From a virus: a stretch of DNA of 64,000 nt. Where the stretch lies: the IMG/VR virus record IMGVR_UViG_3300026165_000001, positions 23,356-87,355 of that record; one strand, given 5' to 3'. The translations under genes were made by a program, and so were the position numbers. Positions 1-64,000 of the stretch are shown here, piece by piece. Position 1 is the stretch's first letter, and every line of letters starts with the position of its first letter. The notes below the pieces were generated by a model. That model made no database searches and was not told the origin of the DNA. It saw nothing but the letters and a program-made list of their open reading frames with translations.

Positions 1-458
1 TATCGTGGTCGACGGTGCAATATCAACTGGTGCTTGGTGCGGTTCCACGTATATGTGTATTCAGCACCGAACAAACGACCAAGGGTTTCGTGATATTGAG
101 CTAGGAAGTCATACATAGCAAGTGTTCCGCTCTGTCCGCTTCCATAGCCGCGCAGGAAGGTGTTCCAGTAGTTTGCTTCAAATGGTTCAAACTCAACACC
201 GGTTGATGTTGTTCCGCTTACTCTTCCGTAAAGATCTTTTACGTCAATGATATTGTCTGGAAATGTGTATGTGTTGACATCTTCGGTAATCTCAAAAAAG
301 TGAAAGTTTTCTTCGACAGCGTTCTCACTTCGTTGTCTATATTTTTCTAAGGCTTTGTCGATTGATAGTTCATAGTGCTCAGGGTCGAGTTCAACGTCAA
401 CCATCTGGCCACCAAGTCTCAACTCAATCTCTTTTGTGATTTTTGCGCGATCTGTCAT
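1..458 (-). CDS. Neck/head-tail connector-like protein, gp13 candidate (3' end outside window)
   Basis: The frame is open from the ATG at 458 to the window edge, giving about 152 N-terminal residues. The N-terminus MTDRAKITKEIELRLGGQMV is followed by a helical, acidic stretch and a beta-rich part with several Trp and Tyr residues. This resembles small connector-type structural proteins of marine T4-like phages that are usually labelled gp13. Its place back to back with gp14, 61 bases away, supports a neck role. A NATAAATA late-type promoter lies 20 bases upstream. I cannot confirm gp13 identity by alignment, and the C-terminus is missing. It could be another virion structural protein. Confidence 0.5.
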   Translation of the reverse strand, partial: MTDRAKITKEIELRLGGQMVDVELDPEHYELSIDKALEKYRQRSENAVEENFHFFEITEDVNTYTFPDNIIDVKDLYGRVSGTTSTGVEFEPFEANYWNTFLRGYGSGQSGTLAMYDFLAQYHETLGRLFGAEYTYTWNRTKHQLILHRRPR

Positions 459-478
459 AAAGTGCTCCTGCTGTCAGG

Positions 479-486
479 TATTTATT
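479..486 (-). promoter_or_regulatory. T4-type late promoter, AATAAATA
   Basis: On the minus strand the sequence reads AATAAATACC, 20 bases upstream of the ATG at 458. It is one base from the T4 late consensus TATAAATA and matches the other late-type boxes in this window. It lies 9 bases from a divergent GATAAATA box on the plus strand. Confidence 0.65.
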
Positions 487-495
487 GCGATACTG

Positions 496-503
496 GATAA
501 ATA
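496..503 (+). promoter_or_regulatory. T4-type late promoter, GATAAATA, for gp14-gp15
   Basis: GATAAATACC lies 16 bases upstream of the gp14 ATG at 520. A Shine-Dalgarno sequence (GAAAGGAA) sits between them. With T4 geometry the transcript would begin near 509, leaving a short leader that contains the ribosome binding site. Confidence 0.7.
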
Positions 504-519
504 CCCGAAAGGAATCGCT

Positions 520-1626
520 ATGCCTCGCCTCTCTATGTGGAGTCCAAATAAGACCAACGACTACAAGTTCTTTGACCGCACTATCCGCGAGCAGTTTCAT
601 GTTGGCGGGACGGGGGCAATTATTCACAAGTATGTTGGTCCTGAAGATGGACAACTATCAGATGATCCTAGTCGACCTGATTATCAAAACAATAATGTTA
701 TAAACGAAACAACTATACAAGACTTGCTGTTACTTGAAAATCGTGACCGCAAGTATGACAAAGATCTATACGAATTGCGCGGCATTTATAATGTAAGCGA
801 TAACGACTTTGACCTCACACAATTTGGCCTATTCCTTACAAACGACACACTATACATGACATTCCACCTTAATGAAATGGTTGAAGTTTTGGGACGTAAA
901 CTCATGAGTGGCGACGTTATTGAGTTGCCGCATCTTATCGAACAATATGCTCTTGATGCAGACACGCCGCCCATTCCTAAATTCTATACTGTTAGTGATG
1001 GTAACAGAGGTGGTGAAGGTTTTAGTGCTACTTGGTGGCCACACATTTGGCGTGCCAAGCTTGAACCAATTACTGACAGCCAAGAGTTTGACGATATCCT
1101 AGGAAATGCAGATGATGCCGACAGTATGAAGAATGTATTCAGCACATTTGCCAAAGAAATGGATATCACTGACGCTGTAGTTGAAAGTGCTGCGGGAAAT
1201 GATCCTATTGGCGGCGCTACTCAGCTTGTAGATCATCTCTACAACTATGTCAATGAACAAGGATATAATTGGGATCCTGGCGAGACTATAGCATCAGGCG
1301 ATAATTTTCCAAGCACACCAAATCAAGGTGACTTCTACATACGCACAGATTTTCGTCCAAACCGTCTCTTTGTTTACAGGGATACACGTTGGGTGAGACT
1401 ATACGATAACATCGACGACCGCACTTGGAGCGATAGAACGTTCAATGCTTCAACCTTTGTAAATAATATCGATACAGATGTAGCCACAGGGCGAGAATAT
1501 AATTCACGCCAGAGCATTGAAGATGCGATTCGTCCACGAGCAGATTATGATGGCAACGCGGATGTTGATCTGGATGAAAGTTTTGATGTTAGTTTCAATA
1601 ACAAAGATTTTGGAAATGATCCATAA
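520..1626 (+). CDS. 14: Neck protein gp14
   Basis: Product of 368 residues, longer than T4 gp14 (about 256). It starts MPRLSMWSPNKTNDY and carries a central ATWWPHIWRAKLEP segment that I associate with gp14 of marine T4-like phages. A segment rich in aromatic residues (GDFYIRTDFRPNRLFVYRD, roughly residues 270-290) recurs as a module in phage structural proteins and may be an added domain. gp14 forms part of the neck joining head and tail. The ATG at 520 is preferred over the upstream in-frame codon at 436 because a Shine-Dalgarno and a late promoter lie directly before it, and 436 would fall inside the divergent gene. The stop overlaps the gp15 start by one base. Confidence 0.8.
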   Translation: MPRLSMWSPNKTNDYKFFDRTIREQFHVGGTGAIIHKYVGPEDGQLSDDPSRPDYQNNNVINETTIQDLLLLENRDRKYDKDLYELRGIYNVSDNDFDLTQFGLFLTNDTLYMTFHLNEMVEVLGRKLMSGDVIELPHLIEQYALDADTPPIPKFYTVSDGNRGGEGFSATWWPHIWRAKLEPITDSQEFDDILGNADDADSMKNVFSTFAKEMDITDAVVESAAGNDPIGGATQLVDHLYNYVNEQGYNWDPGETIASGDNFPSTPNQGDFYIRTDFRPNRLFVYRDTRWVRLYDNIDDRTWSDRTFNASTFVNNIDTDVATGREYNSRQSIEDAIRPRADYDGNADVDLDESFDVSFNNKDFGNDP

Positions 1627-2978
1627 TGCAATATTTTTACGATGAACAAATAAGAAAATACCTCTTGCAATTTGTGCGAATTTTCGGAAATTTCACAGTT
1701 CAAAAAGGTTTTGATGCACAAGGAAATCCTGTTTACGAAACTGTGCCTGCGCGTTATGGTGACATGAGTAGACAAGTCGGTCATATTCTCAAAGAAAATA
1801 GCGAGAACAGTTTAAACACTGTTCCTTTCATTAGTTGCTATGTTAACAATCTTGAAATGAAACCAGATCTCCGTCGTTATCCTCAATTTGAAGAAACTCT
1901 ACAAGTAATAGAAAAAGAGTTTGATGAGGATAGCCATACCTATCTAGAAAACCCAGGCCAGAGCTATAATGTGACGCGTTACCAACCTGTGCCATATTTG
2001 CTTACCATGAACGTTGACATTTGGACCAGCAATACTGATCAAAAGCTTCAGCTTCTTGAACAAATTCTTGTCTTGTTCAATCCTGGAATCAACCTACACA
2101 CAAATCAAAACACACTGGATTGGACCAGTCTTGCATATTGTGAAATGACAAATACGACTTGGTCAAGTCGTAGTCTTCCAAGCGGAGCCGATACTGTTAT
2201 TGATGTCGCAACGCTAACATTTGAGATGCCTATCTTTATCAATCCTCCTGTCCGTGTTCAGCGTATGAATATCATCCATACTATCCTTACACAAATTCAT
2301 ACCCTAGACTTGGAAGACTTTGAAACTTGGACTGTGGACGCAATCACAGGAGATAATAGCAGCTTTGTGGTCACAACACTGGAAGATTATTGGATTCGTT
2401 TTGAAGATGGCAGCGCCTTGTTGTTACAACGCAATGGTGATGATCAAGGTGGTTTAGGCACAGTTCTAAATTGGGAGAAGGATGTGTTCAGCAATTATGG
2501 TGAATTGCGTCCTGGCATAAGTCAGATTCGTTTACGTCAGGGTGACGACGTAACAGATCCCAGTAGCGATGTAATAGGAACGATTGATTTTGATCCAAAC
2601 AATAACCAAAGATTAATAGTAAATATTGATGCAGACACTCTTCCTAACAACACACAAGGAACGGTTGACGCTATTATCAATCCACAAAATACAGGCCCGG
2701 GTGATGGCAACTTGCCCAGTGCAGTTCTTGGACAGAGATATCTTGTGCTTGACGAAGTTCCAAGTGGTGGAATTTGGGGGACCATTACAGCGGGCAAAAA
2801 CGATATTATTGAATTTAATGGTGGTTCATGGGTCGTCAGTTTTGACTCAAGTGCTAATGGTGGCACAGAATATGTAACTAATACTGCTACCGGAGATCAA
2901 TTTGAGTGGACTGGTGAGTTTTGGCAGAACAGTTATGAAGGCACTTACCGAGAAGGTTGGTGGCGTCTTTACATATAA
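1626..2978 (+). CDS. 15: Tail completion and sheath stabiliser protein gp15
   Basis: Product of 450 residues. The N-terminal 210 or so residues match the gp15 pattern: an opening YFYDEQIRKYLLQFVRIFGN, then the segment around QSYNVTRYQPVPYLLTMNV, and the EMPIFINPPV end. gp15 caps the finished tail and binds the neck. T4 gp15 has about 272 residues, so the last 200 or so residues here are extra. The final stretch (YVTNTATGDQFEWTGEFW near the end) looks like a beta-rich module found in other phage structural proteins. It starts at a TAATG overlap with gp14. A late-type promoter overlaps its stop codon. Confidence 0.8.
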   Translation: MQYFYDEQIRKYLLQFVRIFGNFTVQKGFDAQGNPVYETVPARYGDMSRQVGHILKENSENSLNTVPFISCYVNNLEMKPDLRRYPQFEETLQVIEKEFDEDSHTYLENPGQSYNVTRYQPVPYLLTMNVDIWTSNTDQKLQLLEQILVLFNPGINLHTNQNTLDWTSLAYCEMTNTTWSSRSLPSGADTVIDVATLTFEMPIFINPPVRVQRMNIIHTILTQIHTLDLEDFETWTVDAITGDNSSFVVTTLEDYWIRFEDGSALLLQRNGDDQGGLGTVLNWEKDVFSNYGELRPGISQIRLRQGDDVTDPSSDVIGTIDFDPNNNQRLIVNIDADTLPNNTQGTVDAIINPQNTGPGDGNLPSAVLGQRYLVLDEVPSGGIWGTITAGKNDIIEFNGGSWVVSFDSSANGGTEYVTNTATGDQFEWTGEFWQNSYEGTYREGWWRLYI

Positions 2979-2981
2979 ATA
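2974..2981 (+). promoter_or_regulatory. Perfect T4 late promoter TATAAATA overlapping the gp15 stop
   Basis: TATAAATA matches the T4 late consensus exactly and includes the gp15 stop codon (2976-2978). T4 spacing puts transcript position +1 six bases after the box, at 2987. That is the A of the Nudix ATG, so the predicted mRNA is leaderless. Confidence 0.65.
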
Positions 2982-2986
2982 GACAC

Positions 2987-3430
2987 ATGACAATCAGAGC
3001 AAGCGGATGTATTCTACTAAGCGAGAATACAAAAAGGATTTTGCTTCAGCTACGAAAACCAGACCGCAAAAACAAAAATTATTGGGGATTTTGGGGAGGC
3101 ACACAAGAAGGCCAAGAACTTCCTGTGCAAACAATTGAGCGTGAATTGGAAGAAGAGCTTGGATTTTTGCCTGACATTACTAAATTTATTCCAATACATA
3201 AAATGGTGAGTAATGACGAATCATTTGAGTATGACACATTCCTCGCCACTGTTCCTCAAGAATTTACACCCAACATAAATGGCGAAAGCGAAGGCTACGC
3301 CTGGGTTAACTACGACCGTTATCCAGTTCCGTTACACCCAGGCGCTAAAATAGTTCTTCAAAATCCTCGTATAATAAGTAAGATCAAAACTGTGGTCGAT
3401 CAGCTTGTCACTGCCCAGGACATCAGATAA
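2987..3430 (+). CDS. Nudix hydrolase
   Basis: Product of 147 residues. It carries a complete Nudix box, GX5EX7REUXEEXGU, at residues 38-60 (G38, E44, R52-E53, E56-E57, G59), so it should hydrolyse a nucleoside-diphosphate-linked substrate with Mg2+. The substrate cannot be read from the sequence. Candidates known for phage Nudix enzymes include nucleotide sugars, capped nucleotides and NAD-like molecules. The ATG at 2987 is chosen because it follows the gp15 stop; the in-frame upstream start at 2957 lies inside gp15. No Shine-Dalgarno precedes it. It converges with the fibre gene at 3436 with only five bases between stops. An enzyme gene among late structural genes is unusual. Confidence 0.9.
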   Translation: MTIRASGCILLSENTKRILLQLRKPDRKNKNYWGFWGGTQEGQELPVQTIERELEEELGFLPDITKFIPIHKMVSNDESFEYDTFLATVPQEFTPNINGESEGYAWVNYDRYPVPLHPGAKIVLQNPRIISKIKTVVDQLVTAQDIR

Positions 3431-3435
3431 TACAT

Positions 3436-4515
3436 TTATGCTAGATCGCCTTTGATATTAACAACGTTATTGTCAATAAACTTAATCGTTACAACGCCAT
3501 ATTGACCTGCTGATTGAGTTAAGCCTCCAAGACTTAAAATAGTAACAGCTTCTGCTAGAGAAGTAAAATTTAATGCACCCGATCCTGATTGTTCGATATA
3601 AAATTCATCTCCAACTGAAAATGTGTTTGATGGAATTTCTACATCAAAAGGCAATCCACCTGAGTTATTAAGTCGTATGTATGTGCCTGCGTCAATTCCT
3701 GCAAGATTGAAAAGGAAATCAGCGGTTACATCTAGAACAGTTGGAAAACCTCCTCCTCCTCCACCACCACTTTCTATAGCAATATTCGCTTGTCCAGATC
3801 CAGCATCTGTAACCGTAACACTAGAACCTGTGAAGTTCAATGTTGATGCTGTTCCTACGATGCTCACACCATCATCTTCTACAGCAAAAGATCCACCTCC
3901 ACCCGAGGAATCAATAGTAATTGTTCCAGCACCATCATCATATGTAAGTGTGATATTTGATCCAGCAACAAGAAGATCATTTACTCGATCGTCTACTCGT
4001 TCATCTGTGTAATATAGATTGCTACCCTCAGATATTTGTGCGGTGGTTGATGGTCCATTGATTGTTAGTAGGTTAGAACCATCATCGTAACTTAATCCAA
4101 TATTTGTTCCACCAGCTAACATTGCAGCAACACGGTCGTCTACTCTTTCGTCTGTAAAATAAAGATTACTACCTTCTGCTAAATCTCCGGTATCATTACC
4201 ACTTAAATCAACATTACCATCATTTATTTGCTCCCAAACAGCGGTAACATTTGTGTTGTCCAAACAGACATATATTGCATCATTTGTTTCATCAATCCAA
4301 AAATCACCAACAGCAAATTTACCATTACCACCACTACCGTCAACATCATCGTTAACAGTGGGCGCGGCAGTTTTGCCTGTAATTTTGAATGGAACACTGT
4401 CTGATATATTATCAAAATGTGTGCGTAAATCCTCAGCGGTAATTCCGCCTGTTGCGTTCGTTGCGAACAATGTATCTGTTAATGTTCTAAAGGTGCTGTT
4501 TGAAACTTGTGCCAT
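3436..4515 (-). CDS. Modular fibre protein with shared N- and C-terminal domains
   Basis: Product of 359 residues. The first 95 or so residues (MAQVSNSTFRTLTDTLFATN through the [18 protein letters not shown] segment) are a paralogue of the N-termini of the plus-strand proteins at 47494, 51422 and 53268, and are likely a common attachment domain. Two SEGSNLYYTDERVDDRV-type repeats follow, then a Gly-rich linker and a C-terminal beta domain ending GVVTIKFIDNNVVNIKGD, which also has relatives in the plus-strand fibres. Function as a virion fibre or adhesin is inferred from this repeat type. It is the last gene of the minus-strand fibre unit and is separated from 4590 by 74 bases. Confidence 0.7.
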   Translation of the reverse strand: MAQVSNSTFRTLTDTLFATNATGGITAEDLRTHFDNISDSVPFKITGKTAAPTVNDDVDGSGGNGKFAVGDFWIDETNDAIYVCLDNTNVTAVWEQINDGNVDLSGNDTGDLAEGSNLYFTDERVDDRVAAMLAGGTNIGLSYDDGSNLLTINGPSTTAQISEGSNLYYTDERVDDRVNDLLVAGSNITLTYDDGAGTITIDSSGGGGSFAVEDDGVSIVGTASTLNFTGSSVTVTDAGSGQANIAIESGGGGGGGFPTVLDVTADFLFNLAGIDAGTYIRLNNSGGLPFDVEIPSNTFSVGDEFYIEQSGSGALNFTSLAEAVTILSLGGLTQSAGQYGVVTIKFIDNNVVNIKGDLA

Positions 4516-4589
4516 ATTTACTTACTCTTGCCTTTTCTGGATTCTATCCTGTCTTACTATCTTAATTATCTGTTTTTTCTCGTCGTGGA

Positions 4590-5174
4590 TCAATACTCTT
4601 TAATTCCGTATAAAAATCCTCGTCCAGTCATAACACTAGCTGGCATCTGGAATCTTAGATTTGTTATATCACTAGTAGTAAAGCGCATTCCGCCAAACTG
4701 ACAAAGCACTGGTCGATCACCGTTAGCAACTGTTGAGTGATAACTTCCAGCACCCACAAATCCCGTATAGGCTCCAGCCTCATTGGCATTAAAAATCAAC
4801 ATCTCTAGTCTGAGACCATCCCTTGCACCATCATTACCAATTCCTTCACCTGAAGCATTGAAGATTAAACGATTATCAACCTCAGTATATAAACTGTTTC
4901 CAGCGCCATCTCTGCTTTGGGCAATAGTTGAGTAATCACCACTCGTGCTGTCCCATGAGACTCCGTTATCTGTTGATGTTTCCATTTCAAAAACACCATC
5001 ATTTGATGCAAATACAGTATTCACGAAACGGACAACATAAACCGGATATGATCCATCTAGATTAAAGATCACACTGGTCGCAGAAAAGTTTTGTGCATCT
5101 AGTCGTATCTCAGCCGGACGATAGATTCCCTTTCCGCGGTATCGTAATTCATTAGTTCTTAGTGTTCCACTCAT
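4590..5174 (-). CDS. Small tail-fibre adhesin-like protein (paralogue A)
   Basis: Product of 194 residues, beta-rich. It has the layout of a receptor-binding fibre-tip domain seen in many phage and prophage tail fibres: a central TSTDNGVSWDSTSGDYS segment and a final MTGRGFLYGIKEY strand. No enzyme motif is visible. It overlaps its upstream neighbour by 4 bases (ATGA), so the two are probably translationally coupled. Two similar-sized proteins (5171 and 5860) precede it, which suggests tandem duplication followed by divergence. The role in host recognition is inferred. Confidence 0.6.
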   Translation of the reverse strand: MSGTLRTNELRYRGKGIYRPAEIRLDAQNFSATSVIFNLDGSYPVYVVRFVNTVFASNDGVFEMETSTDNGVSWDSTSGDYSTIAQSRDGAGNSLYTEVDNRLIFNASGEGIGNDGARDGLRLEMLIFNANEAGAYTGFVGAGSYHSTVANGDRPVLCQFGGMRFTTSDITNLRFQMPASVMTGRGFLYGIKEY

Positions 5175-5860
5175 AGGCTTTGTCCTACTCTTCCCATGTT
5201 GTTTGTTGGTTTTTGTCTCACATATAGCACAGCTCTACCTGTAATAGTCTCGTCGTTCTCTGTCATAAATGCAAATCCCACAGCGGGATTTGCAAGGGCT
5301 ACATGACTACCTCCACCACTTGGCATGACAAATACATTATCACTCCCATTAAGTTGAACTCCCATTGATGAGAATGCGAAAAATTTTCCTAGGGCCACAT
5401 AAATTTCACCACTCCATCCACCTGCTGTATCCTCATCTCGAATATCAGCCGGGTGTAGCATGGCATCGTTCTGTCCACTTCCTCCAGGGGTATCAACATC
5501 AGGGGTTCCATCAGCTTGGAGTTCGATATAACTCCAGCTCTTATTTCCATCATTAAGTATAGGGGCAAGTCGGTGACCATTAGTTCCTCTTGACAGTGGA
5601 ACCAGTTGGAATCTCCTCGCATCAACCGTTGTGTGTAGGTTAAGACAAAGTATTCTGAATTCGAATAGATTTAAGTCTTCTTCATTTGGAGTGAATCCAA
5701 ATGTCCGTTCGATTACATCAATACCATCCCACCCAGGCATTCTGGGATCACCAACAGTGCTACCAGGAAGGGACCCAAAGTCAATACTATCCACATAGGA
5801 CCAGTCCCGGTATATGCTTTCGCCGTTGCCGTCAAGAAGATCGTCAATGGTAGTTGTCAT
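5171..5860 (-). CDS. Small tail-fibre adhesin-like protein (paralogue B)
   Basis: Product of 229 residues. It belongs by size, position and general beta-rich layout with the proteins at 4590 and 5860, but it is the most diverged. Its C-terminus ends ...RQKPTNNMGRVGQSL rather than the LYG(I/R) strand of the other two. It has a central segment SWSYIELQADGTPDV and a Gly/Asp-rich loop. No enzyme motif was recognised. It overlaps 5860 by one base and 4590 by four bases. Virion adhesin is an inference from context. Confidence 0.5.
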   Translation of the reverse strand: MTTTIDDLLDGNGESIYRDWSYVDSIDFGSLPGSTVGDPRMPGWDGIDVIERTFGFTPNEEDLNLFEFRILCLNLHTTVDARRFQLVPLSRGTNGHRLAPILNDGNKSWSYIELQADGTPDVDTPGGSGQNDAMLHPADIRDEDTAGGWSGEIYVALGKFFAFSSMGVQLNGSDNVFVMPSGGGSHVALANPAVGFAFMTENDETITGRAVLYVRQKPTNNMGRVGQSL

Positions 5861-6426
5861 TAATAGTTCCTTCCATAAAGAGACATGCCTATCGAGGTTA
5901 AATCACCGCCGGGCTCATGTAAAGATACGAATGTGATCTTGGTTGAGGGATTGTAGGCGCCAGTGGCTCGGAACCTATTTGAATACAAGGCGCCACTAAA
6001 CTCAAAGTGAGTTGGTGCCGCTGCATATGGATCGAAGATGAGCGTTCTCAAGGTTTCATCACCTGAGGTGTTGCTAGATATGCTGTTTTTAATACTGTCT
6101 CCCCCAGTTGAATTAGTCCCAAAAAAAGCGCCTGTGTTATTTACACCATATGAAATATAAGAGTAATCATTTGTGGTAATCCATGTAGGGGTGCTACCAG
6201 TGTTTGTTGCTACACGGAATTCTATATCGGTCCCGAATCCTCCACTGATGGCAAAAATTTCCATCTCAAGATAATCATAGTCACCATCATATGGTTGGAT
6301 GTCAAATCCAAGATAATCAGTATTCAATTCCCCTTCACTTCCCCGGAAGAAGCTGTCAAGTAGCACTCTCTCATTCATATTGTTTCCGTCCAGATCTTGA
6401 AGTGATCCAATTTGTAATGTGCTCAT
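5860..6426 (-). CDS. Small tail-fibre adhesin-like protein (paralogue C)
   Basis: Product of 188 residues. It begins MSTLQIGSLQDLDGNNM and ends LTSIGMSLYGRNY, the latter resembling the last strand of the fibre-tip domain in the 4590 product. The middle contains the DYSYISYGVNNTGAFF segment. A strong Shine-Dalgarno (AGGAGG) lies 5 bases before the ATG, consistent with high late expression. It lies directly downstream of the 1026-residue fibre gene, nine bases after its stop, so it may be its tip or an interchangeable adhesin. Confidence 0.55.
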   Translation of the reverse strand: MSTLQIGSLQDLDGNNMNERVLLDSFFRGSEGELNTDYLGFDIQPYDGDYDYLEMEIFAISGGFGTDIEFRVATNTGSTPTWITTNDYSYISYGVNNTGAFFGTNSTGGDSIKNSISSNTSGDETLRTLIFDPYAAAPTHFEFSGALYSNRFRATGAYNPSTKITFVSLHEPGGDLTSIGMSLYGRNY

Positions 6427-6435
6427 ATGTCCTCC

Positions 6436-9400
6436 TTAAACAATGGATAAATTTCCATTTACAGTAATGGTAGTTCCAGTAGCAATTTCAAGTGGTCCTG
6501 CTGCGCTGGCATTCTCGTTGGCATCTATGGTTACATCTGTATTGAGGACTTGCTCATTGACACGGAAGATATCTCCTGGTGCTGATCCAACTTCACCATT
6601 CTCGCCTTTGAAAAGACCGGCGCCGCCTCCGCCGCCAAGTGCGGCCCAAGAACTATTTGAATATCCTTCAAACTCATTATTTGTTGAGTTATAACGGATA
6701 TATCCATCAGCACCAGTTGGTCTTTGTGCATCTGTTCCTACAGGCAACCGGATGGCATCAGTTGCGCTGATATCAAGACTAACAGCGGGTGCACCAGTTC
6801 CAATACCAATCAAACCATCAGATTTGACAACCAATCTATTATTAGCGCCATCTGTTTGAAACTGTATATCAGCAGCATCAATGGTTCTCATTATTAGTGA
6901 GTCTGTTCCTCTATGAAACAGGCTTGTATTGCCTTCGCTGGCTCTTAGAATTCTAAATCCATAATCTGTGTAGGTAGTTCCTCCAACAAGATCGATAAAT
7001 GCATTGCCGTCGCCTGTTCTACCTTCACCGATCTGGATAAAGTGTGGTGCTGTTCCTGTGCTTCTAGTGAGATTGATGTTGTCAGCGAATGTCTTGTTGC
7101 CGCCAATTGTTTGATTGCTTGTTAAATCTACATAATCAGCTGGGTCGAATGCCTTAACTGCTGCTAGGTTGGTTACCTCACTGTCCATTAATGCTCCAGC
7201 CGCTGTAACATTGGCAGTGTCAGTTACATCAGCCAGTGCCTCTATGCCATCTAGCTTGGTGCCATCAGATGCGAGGTCTCTGCCATCAACTGTTCCACTT
7301 ACTGTGATATTGCCTGTAATATCAAGTGCGGCTCCATTGTAGGTAAGTCCGGTTGTGCCTTCAATAGTGCCATCACCAGTCCATACGCCAACTTGGTTGT
7401 CAACTGGTGTGCCTACTTTGTTTACATCCCCTCCTCCAGCAATGCTAGCCCATGTTCCATCTCCTCTCCAGTATGTTGAAGAACTCGCTCCTGTTCCACC
7501 GTTGAGGTTTGATACTGGAAGATTTCCAGTTACTTGACTTGCAAGATCAATGTTGGCATCGTTAGTGTATGTGCCAGCACCTGTCCTGCGCATAAATCCA
7601 TTTGTAGAAAAGTCACTATCCATAACAGCGCCTGCGGCTGCCACATTAACAGTATCAGTTACATCTGCTAGTGCTTCAATGCCTGCTAGCTTTGAGATGT
7701 CGCCTGCGGTTGTAAACTTATTTGTGGTAGAAGTGTCATCTAAATCATCTGGGTCCAATACCACAGCACCCGTCAATCCGTTGACACTGTCAACATCTCC
7801 GCCGGCATCAATAGTCAATGTTCCAGCCACATCGTTATATGTAAGTGTTACATTTGAGCCCGCTGTGAGTAGGCTATCAACTCTATCGTCTACTCGTTCA
7901 TCTGTATAGTAGAGATTTGTTCCTTCACTTAGATCGTCTGTATCCTTGGTCCCTAGTCTTGTATCAAAGTCTGTATTGAAAGTGTTGTAGTATGCGGGCT
8001 CTGCCCAACTTCCATCTGCTCTCAAAAAGTTGGTTGTACCTCCACCTGAGCTAGGGACAATACCACTGTTACTAATGTTGAATGTGCGCAGTAGATCAGT
8101 TGCCGCAGGGCCTGTGAGTGCTTCAATATCGCCTGTGCCACTACTGTCACGACCAAGTATGCGATTGGTAGCAATGTGCTGCATCTTGGCAAAAGTAATA
8201 GCTTGATCTGGAACGGCCACTGTGAGTGTTCCTGCCACATCATTATATGTTAAGTTAATGGCATCGCCTTCAACGAGAAGTGCTGCAACTCTATCGTCTA
8301 CTCGTTCATCTGTGTAGTAGAGATTTGTTCCTTCACTTAGATCTGTTGTAGAATTGCCACTCAAGTCTTGAAGTGCTGTGTCTGCCAAATCGCCCTGTGC
8401 TGCTGTGGCATAGTCAGCCGGATCAAATGCCTTAACTGCTGCTAGGTTGGTTACCTCACTATCCATGAGTGCCCCTGCTGATGTAACATTAGCAGTATCA
8501 GTTACATCAGCGCCAGTTTCAATACCTGCTAGTTTTGTTTGTTCGCTATCTGTAAAGGCATTTGTATTAACATTATTTTCATAAGCAGTCTTGATCTCAG
8601 CATCTGTTTGGTCTGCTGTCGCACCAGTTTCAATACCTGCTAGTTTTGAGATGTCACCTGCCGTTGTAAACTTGTTGGTTGTTGAGGTGTCATCTAGATC
8701 ATCTGGGTCCAATACCACAACACCTGTTTGTCCATTTACACTATCAACTGGAGCCGTTCCGCCTGCCGCATCAATAGTCAGTGTTCCTGACACATCATCA
8801 TATGTGAGGGTAATGTTTGTTCCACCAACCAGTAGACTGTCAACTCTATCGTCTACTCGTTCATTGGTGAAGTAAAGGTTTGTTCCCTCACTTAGATCGG
8901 TAGTTGAACTACCTGAAAGATCCTGTAGTGCTGTGTCTGCCAAATCGCCCTGTGCGGCAGTAGCATAGTCAGCCGGATCAAATGCCTTGACATCAGCTAG
9001 ATTTGTTACTTCGCTGTCCATTAGGGCACCTGCTGATGTAACATTGGCAGTATCAGTCACATCTGCTAGTGCTTCCACTCCTGCTAGTTTTGTTTGTTCA
9101 GCATCAGTAAAGGCATTGGTATCAGCATTATTTTCATAAGCAGTCTTTATCTCTGCATCTGTTTGATCGGCAGTTGCGCCTGCTTCCACTCCTGCTAGCT
9201 TTGAGATGTCGCTTGCGGTTGTAAACTTGTTGGTTGTTGAGGTGTCATCTAGATCATCTGGATCCAATACCACAACACCTGTTTGTCCATTTACACTGTC
9301 AACGTCTCCGCCACTTCCTCCCCCGATCGCGCCCCAGCCTGAGTTATATCCTTCAAACTGACCAAGGTCAGAATTGAAACGTATCATACCATCAACACCA

Positions 9401-9516
9401 GATGGTCGATTACCTGTTGTGCCTACTGGTAACTTGACAGCACCTAGAATATCGAATGTGAGTGTCTCGTCTTCAGTTGAGATCAGGTTACCATTATGAT
9501 TTAAATTAATTGGCAT
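6436..9516 (-). CDS. Long repetitive tail fibre protein
   Basis: Product of 1026 residues built from repeated modules. One is DLSEGTNLYYTDERVDDRV, in at least four copies. Another is the DPDDLDDTSTTNKFTTAGDI type with SKLAGIE. A third is the TDTANVTSAGALMDSEVTNL type ending in DPADYATAAQGDLADTALQD. The last 350 residues switch to an [12 protein letters not shown] module and a GTGAPAVSLDISATDAIRLP segment, related to the plus-strand fibres. Such repeats are typical of trimeric fibre shafts. The N-terminus MPINLNHNGNLISTEDETLT contains an LPVGTTGNRPSGVDGMIRFN motif that recurs near the C-terminus. A late-type promoter lies 29 bases upstream of the start. Confidence 0.75.
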   Translation of the reverse strand: MPINLNHNGNLISTEDETLTFDILGAVKLPVGTTGNRPSGVDGMIRFNSDLGQFEGYNSGWGAIGGGSGGDVDSVNGQTGVVVLDPDDLDDTSTTNKFTTASDISKLAGVEAGATADQTDAEIKTAYENNADTNAFTDAEQTKLAGVEALADVTDTANVTSAGALMDSEVTNLADVKAFDPADYATAAQGDLADTALQDLSGSSTTDLSEGTNLYFTNERVDDRVDSLLVGGTNITLTYDDVSGTLTIDAAGGTAPVDSVNGQTGVVVLDPDDLDDTSTTNKFTTAGDISKLAGIETGATADQTDAEIKTAYENNVNTNAFTDSEQTKLAGIETGADVTDTANVTSAGALMDSEVTNLAAVKAFDPADYATAAQGDLADTALQDLSGNSTTDLSEGTNLYYTDERVDDRVAALLVEGDAINLTYNDVAGTLTVAVPDQAITFAKMQHIATNRILGRDSSGTGDIEALTGPAATDLLRTFNISNSGIVPSSGGGTTNFLRADGSWAEPAYYNTFNTDFDTRLGTKDTDDLSEGTNLYYTDERVDDRVDSLLTAGSNVTLTYNDVAGTLTIDAGGDVDSVNGLTGAVVLDPDDLDDTSTTNKFTTAGDISKLAGIEALADVTDTVNVAAAGAVMDSDFSTNGFMRRTGAGTYTNDANIDLASQVTGNLPVSNLNGGTGASSSTYWRGDGTWASIAGGGDVNKVGTPVDNQVGVWTGDGTIEGTTGLTYNGAALDITGNITVSGTVDGRDLASDGTKLDGIEALADVTDTANVTAAGALMDSEVTNLAAVKAFDPADYVDLTSNQTIGGNKTFADNINLTRSTGTAPHFIQIGEGRTGDGNAFIDLVGGTTYTDYGFRILRASEGNTSLFHRGTDSLIMRTIDAADIQFQTDGANNRLVVKSDGLIGIGTGAPAVSLDISATDAIRLPVGTDAQRPTGADGYIRYNSTNNEFEGYSNSSWAALGGGGGAGLFKGENGEVGSAPGDIFRVNEQVLNTDVTIDANENASAAGPLEIATGTTITVNGNLSIV

Positions 9517-9533
9517 TTTTGTGAAGATTCCTA

Positions 9534-9562
9534 TTGACTTCCTGGTATTTATCGCTTATATT
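9534..9562 (+). promoter_or_regulatory. Sigma70-type promoter for the candidate small RNA
   Basis: TTGACT (9534-9539) and TATATT (9557-9562) are separated by exactly 17 bases. Both hexamers are close to the bacterial consensus. The predicted start is near 9569. No plus-strand coding gene follows, only the structured segment ending at a terminator. The spacer contains the minus-strand late promoter box for the fibre gene. Confidence 0.65.
9546..9553 (-). promoter_or_regulatory. T4-type late promoter, GATAAATA, for the long fibre gene
   Basis: On the minus strand the sequence is GATAAATACC, 29 bases before the ATG at 9516. It lies wholly inside the spacer of an opposing sigma70-type promoter (9534-9562), so the two polymerases could not occupy both sites at once. 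Confidence 0.65.
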
Positions 9563-9568
9563 GAATAC

Positions 9569-9761
9569 ATATTAAGCGGCTCCGAGGGATATGGGGCGTT
9601 GAATAAAGTAACTAGCGTTAGGCACAGGTGAGACCGGACTATTACAGCTGGTCACTGACCCTAGTGCACCTGAGGTCGCGTTGCGGCCATAGGGGATCAG
9701 AGTAACTAGTAACCATTTCGATCAAGAGTGAACCGGCCCTAGGGCCGGTTCTTTTGTTTTT
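9569..9761 (+). ncRNA. Candidate structured small RNA, about 190 nt
   Basis: The segment has a sigma70-type promoter at its left end and an intrinsic terminator at its right end, with no convincing reading frame between. Visible helices are GCTCC/GGGGC (9579-9583 with 9593-9597), CAGGTG/CACCTG (9625-9630 with 9667-9672) enclosing GACC/GGTC, and GGTCGC/GCGGCC (9674-9679 with 9682-9687). A nine-base direct repeat AGTAACTAG occurs at 9607 and 9701. Size and layout recall regulatory RNAs such as 6S, but I could not match it to a known family. Both neighbours are minus-strand genes, so it is not the leader of an adjacent gene. Confidence 0.55.
9731..9761 (+). terminator. Intrinsic terminator of the small RNA
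   Basis: An eight-base-pair GC-rich stem (9731-9738 with 9743-9750, loop CTAG) is followed by CTTTTGTTTTT. The T tract is only on the plus-strand side. On the minus strand the hairpin is followed by mixed sequence, so it would serve plus-strand transcription and not the end of gp23. Confidence 0.8.
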
Positions 9762-9777
9762 ACTAAAACAACAGCTA

Positions 9778-10938
9778 TTAGCTGAAGGTTAGGTTTGCAG
9801 TTGTAACGTCAATGCGGTTTAGGTAGTCCGCAGCGTTACCAAGGCTTGACGCCTGGTTGCTGAGTTCTACGTATCCGTAACGTGTCATGAAGCTGACAAC
9901 TGGCTCGAAGGTGCTTGGGTCAAGCACTGTGCCTGAGCTCATTAGAGGAATGTATGGGCAGTAGAATGCCGCTGCATCTGTCTCGTTTGAACCTTTATAT
10001 CCGATAAGGATGTTGTCGTCTGTCGCATACTGGTTAACATAAACGCGCATTGAGCCGTTTAGTGTACCAACGAACTTGGTGTTTGTTGGCGCCTCGAAAG
10101 GACCTTCAGTTGTGCGAGCAAATGCACTTGTGGTAGCTGCCTGGAGCACTGTGAGGATTGTTGGTGAAACAACCATCCAGTTACCAGCGCCACGACGTGT
10201 GCGAGCTGCAATGTCGTTTGCTGCCTTGTTGATGAGCACTGCTAGTGCAGCATGTTCGTCACCAACAAAGGTTGCGGTTCCGCTTACTGCGTTCTGGTCG
10301 TATGTGCTGGTTGCAGCACCTGCGAGTGAACGTAGAGATGCTAGGATCTCTTGGTCGATTTCAGCAGTGATCTCCTGCGCGAGCGCAGCCATGATCTCTG
10401 CTTCAACGTCTAGGCCATGCATAGCTTGTGCGTCTTGCGCAGCTTCGAAAGTCCAACGTGCGCTGAGCTTACGAGTCTTTGCTTCGACGGTCTGCTTGAG
10501 GACCTGGATGTTTAGCTTACGACCAGCCTGACCTTCAAGCACTGAAGTTGCTTCAGCGCGGTCAGTTGTAGCGTTACCTGAGTAACCGTTAGCAATCTGG
10601 AACGGGCTAAGTGCCTCGTCACCAGCAACTGCTGAGTCGAATGTTTCTGCATAACGGACACGTAGAGTGTGGATTTGACCAACTGGGCCGGTCATTGGCT
10701 GCACACCAACTAGTTCGTTTGCAATAACAGTTGGCATAACACGGCGGATAACTGGTAGGATCACTTTGTTAAGTGTCGCAATGTTACCTGCTGATGTTGA
10801 GCCGACTGTTGCAGATTCTGACAACTGCTTCTTGGTGTTTTCAAGAACAGTTTCCATAACTGACTTTTTGTTACCGGTCAAGCCGTCAACGAGTGCGTCC
10901 TTGGTTGCTGACCAGTTTTCGAATAGAACGTCTGCCAT
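9778..10938 (-). CDS. 23: Major capsid protein gp23
   Basis: Product of 386 residues, shorter than T4 gp23 (521). The gp23 signature PMTGPVGQIHTLRVRY is present near residue 85, preceded by VIRRVMPTVIANELVGVQ. It forms the hexamers of the head. The gp21 protease of T4 cuts after (L/I)XE; LSE at residues 39-41 is a plausible maturation site (inference). A strong AGGAG Shine-Dalgarno precedes the ATG. It is the last gene of the head cassette and starts 13 bases after gp22. No late promoter was seen directly upstream, so it is probably transcribed with gp21 and gp22. Confidence 0.93.
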   Translation of the reverse strand: MADVLFENWSATKDALVDGLTGNKKSVMETVLENTKKQLSESATVGSTSAGNIATLNKVILPVIRRVMPTVIANELVGVQPMTGPVGQIHTLRVRYAETFDSAVAGDEALSPFQIANGYSGNATTDRAEATSVLEGQAGRKLNIQVLKQTVEAKTRKLSARWTFEAAQDAQAMHGLDVEAEIMAALAQEITAEIDQEILASLRSLAGAATSTYDQNAVSGTATFVGDEHAALAVLINKAANDIAARTRRGAGNWMVVSPTILTVLQAATTSAFARTTEGPFEAPTNTKFVGTLNGSMRVYVNQYATDDNILIGYKGSNETDAAAFYCPYIPLMSSGTVLDPSTFEPVVSFMTRYGYVELSNQASSLGNAADYLNRIDVTTANLTFS

Positions 10939-10951
10939 TTTAATTTCTCCT

Positions 10952-12070
10952 TTAGCTTAGTCCTGCTAATTTCTTGAGTTCAATGATATCAGCTGAGCCA
11001 CCAACGTCTTGCTGGGCGCTCTTGTTGACCTTGTCACCATTAACTTCACGTACTGGACGCTTGTTTTCAGTGAGTTTAGCCTTCTTTGCTTGTGTCTTAA
11101 CATCTGAGTCTTCTGAAAGGACACTTGGAAGATACTTCTTGTATGCTGTCTTCAACTGTGAAGTCTTGACACTTTCAAGTAGTGTTCCCATTAGTTCTTT
11201 CTGACCCCTGTTTAGAGGACCAAGCATTTCGCTCATAATTTGCTTTCGCTCACTCAAGTCGGTTGCGACTCTAGCTTTGCGGTTTGCTTCTTTGAGCTGT
11301 TGTTCCCTAGCTTCTATTGCTTCTTTTGATTCAGCAAGGTTCTGCTTTAGGTTCATTATTTCTTTAGCAAGTTTAGCAGTCTGTGTGCTTTCGCTTAGAG
11401 TGCTTGTCATAAACTCGCTTGCGAATGTCTCGAAAATCTTACGACCGAACTCGTTTTCCTTAGCTGTTTGAATGTCTTCGTGTAGAGTTGTGAGCTCCTT
11501 ACGCATAACATTTTCAACCATGGTTTCAAGTTTAGCTGCGCTCTTCTTGATGAAGTTGCGCTTTGCTTGTTCGATGACTTTTTGACCTTCGCGTACCATT
11601 TTGACTTTCTGCTCTGCTAGAGCTCGCTTGTCATCATGGAATTCGTTGAGTTCTTTGGTTAGCTGCTTGAGAACAAACTCTTCTAGCTTACCAAAATTAG
11701 CCTTTTGTGTTTTACGATCCTCACGCAATTCACCGATTTCCTTAGCTAGAACTTCTTGAACAAAACTATCGAGCATCTTGGCGTGCTCTTTAACCGCTTT
11801 CTTGTAACGAACGCGATCTTCTGCGACCTTGGCTTTGTCCGTTGCGAACTCTTCCAATTCGGTCTTGATAGCTTCCTTCAACATTGCGTCCATTGCTTCA
11901 ACAATTTGTGACTTGTCATTTTCATAACGAGACGCAAACTCTTCACGCAACTCTGCGGTCATAGCCTCGCGCTCTTCAGCAATACGTGCTTCGAACGCTT
12001 CGTTTAGCTCTGACTGAAGTTCTTCGTTAAGAACATCGCTGCCGAGGATTTCTTTAAATGACTTAGGCAT
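10952..12070 (-). CDS. 22: Prohead core scaffolding protein gp22
   Basis: Product of 372 residues, almost entirely predicted helix with long charged heptad-like stretches (residues 20-300), as expected of a head scaffold. It begins MPKSFKEILGSDVLNEELQS. It lies between the gp21 protease and gp23, the standard T4 order. The protein would form the inner core of the prohead and be degraded by gp21. T4 gp22 has 269 residues, so this one is longer by about 100. No catalytic motif is present. Confidence 0.85.
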   Translation of the reverse strand: MPKSFKEILGSDVLNEELQSELNEAFEARIAEEREAMTAELREEFASRYENDKSQIVEAMDAMLKEAIKTELEEFATDKAKVAEDRVRYKKAVKEHAKMLDSFVQEVLAKEIGELREDRKTQKANFGKLEEFVLKQLTKELNEFHDDKRALAEQKVKMVREGQKVIEQAKRNFIKKSAAKLETMVENVMRKELTTLHEDIQTAKENEFGRKIFETFASEFMTSTLSESTQTAKLAKEIMNLKQNLAESKEAIEAREQQLKEANRKARVATDLSERKQIMSEMLGPLNRGQKELMGTLLESVKTSQLKTAYKKYLPSVLSEDSDVKTQAKKAKLTENKRPVREVNGDKVNKSAQQDVGGSADIIELKKLAGLS

Positions 12071-12072
12071 GT

Positions 12073-12708
12073 TTATTTTCTCCCTAGGTCTTGGATAATT
12101 CGAATCATCTCTTCTTTGAGATACTTCTGTGCTCTTGGATCGTGCTGAACATTAGTTGCTACGTCCCAAATGCTATTAGCACGACGGTGATTCATGATGT
12201 GTTCATAAATCGGATCCGGATATGCTTCTGGTGCACTTGGATTCGCCACGATATCTACCGTAACAATTTCAAACTCTGACACACTGCCTGAGCCATCAAC
12301 GTTACCACTGCCGCGTGAGCTGACCCCTAGTTTTACACCACTTTCCAGTAGTGTTTTACATATGTTGCCCATTGGAGTGGGCAACATTTTTAGTTTACCA
12401 ACACCGTCTGATCCACGCATGTCCATATCGACAATCATGTGGCTTACACGGTCAAGGTTGATGTTCAGATCGTCTGGATGATCTGCTTCACCAAGGACTG
12501 TATAACCACCAGCAATCTTCTCTTTGAGCGACTTAACGGCGCTTGTGATTTCATTAACTGGGTATACTCTTTGATTCTGATTTCGCTTATCACCTTGGAT
12601 GAAGATACCCTGCATATACAGGTCCTTGCCACCTTGGCCATTATCATGGCTTTCAGTAGTAATAGACGCTGCATCAGGCGTAATAACTTCTCTAAGAGGT
12701 GTAAACAT
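12073..12708 (-). CDS. 21: Prohead maturation protease gp21
   Basis: Product of 211 residues, close to T4 gp21 (212). It matches the T4 prohead protease family (serine protease, MEROPS S77 type). GEADHP gives the catalytic His (H77), and the GVSSRGSG segment gives the catalytic Ser (S130 or S131). The DIVANPSAPEA motif closes the domain. It cleaves the scaffold and the N-terminus of gp23 during head maturation. It lies 2 bases upstream of gp22 in the same operon. Confidence 0.92.
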   Translation of the reverse strand: MFTPLREVITPDAASITTESHDNGQGGKDLYMQGIFIQGDKRNQNQRVYPVNEITSAVKSLKEKIAGGYTVLGEADHPDDLNINLDRVSHMIVDMDMRGSDGVGKLKMLPTPMGNICKTLLESGVKLGVSSRGSGNVDGSGSVSEFEIVTVDIVANPSAPEAYPDPIYEHIMNHRRANSIWDVATNVQHDPRAQKYLKEEMIRIIQDLGRK

Positions 12709-12722
12709 CAGTTATCGTTTCC

Positions 12723-13610
12723 TTAGTGCTTTTTCTTGTCTTTGAAAAGGCTTTGTGCCTTTTCGCTTGAGTTACTTGGGTGTGAAACTTTCTTGTCCAT
12801 CTTGCCCTTTTGCTCTTGTGGTCCAGTAACACTCATTTTCTTTGCTGAGTCACCTTTACCACCTTTTTCGTCTCCACCAAACTTATTGACTGGCTTTGCA
12901 TGGCCGCCGCTCATATCGCTTTGGTTTTGCAGAACTGGTGAAGCTTTTCCGTCTTCATCACCTGACATTGAAACATTTTGCTTGTGTAGCTTTGCGTCTT
13001 CGCCTAGGTCATCATCTTCAAGGTCGTCATCTTCAAGGTCGTCATCTTCTTCGTCACCCATGTCGGCGTCCATGTCTCCGAATTCATCAGCAACTTCGTC
13101 GCCTTCCTCTTCGTCGCCCATTTCGTCGCCCATCATGTCGGCAAATACTGCTTTGAGTTCTTCAATAGCATCTTCGACGTTTTGGACTGCTTCTTCAGCA
13201 TCACCGTCGCCGCCCATCTCTGGATCGTCGTCCATATCTAGATCGTCGCCCATATCTGGCTCGTCTTCCATGTCCATATCAACGTCCATGTCCATTTCGC
13301 CCTCAAGATCGTCAACGGCTTCATCTTCTTCGTCGTCTTCGCCAAAATATTCTTCAGCTTCGAGTTCGTCTTCCATTGTTTCGAGATCGTCCTCAAAGTC
13401 ACCTGACTCGTCTTCGTCATGATAACCTTCTTCAAGGTCTTCATCTTCGTCAAGCTCTAGCTCGTCTTCCACTGCGTCATCTTCTTCAGCTAGGTCAGCA
13501 TAAATCTCACGCGCTGTTTCGATGAGGTGCTCATGCAACATTTCGCTGGCAAGTTCACCCTCGCCATTCACCATGTATTCAAGCACTTTTTCGAGTTTTG
13601 ATTTTGTCAT
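12723..13610 (-). CDS. Very acidic prohead core protein (position of T4 gp67/gp68)
   Basis: Product of 295 residues. The first 40 (MTKSKLEKVLEYMVNGEGEL...) are a conserved-looking helical head. Residues 44-215 are extremely rich in Asp and Glu, with short repeats such as LEDDDLEDDDLGED. The last 80 residues are Lys/Ser/Gly-rich. T4 has small acidic core proteins (gp67, gp68) at this place between gp20 and gp21; this is much larger, so the match is by position and charge. A prohead core filler is inferred. A late-type box (13663-13670) and a small GCCCA/TGGGC hairpin precede its GGAG ribosome binding site. Confidence 0.6.
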   Translation of the reverse strand: MTKSKLEKVLEYMVNGEGELASEMLHEHLIETAREIYADLAEEDDAVEDELELDEDEDLEEGYHDEDESGDFEDDLETMEDELEAEEYFGEDDEEDEAVDDLEGEMDMDVDMDMEDEPDMGDDLDMDDDPEMGGDGDAEEAVQNVEDAIEELKAVFADMMGDEMGDEEEGDEVADEFGDMDADMGDEEDDDLEDDDLEDDDLGEDAKLHKQNVSMSGDEDGKASPVLQNQSDMSGGHAKPVNKFGGDEKGGKGDSAKKMSVTGPQEQKGKMDKKVSHPSNSSEKAQSLFKDKKKH

Positions 13611-13662
13611 TCTTCACACTCCTTGGCCCATCGTGGGCACTGTTTTGCATTACTTCAAATAG

Positions 13663-13670
13663 TATTTACA
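13663..13670 (-). promoter_or_regulatory. Late-type promoter, TGTAAATA
   Basis: On the minus strand TGTAAATACT lies 52 bases upstream of the acidic core gene and directly after the T-rich end of a minus-strand terminator-like hairpin. It is one base from TATAAATA. It would start a gp68-position/21/22/23 transcript separate from gp20. Confidence 0.5.
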
Positions 13671-13700
13671 AAACAAAATGCCTTACCTTAGAAAAAGGCA
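13671..13700 (-). terminator. Probable intrinsic terminator after the gp20 unit
   Basis: On the minus strand TGCCTT pairs with AAGGCA (13700-13695 with 13684-13679) around a 10-base loop and is followed by TTTTGTTT. The stem is short and not GC-rich, so it may be partial. It lies between the small gene at 13753 and the acidic core gene. Confidence 0.45.
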
Positions 13701-13752
13701 CGAAAAAGGGCAAAAAGTGTGTTTTAATTCCGTGATCTACCTGACTAAGTAA

Positions 13753-13959
13753 TCACTCTTCGGCGTCTGGGCTACCGTAGATGTATGCTACATCATCAAT
13801 TCTTTGCTTTTGTTCAAGATCTTCAATGCTGCGAGTCTTGCGCAGCTTTTGAAGATGCCGCAAAGTTATACGTGGACGACGTCTGTGATCAATGTTGACC
13901 ACTGTGTAATCGTCCTGTTCTTCGTCATAATATTCTCTTAGAAATTCTTGACTTCTCAT
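13753..13959 (-). CDS. Small protein downstream of the portal gene (gp67 position)
   Basis: Product of 68 residues with an acidic N-terminus (SQEFLREYYDEEQDD), a basic middle (DHRRRPRITLRHLQKLRKTR) and an acidic end. Its start overlaps the gp20 stop by four bases (ATGA), so it is probably coupled to portal translation. T4 gp67, a small prohead core protein, occupies this place, but sequence similarity is not evident to me. A head-assembly role is inferred from position. Confidence 0.55.
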   Translation of the reverse strand: MRSQEFLREYYDEEQDDYTVVNIDHRRRPRITLRHLQKLRKTRSIEDLEQKQRIDDVAYIYGSPDAEE

Positions 13960-15674
13960 ATTTCCTCATCCCCTTCATCGCCACCTATTGGGCTAGTTTC
14001 GTCACCACCTGCTTCAGCATCAAAGTCTTCTTCACCGCCAAGATCTTCATCAGCTTCAAAATCATCTAGGCTGCCATCAGCACCACCCTGGACACCAACG
14101 TTTCCTAGATCACTGAATTCTTCATCATCAACTGATCCTTCTTCATTGCCCTTGATTGGATTTTCCTGCTTCCATAGCTTTTCGTTTTCAAGTATTTCAT
14201 CTTCACTGAGTTGTAGATATTTCTTGAGCATGAATCTCTTGCTCAAATAATCAACACCTTCAAGTTGACCAAATACACTGGCACGTGAGCTGTTGATTTC
14301 AATCTCACGATAATCACTAAAGCTTTGTGGTTCAACAAAGTCCAACTCAAACTGACTTGAATCAATTTCATAACCACGGTGCTTGAGGAACAATTTGAAT
14401 TCTTTATCAAATGATGGTTGAACAATACGTTGCAGTCTCTGGCAGTATTTTGTAAATCGATATTCTTGAATAAATGCTGTTCCTACACGTCCATCATTAT
14501 ATGTTGCTGTGCCGTCATCTGGTCCAGTAGGTAGATAGCTACTTGGAACGCGCAAACCACGAGCTAGTTTGTTATTGAAGAATTTGAGGTCATCAATATC
14601 ACCTAGGTTGTCACCGCCCGGTAGTGTTTCAACTTTACTGCCACGTCCTTCAGCTGTTTGAGCAAAGAAGTAATCTTCCATGATTGATAGCGGGTTGTAT
14701 TGCGCATCCATCATATTGCTACCACCACCTGTTCGTGTTGGAATACGACGCTGGTGAATTTCGTTCTTTACGCGCTCAACATGAGACATTGCTTGGTGGC
14801 TTGGCATATCACCTACGTCAATATAAAAGATACGACGTTCAGGTGCTCGTTGCACACGGTAAATGATAATTGAGTCTTCAAGCAATTCTTTTTGCTTGTA
14901 TGTTTTGAAAACAGCATCAAGAATACTATTGCCGAATGGCCAAGCATTGTCCATTCCATCTGTTAGTGCCATATGAATAACGTGCTTGGCATCAATTGAA
15001 AATTCAACATCTCCACCTGCTCCGCCGTTTACATTGGTAACGTTTGAAGCATTTCTTTGAGTTGTTGAATTGATCATGTTTGTCGGACTGACACTTGCTC
15101 CAGCATAGTTGCCAGGACCTTTTTGATTGGTCGCAACCAGAGTCTGAAAATTAGGATCCAAATTTTTGATGATATATTGTGATGGTTCTTTACCACGACT
15201 TTCGTCAACAATCACACGCAATACGTCAGCTGGGCTTACATAGTAAAGTTTCCAAGTTTCAGGATCACGCACAAATGGTTGGTCGCCATATTTGACTGTA
15301 TTACGAAATGTATTAAATATTCGCCTGTTCCAATCATTTACACGGCACCATTGCTTGAGAACGGTTTGAAGAACATCGCTTTCAGTTTCAGTAGGACTGT
15401 CATGCCATTTGATAATGAATGGTGATTCAGTTTCTTCGTCTTGCTGTGTTGAAAATTCTGCAATCGTGTCTAGAGCAGTATTAATTTCACTGTCCATGTC
15501 CATTTGATCATATTGGACATAACGTTCAAGACGATTGGGTTGTCCAACATATACCTCTGGTAGCCAACTCTGAAAACGCGATGCATCTGTTTTATTTGCG
15601 CCGCGTGATTTCCCACCACTTAGTGGACTTTGAGTGCCTTGGTATGTTTGAAAATGCTTCTTCCAGCCTGCCAT
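13956..15674 (-). CDS. 20: Portal vertex protein gp20
   Basis: Product of 572 residues (T4 gp20 is 524). It is recognised by conserved portal segments: MDSEINTALDTIAEFST near residue 60, IYRVQRAPERRIFYIDVG near 270, and ARGLRVPSSYLPTGPDDG near 385. The C-terminal 70 residues are an acidic, Gly-rich tail. The portal forms the dodecameric gate for DNA at the head vertex and nucleates head assembly. It is transcribed from an AATAAATA late box 27 bases upstream and leads the head cassette. Confidence 0.93.
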   Translation of the reverse strand: MAGWKKHFQTYQGTQSPLSGGKSRGANKTDASRFQSWLPEVYVGQPNRLERYVQYDQMDMDSEINTALDTIAEFSTQQDEETESPFIIKWHDSPTETESDVLQTVLKQWCRVNDWNRRIFNTFRNTVKYGDQPFVRDPETWKLYYVSPADVLRVIVDESRGKEPSQYIIKNLDPNFQTLVATNQKGPGNYAGASVSPTNMINSTTQRNASNVTNVNGGAGGDVEFSIDAKHVIHMALTDGMDNAWPFGNSILDAVFKTYKQKELLEDSIIIYRVQRAPERRIFYIDVGDMPSHQAMSHVERVKNEIHQRRIPTRTGGGSNMMDAQYNPLSIMEDYFFAQTAEGRGSKVETLPGGDNLGDIDDLKFFNNKLARGLRVPSSYLPTGPDDGTATYNDGRVGTAFIQEYRFTKYCQRLQRIVQPSFDKEFKLFLKHRGYEIDSSQFELDFVEPQSFSDYREIEINSSRASVFGQLEGVDYLSKRFMLKKYLQLSEDEILENEKLWKQENPIKGNEEGSVDDEEFSDLGNVGVQGGADGSLDDFEADEDLGGEEDFDAEAGGDETSPIGGDEGDEEI

Positions 15675-15700
15675 AATGATTATCTATTCCTATTTGTGGG

Positions 15701-15708
15701 TATTTATT
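15701..15708 (-). promoter_or_regulatory. T4-type late promoter, AATAAATA, for gp20
   Basis: On the minus strand AATAAATACCC lies 27 bases before the gp20 ATG and overlaps the stop codon of the tape-measure candidate. Box over upstream stop is the same arrangement seen at 2974 and 53240. Confidence 0.7.
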
Positions 15709-17986
15709 GACTTTCTTCAGCAGTGCGATTGAGTCTTTGTAGTTGACGATTTGTGTCTTCTATCAGTTCTGTTTGACGAGCTAACCAGTCTTCTATTCTA
15801 GGTGCAGCTTGATTGTTAAGAAACGCATTCATTTCTTGGGTATTTGCTTCTATTCCATTGACACCATTGGGTGTAGTCATTGAACCAGGATTAACTGGGC
15901 CCGGAGTTCTTTCTAGTATACTGTTATTTTCAAATGGAGTATTAAGAGCTGGATAACTTTGAGCCTCACGTTGCATCCATTCATTACGTCGTCGTTGCCA
16001 TTCTAATTGCTCATCGTTAGTACCATCCGTCGGAAATGGATATTGATCTTCAAATTTTCCGCTAATTGTTCCATCGCCGGTTGGTTTAATTCCCAGTCCT
16101 GTTGCAAAAGCACCAGCTGGTGTCGCGGCGCGGGTGCCTTTTACAAGCATCGGCAAAAATCGACTCAAAATTCCAGGAGTTTTTGATGCTGCTGCTGATG
16201 CACCAGATTTAACTGCGCCTGTGCCGCGTGTAACCCAATTACGCAATTGTGAGAATAAGCCGCCAGCACCAGATGCAGCACCTGAACCCCGTCCTAATAG
16301 ATTTTTAGCACCACCAAGCATTCTTCCTCCGGTTTTACGCCATCCCCAACCCAACATCTTACGTCCAGGACCTGTAAGAGAGAGCAGCCCAAGGCCGACA
16401 CCAGCTGCTTTTAACGCATCAGTAAACCTTTCCATACCGGTTGTCATTTCAGAATATGAACCTTTTATTCCTTGCCACAGCGTGTTATCGGGTCCGAAAT
16501 TATCCGAAATATTGCGTATTGCCTCGACCAATTCTCCTCCACTACTTTTGACATCAAGTCCGAGATTTTCAATAACTGTTGACAAAGTGCTATCTTTCAT
16601 ACGATTAGTGGTTTCTTGTATGTGGCTTGCAAGTGCGAGGAGTTCAGTCTCCATTGTGGCTTGAGCTGCATCTTGATGTGCTTCACGATTGGTTTCAACA
16701 GCCTTTTCAAGTCCTTGCAATTCACTCACAAGGCTTATCAATTGGGCCGCGCCATCGACATCTCTCTGTGCAAGTCGACCCAACTGCACCATTTCATCAG
16801 CTGGTATGGCATCACCCAGTTCAGCCAATCTGCTAACCAATTGAACATTAAATTCACTTGTGTCCATGGTTTTCATGTTGCTACTAACAAAATTAAAAAT
16901 ATCCTGCAACATTGTGTTTGCTTCGCTATTGATTGATGCGATTGCACGGACTGCTTCATTATTTGTGGTGCGGAAATCCAACCCTGTTGCGATGGCTTGA
17001 GCCATGGCCAAACCAATCTGGTCACCAACTTCCCCGCCGGCGCCGAATACAGTTGCCAAGGAATTGAAATTCTCGCTCAACCTGCCACCTTCACGCTCTA
17101 TGCTCATACGGAATGCAGTGATTGCTGGATCGTCTGCCATTTCACGACGTTTACGTATCATATCACGTCGATCTTGTCCAGTAATAGCAGCAAGTCCTGT
17201 TGTTTCAAGCAATAGATTATTCATTGATTCTGCCAGGCCATCTTGTATTGCTTGTTGATTCATGCCGCTGCGGCGACGGATTTCAATTTCTTCCAATAAC
17301 ATTTCATTATATTCAGTATTAGTTAAACCAAAGTTATTGAAATCTCTTGCGAGCACTCTTGCTTCACGGCTAATCCTACTGAAGTTAGCGGCGCCGTCTT
17401 GTGCATTTTCACCCATTGCACGAAGTGAATCTCCGTTGCTCATTACCAATTTGCCATAGTCTTCCATATTGAGACCTGTTAATGTGGCTTGATGTCTCAA
17501 TTCTACAAGGCTAGATCCCAATCCAATACCGACATTTGAAAGTTCACTGACGTTTTTTGCGAATTCTTCAAGCACACTTACTGCAAATCCCGCAGCGGCG
17601 CCGATGGCTCCGATTGGAATCAATGCCTTTACGATGCCAGAAAGACTTTCCTTATTAAAGGCATCTGCAAGATCTTTACTAGTGGATTTCAGTGAATTGG
17701 TAGCATTTTGCAGAGCCTTTCCGTGATCTTTACGAAATTCATTGAGCTTCTTTTCAGCTTTAATACTTTCGGACCGATCTTGTTTTGTAGCTGTCTTCAA
17801 GTCACGCAATATTTTTTGATTGTCCGCTACTGTCTTTTGACTACGTCCTGAATGCTTGACCAATTCAGTTAGAGCTTTGGCGCTTGCGAGATTGAACTTT
17901 GACATTTCGCGAGCAGTTTCTTCGGTTGCCCAACGAGGAACGCGAACACTTTCTCCGCCAATTATAATTTCAATATCATCTGCCAT
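15704..17986 (-). CDS. Tape-measure-like tail protein (gp29 role candidate)
   Basis: Product of 760 residues. The N-terminal 120 residues are charged and helical; residues 117-139 (GIVKALIPIGAIGAAAGFAV) form a hydrophobic segment; a long helical region follows to about 520. A Gly-rich part (PGRKMLGWGWRKTGGRMLGG) comes next, then a Pro/Asn-rich tail. This profile is typical of tail length-determining proteins, which lie inside the tail tube. T4 gp29 has 590 residues. The gp26-family gene starts 72 bases away on the other strand; tail-assembly chaperones often neighbour tape measures. Sequence identity to gp29 could not be confirmed. Confidence 0.6.
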   Translation of the reverse strand: MADDIEIIIGGESVRVPRWATEETAREMSKFNLASAKALTELVKHSGRSQKTVADNQKILRDLKTATKQDRSESIKAEKKLNEFRKDHGKALQNATNSLKSTSKDLADAFNKESLSGIVKALIPIGAIGAAAGFAVSVLEEFAKNVSELSNVGIGLGSSLVELRHQATLTGLNMEDYGKLVMSNGDSLRAMGENAQDGAANFSRISREARVLARDFNNFGLTNTEYNEMLLEEIEIRRRSGMNQQAIQDGLAESMNNLLLETTGLAAITGQDRRDMIRKRREMADDPAITAFRMSIEREGGRLSENFNSLATVFGAGGEVGDQIGLAMAQAIATGLDFRTTNNEAVRAIASINSEANTMLQDIFNFVSSNMKTMDTSEFNVQLVSRLAELGDAIPADEMVQLGRLAQRDVDGAAQLISLVSELQGLEKAVETNREAHQDAAQATMETELLALASHIQETTNRMKDSTLSTVIENLGLDVKSSGGELVEAIRNISDNFGPDNTLWQGIKGSYSEMTTGMERFTDALKAAGVGLGLLSLTGPGRKMLGWGWRKTGGRMLGGAKNLLGRGSGAASGAGGLFSQLRNWVTRGTGAVKSGASAAASKTPGILSRFLPMLVKGTRAATPAGAFATGLGIKPTGDGTISGKFEDQYPFPTDGTNDEQLEWQRRRNEWMQREAQSYPALNTPFENNSILERTPGPVNPGSMTTPNGVNGIEANTQEMNAFLNNQAAPRIEDWLARQTELIEDTNRQLQRLNRTAEESQ

Positions 17987-18007
17987 GAAAAGCCCTTAAA
18001 ATACGTA

Positions 18008-18015
18008 GATAAATA
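18008..18015 (+). promoter_or_regulatory. T4-type late promoter, GATAAATA, for the gp26-family gene
   Basis: GATAAATACCC lies 42 bases upstream of the ATG at 18058. It is the same extended form (GATAAATACC) found before gp14. Confidence 0.65.
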
Positions 18016-18040
18016 CCCAGTGTAGGGTAATCCTTACATA

Positions 18041-18048
18041 TATTTAGC
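18041..18048 (-). promoter_or_regulatory. Weak late-type promoter, GCTAAATA, for the tape-measure candidate
   Basis: On the minus strand GCTAAATA lies 54 bases upstream of the ATG at 17986. It has two mismatches to TATAAATA, so it is less certain than its neighbours, but no better box was found upstream of this gene. Confidence 0.35.
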
Positions 18049-18057
18049 GAGATCGAA

Positions 18058-18891
18058 ATGAGTGAAAATCCACTACAGAAACTATATAGAAACAAGAAAG
18101 TCTATGTTTCATTGCCCAGCGGTGGCAGATTTTATAACTCTGGTGTAAAACTCAGTGCAGACAATGAAATCGGCGTTATGCCCATGACTGCCACTGACGA
18201 AATCAAACTCAAAACTCCTGATGCTCTGTTCAACGGCGAAGCCCTATACGAACTATTCAAGAGCTGTGTGCCAGATATCGAAAATCCACGTGAAATACCA
18301 GTGTGTGATATCGACAAATTATTGCTTGCAATTCGCATGGCAACCAGTGGTTCAACATTGGAGATAAAATCCACTTGCCCTAAATGCAAACACATAGAAA
18401 AATATGATGTTGACCTAGGCGTAATCATGAACAGTGCACAAGAAATCACTGAAGACAACGCTGTAACATTGGATGACGACATCATTGTTGAAACCCGTCC
18501 ACTCACACTACAAAGTCAAATCATGGCACAAATGGATTCATTTTATCAATACCGTATGCAGCAAATGATCAATGACGATAGTGTGCCAGACGAACAAAAG
18601 GCTAAAGAGTTTAATGAAATACTAGTCCAAGCCATCACACTTCAAACAGGACAAGTTGCCAGTTGTATTACAAAGGTGACATTGGACGAAGACACTCAAG
18701 TAACCGATAGTGAACACATTTTTGAGTGGGTAGAAAACATGGATAGTCATACTCATAGAAAAATTAAAGATTGTATTGAAAAATTGAGCGATCCAAAAAT
18801 GAGTGATAGTGTTACCATCAAATGCAGTCAAGAAGAATGTGGTCATGAATACAAAGCAAACATTGACCTAAATCCAGTAAATTTTTTCTAG
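18058..18891 (+). CDS. 26: gp26-family baseplate hub/tail assembly protein
   Basis: Product of 277 residues resembling the T4 gp26 baseplate family. The N-terminus contains YVSLPSGGRFY, and two metal-type Cys pairs are present: C107-x2-C110 (CPKC) and C256-x4-C261. These could form one zinc site bridging both ends of the domain. T4 gp26 (208 residues) is needed for hub assembly. The gene ends in a T-run just before the stop (18882-18888), a canonical -1 slippery heptamer, and the -1 frame stays open into the next ORF. It diverges from the tape-measure candidate with 71 bases between start codons. Confidence 0.75.
   Translation: MSENPLQKLYRNKKVYVSLPSGGRFYNSGVKLSADNEIGVMPMTATDEIKLKTPDALFNGEALYELFKSCVPDIENPREIPVCDIDKLLLAIRMATSGSTLEIKSTCPKCKHIEKYDVDLGVIMNSAQEITEDNAVTLDDDIIVETRPLTLQSQIMAQMDSFYQYRMQQMINDDSVPDEQKAKEFNEILVQAITLQTGQVASCITKVTLDEDTQVTDSEHIFEWVENMDSHTHRKIKDCIEKLSDPKMSDSVTIKCSQEECGHEYKANIDLNPVNFF
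18882..18888 (+). promoter_or_regulatory. Candidate -1 frameshift site, T TTT TTC, before a UAG stop
   Basis: In the gp26 frame the last codons are TTT TTC TAG, preceded by T, which is the X XXY YYZ heptamer T TTT TTC. An overlapping A AAT TTT also fits. Slipping back one base reads Leu-Ala-Thr-Ala-Ile-His and then joins the next ORF at its ATG, with no stop between. The fusion would have 354 residues. Confidence 0.55.
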
Positions 18892-18905
18892 CCACCGCCA
18901 TACAC

Positions 18906-19121
18906 ATGACTCCTGGTGAATTAAGACAATACATTCACGATATGGAGGTGGAGGTAGAACGACTGGAGGAATACGTATTTGATATAGCACTCTTTAGTGA
19001 GGGTGCGATATCTGTTAGTGAACTCCTAGGTATGCCCATGCCCAAAATACGAAAATTCGAAGAACGCCTAAGCGAAAAAGTCAAAGCAGAAGCTGGCAAG
19101 AAGGGAACCGAGTATCTCTAA
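18906..19121 (+). CDS. Short -1-frame ORF, possible C-terminal extension of the gp26-family protein (gp51 position)
   Basis: Product of 71 residues if started at its own ATG: acidic helix (HDMEVEVERLEEYVFD) followed by a basic end. It lies 14 bases after the gp26 stop, where T4 carries gene 51, but T4 gp51 is much larger. No Shine-Dalgarno precedes the ATG (the upstream bases are GCCACCGCCATACAC), whereas neighbours have clear ones. The frame is open back through the slippery site at 18882. It is therefore best read as the extension domain of a frameshift product, like the T part of lambda gpGT, though independent start cannot be excluded. Confidence 0.6.
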   Translation: MTPGELRQYIHDMEVEVERLEEYVFDIALFSEGAISVSELLGMPMPKIRKFEERLSEKVKAEAGKKGTEYL

Positions 19122-19316
19122 TCAACTCAGACGGTTGTCAACCGTATATTTCCATCCACTCCACTCTATTATAGTGATGCTTCGCATCACTAGCTGATTC
19201 GCATATCTCATCTCCATTCGCTTCGCTCATTTCGATTCGATCTGCTTTCAGCATTTCTTATCGTGTTTTACTATGTCGAATTGTCATTCCATTTTGATTT
19301 GAATGTTTTGAATCTA
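19122..19316. other. Non-coding spacer with small hairpins
   Basis: No gene is supported. It holds ACGGTT/AACCGT (19130-19144) just after the upstream stop and a perfect AGTGATGC/GCATCACT hairpin (19172-19190). A pyrimidine-rich stretch with TTCG-containing repeats follows. No convincing promoter could be placed. It precedes the structured RNA candidate. Confidence 0.5.
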
Positions 19317-19699
19317 TTAGGCATTTCCCAGAACCAATAGCCACACTTTGCCCGATGAGGCAAAGTGTGGCTATGGCAGACGTTTCCCGTCACCAACCCA
19401 GCAAGCTGGGCCACTCCGTTCCAAAACAACCTTGTATAGCCAGGGAAGGGCGGTTGAGCGATACCCTTTTATGTTTAGCTTTTCAACGCGGGACCACATC
19501 ATGCTGTTAACGGCTTACACGATGCTGCCTGTGGGTTCCAAGCGTGTGAGGAGAGCCCACTCATTTCTCAGGTGTCAATCTGAGTGCGTATATGACTGCG
19601 ACATGCCAGATCTGTTGCCGAAAATTTGTTTACGGCTCCTCAAGGCATTCATTGAGGTCGCTATGGTCAGGGTTCTGAGGTTGGTCCTAATAAGCCTAT
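19317..19699. ncRNA. Large structured RNA candidate, about 380 nt, strand unresolved
   Basis: The ends pair with each other: TAGGC (19318-19322) with GCCTA (19694-19698), and CAGAACC (19329-19335) with GGTTCTG (19671-19677). Inside are a 16-base-pair perfect hairpin (19337-19352 with 19359-19374, loop CGATGA), an 8-base-pair stem (19531-19538 with 19553-19560), CCTCAA/TTGAGG (19638-19643 with 19652-19657) and CCCA/TGGG (19397-19410). The region lies between convergent gene ends. An open frame at 19348-19704 has no Shine-Dalgarno and an unconvincing Cys/Arg-rich translation, so I treat it as non-coding. It recalls large ornate phage RNAs such as GOLLD and ROOL, but no match is claimed. Confidence 0.6.
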
Positions 19700-19700
19700 A

Positions 19701-20210
19701 TTAGTTGTGAGCACTTTCAAAGGCAGCTCTATTGAGTTCAAAGAAACTATCAAATTCTGTTAGTTTCCAAACAACTCCTTCCTGGTCCGTGTAGACAACG
19801 TGTCTGTTGGTTTTGAATGGCAACGTAGCATCAAATCCAACAAACTTACCTACACGGGTAATTTTCATAAAAAGAATATTAATGTCATCATCGTCCGCAG
19901 CATCTTTGATTTGCTGCAACCAATCTTCGAGAATAGGGATCGGCTCGTTGAATAGTAATCTATGGAACGGAAAACTTGCGTAGTTTTTACATTCACAGTT
20001 AAATCGATTCCAATGATCAGGCGGAACAATGTCGCCCTTCATGTGACGTATCTGCCCATCACTCATGAGAATTTTACGGTCGGCATTGCTGCCACCTGTA
20101 TAAGCCCCACTGTTGGGGACGCGCATGAATGGCGCGCCATAAGTCTCTGTCAAGTATTTGGCGACATCACGTTCCCACGCGCCGCCCTTGGCTTTGCTTT
20201 TACTGGTCAA
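19701..20210 (-). CDS. PD-(D/E)XK nuclease, resolvase-like
   Basis: Product of 169 residues. The opening KGGAWERDVAKYLTETYG resembles the first helix of Hjc/RecB-type nucleases, with E13 as a possible catalytic residue. The core D60...E73-x-K75 (MKGDIVPP and NCECKNY) is the PD-(D/E)XK metal site. Such enzymes cut branched or damaged DNA; a Holliday-junction or packaging-repair role is plausible because gp46 and gp47 lie in the same operon. The substrate is not proven. It overlaps the upstream gene by four bases and ends the minus-strand operon beside the structured RNA region. Confidence 0.7.
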   Translation of the reverse strand: MTSKSKAKGGAWERDVAKYLTETYGAPFMRVPNSGAYTGGSNADRKILMSDGQIRHMKGDIVPPDHWNRFNCECKNYASFPFHRLLFNEPIPILEDWLQQIKDAADDDDINILFMKITRVGKFVGFDATLPFKTNRHVVYTDQEGVVWKLTEFDSFFELNRAAFESAHN

Positions 20211-20425
20211 AGGTCTTTAATCATCTCTGCTAGCCCCGCTCCGACATTTCGTGATTTACTATTAAATCCTGTGATGTCAGAACCAAAGTCATATGTCATG
20301 CTGGGTAATGTATATGTTGATATCGTGGTGTCTATAGTGCTGGTATCAACACCACTATACGGCCTATTAGGATCATCGTAGACTATTCCGCCGTTGTATG
20401 AATATGGGTGTGTGTTATAATTCAT
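20207..20425 (-). CDS. Small protein of unknown function with LAEMIKDL tail
   Basis: Product of 72 residues, rich in Tyr, Thr, Ser and Asp, and probably without much fixed fold. I do not recognise a family. The last residues, GAGLAEMIKDL, are close to the tail of the next upstream protein (GPVLAEMINEL, 20415), although the rest of the two proteins differs. It overlaps both neighbours in an operon with gp46. A shared C-terminal docking tail is the only feature suggesting a function. Confidence 0.6.
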   Translation of the reverse strand: MNYNTHPYSYNGGIVYDDPNRPYSGVDTSTIDTTISTYTLPSMTYDFGSDITGFNSKSRNVGAGLAEMIKDL

Positions 20426-20663
20426 TTATCATCTCCGCAAGAACAGGACCACATTTGTATGATTCTGTTATCTTTTTCTGTGTTTTTTTATTCTCTGTAG
20501 CTTTTCTTGTCGTTTGTTGGGCCTCGACTATTTTGTATAGTTCATCGATATGATTGAAGTCTGCGTTTGCATTAACATAATCATAATCATACCAATGACT
20601 TTTAATACTGTCAAGTTGTGAACCGTAATATGTTTTGCTAGGGATATTTTTACTCAATGTCAA
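20415..20663 (-). CDS. Small protein of unknown function with LAEMINEL tail
   Basis: Product of 82 residues: a charged helical protein with a basic stretch (QQTTRKATENKKTQKKI) and the C-terminus GPVLAEMINEL. No family was recognised. It overlaps the end of gp46 by 14 bases and the following gene by 11, so all are probably translated from one message. The C-terminal octamer is shared with the 20207 product. Confidence 0.6.
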   Translation of the reverse strand: MTLSKNIPSKTYYGSQLDSIKSHWYDYDYVNANADFNHIDELYKIVEAQQTTRKATENKKTQKKITESYKCGPVLAEMINEL

Positions 20664-22422
20664 ACTCCTGATCTGGGCTAAAGCTAGTAAAGCCGTTTTC
20701 TTTAACCACGTAGAGTATGTTATTTACTCTTCCAATTAATTCTTCCCTGTGTGAAATAAGGAATATATTTTTGTTTCTATCGCGGTGCATTTTTTTCAGA
20801 ACAACAAGTGCACTTTCTACACCATTGCTATCCATGCCACTATCAATTAATTCGTCTATTGCCATGAAGTCAATAGGCGTATTGGTGCTTTCGTGAACAT
20901 CACGGAATGCCCAACTAAGGCCAAGAATCAATCTATTTCTTTCGCCTCGACTCAAGTTATCAAAATCTAGTTCACGTCCTAATTCTGTAATTTCAACACT
21001 GAGATCATTTTGAAATTGAACCTCGTGTGGCAAACCCAACTTGTTAAGATAATAGTTGAGTCGGCTATTTAAATATTGTAGATTTTGATCAATAATGCGC
21101 TTGCGGACAAAACTGTCTTTGTTTGTGAGCAACTTGAGTAAGAACTCCTGATGTTCACGCAAGTTATGCAAGCTATTCATTGTCTCCCATTCGATTGTTT
21201 GGATGCCAGATTCTTCAAGACTAGCAACTTGTTCAGTATAGGGGTCTTCTGCCTGTTGCAACCCTTCTAGCTTACTGGTCAAAGTTGCTAGTTGACTTTG
21301 TTGTTCATACGCCTCTTGCGCCGTTGCATATTTAGTTGTGGGTATCTTGTCTGGCAGCTTGATGGCTTTGATCTTGTGAGTTATTTCTTCGACATTGCCG
21401 TTTGCTTCTGCTATGGCTGCTTGATGTCCCTCTATGGCTCTGGTTTTATTTTTAATGATTTTGTCATTTGAATCATCATGGAGTTCCTGACCACATGCAT
21501 AGCAAGTATGGTTTTTAGCTGCTTCCAGGTCCTTCTCAGCTTTTTCCAAGCTACGTTTTTCGCGTTGAATTGTAGCTTCTTCTCCTGATAGAGAGCGTTG
21601 TAGTTCTGACAGCTCAGAATTTTTACGACGGTATTCGTCAAGCGCCACATGCTGTTCAAGTTCGAATTCAATGTCCATGGACTCGAGTTCAGATACAGCT
21701 TCTTGAAGCTCTTTGATTTCTTCTGCGTTCTTATTTTTCCATACACGTTGCCTACGTTTGAGGTCTTCAATCGAACGTTTAATTTGCTCATTAGCATTCT
21801 CCACGCCTTTGACCCGATATTCTTCTTCTTTGATTTGATCCTTGGTGGTTTTTACCAATTCTTTAAGCACATTTGCTTTTTCACTGAGCAACGTGATTCC
21901 CATGAGATTTTCAATAATCTCACGTTGATCATTCGCTCGTAATGCAAGGAAAGGTTCGTTATATGTGTTTAGAGCAATGAGATGTTTGAACATGATATGA
22001 TTCATTCCAATCACATTTTCAATCTCATGCTGAGTCAAACGCATTTCACCCTGTCCTTCGTCAGTTTCCACAACCGCGTCGTGTTCATTGACCAAAAATT
22101 TAAGAGTGTTTGGGGCGCGACCCCTTTCAATACGATAGGAATTGTTACCCACTTCGAATTCAACTGTTACCAACATTCCTTTGTTATTGGTCTTATTGAT
22201 AAGGTTGTTTTTTCGAATATTAGTAATGGCATTTCCATAAAGAGCATAGCTAAGGGCGTTGATCATAGTGGTCTTGCCCACGCCGTTTCGTGAACCATCA
22301 CCACCAAGATCCAAGTTATTACCCAACACAAGTGTTAGTCCAGCTTCTTGGAAATTGACGGCCTGGGTAACGTTACCCACGCTCATAAAATTCTTGATTG
22401 TGATATTCTTAAACCGAATCAT
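20650..22422 (-). CDS. 46: Recombination nuclease subunit gp46 (Rad50/SbcC-like)
   Basis: Product of 590 residues (T4 gp46 is 560). The Walker A motif NGVGKTT is at residues 46-52, and a long coiled coil carries a zinc-hook CYAC near residue 306. The C-terminal lobe has the LSRGERNRLILGLSWAF signature and the Walker B stretch FMAIDELIDSG near 520. With gp47 it forms the SMC-like nuclease that resects DNA ends for recombination-dependent replication. Its ATG overlaps the upstream stop by four bases. Confidence 0.95.
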   Translation of the reverse strand: MIRFKNITIKNFMSVGNVTQAVNFQEAGLTLVLGNNLDLGGDGSRNGVGKTTMINALSYALYGNAITNIRKNNLINKTNNKGMLVTVEFEVGNNSYRIERGRAPNTLKFLVNEHDAVVETDEGQGEMRLTQHEIENVIGMNHIMFKHLIALNTYNEPFLALRANDQREIIENLMGITLLSEKANVLKELVKTTKDQIKEEEYRVKGVENANEQIKRSIEDLKRRQRVWKNKNAEEIKELQEAVSELESMDIEFELEQHVALDEYRRKNSELSELQRSLSGEEATIQREKRSLEKAEKDLEAAKNHTCYACGQELHDDSNDKIIKNKTRAIEGHQAAIAEANGNVEEITHKIKAIKLPDKIPTTKYATAQEAYEQQSQLATLTSKLEGLQQAEDPYTEQVASLEESGIQTIEWETMNSLHNLREHQEFLLKLLTNKDSFVRKRIIDQNLQYLNSRLNYYLNKLGLPHEVQFQNDLSVEITELGRELDFDNLSRGERNRLILGLSWAFRDVHESTNTPIDFMAIDELIDSGMDSNGVESALVVLKKMHRDRNKNIFLISHREELIGRVNNILYVVKENGFTSFSPDQEFDIE

Positions 22423-22703
22423 TCTGGTCGTTCAGATCCATTGTCTTTTGTGTCTTCATCTTGAAGAGCCTCGTCCATCCAGTCTGGCATTGTGTCTGGA
22501 TTTTCAGTGATTGCTTTTCCTAGCAGCAACATAAGTGAATCCATATCTTGGTCCATTAATTCATGAATTAAACCTTGAAATTCACCATCTTCCATTAATT
22601 GTTCGTAACTTTGATCAGTGCCATTTTGTTTTGCACGATCACTCCATTCACCAACACGTTCATGCAATTCATTTATTTGGTCTAGTTTCTTTTGATCAGT
22701 CAT
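22419..22703 (-). CDS. Small acidic protein between gp46 and gp47
   Basis: Product of 94 residues, acidic and helical, with DQKKLDQINELHERVGEWSD at the start and an acidic end (DEALQDEDTKDNGSERPE). No family was recognised. It lies in the gp47-gp46 operon, 10 bases after gp47 and overlapping gp46 by four. T4 has small genes 46.1/46.2 and 47.1 in this neighbourhood, but no similarity is claimed. It may be a cofactor of the nuclease, by position only. Confidence 0.6.
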   Translation of the reverse strand: MTDQKKLDQINELHERVGEWSDRAKQNGTDQSYEQLMEDGEFQGLIHELMDQDMDSLMLLLGKAITENPDTMPDWMDEALQDEDTKDNGSERPE

Positions 22704-22713
22704 TAATTAATCC

Positions 22714-23733
22714 TTATAGATTGTTGTATATATCCATTAGTAATTTTTTGTTGATCATTTCGCTATCAACATTCTGAAGCTGATTATAAACGATTTGATC
22801 TACACTTTCCACAACGAAATCACCGTCCTGTGCAGGATCCATTGACATTTCGTCTTTCTTGACAGGCAGCAGACTGAGTTCACGTGGATTGAACTGAGTC
22901 ATAAATGTTTCCTTAATGAAGTTTGCTTCTTCATAACTGATAGGAACGTCTAGCATCGCCCGACAATAGGTTTTTTCGTTTAGGTAGTCCTCTGGCGCGT
23001 CAATCAGGTCGCTAAGATTGAGGCGGATATAGCGTGGGCCATCATAATTGACATAAGTTGGTTCACCTCCCCACTTTAAAAACATAGCACCACGTTGGTC
23101 ATCCCAGGCATCAGCATAATTGTGAGCAAAAGGACTACCTAAATAATGGACTTTGTCCCGCACTTGGCGCTTGTGAAAGTGCCCGCTAAAGACATAGTCA
23201 GCTTTCTTGAAATCATCTGCTTTGAGTTCGCCGTGGTCAGGCATCTCAACAATGGCATTCATCATGAAATGTGGCAACTCAAAATGGCCAAAGACATACT
23301 TACTCTTCAGCTTTTTCATCTTTTTCCATTCATCTCCAACTAGCCAAGGAACCAAGGCGACATCGCCCTGCTCTAAAACATCGTCGTTGATAATGTGAAT
23401 ATTGTCAAACATGTCTCCATATGGGATGGAGTTAATCTCTCGCTTTTCACGATAGAATAGATCATGGTTCCCAACTAACATGTAGATGTTTTCAAATGCT
23501 TTACTCAGCCTGGAAAAGTTGCTTACTGTGTAGTTGAGAGTTGATACGTTAACACTAGCACGATGGTGATGCCAATCGCCTAGGAATATGCAGGTTTCAC
23601 AGCCACGAGTTTTTGCTTCGTCGATAAACCATTTGATAAACTCTTCACAGTCGATATTGTGTTGGCGACTGTTATTTTTGTTACCAAAATGAATGTCGGT
23701 GAAACACGCGGCGTGTTCAAATAAGTTGTTCAA
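22714..23733 (-). CDS. 47: Recombination nuclease subunit gp47 (Mre11/SbcD-like)
   Basis: Product of 339 residues, the T4 size. All calcineurin-like phosphoesterase motifs are present in order: D13-x-H15 (TDIHFG), GD53WHH, GNH90D91 and GHFHKR near residue 185. These bind two metals at the nuclease site; the partner is gp46. The start is TTG at 23733. It is preferred because the first catalytic Asp is only 12 residues in, no ATG lies upstream in frame, and GAGGT sits seven bases before the TTG. Confidence 0.95.
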   Translation of the reverse strand: MNNLFEHAACFTDIHFGNKNNSRQHNIDCEEFIKWFIDEAKTRGCETCIFLGDWHHHRASVNVSTLNYTVSNFSRLSKAFENIYMLVGNHDLFYREKREINSIPYGDMFDNIHIINDDVLEQGDVALVPWLVGDEWKKMKKLKSKYVFGHFELPHFMMNAIVEMPDHGELKADDFKKADYVFSGHFHKRQVRDKVHYLGSPFAHNYADAWDDQRGAMFLKWGGEPTYVNYDGPRYIRLNLSDLIDAPEDYLNEKTYCRAMLDVPISYEEANFIKETFMTQFNPRELSLLPVKKDEMSMDPAQDGDFVVESVDQIVYNQLQNVDSEMINKKLLMDIYNNL

Positions 23734-23769
23734 GAGTGCGACCTCGATTTATCTAATGATAATAACAGC

Positions 23770-24048
23770 TTAGTTGCTAGCTGTCAAGTGTTCAAGCTCT
23801 GCTCTGATCTCAGATTTCATGATTTCCATAAGTTCAGATTCTGCATAGGCTGCATAAAACTCATCAAGATCTTCTGCTAGCGTAGTCTGAAATTTGACAT
23901 TCATGTCATATTCTTCATCATTGTATGTTGTGGTAAACTTATATTCTCGATATTTTTCAGTTTCTTCATTCACATACTTCATGACAACGAATTCATTATC
24001 ATTAACAGTCATTTGCAGAAATTCTTCAGATTGTGTTGTATTTGACAT
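23770..24048 (-). CDS. Small acidic protein of unknown function
   Basis: Product of 92 residues, acidic, with a beta-type first half (MTVNDNEFVVMKYVNEETEK) and a helical end. No family was recognised. It lies between gp47 and the 24070 gene in the gp55 operon. T4 late transcription also needs the small co-activator gp33; that gene was not recognised in this window, and this and the 24070 product are possible places to look. This is speculation based on position and size. Confidence 0.55.
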   Translation of the reverse strand: MSNTTQSEEFLQMTVNDNEFVVMKYVNEETEKYREYKFTTTYNDEEYDMNVKFQTTLAEDLDEFYAAYAESELMEIMKSEIRAELEHLTASN

Positions 24049-24069
24049 TCTTAATTCCTCTTGTTTTCA

Positions 24070-24336
24070 CTAAGTGACAATTGCATCAAAACGTTTTATG
24101 GCTTGTGTCATAGTGTTTCCGTTCTTAGCAACACCCATTAAATGGAGTCGGATAATTCGAGACCCATCTTCTCTTGGCGTAGCCTTGTCAAACTGATCGT
24201 CAATTTGATACACAATGTCAGCAATTGACGAACCACTACCACCAACTGTATCCCCGACAGGGCGAATATTATGCATCTCAATAAACTCAGACAATTCGGG
24301 CCAATTTTCAATCTTGTATGTTCGTTTTTGTGACAT
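24070..24336 (-). CDS. Small protein of unknown function downstream of gp55
   Basis: Product of 88 residues with MSQKRTYKIENWPELSEFIE at the start, a Gly/Ser loop (GDTVGGSGSSIAD) and a basic end. It begins 8 bases after the gp55 stop and so is almost certainly co-transcribed. No family was recognised. Confidence 0.55.
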   Translation of the reverse strand: MSQKRTYKIENWPELSEFIEMHNIRPVGDTVGGSGSSIADIVYQIDDQFDKATPREDGSRIIRLHLMGVAKNGNTMTQAIKRFDAIVT

Positions 24337-24344
24337 ATTTTCTC

Positions 24345-25238
24345 CTAAATAGTATTGTATCCGGCATTTCTTAATTCTTCTTGTTTTTTTTCTTCATCCT
24401 CATCCCGAGAACGTTGCTGGGCAGCTTCATCGTCTAGCTGACGGTTGAAGCTGGGCATGTATCCGCCATCCTGTAACATGTCGTCACGGATGTTTTGGTT
24501 ACGTTTTTCGAGATTGAGAACACGAGTAAAGCTATTAGTGATGGTTGCAGTATAGTAAGCGAAAGGATTAGCACTTCTTGCTTCGTTAAACTTGAGTCCA
24601 ACTTCACTCAACTGTAATAATGCTGCACTTTGCATCTCATCATTATATGTATAGCCCCGCCAGTTACCGCGCATTGCATAACGCTCTACCAACTTCATCA
24701 TCATTTTGGCCAGCTCGCCTGTCAAACCACCATGTGTTTGACTAAAATGACCGTTATCAAATCCACCTTGCCAGTGGCTACGCAATACTTCCTTTAGTTC
24801 ACCATCTACAAACGCATAGTGTTTAAATGGCGGAAAGTTGATGCGAGTGTGTAGGTCTGCTACTGTTTTTGGGTTTTTCTTTCGATTAGGTGTTTCTGGG
24901 ATATGATCATATGTCATTACACGAAACACAACGTCTTCATCTGAGATAGAGCTGGGATCAACACGAAAATCAGCTTGTTTGGGTTTTGTTGATCTCACAC
25001 CACCTGCATCATGCCACGCATTGATACCTTTTTCATATCCCGCGCTTGATAGTTGCGCAGCGTGATTTTCTTTTGCCTCATGAATTTTTTCGTCGTCGAT
25101 CTCTTCTAGAGAATCAACAATGTTGTCAAAATGCTTGTATCGATCATCCAAGGCATAGCAATAACTTAGCTTGCTCTTGTGAATTTCCTTTAGCATATCT
25201 TTGTTGTTGAGGTATTTTGTAGACTTCTTCCTGACCAT
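24345..25238 (-). CDS. 55: Late-transcription sigma factor gp55, with a large internal insertion
   Basis: Product of 297 residues against 185 in T4. Residues 171-255 (LTGELAKMMMKLVERYAMRG, then ANPFAYYTATITNSFTRVLN) match the sigma core of T4 gp55, including the NPxAY motif. The N-terminal STKYLNNKDMLKEI also matches the T4 start. Between them, about residues 25-170, lies an insertion of some 140 residues with no T4 counterpart. The C-terminus is charged and ends ELRNAGYNTI; the T4 sliding-clamp-binding tail is not recognisable. It would direct host polymerase to the NATAAATA promoters. It has both a sigma70-like and a late promoter. Confidence 0.85.
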   Translation of the reverse strand: MVRKKSTKYLNNKDMLKEIHKSKLSYCYALDDRYKHFDNIVDSLEEIDDEKIHEAKENHAAQLSSAGYEKGINAWHDAGGVRSTKPKQADFRVDPSSISDEDVVFRVMTYDHIPETPNRKKNPKTVADLHTRINFPPFKHYAFVDGELKEVLRSHWQGGFDNGHFSQTHGGLTGELAKMMMKLVERYAMRGNWRGYTYNDEMQSAALLQLSEVGLKFNEARSANPFAYYTATITNSFTRVLNLEKRNQNIRDDMLQDGGYMPSFNRQLDDEAAQQRSRDEDEEKKQEELRNAGYNTI

Positions 25239-25259
25239 TTAAGATTCCTTGTTGATATC

Positions 25260-25288
25260 AGTATAATACGTTAACCCATTGAAGTCAA
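25260..25288 (-). promoter_or_regulatory. Sigma70-type promoter for gp55 and the recombination operon
   Basis: On the minus strand TTGACT (25288-25283) and TATACT (25265-25260) are separated by 17 bases. This is nearly consensus and would allow expression by unmodified host polymerase before gp55 is made. The gp55 ATG lies 21 bases downstream with an AAGGA Shine-Dalgarno. Confidence 0.75.
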
Positions 25289-25302
25289 GCGGTTTTCAGG
25301 CT

Positions 25303-25310
25303 GATAAATA
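25303..25310 (+). promoter_or_regulatory. T4-type late promoter, GATAAATA, for the baseplate operon
   Basis: GATAAATATT lies 64 bases upstream of the ATG at 25375. It is placed between the divergent sigma70-type and late promoters of gp55, so transcripts in the two directions would overlap here. Confidence 0.55.
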
Positions 25311-25357
25311 TTAGTTAGAAGGCGTTGAATTGTTGGATTGAGGGCATGTCACGCTGG

Positions 25358-25365
25358 TATTTATC
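25358..25365 (-). promoter_or_regulatory. T4-type late promoter, GATAAATA, upstream of gp55
   Basis: On the minus strand GATAAATACC is the same extended box as that before gp14 and the long fibre gene. It lies 119 bases upstream of the gp55 ATG and only 9 bases from the start of the divergent gene. If used, gp55 would increase its own late expression. Confidence 0.55.
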
Positions 25366-25374
25366 GGAATCAAC

Positions 25375-26025
25375 ATGGTTACAAGACAAGATCTCAGAGC
25401 ATCATTAACGGTTAAAACCCGTAGCAGAAGTTTCGGCGTGAACAATTTTTTCACCGGGACAATACCTGCTTACAACGTTCCCTTCCAAGGACCAGGACAG
25501 GCATTAATAAGAACACGTGGTATCGTGTTTCCGTTTACTCCCAACATCAGCGTTGCACAACAGGTTGAATATGGTCAGTATGATGTAGTGCACACAAATT
25601 ACCAACAGAATGCATATGCAAGGACGCGCAACCCCCAAATACAAATTACTGGGGTATTTGTTAGTCAAACGCCAGAAGAAGCAGCGTATACAGTGGGCGT
25701 GATGCATTTCCTCAGAGTGTGCAGCAAGATGAATTTTGGTGCCAACGACGATGATCGCGGCACACCACCGCCAGTGCTATTGTTTAGTGCATATGGGGCA
25801 TATAATTTTCAAAATGTTCCTGTATTGATTGGTAGCTTTAACTATGTATACCAAGATGATGTTGATTATGTTGAGGTAGAAACAGGGGGCGAAACGGTGC
25901 AGATACCATCAATGATGATCATTGCTATCGACTTGCTACCACAATACAGCCCAGAAAAACAAACAAACCAATTCACACTTGATAGTCTTGCAAGAGGAAG
26001 TGGCTATAGGAATGGATTTATCTAA
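25375..26025 (+). CDS. Baseplate tail-tube junction protein, gp48-like
   Basis: Product of 216 residues. The middle (FPFTPNISVAQQVEYGQYDV, then PQIQITGVFVSQTPEEAAYT and MHFLRVCSKMNFG) resembles the tail-tube cap/initiator proteins of T4-like phages, which join the baseplate to the tube. T4 gp48 (364) and gp54 (320) are both longer, so I cannot say which one it represents. It leads the baseplate operon and overlaps gp53 by one base. Confidence 0.6.
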   Translation: MVTRQDLRASLTVKTRSRSFGVNNFFTGTIPAYNVPFQGPGQALIRTRGIVFPFTPNISVAQQVEYGQYDVVHTNYQQNAYARTRNPQIQITGVFVSQTPEEAAYTVGVMHFLRVCSKMNFGANDDDRGTPPPVLLFSAYGAYNFQNVPVLIGSFNYVYQDDVDYVEVETGGETVQIPSMMIIAIDLLPQYSPEKQTNQFTLDSLARGSGYRNGFI

Positions 26026-26312
26026 TGTCATATAAAAGAACAAGTCATCTCAGAGCAACACCAGTTGTGAATGGTTTTACTCAATTATGGGAACCACCAA
26101 TCGTTCCAGATTTCACTCGTGCAAAAGAATTTACTATCAATCAAAAATACAACAAGAGACCAGATTTACTGGCTTATGATCTATATGGTGAAAGTCGTTT
26201 TTGGTGGGTATTTGCCATTTACAATAAGAACGATTTAGTAGATCCAATTAATGATTTTGTTACCGGTACTCGTATATGGATTCCGGATCGCGATTACATT
26301 GCAGGAATTTAA
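26025..26312 (+). CDS. 53: Baseplate wedge protein gp53
   Basis: Product of 95 residues, about half the length of T4 gp53 (196). It contains the conserved core of the family: YNKRPDLLAYDLYGESRFWW followed by VFAIYNKNDLVDPINDF and a final IWIPDRDY strand. gp53 binds the inner baseplate and helps close the ring of wedges. Its start and stop both use TAATG overlaps with neighbours. Confidence 0.8.
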   Translation: MSYKRTSHLRATPVVNGFTQLWEPPIVPDFTRAKEFTINQKYNKRPDLLAYDLYGESRFWWVFAIYNKNDLVDPINDFVTGTRIWIPDRDYIAGI

Positions 26313-28387
26313 TGACTTATTTAACAAACAAACTTAACAATTACGAAACATATACCTATAACATCAGGCTTTATGTTTGTAAACCAGAACGTGTCCAAGA
26401 CCTTGATGCTGCAATTGATCGGGGTGACGCTATCATTTTGGCTGATAACGCACAAATTGCACGATATAATATCAATTCTTTGGAGCAAGTTTTCCGCATC
26501 AGCCATTCTTTGGTTCGAGAGGGAGTAGGTAGCCAATTTGATATGCGCATTGTTGAACCAAATGGTGTTACGTTATTGAGCACCATAAAGGGAATTTGTA
26601 ATCAACTCGGCATTGCAGACCATCTTAGAGCAACATATATTATCGCAGTTGATTTTCACGGTAGATTGTCGGATGGCCAGCCGAAAAAATTCCCGCAGAC
26701 ATTTTATTACCCAGTGGTTGTTAGCCAGTTTACATTTAAGGTTGATGAAGGTGGAACCAATTATCAAATTCGTTTAGTTGAAAATTCACAAGTTGGATAT
26801 CAAGTTGCTGCTAATGAAGTAAGAAATACAATTACTATTCAGGCTGAAACTGTTGGTGAGTTTGTTGACCAATTTGAGGAAAAACTAAACCAATCATTGA
26901 GATATTCTTGGAGAGCAAATGCCAGCCTTTCAGCAGGATTGGGTCCGGATGAATATAAGTTTGAATTTGACGGCACCACAGAAGATTGGCGCAGTTGGAG
27001 ATTTGAAGTTCTAGATGCTGATTTCCAAGTTGGTGCTGTGAGTTTTGAAGGTGTTCCGGGAAGAAGTCCTAAATTGCAAGTTGTGGCTATGAACGGAACA
27101 CAAATTACTACTTTAATGAGTCAAGTCCTACAATTAACAGCGGAATACAAACAAATCTTGATTAATCAAGGTGGCGAGATTAGCAATCAAACCATGCGTC
27201 GAAAACCAGAAGATGCGTCAAATAGACAGTTGGACGTATTCCCTGTTTTCTTTAAAATGATTTCAAATGTCGAATACAATGAGTATGATCAATTTCGAGG
27301 CGACTATAGAAAAACCTATCGTTATAAACTCAAAGCATATACTGCGACTGATGAAATTTTGGATGCAAACCAATTTATGTCTAGCATTGGTAATTCAAGC
27401 GTTCAGCGTTCAAGAATATTCAATCTAATTGCTGGGGATTTCCTACGTAAACGTTATGATTATTATTTTACTGGACGTAATACAGAAGTATTAAGTTTGG
27501 ATTTACAGTTTGATTATGCTTATTTCAATATCACACCCATGGGCGATGGTTACTTTGGTGATCCAGATGTTCAAAGAGCCGTAGCAGCGGGTGATGATAT
27601 TAGTGTTCGTGATCGTCTCAGTAAAATTGAAATTTTACAAGATGACCTGGGAAGCGCAAAAAGCGGTTTAGCTCGCGCACAGAGACAATTTGATAATGCT
27701 TTAGGGAGCGGATCAAGAACACAAATTGGTTTTGCTATAGGAAGTTTGGAGAATGCAAGTATTGAAGTTAATGCAAGGATTGGAGATATCCGCAGCGCCC
27801 TAGCAGACGGTTATGATTTTAATCCAAGCAGTGTTCAATACTTACAGCGTTGGGTCGAAGATACGATCAGTGATAGTGATACATATGGTTCAGAAAATAA
27901 CCTAAGAAGCGGCGCATTAAAATTTGGCGCAGTCAAAACTAACCTTGAAAATAGCGGTGACCTTATTACTATTGAGATGGAAGTTCGTGGTGATCCATAC
28001 TGGATGGGTAAACCAAATACATTTTATAATCAACAACAAAACATTGAAGATCTAGTAGACTATGAGGCAGGCGCCCCGAGTTTCTTTCTCAATGTTAACT
28101 TGCCAAGCACTGAAGAAGATGCTGACGGTAGACGAAAACCAGATCCAGATTACATGGTAAGTGGAGTTTATCGTGTTGTCAGTGTAATCAATCGTTTCCA
28201 TAACGGACAATTTATACAATATCTCGAAGCAGTGCGTGATATTGGAACAAATGTGGCAACTGTTTATGACATGCTTGCTGGTGACACCAGTGTGGATCTT
28301 GCACGAGATCTTGCTTCATTGCGTCAACAAGGAAACTCAATTTCACAACGAATTGAGAACGCAAGGCTTGGATTGGATCGTAATTAA
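26312..28387 (+). CDS. Baseplate hub structural protein (gp27 position)
   Basis: Product of 691 residues, using the ATG that overlaps the gp53 stop. The upstream in-frame codon at 26276 lies inside gp53. The N-terminal half is beta-rich (YYPVVVSQFTFKVDEGGTNY); residues around 425-500 form a probable coiled coil (LSKIEILQDDLGSAKSGLAR); the last part is again beta-rich. It directly precedes gp5, as expected for the hub protein that holds the gp5 trimer. T4 gp27 has 391 residues, so this is larger and the identity is by position. Confidence 0.5.
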   Translation: MTYLTNKLNNYETYTYNIRLYVCKPERVQDLDAAIDRGDAIILADNAQIARYNINSLEQVFRISHSLVREGVGSQFDMRIVEPNGVTLLSTIKGICNQLGIADHLRATYIIAVDFHGRLSDGQPKKFPQTFYYPVVVSQFTFKVDEGGTNYQIRLVENSQVGYQVAANEVRNTITIQAETVGEFVDQFEEKLNQSLRYSWRANASLSAGLGPDEYKFEFDGTTEDWRSWRFEVLDADFQVGAVSFEGVPGRSPKLQVVAMNGTQITTLMSQVLQLTAEYKQILINQGGEISNQTMRRKPEDASNRQLDVFPVFFKMISNVEYNEYDQFRGDYRKTYRYKLKAYTATDEILDANQFMSSIGNSSVQRSRIFNLIAGDFLRKRYDYYFTGRNTEVLSLDLQFDYAYFNITPMGDGYFGDPDVQRAVAAGDDISVRDRLSKIEILQDDLGSAKSGLARAQRQFDNALGSGSRTQIGFAIGSLENASIEVNARIGDIRSALADGYDFNPSSVQYLQRWVEDTISDSDTYGSENNLRSGALKFGAVKTNLENSGDLITIEMEVRGDPYWMGKPNTFYNQQQNIEDLVDYEAGAPSFFLNVNLPSTEEDADGRRKPDPDYMVSGVYRVVSVINRFHNGQFIQYLEAVRDIGTNVATVYDMLAGDTSVDLARDLASLRQQGNSISQRIENARLGLDRN

Positions 28388-30132
28388 TGGCAATTAGTAG
28401 AGATATATACACACGAAAAGTTCGCTCAGCTTATAATCAACATACACTTGAAAAAGGTTTACGAATTCCGGCTGGGTTATATCGCGGCATTGTGGTTGAT
28501 ATTGATGACCCAAACCGTGAAGGCAGAGTCAAAGTTCAGATACAAAAGTTTTATGGCGCTTTCCCTGCTGGTGAAACGTCAGCTAGCCAGGTTGCAGGTG
28601 ACGAATTTTTAGGTGCAATATGGTGTCATCAACTTTTGCCGTTTGGACAGACATCTCCACCAGCTGAAGGCCCTAATGGAACCGTAAGTCAAAACACTAG
28701 CGGGTTTTTTGGCGCCCCGCCCGAACGAGATAATGAAGTATTGGTTGCATTTGGTAGCGATATGAGCGCTGGTGTAATCGTGGGTATGATACCAGATCCG
28801 TTCAAAAGAGAAGGCATAGCAGGAGCAGGCAAAACCCGCACAACCGCTACTGGCGAAACCACAATTGGTCTTGAAACGTCTCGTACGGCTGGCTCGATTG
28901 ATGACTTGCCAGACGAACACCCCCAAGCAGAAGTGCTGCGCAATCAGGGTCTTGACAGAGACCGTATACGCGGACAGAACTTCTCAAGCCCCACTAGAGA
29001 CCCCAGTTCGCGCGTCGTTGGCATGAGTTCTCCAACTGGTCATGCCATTGTAATGGATGATGGCAATCTTGAAGATGGCGACAACCTGGGAATGAGGATA
29101 CGAACCGCCGGCGGCGCACAGATCCTCATGGACGACACAAATGGTCTAACCTATATTAACAATCGTGAAGGTAATGTATGGATCGAAATGAACCGTAACG
29201 GCGATATTGACATCTATGCAGCTAGCACAATCAATATGCATACTTTGGGTGATTTCAATATGCATTGTGGTGGCAGTTTTAATTTGCAAGCCGGATCTGA
29301 TATCAACATGAGAGCCATGGGAAGCGTAAAACAACAGGCTGTTGGTGGCCCTTTTGACATTACATCAGGATCAAATTTAAATCTCACAGCGGATGGAAAT
29401 GGTAATATGAGCGTTGCTGGTAACTATCGTGAAACAGCGGCTCGAATCGACATGAACGGTCCAGCAGCAGAAGTGGCTGCGCCACCCCCCACAAATCAGC
29501 TGGCTGGTAACAATGTGGTTACTGAAAGCGTGGCCCGACGTGTTCCAGAAGCAGAACCTTGGGCTGGACACCTTGATGTTAGTGTGCTTGACACTGGCTC
29601 AGCGAGTGGCGCTGTGGCACAAGGAGAAAGTAACAGTTATTATTATGGTAGTCCAACAGACCTATCAAGCTATAATGATCAGACTGGTGAATTTGACATC
29701 AATAATTTCCCGCCTAGTCAAGGAGGAGAATTCCTTAGCTATTCAAGCAACGTTGATAGGCGTATTGATCCTGAATTGATTTCCATGGTGGAAGAGGTAG
29801 CACGACGTTTTGGTCGACCACTAACAGTCACAAGTGGTTTCCGTTCTCCCAGTTACAATGCGAAAGTGGGTGGCGCCAAGAAAAGTCAACACCAACAAGG
29901 TAAGGCTATCGATGTTTCAGGTAATGGTTTGACTAATCAAGATCGTCTAGATTTGATCGCAATCGCCAGTGCTGTGGGTATTAGAGGTATTGGTGTCTAT
30001 AGCGGAGGAAGTCTTCACTTTGACAACCGCAGCGGAGCAAGGGCTGCATGGGGCAGTGACTATACTCGTGCAAGTGTCCCAAGTTATGCGGTAGCAGCGG
30101 CTAATCGTCACCGTAGTGGAGGATTTGGATAA
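28387..30132 (+). CDS. 5: Hub needle protein gp5, with C-terminal M15-type peptidase domain in place of lysozyme
   Basis: Product of 581 residues. Residues 25-150 form the OB-fold that sits on the hub (IPAGLYRGIVVDIDDPNREG). Residues 210-370 are a repetitive needle-type beta helix (TINMHTLGDFNMHCGGSFNL). A low-complexity linker follows, then residues 465-560 carry the zinc peptidase M15 motifs: H502-x2-G-x-A-x-D509 (HQQGKAID) and H544-x-D546 (LHFD). The family cuts peptide cross-links of cell walls. T4 gp5 has instead a glycosidase lysozyme domain between OB-fold and needle. No such domain is present here. Confidence 0.85.
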   Translation: MAISRDIYTRKVRSAYNQHTLEKGLRIPAGLYRGIVVDIDDPNREGRVKVQIQKFYGAFPAGETSASQVAGDEFLGAIWCHQLLPFGQTSPPAEGPNGTVSQNTSGFFGAPPERDNEVLVAFGSDMSAGVIVGMIPDPFKREGIAGAGKTRTTATGETTIGLETSRTAGSIDDLPDEHPQAEVLRNQGLDRDRIRGQNFSSPTRDPSSRVVGMSSPTGHAIVMDDGNLEDGDNLGMRIRTAGGAQILMDDTNGLTYINNREGNVWIEMNRNGDIDIYAASTINMHTLGDFNMHCGGSFNLQAGSDINMRAMGSVKQQAVGGPFDITSGSNLNLTADGNGNMSVAGNYRETAARIDMNGPAAEVAAPPPTNQLAGNNVVTESVARRVPEAEPWAGHLDVSVLDTGSASGAVAQGESNSYYYGSPTDLSSYNDQTGEFDINNFPPSQGGEFLSYSSNVDRRIDPELISMVEEVARRFGRPLTVTSGFRSPSYNAKVGGAKKSQHQQGKAIDVSGNGLTNQDRLDLIAIASAVGIRGIGVYSGGSLHFDNRSGARAAWGSDYTRASVPSYAVAAANRHRSGGFG

Positions 30133-30842
30133 TGCTTAGACTGGTTGAATCTAATAGACGTATTCCCTGGGAAACATTTACAATACAGGATGAATTTGCT
30201 GTCAAGTTTGTAATCAACGTTGGCGTTGCAGTCGTAAGCGAGGAAATGCTGAGCTTGATGTTGGGCTATCGTGAATGGAGTGGTATACGTTACATCAATC
30301 AGGCCACTGGTGATTATGAAATAGGATATGGTATTGGTGATCCTGATGATGAACAAGGATATACTGAGCCGCAAGCATATGCTGACTGGGTTGGATACAT
30401 ACGTAATCGTCAAAAGAACCTTAGAACACAAATTCCAATTGTAGGCATAACACAAGCCGCATTTGATGCTTTGCTAAGTCTCTATGTTGATACAGGCACT
30501 TGGAGAACGGTTCAATCAAATGAAGGATTATATGATCTAGCTGACGCTGTTAAAAACTCTAATTGGTTGTTAGTGGCAGATATTATTTCTCGTGGAAATG
30601 TCAATCCTGAGCTTCGCAAAAAAGAAGCAGCGGTAGTGCAGCTTGGTGACTATAACACAATCAAAACAAGACAGCAACAGCGAACCACAGGTATCCAAAA
30701 ATTAAGAAACGCCTATGTGAGTGGTCTTCCTGAATTTGAAAGAAAACAGGCTGAATTTGTATTCTATCGTCAATTTGGATCATTCTTGCCTGGTATGAGC
30801 CAGCTAAGGCAACGCCGAATTGTTGCTCAAGCACTCACATAA
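30132..30842 (+). CDS. GH24 lysozyme-like protein with altered catalytic residues
   Basis: Product of 236 residues. Residues 40-67 align without gaps to the catalytic start of T4 lysozyme (MLGYREWSGIRYINQATGDY then EIGYG). The catalytic Glu is kept as E48, but the position of T4 Asp20 is Q57 and that of Thr26 is E63. The downstream ITQAAFDALLSLYVDTGTW segment fits the second lobe. It follows gp5 by a TAATG overlap, so it may be the lysozyme module split from gp5 and kept as a separate baseplate subunit. It may be inactive or use a different mechanism. Confidence 0.65.
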   Translation: MLRLVESNRRIPWETFTIQDEFAVKFVINVGVAVVSEEMLSLMLGYREWSGIRYINQATGDYEIGYGIGDPDDEQGYTEPQAYADWVGYIRNRQKNLRTQIPIVGITQAAFDALLSLYVDTGTWRTVQSNEGLYDLADAVKNSNWLLVADIISRGNVNPELRKKEAAVVQLGDYNTIKTRQQQRTTGIQKLRNAYVSGLPEFERKQAEFVFYRQFGSFLPGMSQLRQRRIVAQALT

Positions 30843-30861
30843 AATACGCAGTTTTTCATAC

Positions 30862-30869
30862 CATAAATA
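30862..30869 (+). promoter_or_regulatory. T4-type late promoter, CATAAATA, at gp25
   Basis: CATAAATACT ends five bases before the gp25 ATG (30875). T4 spacing puts +1 exactly on that ATG, so the predicted transcript is leaderless, and no Shine-Dalgarno is present between box and ATG. Confidence 0.55.
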
Positions 30870-30874
30870 CTGAT

Positions 30875-31240
30875 ATGGCAACTTTCGTAGGATTTTCAAC
30901 AGTTGGTAAACGAACAGGCACTCGAGTCCTTGAGGATAAAGAGTTGGCCAAGCGTGACTTGCTTAATCATTTTTACACACGAAGAGGTGAGCGACTTGGT
31001 GAACCTGAGTTCGGAAGCATCTTGCCAGAATTGATTTTTGAGCAATTTGACCAATTGGTTGTTCAAGCCGCTGATGAAGACGTCAAAGCAATTATTGGTT
31101 TAGACCCGCGTTGGGAATTGATAGACTATCGTATCAATGAGGGCGACAAAACGTTGACAATTGAAATACAATTGCGTTACGTCCCTGATCTCAGCGAAGA
31201 TCGTTTGGTGTTGAAATACACTAGTGAAGAAGAGATTTAA
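30875..31240 (+). CDS. 25: Baseplate wedge protein gp25
   Basis: Product of 121 residues (T4 gp25 is 132). It shows the gp25 core: LLNHFYTRRGERLGEPEFGS, ILPELIFEQFD and a terminal TLTIEIQLRYVPD strand. gp25 is a conserved sheath-initiating element of contractile tails, at the inner baseplate. It follows the lysozyme-like gene by a 32-base gap holding a late promoter and precedes gp6 by three bases. Confidence 0.88.
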   Translation: MATFVGFSTVGKRTGTRVLEDKELAKRDLLNHFYTRRGERLGEPEFGSILPELIFEQFDQLVVQAADEDVKAIIGLDPRWELIDYRINEGDKTLTIEIQLRYVPDLSEDRLVLKYTSEEEI

Positions 31241-31243
31241 CAT

Positions 31244-34200
31244 ATGGCACAGAGTATCCGACAGAGAAATTTGTTTGCAGCAGAAGACTATCGTCTTGTA
31301 TACGACAGTTTCAAACAAGCAAACTTTCAAGCATACGACTACGACACAATACGTGGCGCACTAGTTGATTATATTCAACAGCAATATCCAGAAAATTTCA
31401 ATGACTGGATTCAATCCAGTGAATTTGTTGCGCTGATTGAAACACTTGCGTTCCTTGCGCACAGTCTAGCCTTTCGTATTGACCAAGCAGGACGTGAAAA
31501 CTTCCTTAGCACTGCGGAACGTCGTGCCAGCGTTTTGCGTATTGCTGATTTTCTAGGATACACACCAACACGTCATCAACCAGCTCGTGGTCATCTCAAA
31601 GTTACAGGCATCCGCACTACACAGGACGTTTTTGATATCAATGGTGATAGCCTTAAGAACCAGACAATTGATTTTGAAGACTCATATCAAAACTTTTTAT
31701 TGGTGATGAATGAAGTATTGAGTGCTACAAATAAGTTTGGTAGACCAAACAATAGTATAAGAATTGGCAACGTCAAGAACGACATTTACACCACCAATAT
31801 TTCAAACAACCGTAATATTGTATTTGATATTCAAGGTGAGGTAAATGGGGTGCGTCGTGGGTTTGAAGTGCACGGCACCAATATCAATCGTTCTACCAAT
31901 ACATTGGTTGAATCAGAACCTGATCCGACTGGCAGCTTTAACATCGTTTACAAAAATGACGGCCAGGGACTCGGTAGTAATGATACTGGATTTTTTGTGG
32001 GCTTCAAGCAAGGCACATTGCAATTTAATGATATCACAGCAGACGAAGCTGTTAGTAATCTCTTGATTGATCTTGGAGCAACCAATGTTAATAACAGTGA
32101 TATTTGGGTTCAAAGTATTAATGATTCAGGTGAAATAGTAAACAGTTGGACTAAGGTGGATAGCGGATTTGGTGCTAACACTGTTTTTAACAACATACGA
32201 CAAGATAACCGAAAACTCTACTCAGTAAAAACAGTAGATGAAGACAACGTCAACATTATATTTGGTGATGGTGTCTTTAGCGAAATACCTCGTGGTATTA
32301 TTCGAATTTGGTATCGCACTGGTATCAATCAGACATACACACTAGATCCAGATGATATTGGAACAGTGACTTTTGGTTTCAACTATGATTCACCAGACAA
32401 TAACACGTATAAGGTAACATTTACATGTGAATTGCAAGATCCAGTAACAAACGCATCTTCAGCAGAAACCATTACCAGCATTAAAAACAATGCCGGACGT
32501 GTTTTTGCTGCACAAGATAGAATGATCACTGCCAGTGATTACAGCGTTTATCCACTTACTGTTAGCGAGAATATTCGCAAAATCAAAGCAATTAATAGAA
32601 CATATACCGGACATAGCAGATTTATTCGCGCACAAGATCCCACTGCAACCTACCAAAGCGTGGATCTCGTGTTTGATGATGGATATATCTATAGTGAAGG
32701 CTTGACATATCGAACAAATCTAGCGTTGCCTAGTAACCTCAGTGTTGATCAAATTTATTATCGCTTTATTGATGAAGCTATCTCAAATCCTGAAGTGATC
32801 AATTTGTTCTACAGCAAATATGAAGATGTCAGTGTAGATTTCAACAACGTGAGCACAAGCTATGAGTGGCAACAAATTACAAGTGGTTATAGAGGCTCAA
32901 CTGGTTATTTAACACGGGGAAGTGTTATTCAAAAGATTGGGTCAAATGCTACAAACGATCTAAACGATGCTCGCCCAGGAAGCATTGTAGAATTTGTGGA
33001 ATCACCATACAATAGCGGCACGCTGGGCGAGCCAGGTGATTCTCTCACAATTATAAATGCTGGTTCAGGATATACGAGTGCACCTACTGTTACCATTCGC
33101 GGAACAGGAACAGGCGCTGAAGCCACAGCCACGATAAATGGCGGTCAGATTTCTGGCGTGACGTTAACGGCAGGCGGAGCAGGATATCAAAACCCTGTTG
33201 TCGTTGAAATCACCGGCGGGGGTGGTAGCGGCGCGGCGGCCGTAGCTCGTGCCCAGTCAGCGGCTAAGACATGGGCTCGTGTAGTTGATGTCGTATCAGA
33301 TGGACAGGGTATCAATGACAGTAATGGCAATCCTACTGGCCTCACATCACGTGGACAGGGGGCAGTGGTTCTCAATAAGGTCATTCCCAACACTGCTCGT
33401 GTAAGTCGTGTGTTTCCAGCATACAAAACACAATTTAGTGACGAAGAAAGAAACAATATTCTTGATGAGCTAGCAAACCTAAACTCATTTGGTTTGCGTT
33501 ATGATGAAACTGCTAGCGAATGGAAAATCATACGCTCAGGTGATCTTCCGACAACTGATGAAAACAATCCAGATAATTTCAGCTTTGAAAATGCTGGTGA
33601 TTTGAGTAATTCAAACAATGACCATAGTTGGATCATGCGAGTTAATTATAGTGCAAGTCGTTGGGAATTTATTTCACGGCGACAGCGATTTGTTTATGGA
33701 TCCGACGAAAAAATTCGCTTCTTTAATCAAAACGGCAAGAGACGATTCAATGTAGAAACAAACAAACCAGAACGCGATGCAATTGTTGTGTCACGAATTA
33801 ACACAAAGCCAAACGGTAGCCTATTTCCTCTAGAAGAAGATTTGACTTTCTTTGCTTACCGTTATTTCACAGAACCAGACGGATACACAGACAATCGAAA
33901 AGTAATCGTTACACTGGCTGATGTTGACAATGACAATTATCCAGATAATCCTCTTGCATTTAAAACACTATCTGGCAATAACAATATTGCACTGGGAACC
34001 GTGACGGAAGACGGAAATGAATACACTGTGAGAACAGAAACTGGAACAGAAGTGCCAGGACGCAGCAATTTGACTGCGACGTGGCGCCGCATTAGCACTA
34101 GTCGTTATCGCATTGATCCAAGTCTTTCAAATATTATTGATGTGTTCGTTCTTAACCAGAATTATGACACTAAATATCGAGAGTGGATTGCAGATAGCAG

Positions 34201-34669
34201 AAAAGAATCAGAACGCCCAGAAACCCCAACCGAAGTGGAATTGGAAAAACAATTTGCGGCACTAGATTCCAAGAAAGCAATTAGTGATTCAATTGTTTAT
34301 CGAGCAGCAGAATACAAGGTGTTGTTCGGTGAATTGGCTGATTTGGAATTGCAAGGTAAGTTTAAGATCGTGAAAGTTTCTGGAACAACATTGACAGACA
34401 ATGAAATCAAGTCAAGAGTATTAACTGCAATTCAAAATTTCTTTGATATCAATAATTGGGATTTTGGTGAGACGTTCTACTTTACAGAGTTGAGCGCCTA
34501 TATTCACCAACAACTTCCTGGTGTCATTAGCAGTGTGGTTTTGGTTCCATTGGCAACCAACAGTCAATTTGGTGACTTATTCCAGATCGGACCAGACAGC
34601 AATGAATTGTTTATTCCAGACGTAACACTAACTGATATCGAAATTGTCGATTCATTGAATTCAATATAA
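31244..34669 (+). CDS. 6: Baseplate wedge protein gp6
   Basis: Product of 1141 residues against 660 in T4. The N-terminal 140 residues (MAQSIRQRNLFAAEDYRLVY and FVALIETLAFLAHSLAFRID) are the conserved gp6 head. The core near residues 330-430 has the INIIFGDGVFSEIPRG and NAGRVFAAQDRMITASDY segments of the J-like fold. Residues about 600-680 hold a Gly-rich insertion (GSGYTSAPTVTIRGTGTGAE) also seen in the giant gp7-type protein. The C-terminal part ends in the dimerising gp6 region. gp6 forms the iris ring of the inner baseplate with gp25 and gp7. Confidence 0.88.
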   Translation: MAQSIRQRNLFAAEDYRLVYDSFKQANFQAYDYDTIRGALVDYIQQQYPENFNDWIQSSEFVALIETLAFLAHSLAFRIDQAGRENFLSTAERRASVLRIADFLGYTPTRHQPARGHLKVTGIRTTQDVFDINGDSLKNQTIDFEDSYQNFLLVMNEVLSATNKFGRPNNSIRIGNVKNDIYTTNISNNRNIVFDIQGEVNGVRRGFEVHGTNINRSTNTLVESEPDPTGSFNIVYKNDGQGLGSNDTGFFVGFKQGTLQFNDITADEAVSNLLIDLGATNVNNSDIWVQSINDSGEIVNSWTKVDSGFGANTVFNNIRQDNRKLYSVKTVDEDNVNIIFGDGVFSEIPRGIIRIWYRTGINQTYTLDPDDIGTVTFGFNYDSPDNNTYKVTFTCELQDPVTNASSAETITSIKNNAGRVFAAQDRMITASDYSVYPLTVSENIRKIKAINRTYTGHSRFIRAQDPTATYQSVDLVFDDGYIYSEGLTYRTNLALPSNLSVDQIYYRFIDEAISNPEVINLFYSKYEDVSVDFNNVSTSYEWQQITSGYRGSTGYLTRGSVIQKIGSNATNDLNDARPGSIVEFVESPYNSGTLGEPGDSLTIINAGSGYTSAPTVTIRGTGTGAEATATINGGQISGVTLTAGGAGYQNPVVVEITGGGGSGAAAVARAQSAAKTWARVVDVVSDGQGINDSNGNPTGLTSRGQGAVVLNKVIPNTARVSRVFPAYKTQFSDEERNNILDELANLNSFGLRYDETASEWKIIRSGDLPTTDENNPDNFSFENAGDLSNSNNDHSWIMRVNYSASRWEFISRRQRFVYGSDEKIRFFNQNGKRRFNVETNKPERDAIVVSRINTKPNGSLFPLEEDLTFFAYRYFTEPDGYTDNRKVIVTLADVDNDNYPDNPLAFKTLSGNNNIALGTVTEDGNEYTVRTETGTEVPGRSNLTATWRRISTSRYRIDPSLSNIIDVFVLNQNYDTKYREWIADSRKESERPETPTEVELEKQFAALDSKKAISDSIVYRAAEYKVLFGELADLELQGKFKIVKVSGTTLTDNEIKSRVLTAIQNFFDINNWDFGETFYFTELSAYIHQQLPGVISSVVLVPLATNSQFGDLFQIGPDSNELFIPDVTLTDIEIVDSLNSI

Positions 34670-34678
34670 GGTAAATTG

Positions 34679-37600
34679 ATGGCAAAAGATTATAGCGCCA
34701 ACCCAAAAGACGTAAAAAACTTCACACAAGGGGCTGAAGTTGGACTGGATCAAAGCTTTCAGGACTATAGTGAGTTTCTGCCCTTTATCAATAGAACAGA
34801 ATCACTTGAGCGTTTCTTTGGCAGCACTGTCAATCAACTTCTAAGTTCTGGATCAACTCAGAGTATTGACGCATACTGGGGTCGGCTTGCAGGAAGAAAC
34901 TATAACCCAAATAACGAACTCTTTCAGTTTGAGCCTGATGCCACACGTCTTAACTATCAATTCCAGCCTGGCACAGTGAGCCGTGTTGAAGGCCAAACTG
35001 AACAAACTGTTAGTTACATCAATTGGCTCAAGCGTCTCGAAAGTCTTGGTGCTGATATTAATAACCATGATCGACTTTTCAGTGAGCTGGGATATGTGCT
35101 AGACTTGCCAATTAATGCAGATATGTTGATGAATTATCGCAATTATTATTGGTTAGAAGGACAAATACCAACAATTGTAATTGAACCCACAGTTGACGAT
35201 CCAATTGTCATTGATGATATCGTTAAGTTTTCATTCTATACAACTCCAGAATTGTCAAACTACAAGACTGTTGAGTTTGTGACTGGTTTGCGTGTTAAAT
35301 TCACAGGCGATTATGTTTCAAGTACGAGCGGAGATTATTTTGCTGATTATACATATTCAGTTGAAAATGTGGGCGGTGAAGGAGGAATTAAACTTGTGCC
35401 AGTTATTGATGATACTGGTGACAATCTATTCCCGAGCACCACTCCTTATGAGATAGAAATCCGCGAAGGCTGGGATATATTTGATTATGATACAACACCA
35501 TTCGATGGCATCGCGCCATTCGATCCATACGACGTCACAACTAATCGTGATCGTGAAGATCTAAATCTTAACACTACATATATTGTAATGGAACGTTGGG
35601 CAGCCGATAAAAATCCTTGGGCCAGAACAAACAAGTGGTATAGCCTACATGCAATTGACATCATGGCAGAGTATAATGGCGTTAATGTTGAGGCATATAA
35701 AAACGCCTTTACCCGCGCCAATAGACCAATTATTGAATTCCGTGCAAACATGGAGCTCACAAACTTTTGTGGTAATTTTGCTGGCACAGTTGATTACGCA
35801 GTAAGCATCGACCAAGCAAGCCAAATTGGAGACTCAGGCGGATCTTTCCAAGTCGATAGTGAAAACTCATTGGAAGATGGCGATGTTATTTTTGTTGGTA
35901 AACCAGAAACAAATGGTATCCAGCTTGTTGAATTTAATCAAGACTTCAACAGTGACTTCGACAGCGGCCCAGCACTGAGCGGCGCGTTTGGTCCTCCATA
36001 TAGCAGCGCATTTGACGTTGGTGTGGCAATTACATTGAATCAAAACGCATACCAAGTCAGTATTGTTAGTAATACAATTACATTGACGCCACTTTCACCA
36101 TATAATGACGGCGATTATGTGATTGTCACTAAGGGAGAACAAAAAGGATTTGTCTATTGCTTTACAGAGGCTGATGGTTGGCAAGTCGCACAAAATAAAG
36201 AATCACGAGGTGATTTCCCGCTATTCAAGCTATATGATGACGAACTAATTGATCTTGAAAGTTACGAAAATACAGACTTTGTTGGTGAAAAGATCTTTGG
36301 ATATCGAGAAAATCCAACAGGCGGATTTGATCGTGAACTAGGATTTAGTCCATCATTTACGCAGCAAGGATCATTTAACGATTATGAATTTGAATGGACA
36401 CTTAGCACAAACCGTTATAGTCGTGATGTAACAGTGGACAATTCAACTGAAATTCGTGGATACTATTTCTGGCGAGATCGAGTTGAAAACAAATATTATA
36501 ATGGATGGACACAAGTCCGTGGTGGACAGCGTGTTCCTATTATCCAAACACAAGTCGCCGACGGAACAAACCAGCCTACATTTGAACTAGGAACAACAGC
36601 AGTCAGTCATCCCACTGAATACACTGTGGTTTTCCAGGACGATGAATATCGTTGGCACGAACACAGTTATATTGATCGTCATCCTATCGGTGAACCAAAT
36701 CCAACAATGGTTTGGCGCTATGATACTGATTACAATATCAATACGTTGATTGAAAACTCTAGCGATTCCTTGGAGTTTGTGCGAGCAATTTCTTATGCTT
36801 CAGATACTGTTTCCAGTATTACTTTAGCTAGTGCAACACCGGTTGAGATCACAGTTGCAGATACATCACAGCTAAAGACTGGTGACCGTGCCACATTTAC
36901 AAATGTAACAGGAACAACCGAACTCAATGGGAATACTTATGAAATCACAGTTGTTAACTCAACTACATTTACACTAGATGGAACAGATGGTGATGATTTC
37001 AGTGCTTATGTAAGTGATGGCGACATTACATATGGTGATGGAGATATCACTGTTACTGTAACAGATGATCTAAACACAACTGTAAATGTATCCAGCAGCT
37101 ATGTATATGGAAAGATATTGTATCGCAATACTAATGATTCAACCATTCAGGGAGAGATTTTCCTTTCTGATGAAAATCAAAATAGATACTCTGTAATTCG
37201 CAATGGTCGTTATCTCGTAGAAGATGTTGATTACGCATTTAGTGGCACAACAATTACCGTGACTGCGGAATGCAGTGAGGACGATGTTCTTGAACTAATT
37301 TATATTGCTGATGCAGATCTAGAAAATGTTGTTTATGATGTGGCTCCTATTCACTTCTACAATAACGATAACAAACCATTCACGTTTGTGGGTTATGACG
37401 ATCTAACAAATCACTTTGCACGACAAATGTCTGCAATGCCAGGATTTGATGGTGATGTATTTGGCATTAACAACTACCATAACACGGTGCGACAGCATTC
37501 ATATGACGGCTTGATTAGACAGCAAATCTTCTCAAGCAAGCGTGTGCAATATCTAATAGATCAAGAGTCTATTAATCCAGTTCGTGCACTCAAAAATATT

Positions 37601-40600
37601 TCACGTGATTATGCTGATTTCAAGAAATACTTTATTAATAAAGTTCGACAATTGTGGAATACAAATGAATGGTCAACTGTTAGAGAATTGGTTGACCGAG
37701 CAATTTCTGACATCAATATTGGAAAAAGCGACGAATTCAAATATGCACATAGTGACATGGCATATGCTAAACAATTCAGAAGCATTGAACACACAATAAC
37801 AAATAGCGATACTGAATATGCTATGCCCAGTGTGGTTAACGTTTATAATGATCGACAAAACCATATACAAGTCTGGCTAAAGGAATATGATTCAGTGACA
37901 AGCCAGTTCATTGAACGTCCGTTGGTCAAGGATATTGATTATACAATTAACGGTCCAAATATTGTTTTGACCAGCCCGGCTGAATTTAGTGGTAATGTTG
38001 TAAACAGTTCAGATAATGTTGTAAACAGTTCAGACAATGTCATTGTTGGTGAACCAACCGGTGGACCAGCAACTCTTACCATACGTTGGTATAGTGTAAA
38101 TCAACTGAGTCATATTCCGCCAAGTGCAGTCAAACTAGGATTCTTCCGTCCAACACAAATTGAATTTACAGATGGTGTATTGATTGGACATGACGGAAGT
38201 CGTTATACTGCAACAAACACAGATATCACCAACACAAAAAGTGTTGACTTTGATGTTGTCGCGGCTGCACTATACGATTATGAGTTGCGAGTATTCAATA
38301 ACTTGGTTGATGGACACTTCCTAAGCGATACACAATACAATTATGAAATGGGGGAATTTTATCCAAACCCTGATGGCGAGTTTGCTTATGATGTATCAGA
38401 TATCAATGATCGACTCGATGACTGGTATAACCGTTGGGCTATCCGCAACAGCGTAACTGAAATTGACACGGTTGCTTATGATGCTGGTGATGAATTTACT
38501 TGGAATTACAGCACGGTTGGTCCTGAACTGGGTAGCTGGCGCAGCATATACACTTATTACTTTGGAACAGATCGCCCACACACACATCCTTGGGAGATGC
38601 TCGGACACCGCATCAAGCCTACATGGTGGGATGCAACTTATAGTTGGACGGCGGGACCTTTGCGTGATGCATTGATTTCAGCCTTGAAGTTCGGCAAAAC
38701 AGGAGACACAAGCGGTCCTGATAAGATTGATTTGCGTTATGCTCGTAGCAGCTATGATTGGGACGATGAAACCCTGGTCAGTGATGATGGTTCAGCAACC
38801 TTAAATGGTCCTGACACCGCAGGCGTTGTTAGCACACCAGCGAGTATTGATGCTGCACGTGATTTTGTTTTTGGTGATTGGAGTGAAACAGAGGATAGAT
38901 GGCGTAAGAGTAGTGAATATCTTTTTGCGCTTGCTGAAGTCTATTTGCAACTCAAGCCATACAGGACACACGAGCTATTTTGGTTCCTACATCGTTACAA
39001 TATTAATCGCAACGTAACACAAGAACAGTGGGTCAATATTGATTATTGTATTCGTGCATATAATCAAGAATTGCACAACCAAAAAGTCAAAGACGGTGTT
39101 ATCGCTAGTATACGTGTCGTTAATGGCGGAACAGGATATACATTCCTTGATCTTGAATTTGAACAAGGACCCATTTGTTATCGTATTGCTGAAGCACAAG
39201 CCTATACATCTGCAGGACGTGTGGTGGCTGTAGCAGTTACAGATCCAGGACGAGGCTTTGCTAGTGATCCAGTGGTCAATTTGAATGGTCCTCCAAGCGG
39301 TTCCGGTGTTGAGTTAGAGTATGTTATTATTTCTGATCTATACTTCACACACCTAGGATTCAACACTCTTCCAGCAGAAGAATATGTAGTGGTAAATCCA
39401 GACTCAACAGACCTAGCTGAACGACTTGATGGCCTTGATATCAATTACATGCTACATGTTGGAGGATTTACTGACAAGCGCATACTTGCTATTGAGTTGG
39501 ATGGTGATTATGATAGTGGTGTTGTTCGTATTCCAGAAACAAGCTACGACATTCTAATTGATCGCAATGCTCCAATCAAAACAGCATTTTATTCAGGTGT
39601 TCGAATCGATAAAGAGGACGTTGGTTACCGCGTGAGTGGTTACGATCTTGATAGTGAATTCTTCAATTATCTTCTGCCATCAACAGCAGGCAAACAGATA
39701 AGTGTTGATATTGGAAATACTGAGGTTGTGAAACATCTCAACTGGAGAAACGAGGTAGCACGAATTCCTTACAATACAGTGCTCCTCAAGCGCCAAGAAC
39801 TGTATCAGTTCTTGCTGGGACTTGGCAAATACTATGAAAGCATTGGTTTTGATGCATATACACAATGGGAAGTGGAAGCCAGAGCAGCGATTGAATGGGC
39901 ATTGGGAACCGACACTGATCCTTTCTATGTGAATGGTATTAATGATACAATCAGTTATCATCAAGGAACACGTGGCGTTGTGCAAACAATCGACGTCAAT
40001 TACGATGGTGTGCCCAACTTGCTTGATCAAAATTTTAAGAATATTCGACGCAATGAAACACTTGTTTTGAGAGATAATGATAAAACTGAAATCTCAATCA
40101 AGAACGGCGAAGATAGAATTTATGGTCTAGGTGTTCGTGTTATTGAATTTGAACACATCATTACCATTGATAATGTTACATCATTCAATGACGAATTTTA
40201 TATTCCTGAGTTGGGTGTTGGTCAAAACCGTGTCCGCCTAGTAGGCGAAAGAACAAGAAATTGGAACGGTCGTGTTGAGGCGGTTGGATACCTTGTGCAA
40301 GATACAGGACTTGTTCTCAATATAGAAAGCAGCGTTCGTGAGCTTGAACAGGACTGGATGACATCTGACAGTAAAGCACTTGAGCGTTTGACACGTCAAA
40401 CTCGTGGATACAATGTTGGATATTCAAAACCAACATACATGACCAATACTTTTGTTAGCGACCGTTCAGGTTATGCGTTTGAAAAGGGTTTGAGAAAATA
40501 CCGCGGCACTGCTAGCGCAATCGAAGCCATGACCAGGAACAAGAACATTTTTGGTCAAGAATTTGAGCATGAACTATATGAAAACTGGATGGTAAGACTG

Positions 40601-43600
40601 GGAGATTTTGGTGACGTTAGTGAACGCAACCCGATTGAATTCCAAGTTGATCAAAACAAAATCAAAGATGACCCACAGCATTTCCGTTTTTCAGAGAGTT
40701 TTGTTAGTGATAAATCCAGTGACTTGATAATTGATATCAGCAAAGGATCAACTGATGCAATAAATGGTGATTATTCATCACCATTTGGAGTTTATGATGT
40801 ATTGCCACTAGATAATAGCAGCATTGAAAATCTTAAAGATTACCAGACATTTCTGCGTGATGCTGGATTGCCTGTTGTTCAAGAAATAGATTATTTCCTA
40901 GACTCTATTGACAATATTGGAGATATCTATGACCCAACACAACCATATGCGTTGATTCCAAATTGGAGTGAGACATCATCATATGTTGAAGGTGATTTGG
41001 TCCGCCGCTTCGGTAAAGTATACAGCTTGCTTGTTGAATCAACAGGTTTAACAACACTCAATGATGACATCATTGTTCGTGGTAACCAAGTATTCCCGCT
41101 TGTGCCAAATGGATCAACATTTATTGCGAACGGAGAAACTGTCACATTCAACAAGGCAGACGAAAGTGTATCATTTGATACAATCACAGTTGATGGCACA
41201 CAAACCAATCCAAGCATTCCGTCAGGAACAACTCTTGTTATTGATGGTATCAATGTTGACTTTGTTAAAAACGCTACCACAACAACCTATAGTGATATTG
41301 TTTTGGAAGGAAATGTAACGTCTCCAACAATACAGAACAGCGCATCACGTGAGTTGAGAATTGGTTACGCCAACAGTGCGACGGCACCTCTAACATACAT
41401 CACAGTAGCCTTCGACGAGCTTGAAGACACGCTTACCATGCAAACCATTCTCATTGATGCATTTACAGAAGCCGGACTTGCTGATCCTATTGGTGCAAGT
41501 GTAACCTACCTAACCACTCTCGAGGCTCTGCGTAGTGCGTATGTTGCCGCAGAAAGCGTTGCGTCATGGGAAACCATCATTGATAACTTTTATGATGCTA
41601 CAGGAACACCTGATCGTTTCTTGAACCCTGAATACTGGCCAACAGTGCTAGGATTTACTGGGGCAAGTTGGGAAACAGAGGCACGTGATATGATTCAAGT
41701 CGACCTTGATCTAATTGATGAGTTGGGCGGCAGCACTGCGGCAACTGTGGCAACAATTGTTGATGGCACTGCGGTGATTGATACTGAGCGTGATGCAGCA
41801 AACAACCTTCTTGATTTTGGTGTTACCCCAAATGATGAAAACGAAAACCTAGCAGATTTCACACTCTACTTGGAAAATAACGGAGGTGTAACAATTGCTA
41901 CAGGTCAGGAAATCACTGTTACCAACCCCAAGAACTATGTTGAAGATAACCTTGTGGCAATTGCAAATAAGATTTCAACAGCACTTACAGCCGCGCCAAG
42001 TGGTATTAATGTGTCAACAGCAGGTAACCGTATTACACTAAGCCGAACTGGAAACCAAGCTGGTTATCGGTTTGGAGTTACTACAGATGTAGCTCTTGGA
42101 TTTACTGATGCTGATAATGACGTTCAGACTTCAGGAACAACCACCAGTGGTCCTGTTCCTCTAACATTAAATGAAGCCGTCCAGACAGTTAACCAGTTCA
42201 GTATTACCGGAGTCACAGCGCAAAATGTCAGTGACCGTATGCGCCTATTAAGCACAAACGAAGAATTAACGATTGGATCAGGAACAGCAAACGGTGTCCT
42301 AGGATTTACACCAGGATCAACGCCTGCTACATCAAATACAACCAATGTTCCAGTGGATCTATCCATTGGCGATGTTGTAAGTCAAATCAATCAAGCAGAA
42401 ATTGATGATTTAACTGCCAGCCAGGTCGAAGGTGCGCTGGTTCTACGTTATACAGGTGAAACATTGATAATTGGCGATGGAACAGCCAACGATGAACTAG
42501 GCCTTGCAGCGCAAACATATGAATCATTGTCAGACGCAGTTCAAAACATTTTTGATCCGGCAGATTGGGCAGTCATAGCTGACCCAGCACACTTTAATAT
42601 CTGGACAATTGATAATATTGGCAGTGATCCTCTTGGACCAAGCGGAACAAATCGTTATGATGTTTACCAAACACTAGACTTCCAAATTGGAGTTCTAGAG
42701 ATTTGTGCCGGCGAAGAAAATGGCGACGATGCTTACATCAAGTGTGATACACCACATACATTGTCAGCTGGTGAGTTTGTGATGATTGTCAACTCAACCA
42801 CTGTGCCAAGTGTTGATGGTATTCATGTTGTTACGGGTATTCAAGACGATCAAGGCTTCTACATCGACCGTTATATCGAACAAAAAGGATTTACAGGAAA
42901 AGTATTCCCAATACGCTCAGTTCGGTTCCCAGACTCTTTTGTTGCCGCCGCGGCAATGACTGATGAAAATTATGTCCAGGGTAGCCTAGGACTACGTGTT
43001 GGTGATTACATTTATGCTGATACTCGTTTGGATATCAATAGCAATAGCTTAGGTTATGGCGCTGTATATGATGTAAAAAGAACTACTGAGGGCGCAGGGT
43101 TGCGTTTTGTTCGTAGAGAAGTAGGAAAAACCAATAACAGTGAAATCAAAAACGGAATCTTGTATAGTAATACAACTGGCGAAACTGTGATTCGTTATGA
43201 AGTATTCGATCCTCTAAAAGGAATCATTCCTGGTATTGCTGAAGCTGAAATTGATTTGCGTAGCGATGTTGATTTTGCATATTACAATAACAGCACTGAT
43301 CCAAATGTTGAAGTTAGAACTGACAATGTCTGGGGACAGCGTCAAATAGGAACAGTTTGGTGGGATTTGAGCAATGCAATTTATCTCAACTATGATCAAA
43401 TCAATCCGGAATATCGCCAGGAGTTCTGGGGACAGCTATTCCCATCAGGCACAATTGATGTTTATGAATGGACTAAGAGTCCTGTAACTCCAGATGAATA
43501 TGCCGATGCAGTGAATGCAGGAACAGTGATTGATGGCACTGAATTGACAGGATTGCCATATTCCTTTGTGGATCAATTTGGTGAAGAACAATATAGTTGG

Positions 43601-45805
43601 TGTGAAGAAGTTGAATTCAATAAAACTACTAACCAACTTGAGACATACTTCTATTTCTGGGTTAAGAACAAGACAACCACCCCAAATATTGAAAGAGAAT
43701 ACTCAGTAATACAGCTAGCACAAATCATTGAAGATCCATCAACACAACAGATTGATTGGATTGCTGCATCCAGCGATAACACTCTATTGGTTAGTAGTCT
43801 ATCACGTGCTACAGGTTATGATGATTTGGTCATGCAGGTCAATTTTGACAACAATAGTAGCGAGTATCACCAAGAATTTGCGTTGCTCGCTGAAGGCGAT
43901 CCAGCAACCGTAATTCCTGAATGGTTGCATATCAGCCTGCGTGATAGTTTGGCTGGATTCACACAGGACACAGAAATATCTGAATTCTCACCTTGGGATT
44001 CAAGCTTTAGTTATGTGCGAGGTCAAGTTGTGCAAAGCACACTTGGAGATTTCTTCCGCTGCACAAATCCATCTACCAATAATGATCCAGACACAGATGA
44101 AAACAACGAGTATTGGGAGAAACTGGAAGCAAGAACAATCGAACCTGATGGTGAATTTAACGGCGTAAGTCAGGTTGAATTGAATGTTCCCAATAACATT
44201 CCAGATCTTGATTTGCATCCGTATGTTCGTTATGGATTGGAAACACGCCCACATCAAATTTGGTTCCGTGATATCGACTACGCTCGTGAAGTATTGATTG
44301 ACAAGATTAATGATCAGTTAAGTGAAGTAAATCTTTCTGACAGTGACTTGCCTTGGCGCGATGAATTTGAGCGTAGCTTTACAGTTGGCGGCCAGACATA
44401 TAACATCAAGGATTATTGGCAATTTGCTGATTGGTCAATTGATGGAACAATTATTGAAAAGGGTGACGGAGATTATTTTGTAGAACTAGATCTTGATTTG
44501 CCAACGATTAGCAATCCTCAAGAAGGCGAAATAGCTCAGGTTACACGAAGTTTTGATGTAGATAGACGTCAACGTCGTGAAGTATTCCGTTACACAAATG
44601 GCGAATGGCAATTGATTTTCAAGGAAAGAGGAACGATACAATTCAATGATTTGCTTTGGAATTCAGATATTTCCAATTTCGGTTGGGATGTGGCATCATG
44701 GGATGTAATTGGATGGGACAAAAATTCAAGTGCAGTTGCAGTTGAGATTTTTGAAAGCTTTTTCCGTAAAATCTGGATTGGTGAGTATCGACGATATTAT
44801 ACTGATCTCTGGTTCCACATGGCCAAGCACGTATTGCGTGAACAGGAAGAAGTTGATTGGCTCTTTAAGACAAGTTATTTCGATCTAATCATGGAGGATA
44901 ACCTAGAAAAGCGTTATAACAAGTTCTTTGATCAAAATACAGATGACTTCTTTGACTTTGTCAACACAGTCAAGCCATTCCGCAGCAAAATACTTGATGG
45001 AATTGTGCGTGAAACTGTGAGTGAAGAGCTAGAATTGACAACCGAAAACACAGTTGAAATCCGTGTCCAAACTAACCCTCTAGATGATACAGTGGATGAA
45101 ACAGATACTCGTGCATTCCGTTTGTCAGTTAACCGTAATGAACTGAACTACTCAAGTCAAATTATCAACAGCAATAAAGTATTGCTTGGTCTTGATATTG
45201 GCCCAGATGATACTGTCATTCCATACCTCAATACCAGCAATACGACATTGTCAGCTGGACCTGGTGTAATTTGGATCAATGGAGAAAGAATAACTTACCA
45301 GTCAATTGTTACTAATGATGATCTAGGCGGAATTGGTTCAGGTTTTACCAGTGGATTTGATCTGGGATTCAGTGGTGTAACATTGCTCACCGGCGTTGAA
45401 CGTGGCACTCAAGGCACATTTGCTAGAGGACATAGCTTTGCTGATATCATTGAGGATGCAACTGGTCTTGAGCTCACTGAAAATACCACACTGAGTGATT
45501 ACACATTCACATTGACTCCGGCTTGGAACACCCTTGGTGAGGGACTTCTTAGTGGTTCCAACCTTGATACTAATGGTGTAACAATTCAAGGAAATAATTT
45601 TGGAACAATTGATGCATATGGCGATATTTGGTTGGCACAGTTGTTGGCGTTGCAGAACACAGCAAATGCAATTCAAGAGTTTCAAGACGAACTTCAGGAG
45701 TTCATACATGTTTATTGGGCACAGATCTTGCAGATTGCTAATGGAAGCAGCACATTGATTACGGCTGATAGCACTGATGTAACCGCAGATGGCAGTGTGT
45801 CATGA
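34679..45805 (+). CDS. 7: Giant baseplate wedge protein, gp7-type
   Basis: Product of 3708 residues; T4 gp7 has 1032. It directly follows gp6, the place of gp7, and the N-terminus (MAKDYSANPKDVKNFTQGAE, then YWGRLAGRNYN) is typical of very large wedge proteins in marine T4-like phages. Recognisable modules include an adhesin-like one at residues 717-785 ([11 protein letters not shown]), a GRGFASDP-type Gly-rich one near 1520, and a series of beta repeats between about 2150 and 2620. The C-terminal 500 residues return to a wedge-like region ending in a short helix. The ATG at 34679 is chosen over the TTG just before it. Confidence 0.7.
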   Translation: MAKDYSANPKDVKNFTQGAEVGLDQSFQDYSEFLPFINRTESLERFFGSTVNQLLSSGSTQSIDAYWGRLAGRNYNPNNELFQFEPDATRLNYQFQPGTVSRVEGQTEQTVSYINWLKRLESLGADINNHDRLFSELGYVLDLPINADMLMNYRNYYWLEGQIPTIVIEPTVDDPIVIDDIVKFSFYTTPELSNYKTVEFVTGLRVKFTGDYVSSTSGDYFADYTYSVENVGGEGGIKLVPVIDDTGDNLFPSTTPYEIEIREGWDIFDYDTTPFDGIAPFDPYDVTTNRDREDLNLNTTYIVMERWAADKNPWARTNKWYSLHAIDIMAEYNGVNVEAYKNAFTRANRPIIEFRANMELTNFCGNFAGTVDYAVSIDQASQIGDSGGSFQVDSENSLEDGDVIFVGKPETNGIQLVEFNQDFNSDFDSGPALSGAFGPPYSSAFDVGVAITLNQNAYQVSIVSNTITLTPLSPYNDGDYVIVTKGEQKGFVYCFTEADGWQVAQNKESRGDFPLFKLYDDELIDLESYENTDFVGEKIFGYRENPTGGFDRELGFSPSFTQQGSFNDYEFEWTLSTNRYSRDVTVDNSTEIRGYYFWRDRVENKYYNGWTQVRGGQRVPIIQTQVADGTNQPTFELGTTAVSHPTEYTVVFQDDEYRWHEHSYIDRHPIGEPNPTMVWRYDTDYNINTLIENSSDSLEFVRAISYASDTVSSITLASATPVEITVADTSQLKTGDRATFTNVTGTTELNGNTYEITVVNSTTFTLDGTDGDDFSAYVSDGDITYGDGDITVTVTDDLNTTVNVSSSYVYGKILYRNTNDSTIQGEIFLSDENQNRYSVIRNGRYLVEDVDYAFSGTTITVTAECSEDDVLELIYIADADLENVVYDVAPIHFYNNDNKPFTFVGYDDLTNHFARQMSAMPGFDGDVFGINNYHNTVRQHSYDGLIRQQIFSSKRVQYLIDQESINPVRALKNISRDYADFKKYFINKVRQLWNTNEWSTVRELVDRAISDINIGKSDEFKYAHSDMAYAKQFRSIEHTITNSDTEYAMPSVVNVYNDRQNHIQVWLKEYDSVTSQFIERPLVKDIDYTINGPNIVLTSPAEFSGNVVNSSDNVVNSSDNVIVGEPTGGPATLTIRWYSVNQLSHIPPSAVKLGFFRPTQIEFTDGVLIGHDGSRYTATNTDITNTKSVDFDVVAAALYDYELRVFNNLVDGHFLSDTQYNYEMGEFYPNPDGEFAYDVSDINDRLDDWYNRWAIRNSVTEIDTVAYDAGDEFTWNYSTVGPELGSWRSIYTYYFGTDRPHTHPWEMLGHRIKPTWWDATYSWTAGPLRDALISALKFGKTGDTSGPDKIDLRYARSSYDWDDETLVSDDGSATLNGPDTAGVVSTPASIDAARDFVFGDWSETEDRWRKSSEYLFALAEVYLQLKPYRTHELFWFLHRYNINRNVTQEQWVNIDYCIRAYNQELHNQKVKDGVIASIRVVNGGTGYTFLDLEFEQGPICYRIAEAQAYTSAGRVVAVAVTDPGRGFASDPVVNLNGPPSGSGVELEYVIISDLYFTHLGFNTLPAEEYVVVNPDSTDLAERLDGLDINYMLHVGGFTDKRILAIELDGDYDSGVVRIPETSYDILIDRNAPIKTAFYSGVRIDKEDVGYRVSGYDLDSEFFNYLLPSTAGKQISVDIGNTEVVKHLNWRNEVARIPYNTVLLKRQELYQFLLGLGKYYESIGFDAYTQWEVEARAAIEWALGTDTDPFYVNGINDTISYHQGTRGVVQTIDVNYDGVPNLLDQNFKNIRRNETLVLRDNDKTEISIKNGEDRIYGLGVRVIEFEHIITIDNVTSFNDEFYIPELGVGQNRVRLVGERTRNWNGRVEAVGYLVQDTGLVLNIESSVRELEQDWMTSDSKALERLTRQTRGYNVGYSKPTYMTNTFVSDRSGYAFEKGLRKYRGTASAIEAMTRNKNIFGQEFEHELYENWMVRLGDFGDVSERNPIEFQVDQNKIKDDPQHFRFSESFVSDKSSDLIIDISKGSTDAINGDYSSPFGVYDVLPLDNSSIENLKDYQTFLRDAGLPVVQEIDYFLDSIDNIGDIYDPTQPYALIPNWSETSSYVEGDLVRRFGKVYSLLVESTGLTTLNDDIIVRGNQVFPLVPNGSTFIANGETVTFNKADESVSFDTITVDGTQTNPSIPSGTTLVIDGINVDFVKNATTTTYSDIVLEGNVTSPTIQNSASRELRIGYANSATAPLTYITVAFDELEDTLTMQTILIDAFTEAGLADPIGASVTYLTTLEALRSAYVAAESVASWETIIDNFYDATGTPDRFLNPEYWPTVLGFTGASWETEARDMIQVDLDLIDELGGSTAATVATIVDGTAVIDTERDAANNLLDFGVTPNDENENLADFTLYLENNGGVTIATGQEITVTNPKNYVEDNLVAIANKISTALTAAPSGINVSTAGNRITLSRTGNQAGYRFGVTTDVALGFTDADNDVQTSGTTTSGPVPLTLNEAVQTVNQFSITGVTAQNVSDRMRLLSTNEELTIGSGTANGVLGFTPGSTPATSNTTNVPVDLSIGDVVSQINQAEIDDLTASQVEGALVLRYTGETLIIGDGTANDELGLAAQTYESLSDAVQNIFDPADWAVIADPAHFNIWTIDNIGSDPLGPSGTNRYDVYQTLDFQIGVLEICAGEENGDDAYIKCDTPHTLSAGEFVMIVNSTTVPSVDGIHVVTGIQDDQGFYIDRYIEQKGFTGKVFPIRSVRFPDSFVAAAAMTDENYVQGSLGLRVGDYIYADTRLDINSNSLGYGAVYDVKRTTEGAGLRFVRREVGKTNNSEIKNGILYSNTTGETVIRYEVFDPLKGIIPGIAEAEIDLRSDVDFAYYNNSTDPNVEVRTDNVWGQRQIGTVWWDLSNAIYLNYDQINPEYRQEFWGQLFPSGTIDVYEWTKSPVTPDEYADAVNAGTVIDGTELTGLPYSFVDQFGEEQYSWCEEVEFNKTTNQLETYFYFWVKNKTTTPNIEREYSVIQLAQIIEDPSTQQIDWIAASSDNTLLVSSLSRATGYDDLVMQVNFDNNSSEYHQEFALLAEGDPATVIPEWLHISLRDSLAGFTQDTEISEFSPWDSSFSYVRGQVVQSTLGDFFRCTNPSTNNDPDTDENNEYWEKLEARTIEPDGEFNGVSQVELNVPNNIPDLDLHPYVRYGLETRPHQIWFRDIDYAREVLIDKINDQLSEVNLSDSDLPWRDEFERSFTVGGQTYNIKDYWQFADWSIDGTIIEKGDGDYFVELDLDLPTISNPQEGEIAQVTRSFDVDRRQRREVFRYTNGEWQLIFKERGTIQFNDLLWNSDISNFGWDVASWDVIGWDKNSSAVAVEIFESFFRKIWIGEYRRYYTDLWFHMAKHVLREQEEVDWLFKTSYFDLIMEDNLEKRYNKFFDQNTDDFFDFVNTVKPFRSKILDGIVRETVSEELELTTENTVEIRVQTNPLDDTVDETDTRAFRLSVNRNELNYSSQIINSNKVLLGLDIGPDDTVIPYLNTSNTTLSAGPGVIWINGERITYQSIVTNDDLGGIGSGFTSGFDLGFSGVTLLTGVERGTQGTFARGHSFADIIEDATGLELTENTTLSDYTFTLTPAWNTLGEGLLSGSNLDTNGVTIQGNNFGTIDAYGDIWLAQLLALQNTANAIQEFQDELQEFIHVYWAQILQIANGSSTLITADSTDVTADGSVS
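37994..38035 (+). repeat. Two tandem 21-base units inside the giant gp7-type gene
   Basis: Two copies of a 21-base unit (37994-38014 and 38015-38035) differ only in the last base and encode NVVNSSD twice. A third partial copy follows. It is an in-frame, short duplication, probably from slippage. Confidence 0.85.
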
Positions 45806-45807
45806 AC

Positions 45808-45815
45808 CATAAATA
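45808..45815 (+). promoter_or_regulatory. T4-type late promoter, CATAAATA, for the fibre cluster
   Basis: CATAAATATA lies 23 bases upstream of the ATG at 45839, just after the giant gp7 stop. An AGGAAACAGG ribosome binding region follows within the predicted leader. Confidence 0.7.
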
Positions 45816-45838
45816 TAGTAAACCCATAGGAAACAGGC

Positions 45839-47494
45839 ATGGCAGTAAATACCCTTAATGAATTGATAACACTCCTTAATGCAGCTGATACTGATGCATC
45901 TGCCTTGGCTGCTATTACAAATGATTCTGCTACTTCAACTGATAGCAGCACAACTCCAGGATATGTCGATACAAGACTTAATGACGATCCTGTCAAAAAT
46001 GTCCGCAAAGTTATAGCTGATATTGAAAATGGTATTACAACCAATGTCCGTCCAGCAGTTCATGAGGAAGGCGTTGAAGTTCTAAATAATCCAGCAATTA
46101 TCAATTTTGTTGGTGACAATATCACAGTAACAGATGGCGGAAGCAATACCGCATTGATTACAGTTTCTAGTGTTGGCGCAGTTGGAACACCAGTTGACAA
46201 CCAAGTTGGTGTGTGGACTGGTGACGACACATTAGAAGGCACATCAGAGCTTACCTTTAATGGATCAACGCTAACGATTACCAATGACTCTGGACCTGCA
46301 TTGAGTATTGTAGATTCAAATGACTCAGTAACATTCCTACAACAAATTGTCAACCCTGGAACACCAGCAGTTCAAATCGGAACCACAACAGCACACAACT
46401 TAGAATTTCGTGTTGATGGATCAACACACATGACTCTAGACACCTCTGGAGATCTAAACGTTACAGGTAATATCACTGTGGGTGGTACAGTTGAAGGTGT
46501 AGATATTGCTAATGCTGTAACCAAAGTAGCAACACCAGCAGATAATCAAATTGGTGTTTGGACTGGAGATGGAACCTTGGAAGGGGACGCTAACCTAACA
46601 TGGGATGGAACCGCTCTAGATATTACTGGTGATATAACAGTTAGTGGAACAGTTGATGGTGTAGATATTGCTAATGCTGTAACCAAAGTAGGCACGCCTG
46701 CGGATAACCAAATCGGTGTATGGACTGGTGATGGCACTATCGAAGGAGATGCCAACCTAACATGGGATGGTGCACTTCTAGTCATTGGCGGTACAGATGC
46801 ATTGCAGGTTCCTGACGGCACCACAGCGGAACGTCCAGGGTCGCCCGCCGCTGGTATGATTCGTTATAACACAGACAACGGAAACTTTGAAGGCTACTCG
46901 ACCACATGGGAGCCACTTGTATCGCCTACCCAAGCAGTCAACACACAAGCAGGAGCCAGTTATAGCCCAACATTAGATGATAATGGTGCTCTTATTGTAA
47001 TGACAAGTGCATCGGCCAATGACGTGTTTATTGGTAGATCCACAGTGATTTCAGATACAATTACTGGAATTACCAATGCAGCAAGTGCAGTCGTAACAAC
47101 CACAGGCGATAACTCCGTTGAGGTCGATGTCGGAGACGAAGTTACAATAACCAACGTCGTTGGAATGACAGAATTGAATGGAAATACATATGAAATTACA
47201 GCCATTAGTGGTAATGATGTTACTATTAATGTAGACTCATCTGGTTTTGGAACATATTCAAGTGGTGGAGATGCCGATTTCTTGCCAGAAATTGCGTATC
47301 CGATTGGATATAAAATTGATATTATTCAAGCAAGTATCGGAACAACTTCAATCCAAATGGATCCAGGTGTTGGATTGAGAGGGATGGCCTCAACACCATC
47401 AGGAACTAGCAGAGATGTCGGCGCTATTGGTGAAGTTGTAACCATAATTCAATATGATGAAGACAGCTGGGGCGTTCAAGGAGACACAGTTTAA
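45839..47494 (+). CDS. Modular fibre protein 1
   Basis: Product of 551 residues. A unique N-terminus ([20 protein letters not shown]) leads to a short linker and then three modules of the type [20 protein letters not shown] with [20 protein letters not shown]. The end has a [15 protein letters not shown] module and the shared fibre C-terminal domain ([18 protein letters not shown]...). It starts a transcription unit with its own late promoter. It ends in a TAATG overlap with the next fibre gene. Adhesin or fibre function is inferred from this repeat type. Confidence 0.7.
46601..46644 (+). repeat. 44-base segment identical to 51815-51858
   Basis: This stretch, coding for the [15 protein letters not shown] module in fibre 1, is identical over 44 bases to the one in the fibre gene at 51422. 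Identity including third codon positions suggests recent exchange or gene conversion between fibre genes. Confidence 0.85.
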
Positions 47495-49527
47495 TGGCAC
47501 AAGTTGATAGAACAACATTTTTATCTAATACATCCACACTCTATCCTGACAACACAACGGGATTGATTTCTCCTCAGGACTTGCGAGCTCAGATGGATAA
47601 TATTGCTGATTCATCGCCATTCATGGCAACAGGCCAGAATTCAGCACCCAGTGTCAACGATGACTCGACTGGCACCGCAGGTAATGGAGCATTTGATCCA
47701 GGCGATATATGGATAGATGAAACAAACGACGCAGCATATATCTGTGCTGATAATACTGATACTGCCGCTGTTTGGCTTGCTCTATCGGATCCATCAGTTG
47801 TTACTAAAACTGGAACACCAAGTGGTGGTGAGATTGCTCTTTGGGATTCAGATGGAGTTATTGAAGCAAGTTCTACGTTATCAGTTGATTCCAATCGATT
47901 TGTTTTTGAATCCGCTAATCCAGTTATCGACATTGTCGAGAGCGATGGTGCAGCTGATAATCAGCGTTGGTGGTTCTGGGGTTCGGGTGAAGATTTGCGT
48001 ATTGCTCCAGTAACAGATTCAGGAAGTGCTAGCGGAAAATACATTGCTCTGAAAAGAACAGGAAGCGACTTTGACAGTTTAGATATCACACAGTCAACAG
48101 CTACAAGAACAAGCATTAGTCAAAATAGCATTGAATTCAGCATTGCTGATTCAACAATACAAACAACCGATACAACCAGCCTGTTGCTTGGAGTGGATGG
48201 AACATCACGCCTTCGCATTAATGCAGCAAACAACGATGTTGATATATTGGGTGTCGGAACCGGAAATCAGTCTTTCAATGTTGGCAACTCAGCCACTACA
48301 ACAGGGGATACTGCCGTTCAGATTGGTGTTGGAAGAACTGATGACGGCAATGCATACATTGATTTAGCTGGTGATACAACATATACTGATTTCGGTCTGA
48401 GAATGATCCGTAACAGCGGTGAAAACGGAATCTCCCGTATAGCACACCGTGGCACAGGAAACTTTAGCTTCCAAAGCCAAGACGGTGGAGCCTTTGAATT
48501 TTCAGGCGGCGTATTTAATATCGCTCATTCAACTGCAACGCTATCACTAGCTGATACAGATGCTGTGAGTGGTGGCATTGCTAGTATTTCTGCTGGATTA
48601 ACTGGTAATCTCATAATGCAAGCTGACCCTACTGATGTCGAGGCAGGCAGTTATATTTCATACGAAGTTGATAACCTTGAAGTAATGCGTGTTGTCAATG
48701 GCAATGTTGGTATCGGCGAAACCAGCCCACAAGTTAATCTACACATTAGTTCAACCTTCCCCAAGATTCGTTTTGATGACACAGATGTCAGCGGAGCGTC
48801 ATATGTTGGCCCTGAAGGGTCAGTCATGCGTATTGAAGCAGATTCAACAAATGTTGATTCAAACAGTGCGGTTGGTGTATTTGTTGATGGTGGACAAATT
48901 GGACTATTCAACTCAACTGGTCTTGAAATAACCGGAGCACTTTTTGGTGCAACCCAAACACAGGCCGAGACAACAGGAACCTTCCGTCGTATTCGCACAA
49001 CAGAAAGCGGATATAGTTATGAAATGAATAATGCTGGCGCTAATACAATTGAAATACTCGGTGATAAAGATTTTTCCATAACAGGCGCAACACAGGCCAA
49101 TCCAGTGGTAATTACAGTATCAGATACTACTGAATTGGAAACAGGTGACACTGTTGATATTTCAAGTGTAGGCGGCATGACTGAATTGAACGGCAACACA
49201 TACGCAATCACAGTTCTTGATGGAACAACATTCAGTCTTCAAGACTCAGGCACTGGTGCAGATATAGACGGAACCGGATTTACGGCATATACAAGTGGCG
49301 GCACAGCAACCCGTAACGCGCTTGTTTATCCAGACGGGTTTTATTGTGAAATTATACAAACTGGAGCCGGAACAACCACAGTTCAAGCAGGCACTTCTAT
49401 TGGATTAAACGGCACTTCTGGTGGCGGCGGTGATGTTTCGACTCAATATGGTGTAGTTAGATTGAGAAAGACGTCTGGTGGAACAGATCAATGGGTTGCT
49501 GACGGAGATATTGGAGCAATTTCATAA
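47494..49527 (+). CDS. Modular fibre protein 2
   Basis: Product of 677 residues. It begins with the shared attachment domain ([20 protein letters not shown] through [18 protein letters not shown]), related to the minus-strand gene at 3436. The middle holds beta repeats including [20 protein letters not shown] and [17 protein letters not shown], also seen in the 6436 protein. It ends with a [15 protein letters not shown] module and the shared C-terminal domain ending [14 protein letters not shown]. It is joined to both neighbours by TAATG overlaps. Fibre or adhesin function is inferred. Confidence 0.7.
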
Positions 49528-51413
49528 TGGCAAGACAAGCAATTGGGGTAGGAACAACCGCGAACGACGGAACAGGCGATCCACTTCGCGACGCGCTTAT
49601 CAAAGTAAACAACATGACAACCGAACTCTATACTGCACTAGGGGACGGTAGTAGCATACAATTCAATACATATACAATTCGAAATTCTACAAATGCGGCC
49701 GCAGCCGCCGCGCTTGATAATGGAACAGTTGTCACTATAGATAGTCTTCTCTATCTAGTTGATAATACTGCAACAGGATCAGACAGTGCAACAAATGATT
49801 TAAGTGTTGATGGATTGTTACCATTTGGAGATATTTTTTACGAGCATTTTGGTGCGCGAGGAGATGGTGTTACAGATGATACTGCGGCAATGAACGCAGC
49901 AATTGATTATTATAGAAATTTGATCGATACAGGAACTGATAGAGATAATTCAGCAGTTTTAAGAGGGCGGTCAAACGCTATATATGTAATTAGTGGAACT
50001 GGTCTTAATATGACTGGTTTTGGTTCTGTTGGTGCCACTTTTGACTTTACAGGAACACGTATTAATGCAGCAACCAGTGGCGAAGCTGTTGTTGACATGT
50101 TAGATAGCCGCTGGTGTGTAGTTCGTAATCTTTACATCACAACCACTGGAACATGTAAAAGCGGCGTAATGATTGGACGCAAAGACTCAGGTTCTGCTGA
50201 TCGCCATACCTTTGAAAACCTTCGTATATATGGAGATTTCAGTGTCGCATGTTTAACGAATTATCGTTCAGAACAAAATGTGTTTATTCAGGCTGAATTG
50301 ATTAATAATGCAGCTATAGCAGACTCTCGTGCATTAATTGTTGACGGAAATGATACATCATACACATCAGACCACGTCTCTGTTGCTGGTGTTTCAGGAA
50401 CAACAAATGAAAACCGTTTCCTTGGAGGAAGTTTTATTCACCGAGCAGATCTTCAAGGAGATGCTGTTTATATAACCGGCTGCCAAAAATTAGAAATGCA
50501 CAAAAGCTTTGTTGCTGCTCGTCATACTGCCGCAATCGTTATTGATCTTGATGGATCAGCAGGCTGTGCTGCTCTTGATCTTGACGTCCATATTGAATCT
50601 TTTCTTGGTGGAGCGGGAATTGATTATTGCTTTGAATTCCGTGGCACAGGCAATGTAGTTTTGGATGGATTTAGATATCGTGATCATCGTCATCATGCTG
50701 ATCTTGCTGTTTTCTATCGTAACGGACCATCTACTATTACTATCACAGATTTCCGTGTAGAGATTTTTGACGCGGTTGATACAGGTACCCCAATTTTTGA
50801 CAGTGTGGCTGAATGGAAATTAGAAGGACAACTTTTATGCAGCGGAAATGCTGTCATTGATACAGATATCAAATTGGCCGGACATATGAGAGATGACACA
50901 ACAGTGATTAATCGATTTGGTCCTCTTAGCCTGGTAGACACCATGGCATTTTCATCTGACGATGATGTCGCTCAGTTCTTTGCACCCACTGGTGCAAAAG
51001 GAATAACAATCAGTAACGCATTGAGACCACGAATTTCTTTTGGTGATGAATTAGATGCGAATCGTGCTTCTATCGATTACAATGTAGATGCTGATTTGTT
51101 GACAATTCAATGGGAAGACGGCACCCAAGCTATGGTTATCCGTGATTCTTACTTTGGCCCAAGCACAGGCACTGCTAACACACAGGACCTTGCCCGAGGC
51201 AGTTTTCGATTTAACGACGGATACTTTGCGGGCCGCCTTTACCATTCAGCAACTGGAAGTAACACTATTTCAATCAGCGGTGGAACCGGATCTCCAGAAA
51301 GCGTTGTCACGGCGGCACAAGGAAGTCTATATACCAGAACCGACGGAGGTGCGGGCACCACCCTCTACGTCAAGGAGAGCGGTACCGGGAACACCGGCTG
51401 GGTTGCAAAGTAA
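49527..51413 (+). CDS. Tailspike-like protein with pectate-lyase-type beta helix
   Basis: Product of 628 residues. After a short N-terminal anchor ([20 protein letters not shown]), residues 105-125 contain FGARGDGVTDDTAAMNAAID, the opening of the pectate-lyase-like right-handed beta helix used by tailspikes. The helix continues to about residue 440. The last 150 residues have the fibre-type end ...TTLYVKESGTGNTGWVAK. Such proteins often bind or cut host surface polysaccharide; no specific catalytic residues could be assigned. It begins at a TAATG overlap and is followed after 8 bases by another fibre gene. Confidence 0.75.
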   Translation: MARQAIGVGTTANDGTGDPLRDALIKVNNMTTELYTALGDGSSIQFNTYTIRNSTNAAAAAALDNGTVVTIDSLLYLVDNTATGSDSATNDLSVDGLLPFGDIFYEHFGARGDGVTDDTAAMNAAIDYYRNLIDTGTDRDNSAVLRGRSNAIYVISGTGLNMTGFGSVGATFDFTGTRINAATSGEAVVDMLDSRWCVVRNLYITTTGTCKSGVMIGRKDSGSADRHTFENLRIYGDFSVACLTNYRSEQNVFIQAELINNAAIADSRALIVDGNDTSYTSDHVSVAGVSGTTNENRFLGGSFIHRADLQGDAVYITGCQKLEMHKSFVAARHTAAIVIDLDGSAGCAALDLDVHIESFLGGAGIDYCFEFRGTGNVVLDGFRYRDHRHHADLAVFYRNGPSTITITDFRVEIFDAVDTGTPIFDSVAEWKLEGQLLCSGNAVIDTDIKLAGHMRDDTTVINRFGPLSLVDTMAFSSDDDVAQFFAPTGAKGITISNALRPRISFGDELDANRASIDYNVDADLLTIQWEDGTQAMVIRDSYFGPSTGTANTQDLARGSFRFNDGYFAGRLYHSATGSNTISISGGTGSPESVVTAAQGSLYTRTDGGAGTTLYVKESGTGNTGWVAK

Positions 51414-51421
51414 GGATAAAA

Positions 51422-52630
51422 ATGACACAACAAACAAAAGTAGAATATGATTTCCAAACCACTAACCTATTTCCAACAAATGGAGTAGGAGCAATTAGTG
51501 CGAATGATGTGAGAACACATTTTCAAAATACATCAGATAGTTTTGCATTTCAATCAACAGGAAATACCTCTGCACCAAGTGCTAATGATGATGGTAACAA
51601 TTCATCAGGTAATGGCTCGTTTTTTGTTGGTAATATTTGGATAGATGAAACAGCCAACATTGCCTACATATGTCTAGATAACTCCACTGGCGCAGCTATT
51701 TGGGGGACATTGTCTTCTTCAGGTGGATCTGTAAATGCTTCTGGAACGCCACTCAACAATCAATTGGCCGTCTGGACAGCAGCAGATACAATTGAGGGTG
51801 AAGCTAATGTTACTTGGGATGGAACCGCTCTAGATATTACTGGTGATATAACAGTTAGCGGAACGGTTGATGGACGAGACGTCGCTGCGGACGGCGCTCT
51901 TGCAGCAAGTGCTCTCCAAGATGTAATTGATGACACAACCCCGCAACTTGGCGGCGACCTTGATGTTAACTCTAACTCAATTGTTAGCACAAGCAATGGT
52001 GATATTACAATTGCACCCGACGGAACAGGTAATGTCATACTAGGCAACTATGAGTTTGATGTGGATCAGACTGTAGGTGCTGGCCAAGATAATTATGTGA
52101 TGACATATAACAACGCTAATGGCTTAATAAGTCTTGAAGCAGCCGCAGGCGGCGGCGATGTTTCAAAAGTCGGCACACCAGTGGACAACGAAATTGGTGT
52201 ATGGACTGGTGACGGCACCATTGAAGGTGACACAAACTTTACATGGGATGGTAGCACACTTGACATAACAGGTGCTGTGAGCGTATCAGGAAACGTTGTT
52301 TACAGTGTCGGACTTGGAACAGAATCTTCAAGCTTTACACTCGCACTAGCTGACGCAGGTACAATACGTGAAATAGACTCAACAGGCGGCGCAGTGACTA
52401 TTACTATTCCAACCAATGCTAGCGTGGCATTCCCTGTGGGCACAATCATTAACTTTACCAACCTTGATGCTACCAGCACAATCAGCCTAACTGGTGATGT
52501 GGGTGTTACACTAAACGGTGTGAGCGCAGGTAGTGGTGATTTTTCCGGCGATGCTTATGAAGGAGTTACATTGTATAAACGAGCAACCGACGAATGGGTC
52601 GTACAAGGTGCAATAGGAGCAGTTGCATAA
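51422..52630 (+). CDS. Modular fibre protein 3
   Basis: Product of 402 residues. It has the shared N-terminal attachment domain in diverged form (SANDVRTHFQNTSDSFAFQS, then GNIWIDETANIAYICLDN). The GTPLNNQLAVWTAADTIEGE and [20 protein letters not shown] modules follow, and it ends with the shared domain SVAFPVGTIINFTNLDATST ... WVVQGAIGAVA. A 44-base run (51815-51858) is identical to part of fibre 1. It ends in a TAATG overlap with the lectin-like gene. Confidence 0.7.
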   Translation: MTQQTKVEYDFQTTNLFPTNGVGAISANDVRTHFQNTSDSFAFQSTGNTSAPSANDDGNNSSGNGSFFVGNIWIDETANIAYICLDNSTGAAIWGTLSSSGGSVNASGTPLNNQLAVWTAADTIEGEANVTWDGTALDITGDITVSGTVDGRDVAADGALAASALQDVIDDTTPQLGGDLDVNSNSIVSTSNGDITIAPDGTGNVILGNYEFDVDQTVGAGQDNYVMTYNNANGLISLEAAAGGGDVSKVGTPVDNEIGVWTGDGTIEGDTNFTWDGSTLDITGAVSVSGNVVYSVGLGTESSSFTLALADAGTIREIDSTGGAVTITIPTNASVAFPVGTIINFTNLDATSTISLTGDVGVTLNGVSAGSGDFSGDAYEGVTLYKRATDEWVVQGAIGAVA

Positions 52631-53244
52631 TGAGTATTTTTCTGCATAGAGCAGGCTTGCTTAATATAAATGTTGGCGGTGGTGGCGGAGCCGCCACACG
52701 ATCTGTCCTATTTACTGATAATTTTAACCGCGCTAACCAAACATTACAAACAAGTGCAGACTGGACAAAAAATACTGTTGATGATGATGCAAATATTTCT
52801 AGTAATGTATTAGAGGGAACCCCGGCTGGTTTTCCAGCAGATGAATACATTGCAACAGTTAACAGCATTAGTCCAAACAATGATCAATATGTTGAATTTG
52901 AAGTTGCTACAAGTGGAGGTTTCCTAGAATTCGGTGGAGTCGTTGCTCGGTTTACAGATACAGACAACTTTTATGGACTACGTGAAGAAGGGGGTGATCT
53001 TGTCTTGATTTTAAGAGTGACGGCCCTCGGCCAAGGTGCCCTATGGACTTACTCTAGTGATTCTGGCAGTGTTAGTCCAGGAGATGTTTGCTCTCTTGAA
53101 ATTGTAGGAACCACATTGAAAGTTTTTGTCAACGGTGTAGAAGTTTATCAAAGAATAGATACAGATCACTCCAGTGGAGATGTTGGTGTGTGGTTTGAAG
53201 GACCAGTCCAAATTGATAATTTCGAGGCCGGAAATATGGTATAA
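52630..53244 (+). CDS. Concanavalin-like/laminin-G-type lectin domain protein
   Basis: Product of 204 residues from the ATG that overlaps the upstream stop. A Gly-rich start (NVGGGGGAA) is followed by a single beta-sandwich domain with DNFNRANQTLQTSADW, YVEFEVATSGGFLEFGGVVA and VFVNGVEVYQRIDTDHSSGD. These are typical of concanavalin A-like lectin/glucanase folds. It probably binds glycans at the fibre tip. No catalytic pair was identified. A late promoter overlaps its stop codon. Confidence 0.65.
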   Translation: MSIFLHRAGLLNINVGGGGGAATRSVLFTDNFNRANQTLQTSADWTKNTVDDDANISSNVLEGTPAGFPADEYIATVNSISPNNDQYVEFEVATSGGFLEFGGVVARFTDTDNFYGLREEGGDLVLILRVTALGQGALWTYSSDSGSVSPGDVCSLEIVGTTLKVFVNGVEVYQRIDTDHSSGDVGVWFEGPVQIDNFEAGNMV

Positions 53245-53247
53245 ATA
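53240..53247 (+). promoter_or_regulatory. Perfect T4 late promoter TATAAATA
   Basis: TATAAATATA overlaps the stop codon of the lectin-like gene and lies 20 bases upstream of the ATG at 53268. A GAGGA ribosome binding site lies in the predicted leader. Confidence 0.75.
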
Positions 53248-53267
53248 TACGAATAGAGGACAACACG

Positions 53268-54926
53268 ATGACACAAGTTGACAAGACCACATTTAAATCA
53301 TCCACTACATCGCTTTTCGCTGATAATACCACTGGCGAGATCGGTGCTGGTGACCTTCGTTTCCAGATGGATAACTTGGCTGACAGTGTTATATTTAAAA
53401 AAACAAACCAAACAACAAATCCAACAGTAAATGATGATGATAACAATACATCTGGTAATGGTGTATTTGAAATTGGCGATATTTGGGTCAACTCAACATT
53501 AGAAACAACTTGGATTTGTGTTGATAATTCAACTGGCGCGGCAAATTGGGATCCGCTCACATTTGATACATCAGGCTTTGCTAGTATTTTTGGCGCGCCT
53601 GCAGACAATCGAATCGCTGTGTGGCGCACAGCTACACAAATTGAATCATCATCAGATTTAACCTGGGATGGCAGCACCCTTGATGTTACTGGAGATATCA
53701 CTGTTAGTGGTAATATAAATGGTAAAGATATCGTAGCTATTAGTGATACTGTTGACAGTCTGTCACCAAGTGCAATTGATGATATTGCTATTACTCAAAC
53801 ACCAGTGGGTGGCGGCGCCGCATCTGGTTGGGACGCAACAGGCCTCAACTTCAGTATTGGTGATGGTTTAGCTATTAGTCAAAATGGAACCACCACCAAT
53901 ATCCGAATTGACAATAACAACATTACAAATGATACATCTACAAGAACACTAGGACCCAATGATAACAATTCATTTGTTACTAACCGAGGCGCCACTGGCA
54001 GTGTTATTTGGACATTGCCTTTAACATCAGCATTGGAGAGTGTCGGCCCAAGATTGGTTACAACATTTATCAAAGTTGCAAATCAGTCCATGCAGATTAT
54101 TGGTGCAGTGGGTGTTAGCATAAACGGACTGACTGAATCAGGCTCAAATGAAAGCTTGATTGAAATTTGTCCAAGCCAATACTTTAGTCACGCAACAGTT
54201 GTGTGGTCTGGAATTACAAATTCATATTATGTCTATTCAGGTTCAAATGTTGTGCGAAGCGGATCAGTTAGCGATGATCAATTTGCTGTCTGGTCAAATA
54301 GTGGACAAACACTGGGCGGTTATGCTAATCTTACATATGATAATACCGATCTTGTTCTTGAAAATGCTAATAGTTTTGATATTAGCGGAACAGCGCCAGA
54401 TTTAATAATGACCAGCACCAATAGTGGAACAGGAACGACCAATCTAACGGCAACTGATGCAGATTTTATTATTGATGTTGATCCAGGCACATTGATTGGT
54501 AGCTCAAGATTTCTTCTCAATATCGATGGCTCAACCATTATCCAATCGGACTCCACTGACGTTTCCATTGGTGCTGATGTTGATGTAACTGGCTCAGTGA
54601 AATATGATTGGACAATCACAGATGATGCTACTGCATCATATACACTTGTATTGGCTGATCGCGGCACCGTCCGCACTATGAGTAGTGGATCAGCAAATAC
54701 CTTGACTATTCCTGCAAATGCTAGCGTGGCATTCCCAATAGGAACAATGATACGTGTCATTCAAATTGGCGCCGGAACCACTAGTATCACAGGTGATACT
54801 GGCGTCACATTGAACGGTGTAAGTGCAGGTAGCGGAGATGTCTCAGCACAATGGGATGAAGTTCGACTATACAAAGTCGCAACAGATGAATGGTATGCAA
54901 CAGGTGATATTGGAGCAGTTGCTTAA
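53268..54926 (+). CDS. Modular fibre protein 4
   Basis: Product of 552 residues. It has the shared N-terminal attachment domain (MTQVDKTTFKSSTTSLFADN through GDIWVNSTLETTWICVDN), then a GAPADNRIAVWRTATQIESS module, a central part with little similarity to the other fibres, a second SDDQFAVWSNSGQTLGG module, and the shared C-terminal domain (SVAFPIGTMIRVIQIGAGTT ... ATGDIGAVA). It begins a new late unit. It ends in a TAATG overlap. Confidence 0.7.
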   Translation: MTQVDKTTFKSSTTSLFADNTTGEIGAGDLRFQMDNLADSVIFKKTNQTTNPTVNDDDNNTSGNGVFEIGDIWVNSTLETTWICVDNSTGAANWDPLTFDTSGFASIFGAPADNRIAVWRTATQIESSSDLTWDGSTLDVTGDITVSGNINGKDIVAISDTVDSLSPSAIDDIAITQTPVGGGAASGWDATGLNFSIGDGLAISQNGTTTNIRIDNNNITNDTSTRTLGPNDNNSFVTNRGATGSVIWTLPLTSALESVGPRLVTTFIKVANQSMQIIGAVGVSINGLTESGSNESLIEICPSQYFSHATVVWSGITNSYYVYSGSNVVRSGSVSDDQFAVWSNSGQTLGGYANLTYDNTDLVLENANSFDISGTAPDLIMTSTNSGTGTTNLTATDADFIIDVDPGTLIGSSRFLLNIDGSTIIQSDSTDVSIGADVDVTGSVKYDWTITDDATASYTLVLADRGTVRTMSSGSANTLTIPANASVAFPIGTMIRVIQIGAGTTSITGDTGVTLNGVSAGSGDVSAQWDEVRLYKVATDEWYATGDIGAVA

Positions 54927-55498
54927 TGGATCAACTAAAGTTACATGTTGAAGGACACGTTCTCATACGTGATTTTGACACAGGCGAAGTTTTGTTAAAC
55001 CGTCGCAACGCAATCCATCGTGAAAACATGAGCTATGCTATTGCGAGTGCGCTAAGTAATACAACAGGAGTAAATGGATTTCTTGGTTTTATCCAGTCAA
55101 TGGCTTTTGGTAATGGTGGTGTTATTGTTGACGGAAGCGGCAATATCACGTATAATGCAGTAAATATTACCAGCGTTGTTGACGAATTATATAACCAAAC
55201 ATACATCAAGAATGTCAACTCAACTGTTGATGATGATGTAGAAAATAATACGAACGTGATACACACGGGCGGTACGACATACAGTGATGTGGTCGTAACA
55301 TGCACATTAGATTATGCGGAACCTGTAGGACAGGATCCTCTCGATGACACAGCCGACCAAGAGGGCGATTATGTTTTTGATGAAATTGGTCTAGTGTCGC
55401 AACAAGGTAGATTGCTAACTCATTTAATTTTTCACCCTGTTCAAAAATCAGCGAATAGAAAAATTCAAGTAGTCTACACTGTTAGAATATCAACGTAG
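54926..55498 (+). CDS. Virion structural protein near the fibres, unknown function
   Basis: Product of 190 residues: MDQLKLHVEGHVLIRDFDTG, then a NAIHRENMSYAIASAL helix and a beta-rich rest ending KIQVVYTVRIST. Similar proteins occur next to fibre genes in T4-like marine phages, but I cannot assign a role. It is coupled by TAATG to fibre 4 and followed by the 55508 gene with a TAGGA ribosome binding site. Confidence 0.55.
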   Translation: MDQLKLHVEGHVLIRDFDTGEVLLNRRNAIHRENMSYAIASALSNTTGVNGFLGFIQSMAFGNGGVIVDGSGNITYNAVNITSVVDELYNQTYIKNVNSTVDDDVENNTNVIHTGGTTYSDVVVTCTLDYAEPVGQDPLDDTADQEGDYVFDEIGLVSQQGRLLTHLIFHPVQKSANRKIQVVYTVRIST

Positions 55499-55507
55499 GA
55501 CATATAA

Positions 55508-56569
55508 ATGGCATATACAGTAGATTATTCAGACGGAACCAAAACCCCAATTACAGTTAGTAACAGTGCAGTGAACACCACAACCAATATTGGTTTTGTG
55601 GGTCAAGGCTACAAGAATTATGGGGAAGTTATTGCTGAAGACTTTTTGAGATTGCTGGAGAACTTCGCGAATGGTTCCGCGCCAAGTAAACCAGTAGAAG
55701 GACAGCTTTGGTATGACTCATCAACTAACGAGCTGAAATATTTTGATGATACCGTTGCCAACAGTGGCAATTGGAAATCAATCGCAAGCATGACTGTTCA
55801 AGGATCGGCACCGAACACGGTTGGTGAGACAGATGGTCATTTTTGGCTAGACAGCGACACCGGAGTGTTGTATCTTTATTATAACGGTAACTGGACCACT
55901 GTGACAGATGTCGCAGGTCAGACTCGTATCGTTACGAGAACGCGCCTTGAAGATGACGGTACGTCACATTCAACAATTGAAGTCATTGTTGGTGGTGAAA
56001 TTGTCAGCATTACTTCAAGTGATTCCGCTGATTGGGTTCCTGGAAGCGTAACAAATCCAGAATATCTGGAAGACGGAGTTACGCTACTCATAACACAATT
56101 CCCAAGTATTTCACAAGGTATTAACCTCAATACTGCTGATAGTTATGTATTCAACGGAACAGCAACCACAGCGCAGTATGCTGACCTTGCAGAACGTTAT
56201 CATGCAGACATGCCATATGAATATGGAATAGTAGTAAAGATTGGCGGATCAAATGAAGTCACACAGACCACCAAAGAATATTGCTCAGATGTATTTGGAA
56301 TCGTTTCAGATAAACCAGCATTTGGTATGAATACAGGAGCAGGAACACAAGAGACTCACCCATTTGTAGCGTTGAGTGGTCGTGTTCCAGTTCGTGTTGT
56401 CGGTAAGGTAAGTAAAGGCGAACGCCTAGTAACAAGTGCAACTCCTGGACATGCTATGTCAGCAGGCAGCGAAGCAGGAATTGACTGGCATTTTGTTATT
56501 GGACGCGCACTAGAAGATAAAATCAATGATGAACCAGGCATTGTTGAGGTAGTAGTAGGAACAAAATAA
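55508..56569 (+). CDS. Structural protein with YADLAERYHAD-type C-terminal domain
   Basis: Product of 353 residues. The N-terminal half has the NIGFVGQGYKNYGEVIAEDF and PVEGQLWYDSSTNELKYFDD segments common in phage fibre-associated proteins. From residue 218 a domain begins with TAQYADLAERYHADMPYEYG and ends EDKINDEPGIVEVVVGTK; this domain recurs at the C-terminus of phage fibres and may be a trimerising or self-processing end. Residues needed for processing were not verified. A TATAAATG string at the start is better read as part of the start region than as a promoter. Confidence 0.65.
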   Translation: MAYTVDYSDGTKTPITVSNSAVNTTTNIGFVGQGYKNYGEVIAEDFLRLLENFANGSAPSKPVEGQLWYDSSTNELKYFDDTVANSGNWKSIASMTVQGSAPNTVGETDGHFWLDSDTGVLYLYYNGNWTTVTDVAGQTRIVTRTRLEDDGTSHSTIEVIVGGEIVSITSSDSADWVPGSVTNPEYLEDGVTLLITQFPSISQGINLNTADSYVFNGTATTAQYADLAERYHADMPYEYGIVVKIGGSNEVTQTTKEYCSDVFGIVSDKPAFGMNTGAGTQETHPFVALSGRVPVRVVGKVSKGERLVTSATPGHAMSAGSEAGIDWHFVIGRALEDKINDEPGIVEVVVGTK

Positions 56570-56570
56570 C

Positions 56571-58412
56571 GTGGCACTCGAAACTGGCGGCTTGATTGAA
56601 ATTGAAGACTACAACGAAATTGCGTTGGAGGTCAATAGACTGTTCAGTGATAATACATCATCACTGATCTATAATAGTTCAAATAAGCTAGCAGATGAAG
56701 TAATTGCAGGTGGTGATACCTCACCACTCTATATTGTAAACCTCGACGCTCCCATGGATAGTGTTGATGATTTTATTGTTGTCACATTGGACAATGAAAC
56801 CCTTATACGTGATGATGACTATACAGTTCTTAGCACATCACAGGTTAGAATTTCCAGTGCGGTTCCAGATACAACACAAATTCAAGTATTCAATAGGACT
56901 ACCCATCGTTATGGTTGGGGGCAACAAGCTAGCGTATATCCGGCAACTGAGGGAGATATTGTTCGATCAGATGAACAGACGCTACAAGCATACCTTGAAG
57001 CCAATGTCAATAACCTTATTGACAAAGTCAATATCATGGAAACTCGAACAACAGGTCCAACATCACTGAGTCGAGTTGCGTCGGGAGAAATCATTGACCA
57101 TCAAGACAAAGCAACCATTCTCACAACCATTGACAATGATATTGATTCAGGCACCCAATATTGGGATAACGACGTGGCAACTATCACACGTTCAGTTATT
57201 GCGTTTGATAGAACAGACCCCTGGACTACCAAACTAACAGGAATAGCTCGTTATACATGGGACAACTATAATGAAATGCGTTATTTTTTCAATTCTGGCA
57301 ATGCGATACGTATTTCTCTTGAAATGACTGGTGATGATTCAAATCAAGGTTATGCTAACTGGAGTCAGGTCATTGAAGACATTGGCACGGTTGTCCTCAA
57401 TTATGAACAAACAACACAAACTGGTGTAAATGGAACAGGTGTTAATATCGGAGCCTATGAATTAACTGGTGGATATCAGACTGTATTTACTAGTGGTAGT
57501 CCTAGTGCTCCAAAGAATATTGAAGGCGGTTTTGAAGAATATGCGAGTTATGACAGTCTTCAAGCCGTGTTTAGTGCTCGTATTCTAGAAGATGCTCCTG
57601 CCACTGGACAAATCAGTATCGATGTTCGTGTAGAACTTGACGATACTGAGTTTGATCAGTATGTTGAAGGAACAACGTCGTTCCTAGCTGGATATACTCT
57701 TGCTGATGTTGTCACTAATAATACAGCCATCTTCTCTGTAACTGATTTTACTCCTGATGTAACAGGTTTGGTAGATTGGATTGTTGATGGCACATCCATA
57801 ACACCAGCACAAGATGGATTTACATGGTCAGATGTTGGCGCGGATGGCGATAGTGTTGAAGACGGATTTGAGTTTGTGAATGGCGACATGAAAATGATTG
57901 TTGAATGCACAATTCTCAATCCAGGTTGTATTTTTGAAATTGACACTTCGACCACAAACTATGTTGCGGGTGGTGAGCCATTTAGTGCAACGCCAAGCTT
58001 GAGAGTAGGGGATGCTGGATCACCAGCAGGTGATGTAGGACAAATAGAATTTCGTTTCGCGGCCACGCCGGGCCGTCTTGCACCACCAGAAGTTGAAAAC
58101 TTCTTAATGCGAGTTAATGACATCGACCAAGCTATAAGCGGACGACAAGAACAAATTACAGTCACAGCATTTGATGCAGAAGGTAACAGTGTTACGCCCA
58201 CCCTTACAGGTGGCAGTAACCTCACAATTGTTGATAATGTTGCGACATCAAATACAAACTTTAGTTCAAACGCAAGCAACGCAAGCAATAGCTTGCTAAT
58301 CAGTGTTACTGTGCCTGTTAATCGCGTTATTGTCAAATATGGCAGCATACGTAACAACGGCGGCGGCGCGGTTTGGATCAGCGAAGTCTACTACGACACA
58401 ATCTCGCTATAA
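56571..58412 (+). CDS. Large structural protein at the end of the fibre block
   Basis: Product of 613 residues with a GTG start at 56571, one base after the upstream stop. The N-terminal 160 residues (MALETGGLIEIEDYNEIALE, then TTHRYGWGQQASVYPATEGD) are a conserved-looking phage domain. The centre is beta-rich. The end (RQEQITVTAFDAEGNSVTPT and VNRVIVKYGSIRNNGGGAVW) looks Ig-like. It is probably a fibre or baseplate decoration; no enzyme motif is visible. A sigma70-type promoter follows directly, so the late fibre block ends here. Confidence 0.6.
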   Translation: MALETGGLIEIEDYNEIALEVNRLFSDNTSSLIYNSSNKLADEVIAGGDTSPLYIVNLDAPMDSVDDFIVVTLDNETLIRDDDYTVLSTSQVRISSAVPDTTQIQVFNRTTHRYGWGQQASVYPATEGDIVRSDEQTLQAYLEANVNNLIDKVNIMETRTTGPTSLSRVASGEIIDHQDKATILTTIDNDIDSGTQYWDNDVATITRSVIAFDRTDPWTTKLTGIARYTWDNYNEMRYFFNSGNAIRISLEMTGDDSNQGYANWSQVIEDIGTVVLNYEQTTQTGVNGTGVNIGAYELTGGYQTVFTSGSPSAPKNIEGGFEEYASYDSLQAVFSARILEDAPATGQISIDVRVELDDTEFDQYVEGTTSFLAGYTLADVVTNNTAIFSVTDFTPDVTGLVDWIVDGTSITPAQDGFTWSDVGADGDSVEDGFEFVNGDMKMIVECTILNPGCIFEIDTSTTNYVAGGEPFSATPSLRVGDAGSPAGDVGQIEFRFAATPGRLAPPEVENFLMRVNDIDQAISGRQEQITVTAFDAEGNSVTPTLTGGSNLTIVDNVATSNTNFSSNASNASNSLLISVTVPVNRVIVKYGSIRNNGGGAVWISEVYYDTISL

Positions 58413-58416
58413 CCCA

Positions 58417-58444
58417 TTGACATCTAAGAAAATCTTGTTATACT
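58417..58444 (+). promoter_or_regulatory. Sigma70-type promoter for the sugar-transferase/radical SAM cluster
   Basis: TTGACA (58417-58422) and TATACT (58439-58444) are separated by 16 bases. The -35 is perfect and the -10 differs by one base from consensus. It lies in the only gap between the fibre block and the downstream cluster, which therefore may be expressed by host polymerase, unlike the late genes around it. Confidence 0.75.
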
Positions 58445-58468
58445 GAGACAGTATATAAAGGATCCCAC

Positions 58469-58816
58469 ATGGACGAACGTTTAGAAAAGGCGCTCGCCTT
58501 CTCGAAATATCGTGCGACAATCGAAAATCGTCGCAAGGCGTTGCTGCGCCGTTTTGAAACCATGCAAGTTGTTCACCAAGACAATGGCATGTTTCTTGCT
58601 GATCAGGCCACTATTAGTTTTGTTGAGGCACTGATCTCACAAGGACACAAAGATGCTGTCCTCATAGATCAAAAATCACGCCCGATTCAAATCAACGATC
58701 TTTCAGCATTTCGTGACAAACTCTTCAATACATACTTTGAAGCTACAAACGAATACCAAACTGAATATCAAAAACTTGCAAAGGCGCGTGACGTTAAAAA
58801 AGCCATGGAGTGGTAA
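58469..58816 (+). CDS. Small conserved-type phage protein, unknown function
   Basis: Product of 115 residues, charged and largely helical (MDERLEKALAFSKYRATIEN ... LRRFETMQVVHQDNGMFLA). Similar small proteins follow the fibre genes in marine T4-like phages. No catalytic motif is visible. An AAGGA ribosome binding site precedes the ATG, and it is the first gene after the sigma70-type promoter. Its stop overlaps the next start (TAATG). Confidence 0.6.
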   Translation: MDERLEKALAFSKYRATIENRRKALLRRFETMQVVHQDNGMFLADQATISFVEALISQGHKDAVLIDQKSRPIQINDLSAFRDKLFNTYFEATNEYQTEYQKLAKARDVKKAMEW

Positions 58817-59703
58817 TGACCGAGACCACAGGCGTCGCGTTCTTTGCATACAACACTGAGCAAATTGATTACCTAAAATTAGCGACAGTCGCTGGCAGAT
58901 ATGTCAAGCGGCATATGCCCAATCGTGAAGTGTGTTTAATTACAAACACAGGCACTTGGGATTGGTTCCGTCGCAGTCCCTTTAGTCAATATGAACATGC
59001 ATTTGATGATATTGTATTGATAGAGCCCAGCGAACGTTGGAACGAACGCACTCACTACGATTCGCCTTATTATAAATTTGTCAGTGAGTTTAAAAATGGC
59101 AACAAGCATCGTGTCATTGATTATACACCTTATGATCGCACATTGCTAATTGATATTGACTACGTAATTCAAAACTCTAGTCTGGATTATGTGTTCGACA
59201 CTGACAGTGCTGTAACACTTTTTCATCGTGCTGAAAGTTTGGACAGGCAGCCACCACCACACAGTCATCAAGAGCTAAACAGCTTGGGAATACCGCAGTT
59301 GTGGAGCACGGCGGTTTATTTTGATAAAAACAGCTCGACAAGCCAAATGTTTTTTGATATTTGGGGACATGTCGCTGACAATTATGATTTCTATCGGTTC
59401 CTTTATGGTTTTACAGGAAGTATGTATCGCACAGATTATGCAGTTAGTATCGCAACGCACATAATGAATGGAATGGGACAGGGTGAGTTGATCGAAGACT
59501 TTTCCATGCCCCTGATCAACATGAGTCAGAAAGATAATATTGTCAAAATCAACGGTGCTGATGAATGGGTTTATTTGATAAATGATCGAGAACAGAACTG
59601 GGAAGATACACCGACTTTGATTAAAGGTGAAAATGTCCATGTCATGAATAAACGAGCAATTGAGAGAAATTTTGACGATATAATGGAGGCACTTGATGAA
59701 TAA
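58816..59703 (+). CDS. Glycosyltransferase-like protein (GT-A type)
   Basis: Product of 295 residues. It starts TTGVAFFAYNTEQIDYLKLA and has PYDRTLLIDIDYVIQNSSLD, where D113-I-D115 is a DxD motif at the end of a strand, as in sugar-nucleotide-using GT-A enzymes. Later segments (GIPQLWSTAVYFDKNSSTSQ and MSQKDNIVKING) fit the acceptor lobe. Donor and acceptor are unknown. The ATG at 58816 is preferred to the GTG two codons upstream because of the TAATG coupling. A related protein lies at 59821. Confidence 0.6.
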   Translation: MTETTGVAFFAYNTEQIDYLKLATVAGRYVKRHMPNREVCLITNTGTWDWFRRSPFSQYEHAFDDIVLIEPSERWNERTHYDSPYYKFVSEFKNGNKHRVIDYTPYDRTLLIDIDYVIQNSSLDYVFDTDSAVTLFHRAESLDRQPPPHSHQELNSLGIPQLWSTAVYFDKNSSTSQMFFDIWGHVADNYDFYRFLYGFTGSMYRTDYAVSIATHIMNGMGQGELIEDFSMPLINMSQKDNIVKINGADEWVYLINDREQNWEDTPTLIKGENVHVMNKRAIERNFDDIMEALDE

Positions 59704-59824
59704 TTTTCTTACTGGTATAGTTCTGGGTCTAATTATTGCGTTGGGGTTTTATATATACGATGCACGTGATGGCTGCATCGGTGGATTAACTGGTCCAAAC
59801 GTCTATTGTGAGGTTTCACAGTGA
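59696..59824 (+). CDS. Short single-pass membrane peptide, 42 residues
   Basis: The reading frame ATG (59696) to TGA (59822-59824) encodes 42 residues. Residues 4-20 (FLTGIVLGLIIALGFYIY) form a membrane helix, followed by a short polar tail with two Cys residues (C27 and C38). A strong GGAGG lies 6 bases before the ATG. It overlaps the upstream gene by 8 bases and the downstream gene by 4 (GTGA). This packing and the ribosome binding site make it a real gene. It may anchor or regulate the neighbouring sugar transferases at the membrane. Confidence 0.75.
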   Translation: MNNFLTGIVLGLIIALGFYIYDARDGCIGGLTGPNVYCEVSQ

Positions 59825-60678
59825 AGGGTTATATCTTCATGGGAGTGGATGATGAGGACAAGAGCGATAATCTTGAGTGCGCATATGCTCTCAGCCTCAG
59901 CCTCAAGTTAGCAGATCCTGAACGTGAAACTTGCGTTGTGGTTGCTGACTTTAACCAAGTGCCAAAGAGACTTGAAAACGGATTTGACTACATTGTTGAG
60001 TTGCCGTTCGGTCGCAGCGAACCCAATCACCATGACATTTTGATTGATTTTTGGCAGGTTTTTTATTGCACTCCGTTTGAACAAACCATATACATAGATA
60101 GATGCAGTCTTGCTCTTGATAATATGTCAAGTCTCTGGTCGGTCAGTGACCGGAACGAGGACATTGTATTTGGCACAGCACGAGATTTTCGTGGTGACCT
60201 TGCTTTTGATAGTGAAAGATTTGTTGCACAAACACGAAGTGAATTACCCGCATTTAAGGCGGATCTCATTTATTTCAGTAAAGATCTTCGTTCCAGTGAA
60301 TTTTTTAAAATGGCTGACCCTGTATTCAAGGGATGGCGCGATATCTATCGTGAATACATTAAAGATTATCGTGTTGATGATTTTGATTACACTCTCATGG
60401 TAAATATCGTTGCACACTTAATAGGTGAGCAATATTTTTGGTCCAATCAATTTGATTATACAGATCTCGAAATCAATTTCCTATTTGATCCGGATAGTGA
60501 TGAAAATATTTGGTTAGATCGTCTAGACGTATGGGTTACTGATGATCCTACTATTAAAATTAATAACCACAATCAACACGGTTTGTTTCACTATGGTGAT
60601 CCGGACTTCTTAAAACAAGAAACAATTGAAGCACTAGATGCCCGTTACCGCAAAACCAAGAAAAAGATCAACTCCTAA
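59821..60678 (+). CDS. Glycosyltransferase-like protein with degenerate DxD
   Basis: Product of 285 residues from GTG at 59821, with GAGG 7 bases upstream. It is a likely paralogue of the 58816 product: TPFEQTIYIDRCSLALDNMS aligns with the DxD strand of that protein, but the motif reads D93-R-C95. The second metal-binding Asp is therefore missing. A later segment (TDDPTIKINNHNQHG) corresponds to the acceptor lobe. It may be inactive, act as a partner of the 58816 enzyme, or bind sugar without transferring it. Confidence 0.5.
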   Translation: MKGYIFMGVDDEDKSDNLECAYALSLSLKLADPERETCVVVADFNQVPKRLENGFDYIVELPFGRSEPNHHDILIDFWQVFYCTPFEQTIYIDRCSLALDNMSSLWSVSDRNEDIVFGTARDFRGDLAFDSERFVAQTRSELPAFKADLIYFSKDLRSSEFFKMADPVFKGWRDIYREYIKDYRVDDFDYTLMVNIVAHLIGEQYFWSNQFDYTDLEINFLFDPDSDENIWLDRLDVWVTDDPTIKINNHNQHGLFHYGDPDFLKQETIEALDARYRKTKKKINS

Positions 60679-61624
60679 CTACTATGTCTATTACAACGAC
60701 TGGACAGGAGAGATCTATACTTTGGGTTGCAGTCCACAGCCTGACAATCCGCAGCCATTTGTTGTTACCCGTGAAGAAACTGTAAGAGAAATTATTCGTG
60801 GCCGCGCCAGTGAAAGTCATTACGTGGTTAGTTTGGATAGTAGTGATGACAGAAAACTAATCAGCAAAAGTGAAATACTGCGCCTGCGTGAAAAAGAAAA
60901 CGACCTCTTTCTTTTACCGCATCAACGCATGAGAGAATGGGATATACGCGCCCGTCTCTACATGCAAAATAAACGTTTGGTATTTGATATCAACCGTGAA
61001 AAAATTCGCAAGATGGTTGCGCACAATATGCAACGAGAGATACATCTCAATAGGCCTGTTACTTTTGAGTTTTATCTTGTCAAGCGCAATCGTCCTGATT
61101 ACCTTCTTGAAGTAATTGAAATCGACGCTGCGACTTTAATCAATGATCGCCTATTAGCGTTTAATATAGAACATCTATTGCCTCATACAGATATACGTGA
61201 CATTGATATAATGACGCGGCGTGTGTTTCGTAATTACTACTATAAGATTTTAGATGATACATACGTAGAAGTCCTTGACGAAGATCGCCTCGCAGCTACC
61301 GCCCGCCGCTGGCAGGTTGCATCCTCAACATCAGATGCTCACATTGTGTTTGAACAAGAGGACGATATAGTCACAGTAACCAGCAATGTCAGTTCTGAAC
61401 AACTGGATGATGTGCAGTTATGGCAACGCATGATGAATTTCTATGTGGTTGGAAATACACCAGACCAATACTATGATCAATTCGAAGTGGACATAAGTGA
61501 ATTGAGAATGGGTCAAGCGGAACGATTCCAAGTAGAATTTGACTTGGATAAAGTGCAGATAATGTATCACAATCCGCTACTAAAAGTTAGAAAAGGAAAA
61601 TCGAATGAATCTCACGCCAATTAA
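60638..61624 (+). CDS. Unknown conserved-type protein of the sugar-transferase cluster
   Basis: Product of 328 residues. It begins MPVTAKPRKRSTPNYYVYYN, and the WTGEIYTLGCSPQPDNPQPF segment follows. The rest alternates basic helices (LRLREKENDLFLLPHQRMRE) and beta strands, without a recognised catalytic motif. It overlaps the upstream gene by 41 bases and the next by 20, so it is part of the same message. No family was recognised. Confidence 0.65.
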   Translation: MPVTAKPRKRSTPNYYVYYNDWTGEIYTLGCSPQPDNPQPFVVTREETVREIIRGRASESHYVVSLDSSDDRKLISKSEILRLREKENDLFLLPHQRMREWDIRARLYMQNKRLVFDINREKIRKMVAHNMQREIHLNRPVTFEFYLVKRNRPDYLLEVIEIDAATLINDRLLAFNIEHLLPHTDIRDIDIMTRRVFRNYYYKILDDTYVEVLDEDRLAATARRWQVASSTSDAHIVFEQEDDIVTVTSNVSSEQLDDVQLWQRMMNFYVVGNTPDQYYDQFEVDISELRMGQAERFQVEFDLDKVQIMYHNPLLKVRKGKSNESHAN

Positions 61625-62600
61625 TCAATTCGATATCGTTTTTATTAGCTACGATGAACCAAATGCTGATGACAATTATAATGATTTGCTAGAAAAATGT
61701 CCATGGGCCTTGCGCAGTCACGGAGTGTATGGAAGCGACGCAGCACACAAAGCAGCCGCAGCCATGTGCGAGACAGATCGCATCATCACCGTTGATGCTG
61801 ATAACATTGTAGATCCAGAGTTCTTCAATCTCGAAATAGATTTGGATGAAGTTGATCGCAGCGATGTTATCAGCTGGGCAGCAAAAAACGAAATCAACGG
61901 GCTAGTTTACGGAAATGGCGGCATCAAATGCTGGCCCCGCCATGTTATTAACAACATGAGAACGCACGAAGCAGCACCAGAAAATGACAAGCGAGCACAG
62001 GTTGACTTTTGCTGGAACATCAACTATGTTCAAATGAATAATGTTTACAGTCACGTCTATAATAATGCCAGTCCATTACAGGCATGGCGAGCAGGCTTCC
62101 GTGAGGGAGTAAAAATGACACTGGACAACGGAGATGTTGTTGACCGTGCACAAGTCAAGCGCGGGCATCGCAAGAACTATCAGCGGCTACTAGTCTGGCA
62201 AACAGTGGGTGCTGATGCGCACAACGGGCTTTGGGCCATTTATGGTGCACGACTTGGCACAGTAATGACCAATTTACAACGCGACGAATGGGATTGGCGC
62301 GCCGTTCGTGACTTTGAATGGTTAAACAATTTTTGGCGAGAATCAGTTGCCCCACGTTTTGCAGCAACAGACATGACAAAAGATATTGTTATTTGTGACC
62401 GGACCGGATATAAACATGATTCGCGCCAACTGCTGACAGAAACAATGAGCCTAGGACAACGTTTACGAGACGATCTTGGGATTGAGATTGCTGACATGGA
62501 TAAACAATCAAGTCGCTTTTTCAAGACTGTATATGTAAATCCTGCTCGTGTCGCACCCATGACACGAGAGACAGTAGTTCGAAATGAAATTGGCGATTAA
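61605..62600 (+). CDS. Glycosyltransferase-like protein, GT-A fold
   Basis: Product of 331 residues. It has an opening strand FDIVFISYDEPNADDNYNDL, an ETDRIITVDADNIVDPEFF segment with the DxD motif D64-A-D66, and LVYGNGGIKCWPRHVI, where such enzymes often place the acceptor loop. This combination is common in glycosyltransferase-like genes of marine T4-like phages. An AAAAGGAAAA ribosome binding site precedes the ATG. Substrate unknown. It overlaps the next gene by one base (TAATG). Confidence 0.65.
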   Translation: MNLTPINQFDIVFISYDEPNADDNYNDLLEKCPWALRSHGVYGSDAAHKAAAAMCETDRIITVDADNIVDPEFFNLEIDLDEVDRSDVISWAAKNEINGLVYGNGGIKCWPRHVINNMRTHEAAPENDKRAQVDFCWNINYVQMNNVYSHVYNNASPLQAWRAGFREGVKMTLDNGDVVDRAQVKRGHRKNYQRLLVWQTVGADAHNGLWAIYGARLGTVMTNLQRDEWDWRAVRDFEWLNNFWRESVAPRFAATDMTKDIVICDRTGYKHDSRQLLTETMSLGQRLRDDLGIEIADMDKQSSRFFKTVYVNPARVAPMTRETVVRNEIGD

Positions 62601-64000
62601 TGACAAAGATAAATGATGTCAATTGGGAACGTGAACCTAGCGGCCTAATTGCTAACAACGAAAATAACATTGATAACGTTCGCAACTTGCTAAACAAAAC
62701 AGGTTGTGGATTCTGCCTTGCCAAGTTCAAACAGGTAACGCTTCATTTGGGCACGGGTATGACACACAGTTGTCATCACCCTACTCCACATCGCATTGAT
62801 CCCGAAGCAGTTCAAGCTGATCCCAATCAGTTATTCAATACACCAGAACTCAAAACTGCTCGACGACAAATGCTCAATGATGAAAAACCCAGCGAGTGTG
62901 ATTATTGTTGGCGCGTTGAAGACGATGGCGGCATGAGTGATCGCTATTTCAAAAGTCTTGAGCCCTGGGCGTTGCCAGATCATGATACAGTAGCAGCAAG
63001 CACTGGTGATGAAGATATCTACCCCAGCTACCTGGAAGTAAGCTTTAGCAATGTATGCAATATGAAGTGCACCTATTGCGGTCCAGAGTTTAGCAGTAAA
63101 TGGGTTGAAGAACTCAAGTCACAAGGACCAGTCAAACTGCTAGAAGGAACGGATAAAGAACAATGGGCGCAAGGATATCAGGATTTAGACACCCTCAATT
63201 ACAAGCATAGAGAGTTTAATCCCTACATTGACGCATTTTGGAGATGGTTTCCAGATGCATTGCCCCATCTCAAGCACTACCGTATTACTGGTGGTGAGCC
63301 ACTCATGAGCAAGGAAACATTCAAGAGCATGGACTGGTTGATTGAAAACCCAAACCCTGAGATGGAGTTTTCAATCAACTCAAACTTCAGTGTGCCGGAA
63401 AAATTGTGGGACCGCTTCATCGAGCGTCTCAGCGTGTTGCGAACTGGTAACCGCGTCAAAAAAATCACAATCTATACCAGCATTGAGGGCTGGGGAGAGC
63501 GTGCAGAATACGCGAGGACAGGCTTGGACTTTGAATTGCTACGCAGACGTTACGAGCAAATACTACAGCTAGGCAATGTGCGATGCGTGGTCATGGCAGC
63601 ATACAACATCTTTAGTGTTACCAGCATGAAGGAGATGTTGGAATGGTTGCATGAAATGAAAGTCCAGTATAATCCCAATAACTCTAGTGTTCATCTAGAA
63701 GAAAACACAGGCTTTGAATTGGTTCCTGGCAGCTATGGCGCACGGCGCGAGGCCAATCCCCAACACCACGTCATAGCGGGTATTGATATACCATATCTAC
63801 GTCATCCAGAGTATTTGGATGCTCAGTATTGTGATGCAGACATGGTAGAGCGTTATATGATACCAACATTGGACTACATGTCCAGTCATGCAGCTAGCAG
63901 TGTGTGGGGCGACCATCAAGGATTTGAAAATTACGAAATTGAAAAACTCAAACGCATCATTGTTCATCGTATGTATTTCAATCGCAAAACTCGTGACGAT
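62600..64000 (+). CDS. Radical SAM enzyme (C-terminus outside window)
   Basis: The frame is open from the ATG at 62600 to the window edge (467 codons). C153-x3-C157-x2-C160 (CNMKCTYC) is the radical SAM iron-sulfur motif, and RITGGEP (around 231-234) is the SAM-binding motif. An N-terminal region with two further Cys-rich pieces (GCGFCLAKF near residue 36 and ECDYCW near 100) precedes the core and may bind an auxiliary cluster, as in twitch or SPASM-type proteins. Substrate unknown; peptide or sugar modification is plausible given the neighbours. It starts at a TAATG overlap. Confidence 0.85.
   Translation, partial: MTKINDVNWEREPSGLIANNENNIDNVRNLLNKTGCGFCLAKFKQVTLHLGTGMTHSCHHPTPHRIDPEAVQADPNQLFNTPELKTARRQMLNDEKPSECDYCWRVEDDGGMSDRYFKSLEPWALPDHDTVAASTGDEDIYPSYLEVSFSNVCNMKCTYCGPEFSSKWVEELKSQGPVKLLEGTDKEQWAQGYQDLDTLNYKHREFNPYIDAFWRWFPDALPHLKHYRITGGEPLMSKETFKSMDWLIENPNPEMEFSINSNFSVPEKLWDRFIERLSVLRTGNRVKKITIYTSIEGWGERAEYARTGLDFELLRRRYEQILQLGNVRCVVMAAYNIFSVTSMKEMLEWLHEMKVQYNPNNSSVHLEENTGFELVPGSYGARREANPQHHVIAGIDIPYLRHPEYLDAQYCDADMVERYMIPTLDYMSSHAASSVWGDHQGFENYEIEKLKRIIVHRMYFNRKTRDD

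Follow-up and report, generated by a model that had tools for sequence, protein, structure and literature searches.

What lies between two converging phage genes when the gap is too long to be a simple junction: spacer, protein gene, or RNA? The question is raised by 579 bases (19122-19700) of the window, i.e. the whole 64,000-nucleotide stretch of DNA analysed here, which is part of an 87,355-base IMG/VR virus record. The record carries T4-type portal, capsid, gp46/gp47-like and late-sigma genes, and its source is an uncultured T4-like virus of bacteria. The gap is flanked by the converging ends of a gene for a resolvase-like nuclease and, on its plus-strand side, a 71-amino-acid open reading frame that is itself downstream of a baseplate hub gene (Table 1). 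An initial annotation, made from the sequence alone, had proposed that the gap holds no credible gene and that positions 19317-19699 encode a large folded RNA, not spacer DNA; both proposals hold up. The candidate protein gene, a 118-amino-acid open reading frame at 19348-19704, has no protein family match and is excluded because its reading frame is broken in all 10 aligned relatives by 5-13 indels each of a length that is not a multiple of three. The possibility that relatives conserve this protein, which the annotation had itself raised against an RNA, is thus not borne out.

The case for an RNA comes from comparison with other viruses. A search of viral contigs for the nuclease gave 80 loci, several of which carry DNA homologous to the gap by BLASTN (69-74% identity); a degenerate pattern derived from the most conserved stretch gave 83 further stretches, and an iterated nucleotide profile collected 157 viral-contig loci at E <1e-8, several of them overlapping on one contig, with 61 distinct sequences at <93% identity. 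When these 61 sequences were subjected to a mutual-information test with APC correction, the seven strongest column pairs proved 84-100% complementary, and the top pairs define hairpins H4, H5, H7 and H8, a long-range helix, P9, and two pseudoknots, PK1 and PK2. In a 52-sequence alignment, 83.7% of the paired cells are complementary (66.8% after shuffling), 494 cells show changes on both sides of a pair (181 after shuffling), and the covariation score is 0.495 (0.215 after shuffling); none of 500 shuffles reaches any of the observed values, and sliding the alignment by 1-3 columns lowers the score to 0.183 or less. The same holds for the window's own clade, where 11 full-length sequences, pseudoknots included, are 91.1% paired, as against 81.1% when shuffled and at most 43.8% when slid, with both-sided change at 43 pairs of the minus-strand structure. 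In other words, many related viruses keep the shape while letting the letters change, which marks this as a working RNA. We conclude that 19317-19699 encodes a large folded RNA and is neither spacer nor protein; the covariation evidence is overwhelming, and about a dozen helices are supported, including the two pseudoknots, which go beyond the helices of the initial annotation.

On which strand is the RNA encoded? The annotation had left this unresolved, helices being symmetrical. Both strands fold more stably than shuffled controls (z -3.98 for minus, -2.42 for plus; none of 100 shuffles is as stable), and it is the wobble pairs that decide: read on the minus strand, the alignment contains 169 G-U cells and 73 A-C cells, and the RNA strand is therefore the minus strand of the window. 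The RNA is predicted to start (AUAGGCU) near 19699, where the nuclease gene has its stop codon, and to end near 19317. The nuclease gene is thus upstream on the same strand as the RNA, and it is the RNA's neighbour across the family.

Table 1. Features of the RNA locus, in window coordinates
Feature	Position	Strand	Evidence or remarks
T4-type baseplate hub protein gene	18058-18891	+	PF12322 73.9 bits, phrog_150; conserved position
PDDEXK_15 nuclease gene (resolvase-like)	19701-20210	-	PF24608 86.5 bits, phrog_244
Whole noncoding RNA, ~380 nt	19317-19699	-	homology/alignment, covariation, excess of G-U over A-C
Outer closing helix, CAGAACC (19677-19671)/GGUUCUG (19335-19329)	19329-19677	-	79% paired, no both-sided change in 11 relatives; weakly supported
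5' domain (P1, P2, P2a)	19598-19661	-	both-sided changes in all three helices
P1	19661-19657/19602-19598	-	both-sided changes
P2	19648-19644/19607-19603	-	both-sided changes
P2a	19636-19630/19623-19617	-	both-sided changes
Hairpin H3	19568-19583	-	conserved UGACA in loop; 4/4 pairs with both-sided changes
Hairpin H4 (GUGGG/CCCAC, then UCC/GGA)	19531-19560	-	99% paired; conserved GCUCU inside
Hairpin H5	19491-19529	-	loop holds 5' strand of PK1; covariation in both alignments
PK1, H5 loop CCGUU (19513-19509)/AACGG (19420-19416)	19416-19513	-	covariation in both alignments
PK2, CGUUG (19488-19484)/CAACCG (19456-19451) in H7 loop	19451-19488	-	95.8% paired
Long-range helix P9, AAA (19476-19474)/UUU (19426-19424)	19424-19476	-	4/4 alignment pairs both-sided
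Hairpin H7 (AAGGG/CCCUU)	19446-19468	-	95% paired; 5/5 pairs with both-sided changes
Hairpin H8 (CCU/AGG)	19430-19444	-	supported in both covariation runs
Hairpin H9 (CCCAGC/GCTGGG)	19397-19410	-	92.7% paired; 4/5 pairs both-sided in close relatives
Direct repeat R3, GGGAAA before terminal hairpin	19383-19388	-	permutation test, 0/5000
Terminal hairpin H10 (19373-19359/19352-19338)	19338-19373	-	95.8% paired; 5/15 pairs with both-sided changes
Direct repeat R4, same GGGAAA after terminal hairpin	19324-19329	-	permutation test, 0/5000

The strongest evidence is internal to the RNA (H4, H5, H7, H9, P9, PK1 and PK2). For example, all four Watson-Crick pair types occur at an inner pair of H4 (73/91). 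PK1, which joins the H5 loop to a strand 3' of H8, is re-paired in nearly every sequence, its complement averaging 7.2 base pairs within an RNA and 4.7 across phages (52 sequences). PK2 is the most conserved stretch, with the family form CGUUR pairing to YAACCG in the H7 loop (conserved as UAUCGCUCAACCG); even here the last pair varies, with A-U in place of G-C in 13 sequences and G-U in 4 more, and highly conserved unpaired core nucleotides adjoin it. P9 encloses H7 and H8. All the pairings that the initial annotation had listed are present in the window, i.e. CAGAACC/GGTTCTG, TAGGC/GCCTA, the perfect hairpin (H10) and an 8-base-pair stem (counting G-U). Compensatory change, which it had looked to as support, occurs in H9 and H10 and is absent from the outer closure; the end-to-end closure that it took, together with internal helices, as the sign of a folded RNA is in fact the weakest part of the structure, and TAGGC/GCCTA, at the RNA ends, is by eye missing from several relatives.

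Between the RNA and the convergent gene (19132-19192), the window also carries two perfect inverted repeats, ACGGTTG/CAACCGT and AGTGATGC-TTC-GCATCACT, the second of which reads GCGAAGC on the minus strand. Similar GCGAAGC hairpins stand 3' of the RNA in close relatives.

Is this a known RNA? No Rfam family reaches its gathering score anywhere in the window, and in the gap there are seven chance-level matches at E up to 10; ARAGORN and Rfam searches of the window for tRNA, tmRNA, RNase P, group I/II intron and HEARO were empty. One orphan family turns out to be connected to it all the same. Polynucleobacter-1 (RF01718) is a candidate from Burkholderiales and fresh water described by Weinberg et al. 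in 2010, the one paper in which our literature search found it named (PMC2864571). In one viral contig (L140) an RF01718 match at 3927-4069 is followed by the core of our RNA at 4079-4309, and a pattern for the RF01718 motif found 15 genuine sites and one chance match in viral contigs. All 16 RF01718 matches (L140 and 15 more, 87.6-94.9 bits) run into the core, two of them being cut by contig ends; with the core, or its remnant at a contig end, directly 3' of every match, what the orphan family captures is one piece of a larger RNA of phages. The Rfam model spans only the 141-nucleotide 5' domain, and that of the window RNA is of another kind; the window RNA falls below the 37-bit threshold, with no match to RF01718 even at E 10, while by eye it shares the 5' start AUAGGCU. 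This relates the window RNA to the Polynucleobacter-1-containing RNA while placing it outside the Rfam family in its modelled form. The RF01718 5' domain marks a distant branch (L114, L140, L142, L183-L196).

The family is widely distributed. Nearly all carriers are T4-like myoviruses, and at nearly all loci gp47-gp46-(...)-PDDEXK nuclease precedes the RNA on its own strand, and the RNA converges with the baseplate hub gene. Of 16 large viral records searched with the R1 model, 15 (of up to 382 kb) carry the RNA, 14 of them as a single copy; the exception, a 317,722-base record (G004), has four paralogues, at 12263, 120336, 251824 and 315022 (L202-L205). Further copies lie between co-directional genes or as paralogues elsewhere, including, with genes named by eye, copies near a gene for a CCA-adding enzyme (L150, L169) or a TilS-like protein (L170). 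These tRNA-maturation genes are at 5225-6490 (L150), 2279-3702 (L169) and 4671-5276 (L170). R1 found no RNA in the available stretch at the nuclease loci L014, L020-L023, L025-L032, L051, L052, L056 and L057; some of the phages without a nearby RNA carry it elsewhere (G015), and others are fragments.

Among cultured phages the clear carrier is Agrobacterium phage Atu_ph07 (NC_042013), with two copies, both on the minus strand. The first (L223, 490287-490072; R1 24.4 bits, E 3e-4) occupies an unannotated gap; its H4 is re-paired, H5 and PK1 (8 base pairs) pair perfectly, and the terminal hairpin, a different one, is flanked on either side by the word AAAGATTA. The second (L228, 383536-383313) falls within 2.2 kb that hold no annotated gene; by eye, its terminal hairpin is fully re-paired and its PK1 has 7 base pairs, one of them G-U, and its word differs from that of copy 1 and is imperfectly matched. 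The gene that precedes copy 1 carries the annotation translation initiation factor. The Atu_ph07 genome paper does not mention noncoding or intergenic RNA (PMC6102473). With A. tumefaciens C58, this phage provides a cultured phage-host pair suited to tests of expression and function.

Other named phages gave less. DNA similarity searches with the window RNA and three homologues gave no usable match, and a 33-base match from them (H33) failed the profile. R1 was blank in T4, ICP1, P-SSM2, PAU, PTm1, RM378, SCTP-2, Phosso and LR756500 and in RaK2, XacN1, XbC2, 121Q, GAP32, BF and Vibrio 2.275.O. The RNA was never confirmed in a bacterial genome: 84,980 bacterial and archaeal species, scanned with a pattern that would miss the most distant branch, gave 8 matches, all chance, of one 22-36-base match each, and R1, run without a positive control on 369 genomes of the class of a gammaproteobacterial MAG, found none.

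The least explained part of the RNA is a pair of words around its terminal hairpin. These words, of 6-10 nucleotides, are identical on the two flanks and differ between phages (GGGAAA in the window; GGTAAA, GGAAAA, GGCAAGTT, AGATGAA, AGATAAT, AGTCAAG, GTCGGAA and others elsewhere). The longest exact word common to both flanks averages 6.95 nucleotides within an RNA. Permuting the flanks between RNAs lowers this to 5.37 (sd 0.13), and none of 5000 permutations, which ignore relatedness between RNAs, reaches the observed level; a control region gives no effect. Totals over sister pairs are biased, the RNAs having been preselected for sharing a word, and the examples alone are usable: between L100 and L115, whose cores are 96% identical, TGGTAAAG becomes GGCAAGTT in both copies. 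Within the 317,722-base record, the paralogues have different words (CGGAAAT, AGGTAAT), matched within each RNA except in a degenerate fourth copy, and the constraint is therefore per RNA and not that of one phage-wide binding protein of fixed specificity. We found no third partner, complementary or identical, coupled to the words in the RNA or its flanks; word complements within 6 kb number 30 (24.8 expected), with no coupled site, and as ribosome-binding sites the words show a slight excess only. A Neo-like endless frame of the repeat unit is ruled out, as its length modulo 3 is random and no open frame is kept.

What, then, might such an RNA do? At a probability of roughly 0.6, we favor a putative trans-acting structured noncoding RNA of ~380 nucleotides encoded by the phage, an RNP or RNA machine. 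On the minus strand, its sequence immediately follows the gp47-gp46-PDDEXK nuclease genes, and its fold of about a dozen helices and two pseudoknots is maintained across T4-like and jumbo-like phages. During infection it would be made as a separate transcript or be processed from the 3' end of the nuclease mRNA. The near-invariant knotted core (H4, H5, PK1, H7/PK2 and P9) may be a common machine that docks on a conserved partner, such as a phage protein or the host's machinery for translation or transcription; the tRNA-maturation and translation genes beside some copies possibly hint at translation. The variable part would be the 3' arm, where a strong hairpin is enclosed by the two identical words; these would be used as a pair, either as two equal contact sites or as one site handed between copies.

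Might the structure instead act in cis, as a 3'-UTR that terminates or protects the nuclease transcript, or helps to process it, and guards it against convergent late baseplate transcription? The RNA does begin at the nuclease stop codon, and it sits at a convergent junction in most members. Yet two pseudoknots and a near-invariant core far exceed the needs of a terminator, and the minus strand here yielded no terminator-like site. Copies also occur between co-directional genes and as paralogues elsewhere; the off-locus copies, the four paralogues of the 318-kb record and the two copies in Atu_ph07 speak against a cis element that serves a single gene, and we consider this explanation unlikely.

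A self-processing RNA or ribozyme, whose pseudoknotted core would cut its own or another RNA, is less probable again. Double-pseudoknot topology is common among ribozymes, and the conserved unpaired nucleotides beside PK2 would suit one, but there is neither an Rfam ribozyme match nor an obvious cleavage site.

Large structured phage RNAs are, to our knowledge, rare, and none has a settled function. GOLLD and ROOL are, like the window RNA, large pseudoknotted phage RNAs without known function (PMC12286853), and the initial annotation had compared the locus to them in size and phage setting while seeing no match. Rfam searches agree that neither family matches, by sequence or model. GOLLD and ROOL are often near tRNA genes and this RNA is not, there being none in the window (ARAGORN) or in 36 homologous loci. 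Phage setting, size class and many helices with pseudoknots would fit an RNA-only cage or oligomer of their type, but the present RNA is shorter, its helices are different, and coupled direct repeats such as its own have not been described for them, making a cage very improbable. Vibrio phage ICP1 has an abundant, highly expressed noncoding RNA of ~800 nucleotides in a gene-free gap, as here (PMC7567579), but its genome, unlike the family's carriers, has no R1 match. Least credible is a template for reverse transcription on the model of DRT10 or telomerase RNA, where a template B is enclosed by repeats A and A'. In principle this reading explains the matched and otherwise freely varying words best, since DRT10 noncoding RNAs require just such A/A' repeats (PMC12632851), but it lacks a reverse transcriptase partner (no PF00078 in 15 virus records, i.e. 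the window's record and 14 carrier phage records of up to 338 kb, several of them fragments), and its template would be a conserved, stable hairpin of 49-68 nucleotides, random in length modulo 3 and with no kept frame.

Returning to the trans-acting RNA, a bolder version of it would be an addressable phage RNA machine, in which a constant knotted core is combined with a rapidly changing word pair that gives each copy its specificity, the Polynucleobacter-1 fragment and multi-copy versions in enterobacterial jumbo phages being further forms. We offer this as a tentative idea; if true, it would be a new kind of phage RNA. The paired, co-changing words themselves lead to sharp predictions. Whatever its function, the family adds a large, widely distributed phage RNA with exceptionally strong covariation that is listed in almost no database, and it explains Polynucleobacter-1 as a truncated model.

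The jumbo-phage versions come from a weak R1 match in an intergenic gap of Pectobacterium phage CBB (NC_041878; 15.2 bits, E 0.07). DNA similar to CBB 94229-94889 occurs at 223 places in 58 phage records, several per genome, in phages that include GAP32, XbC2 and BF and with hosts that include E. coli and Salmonella. In these copies CGUUG pairs into a hairpin loop ending in CAACCCG just before the 3' arm, and the hairpin stem is changed on both sides between copies (GGAAG/CTTCC, CTGG/CCAG). They share this PK2-like arrangement with the RNA described here, whereas PK1 and the words are seen in the latter alone; no Rfam family, GOLLD and ROOL included, matches them. From sequence, homology is no more than possible, because other R1 matches of similar score were false: one of 14.7 bits in Pelagibacter phage HTVC008M and one of 15.9 bits in PA5oct fall inside annotated genes. 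The CBB-type copies are unannotated, conserved and intergenic, and the CBB copy has a terminator-like hairpin with a T run. Elsewhere in the window, an open reading frame of 3709 amino acids (34676-45805, plus strand) lies within the structural gene region.
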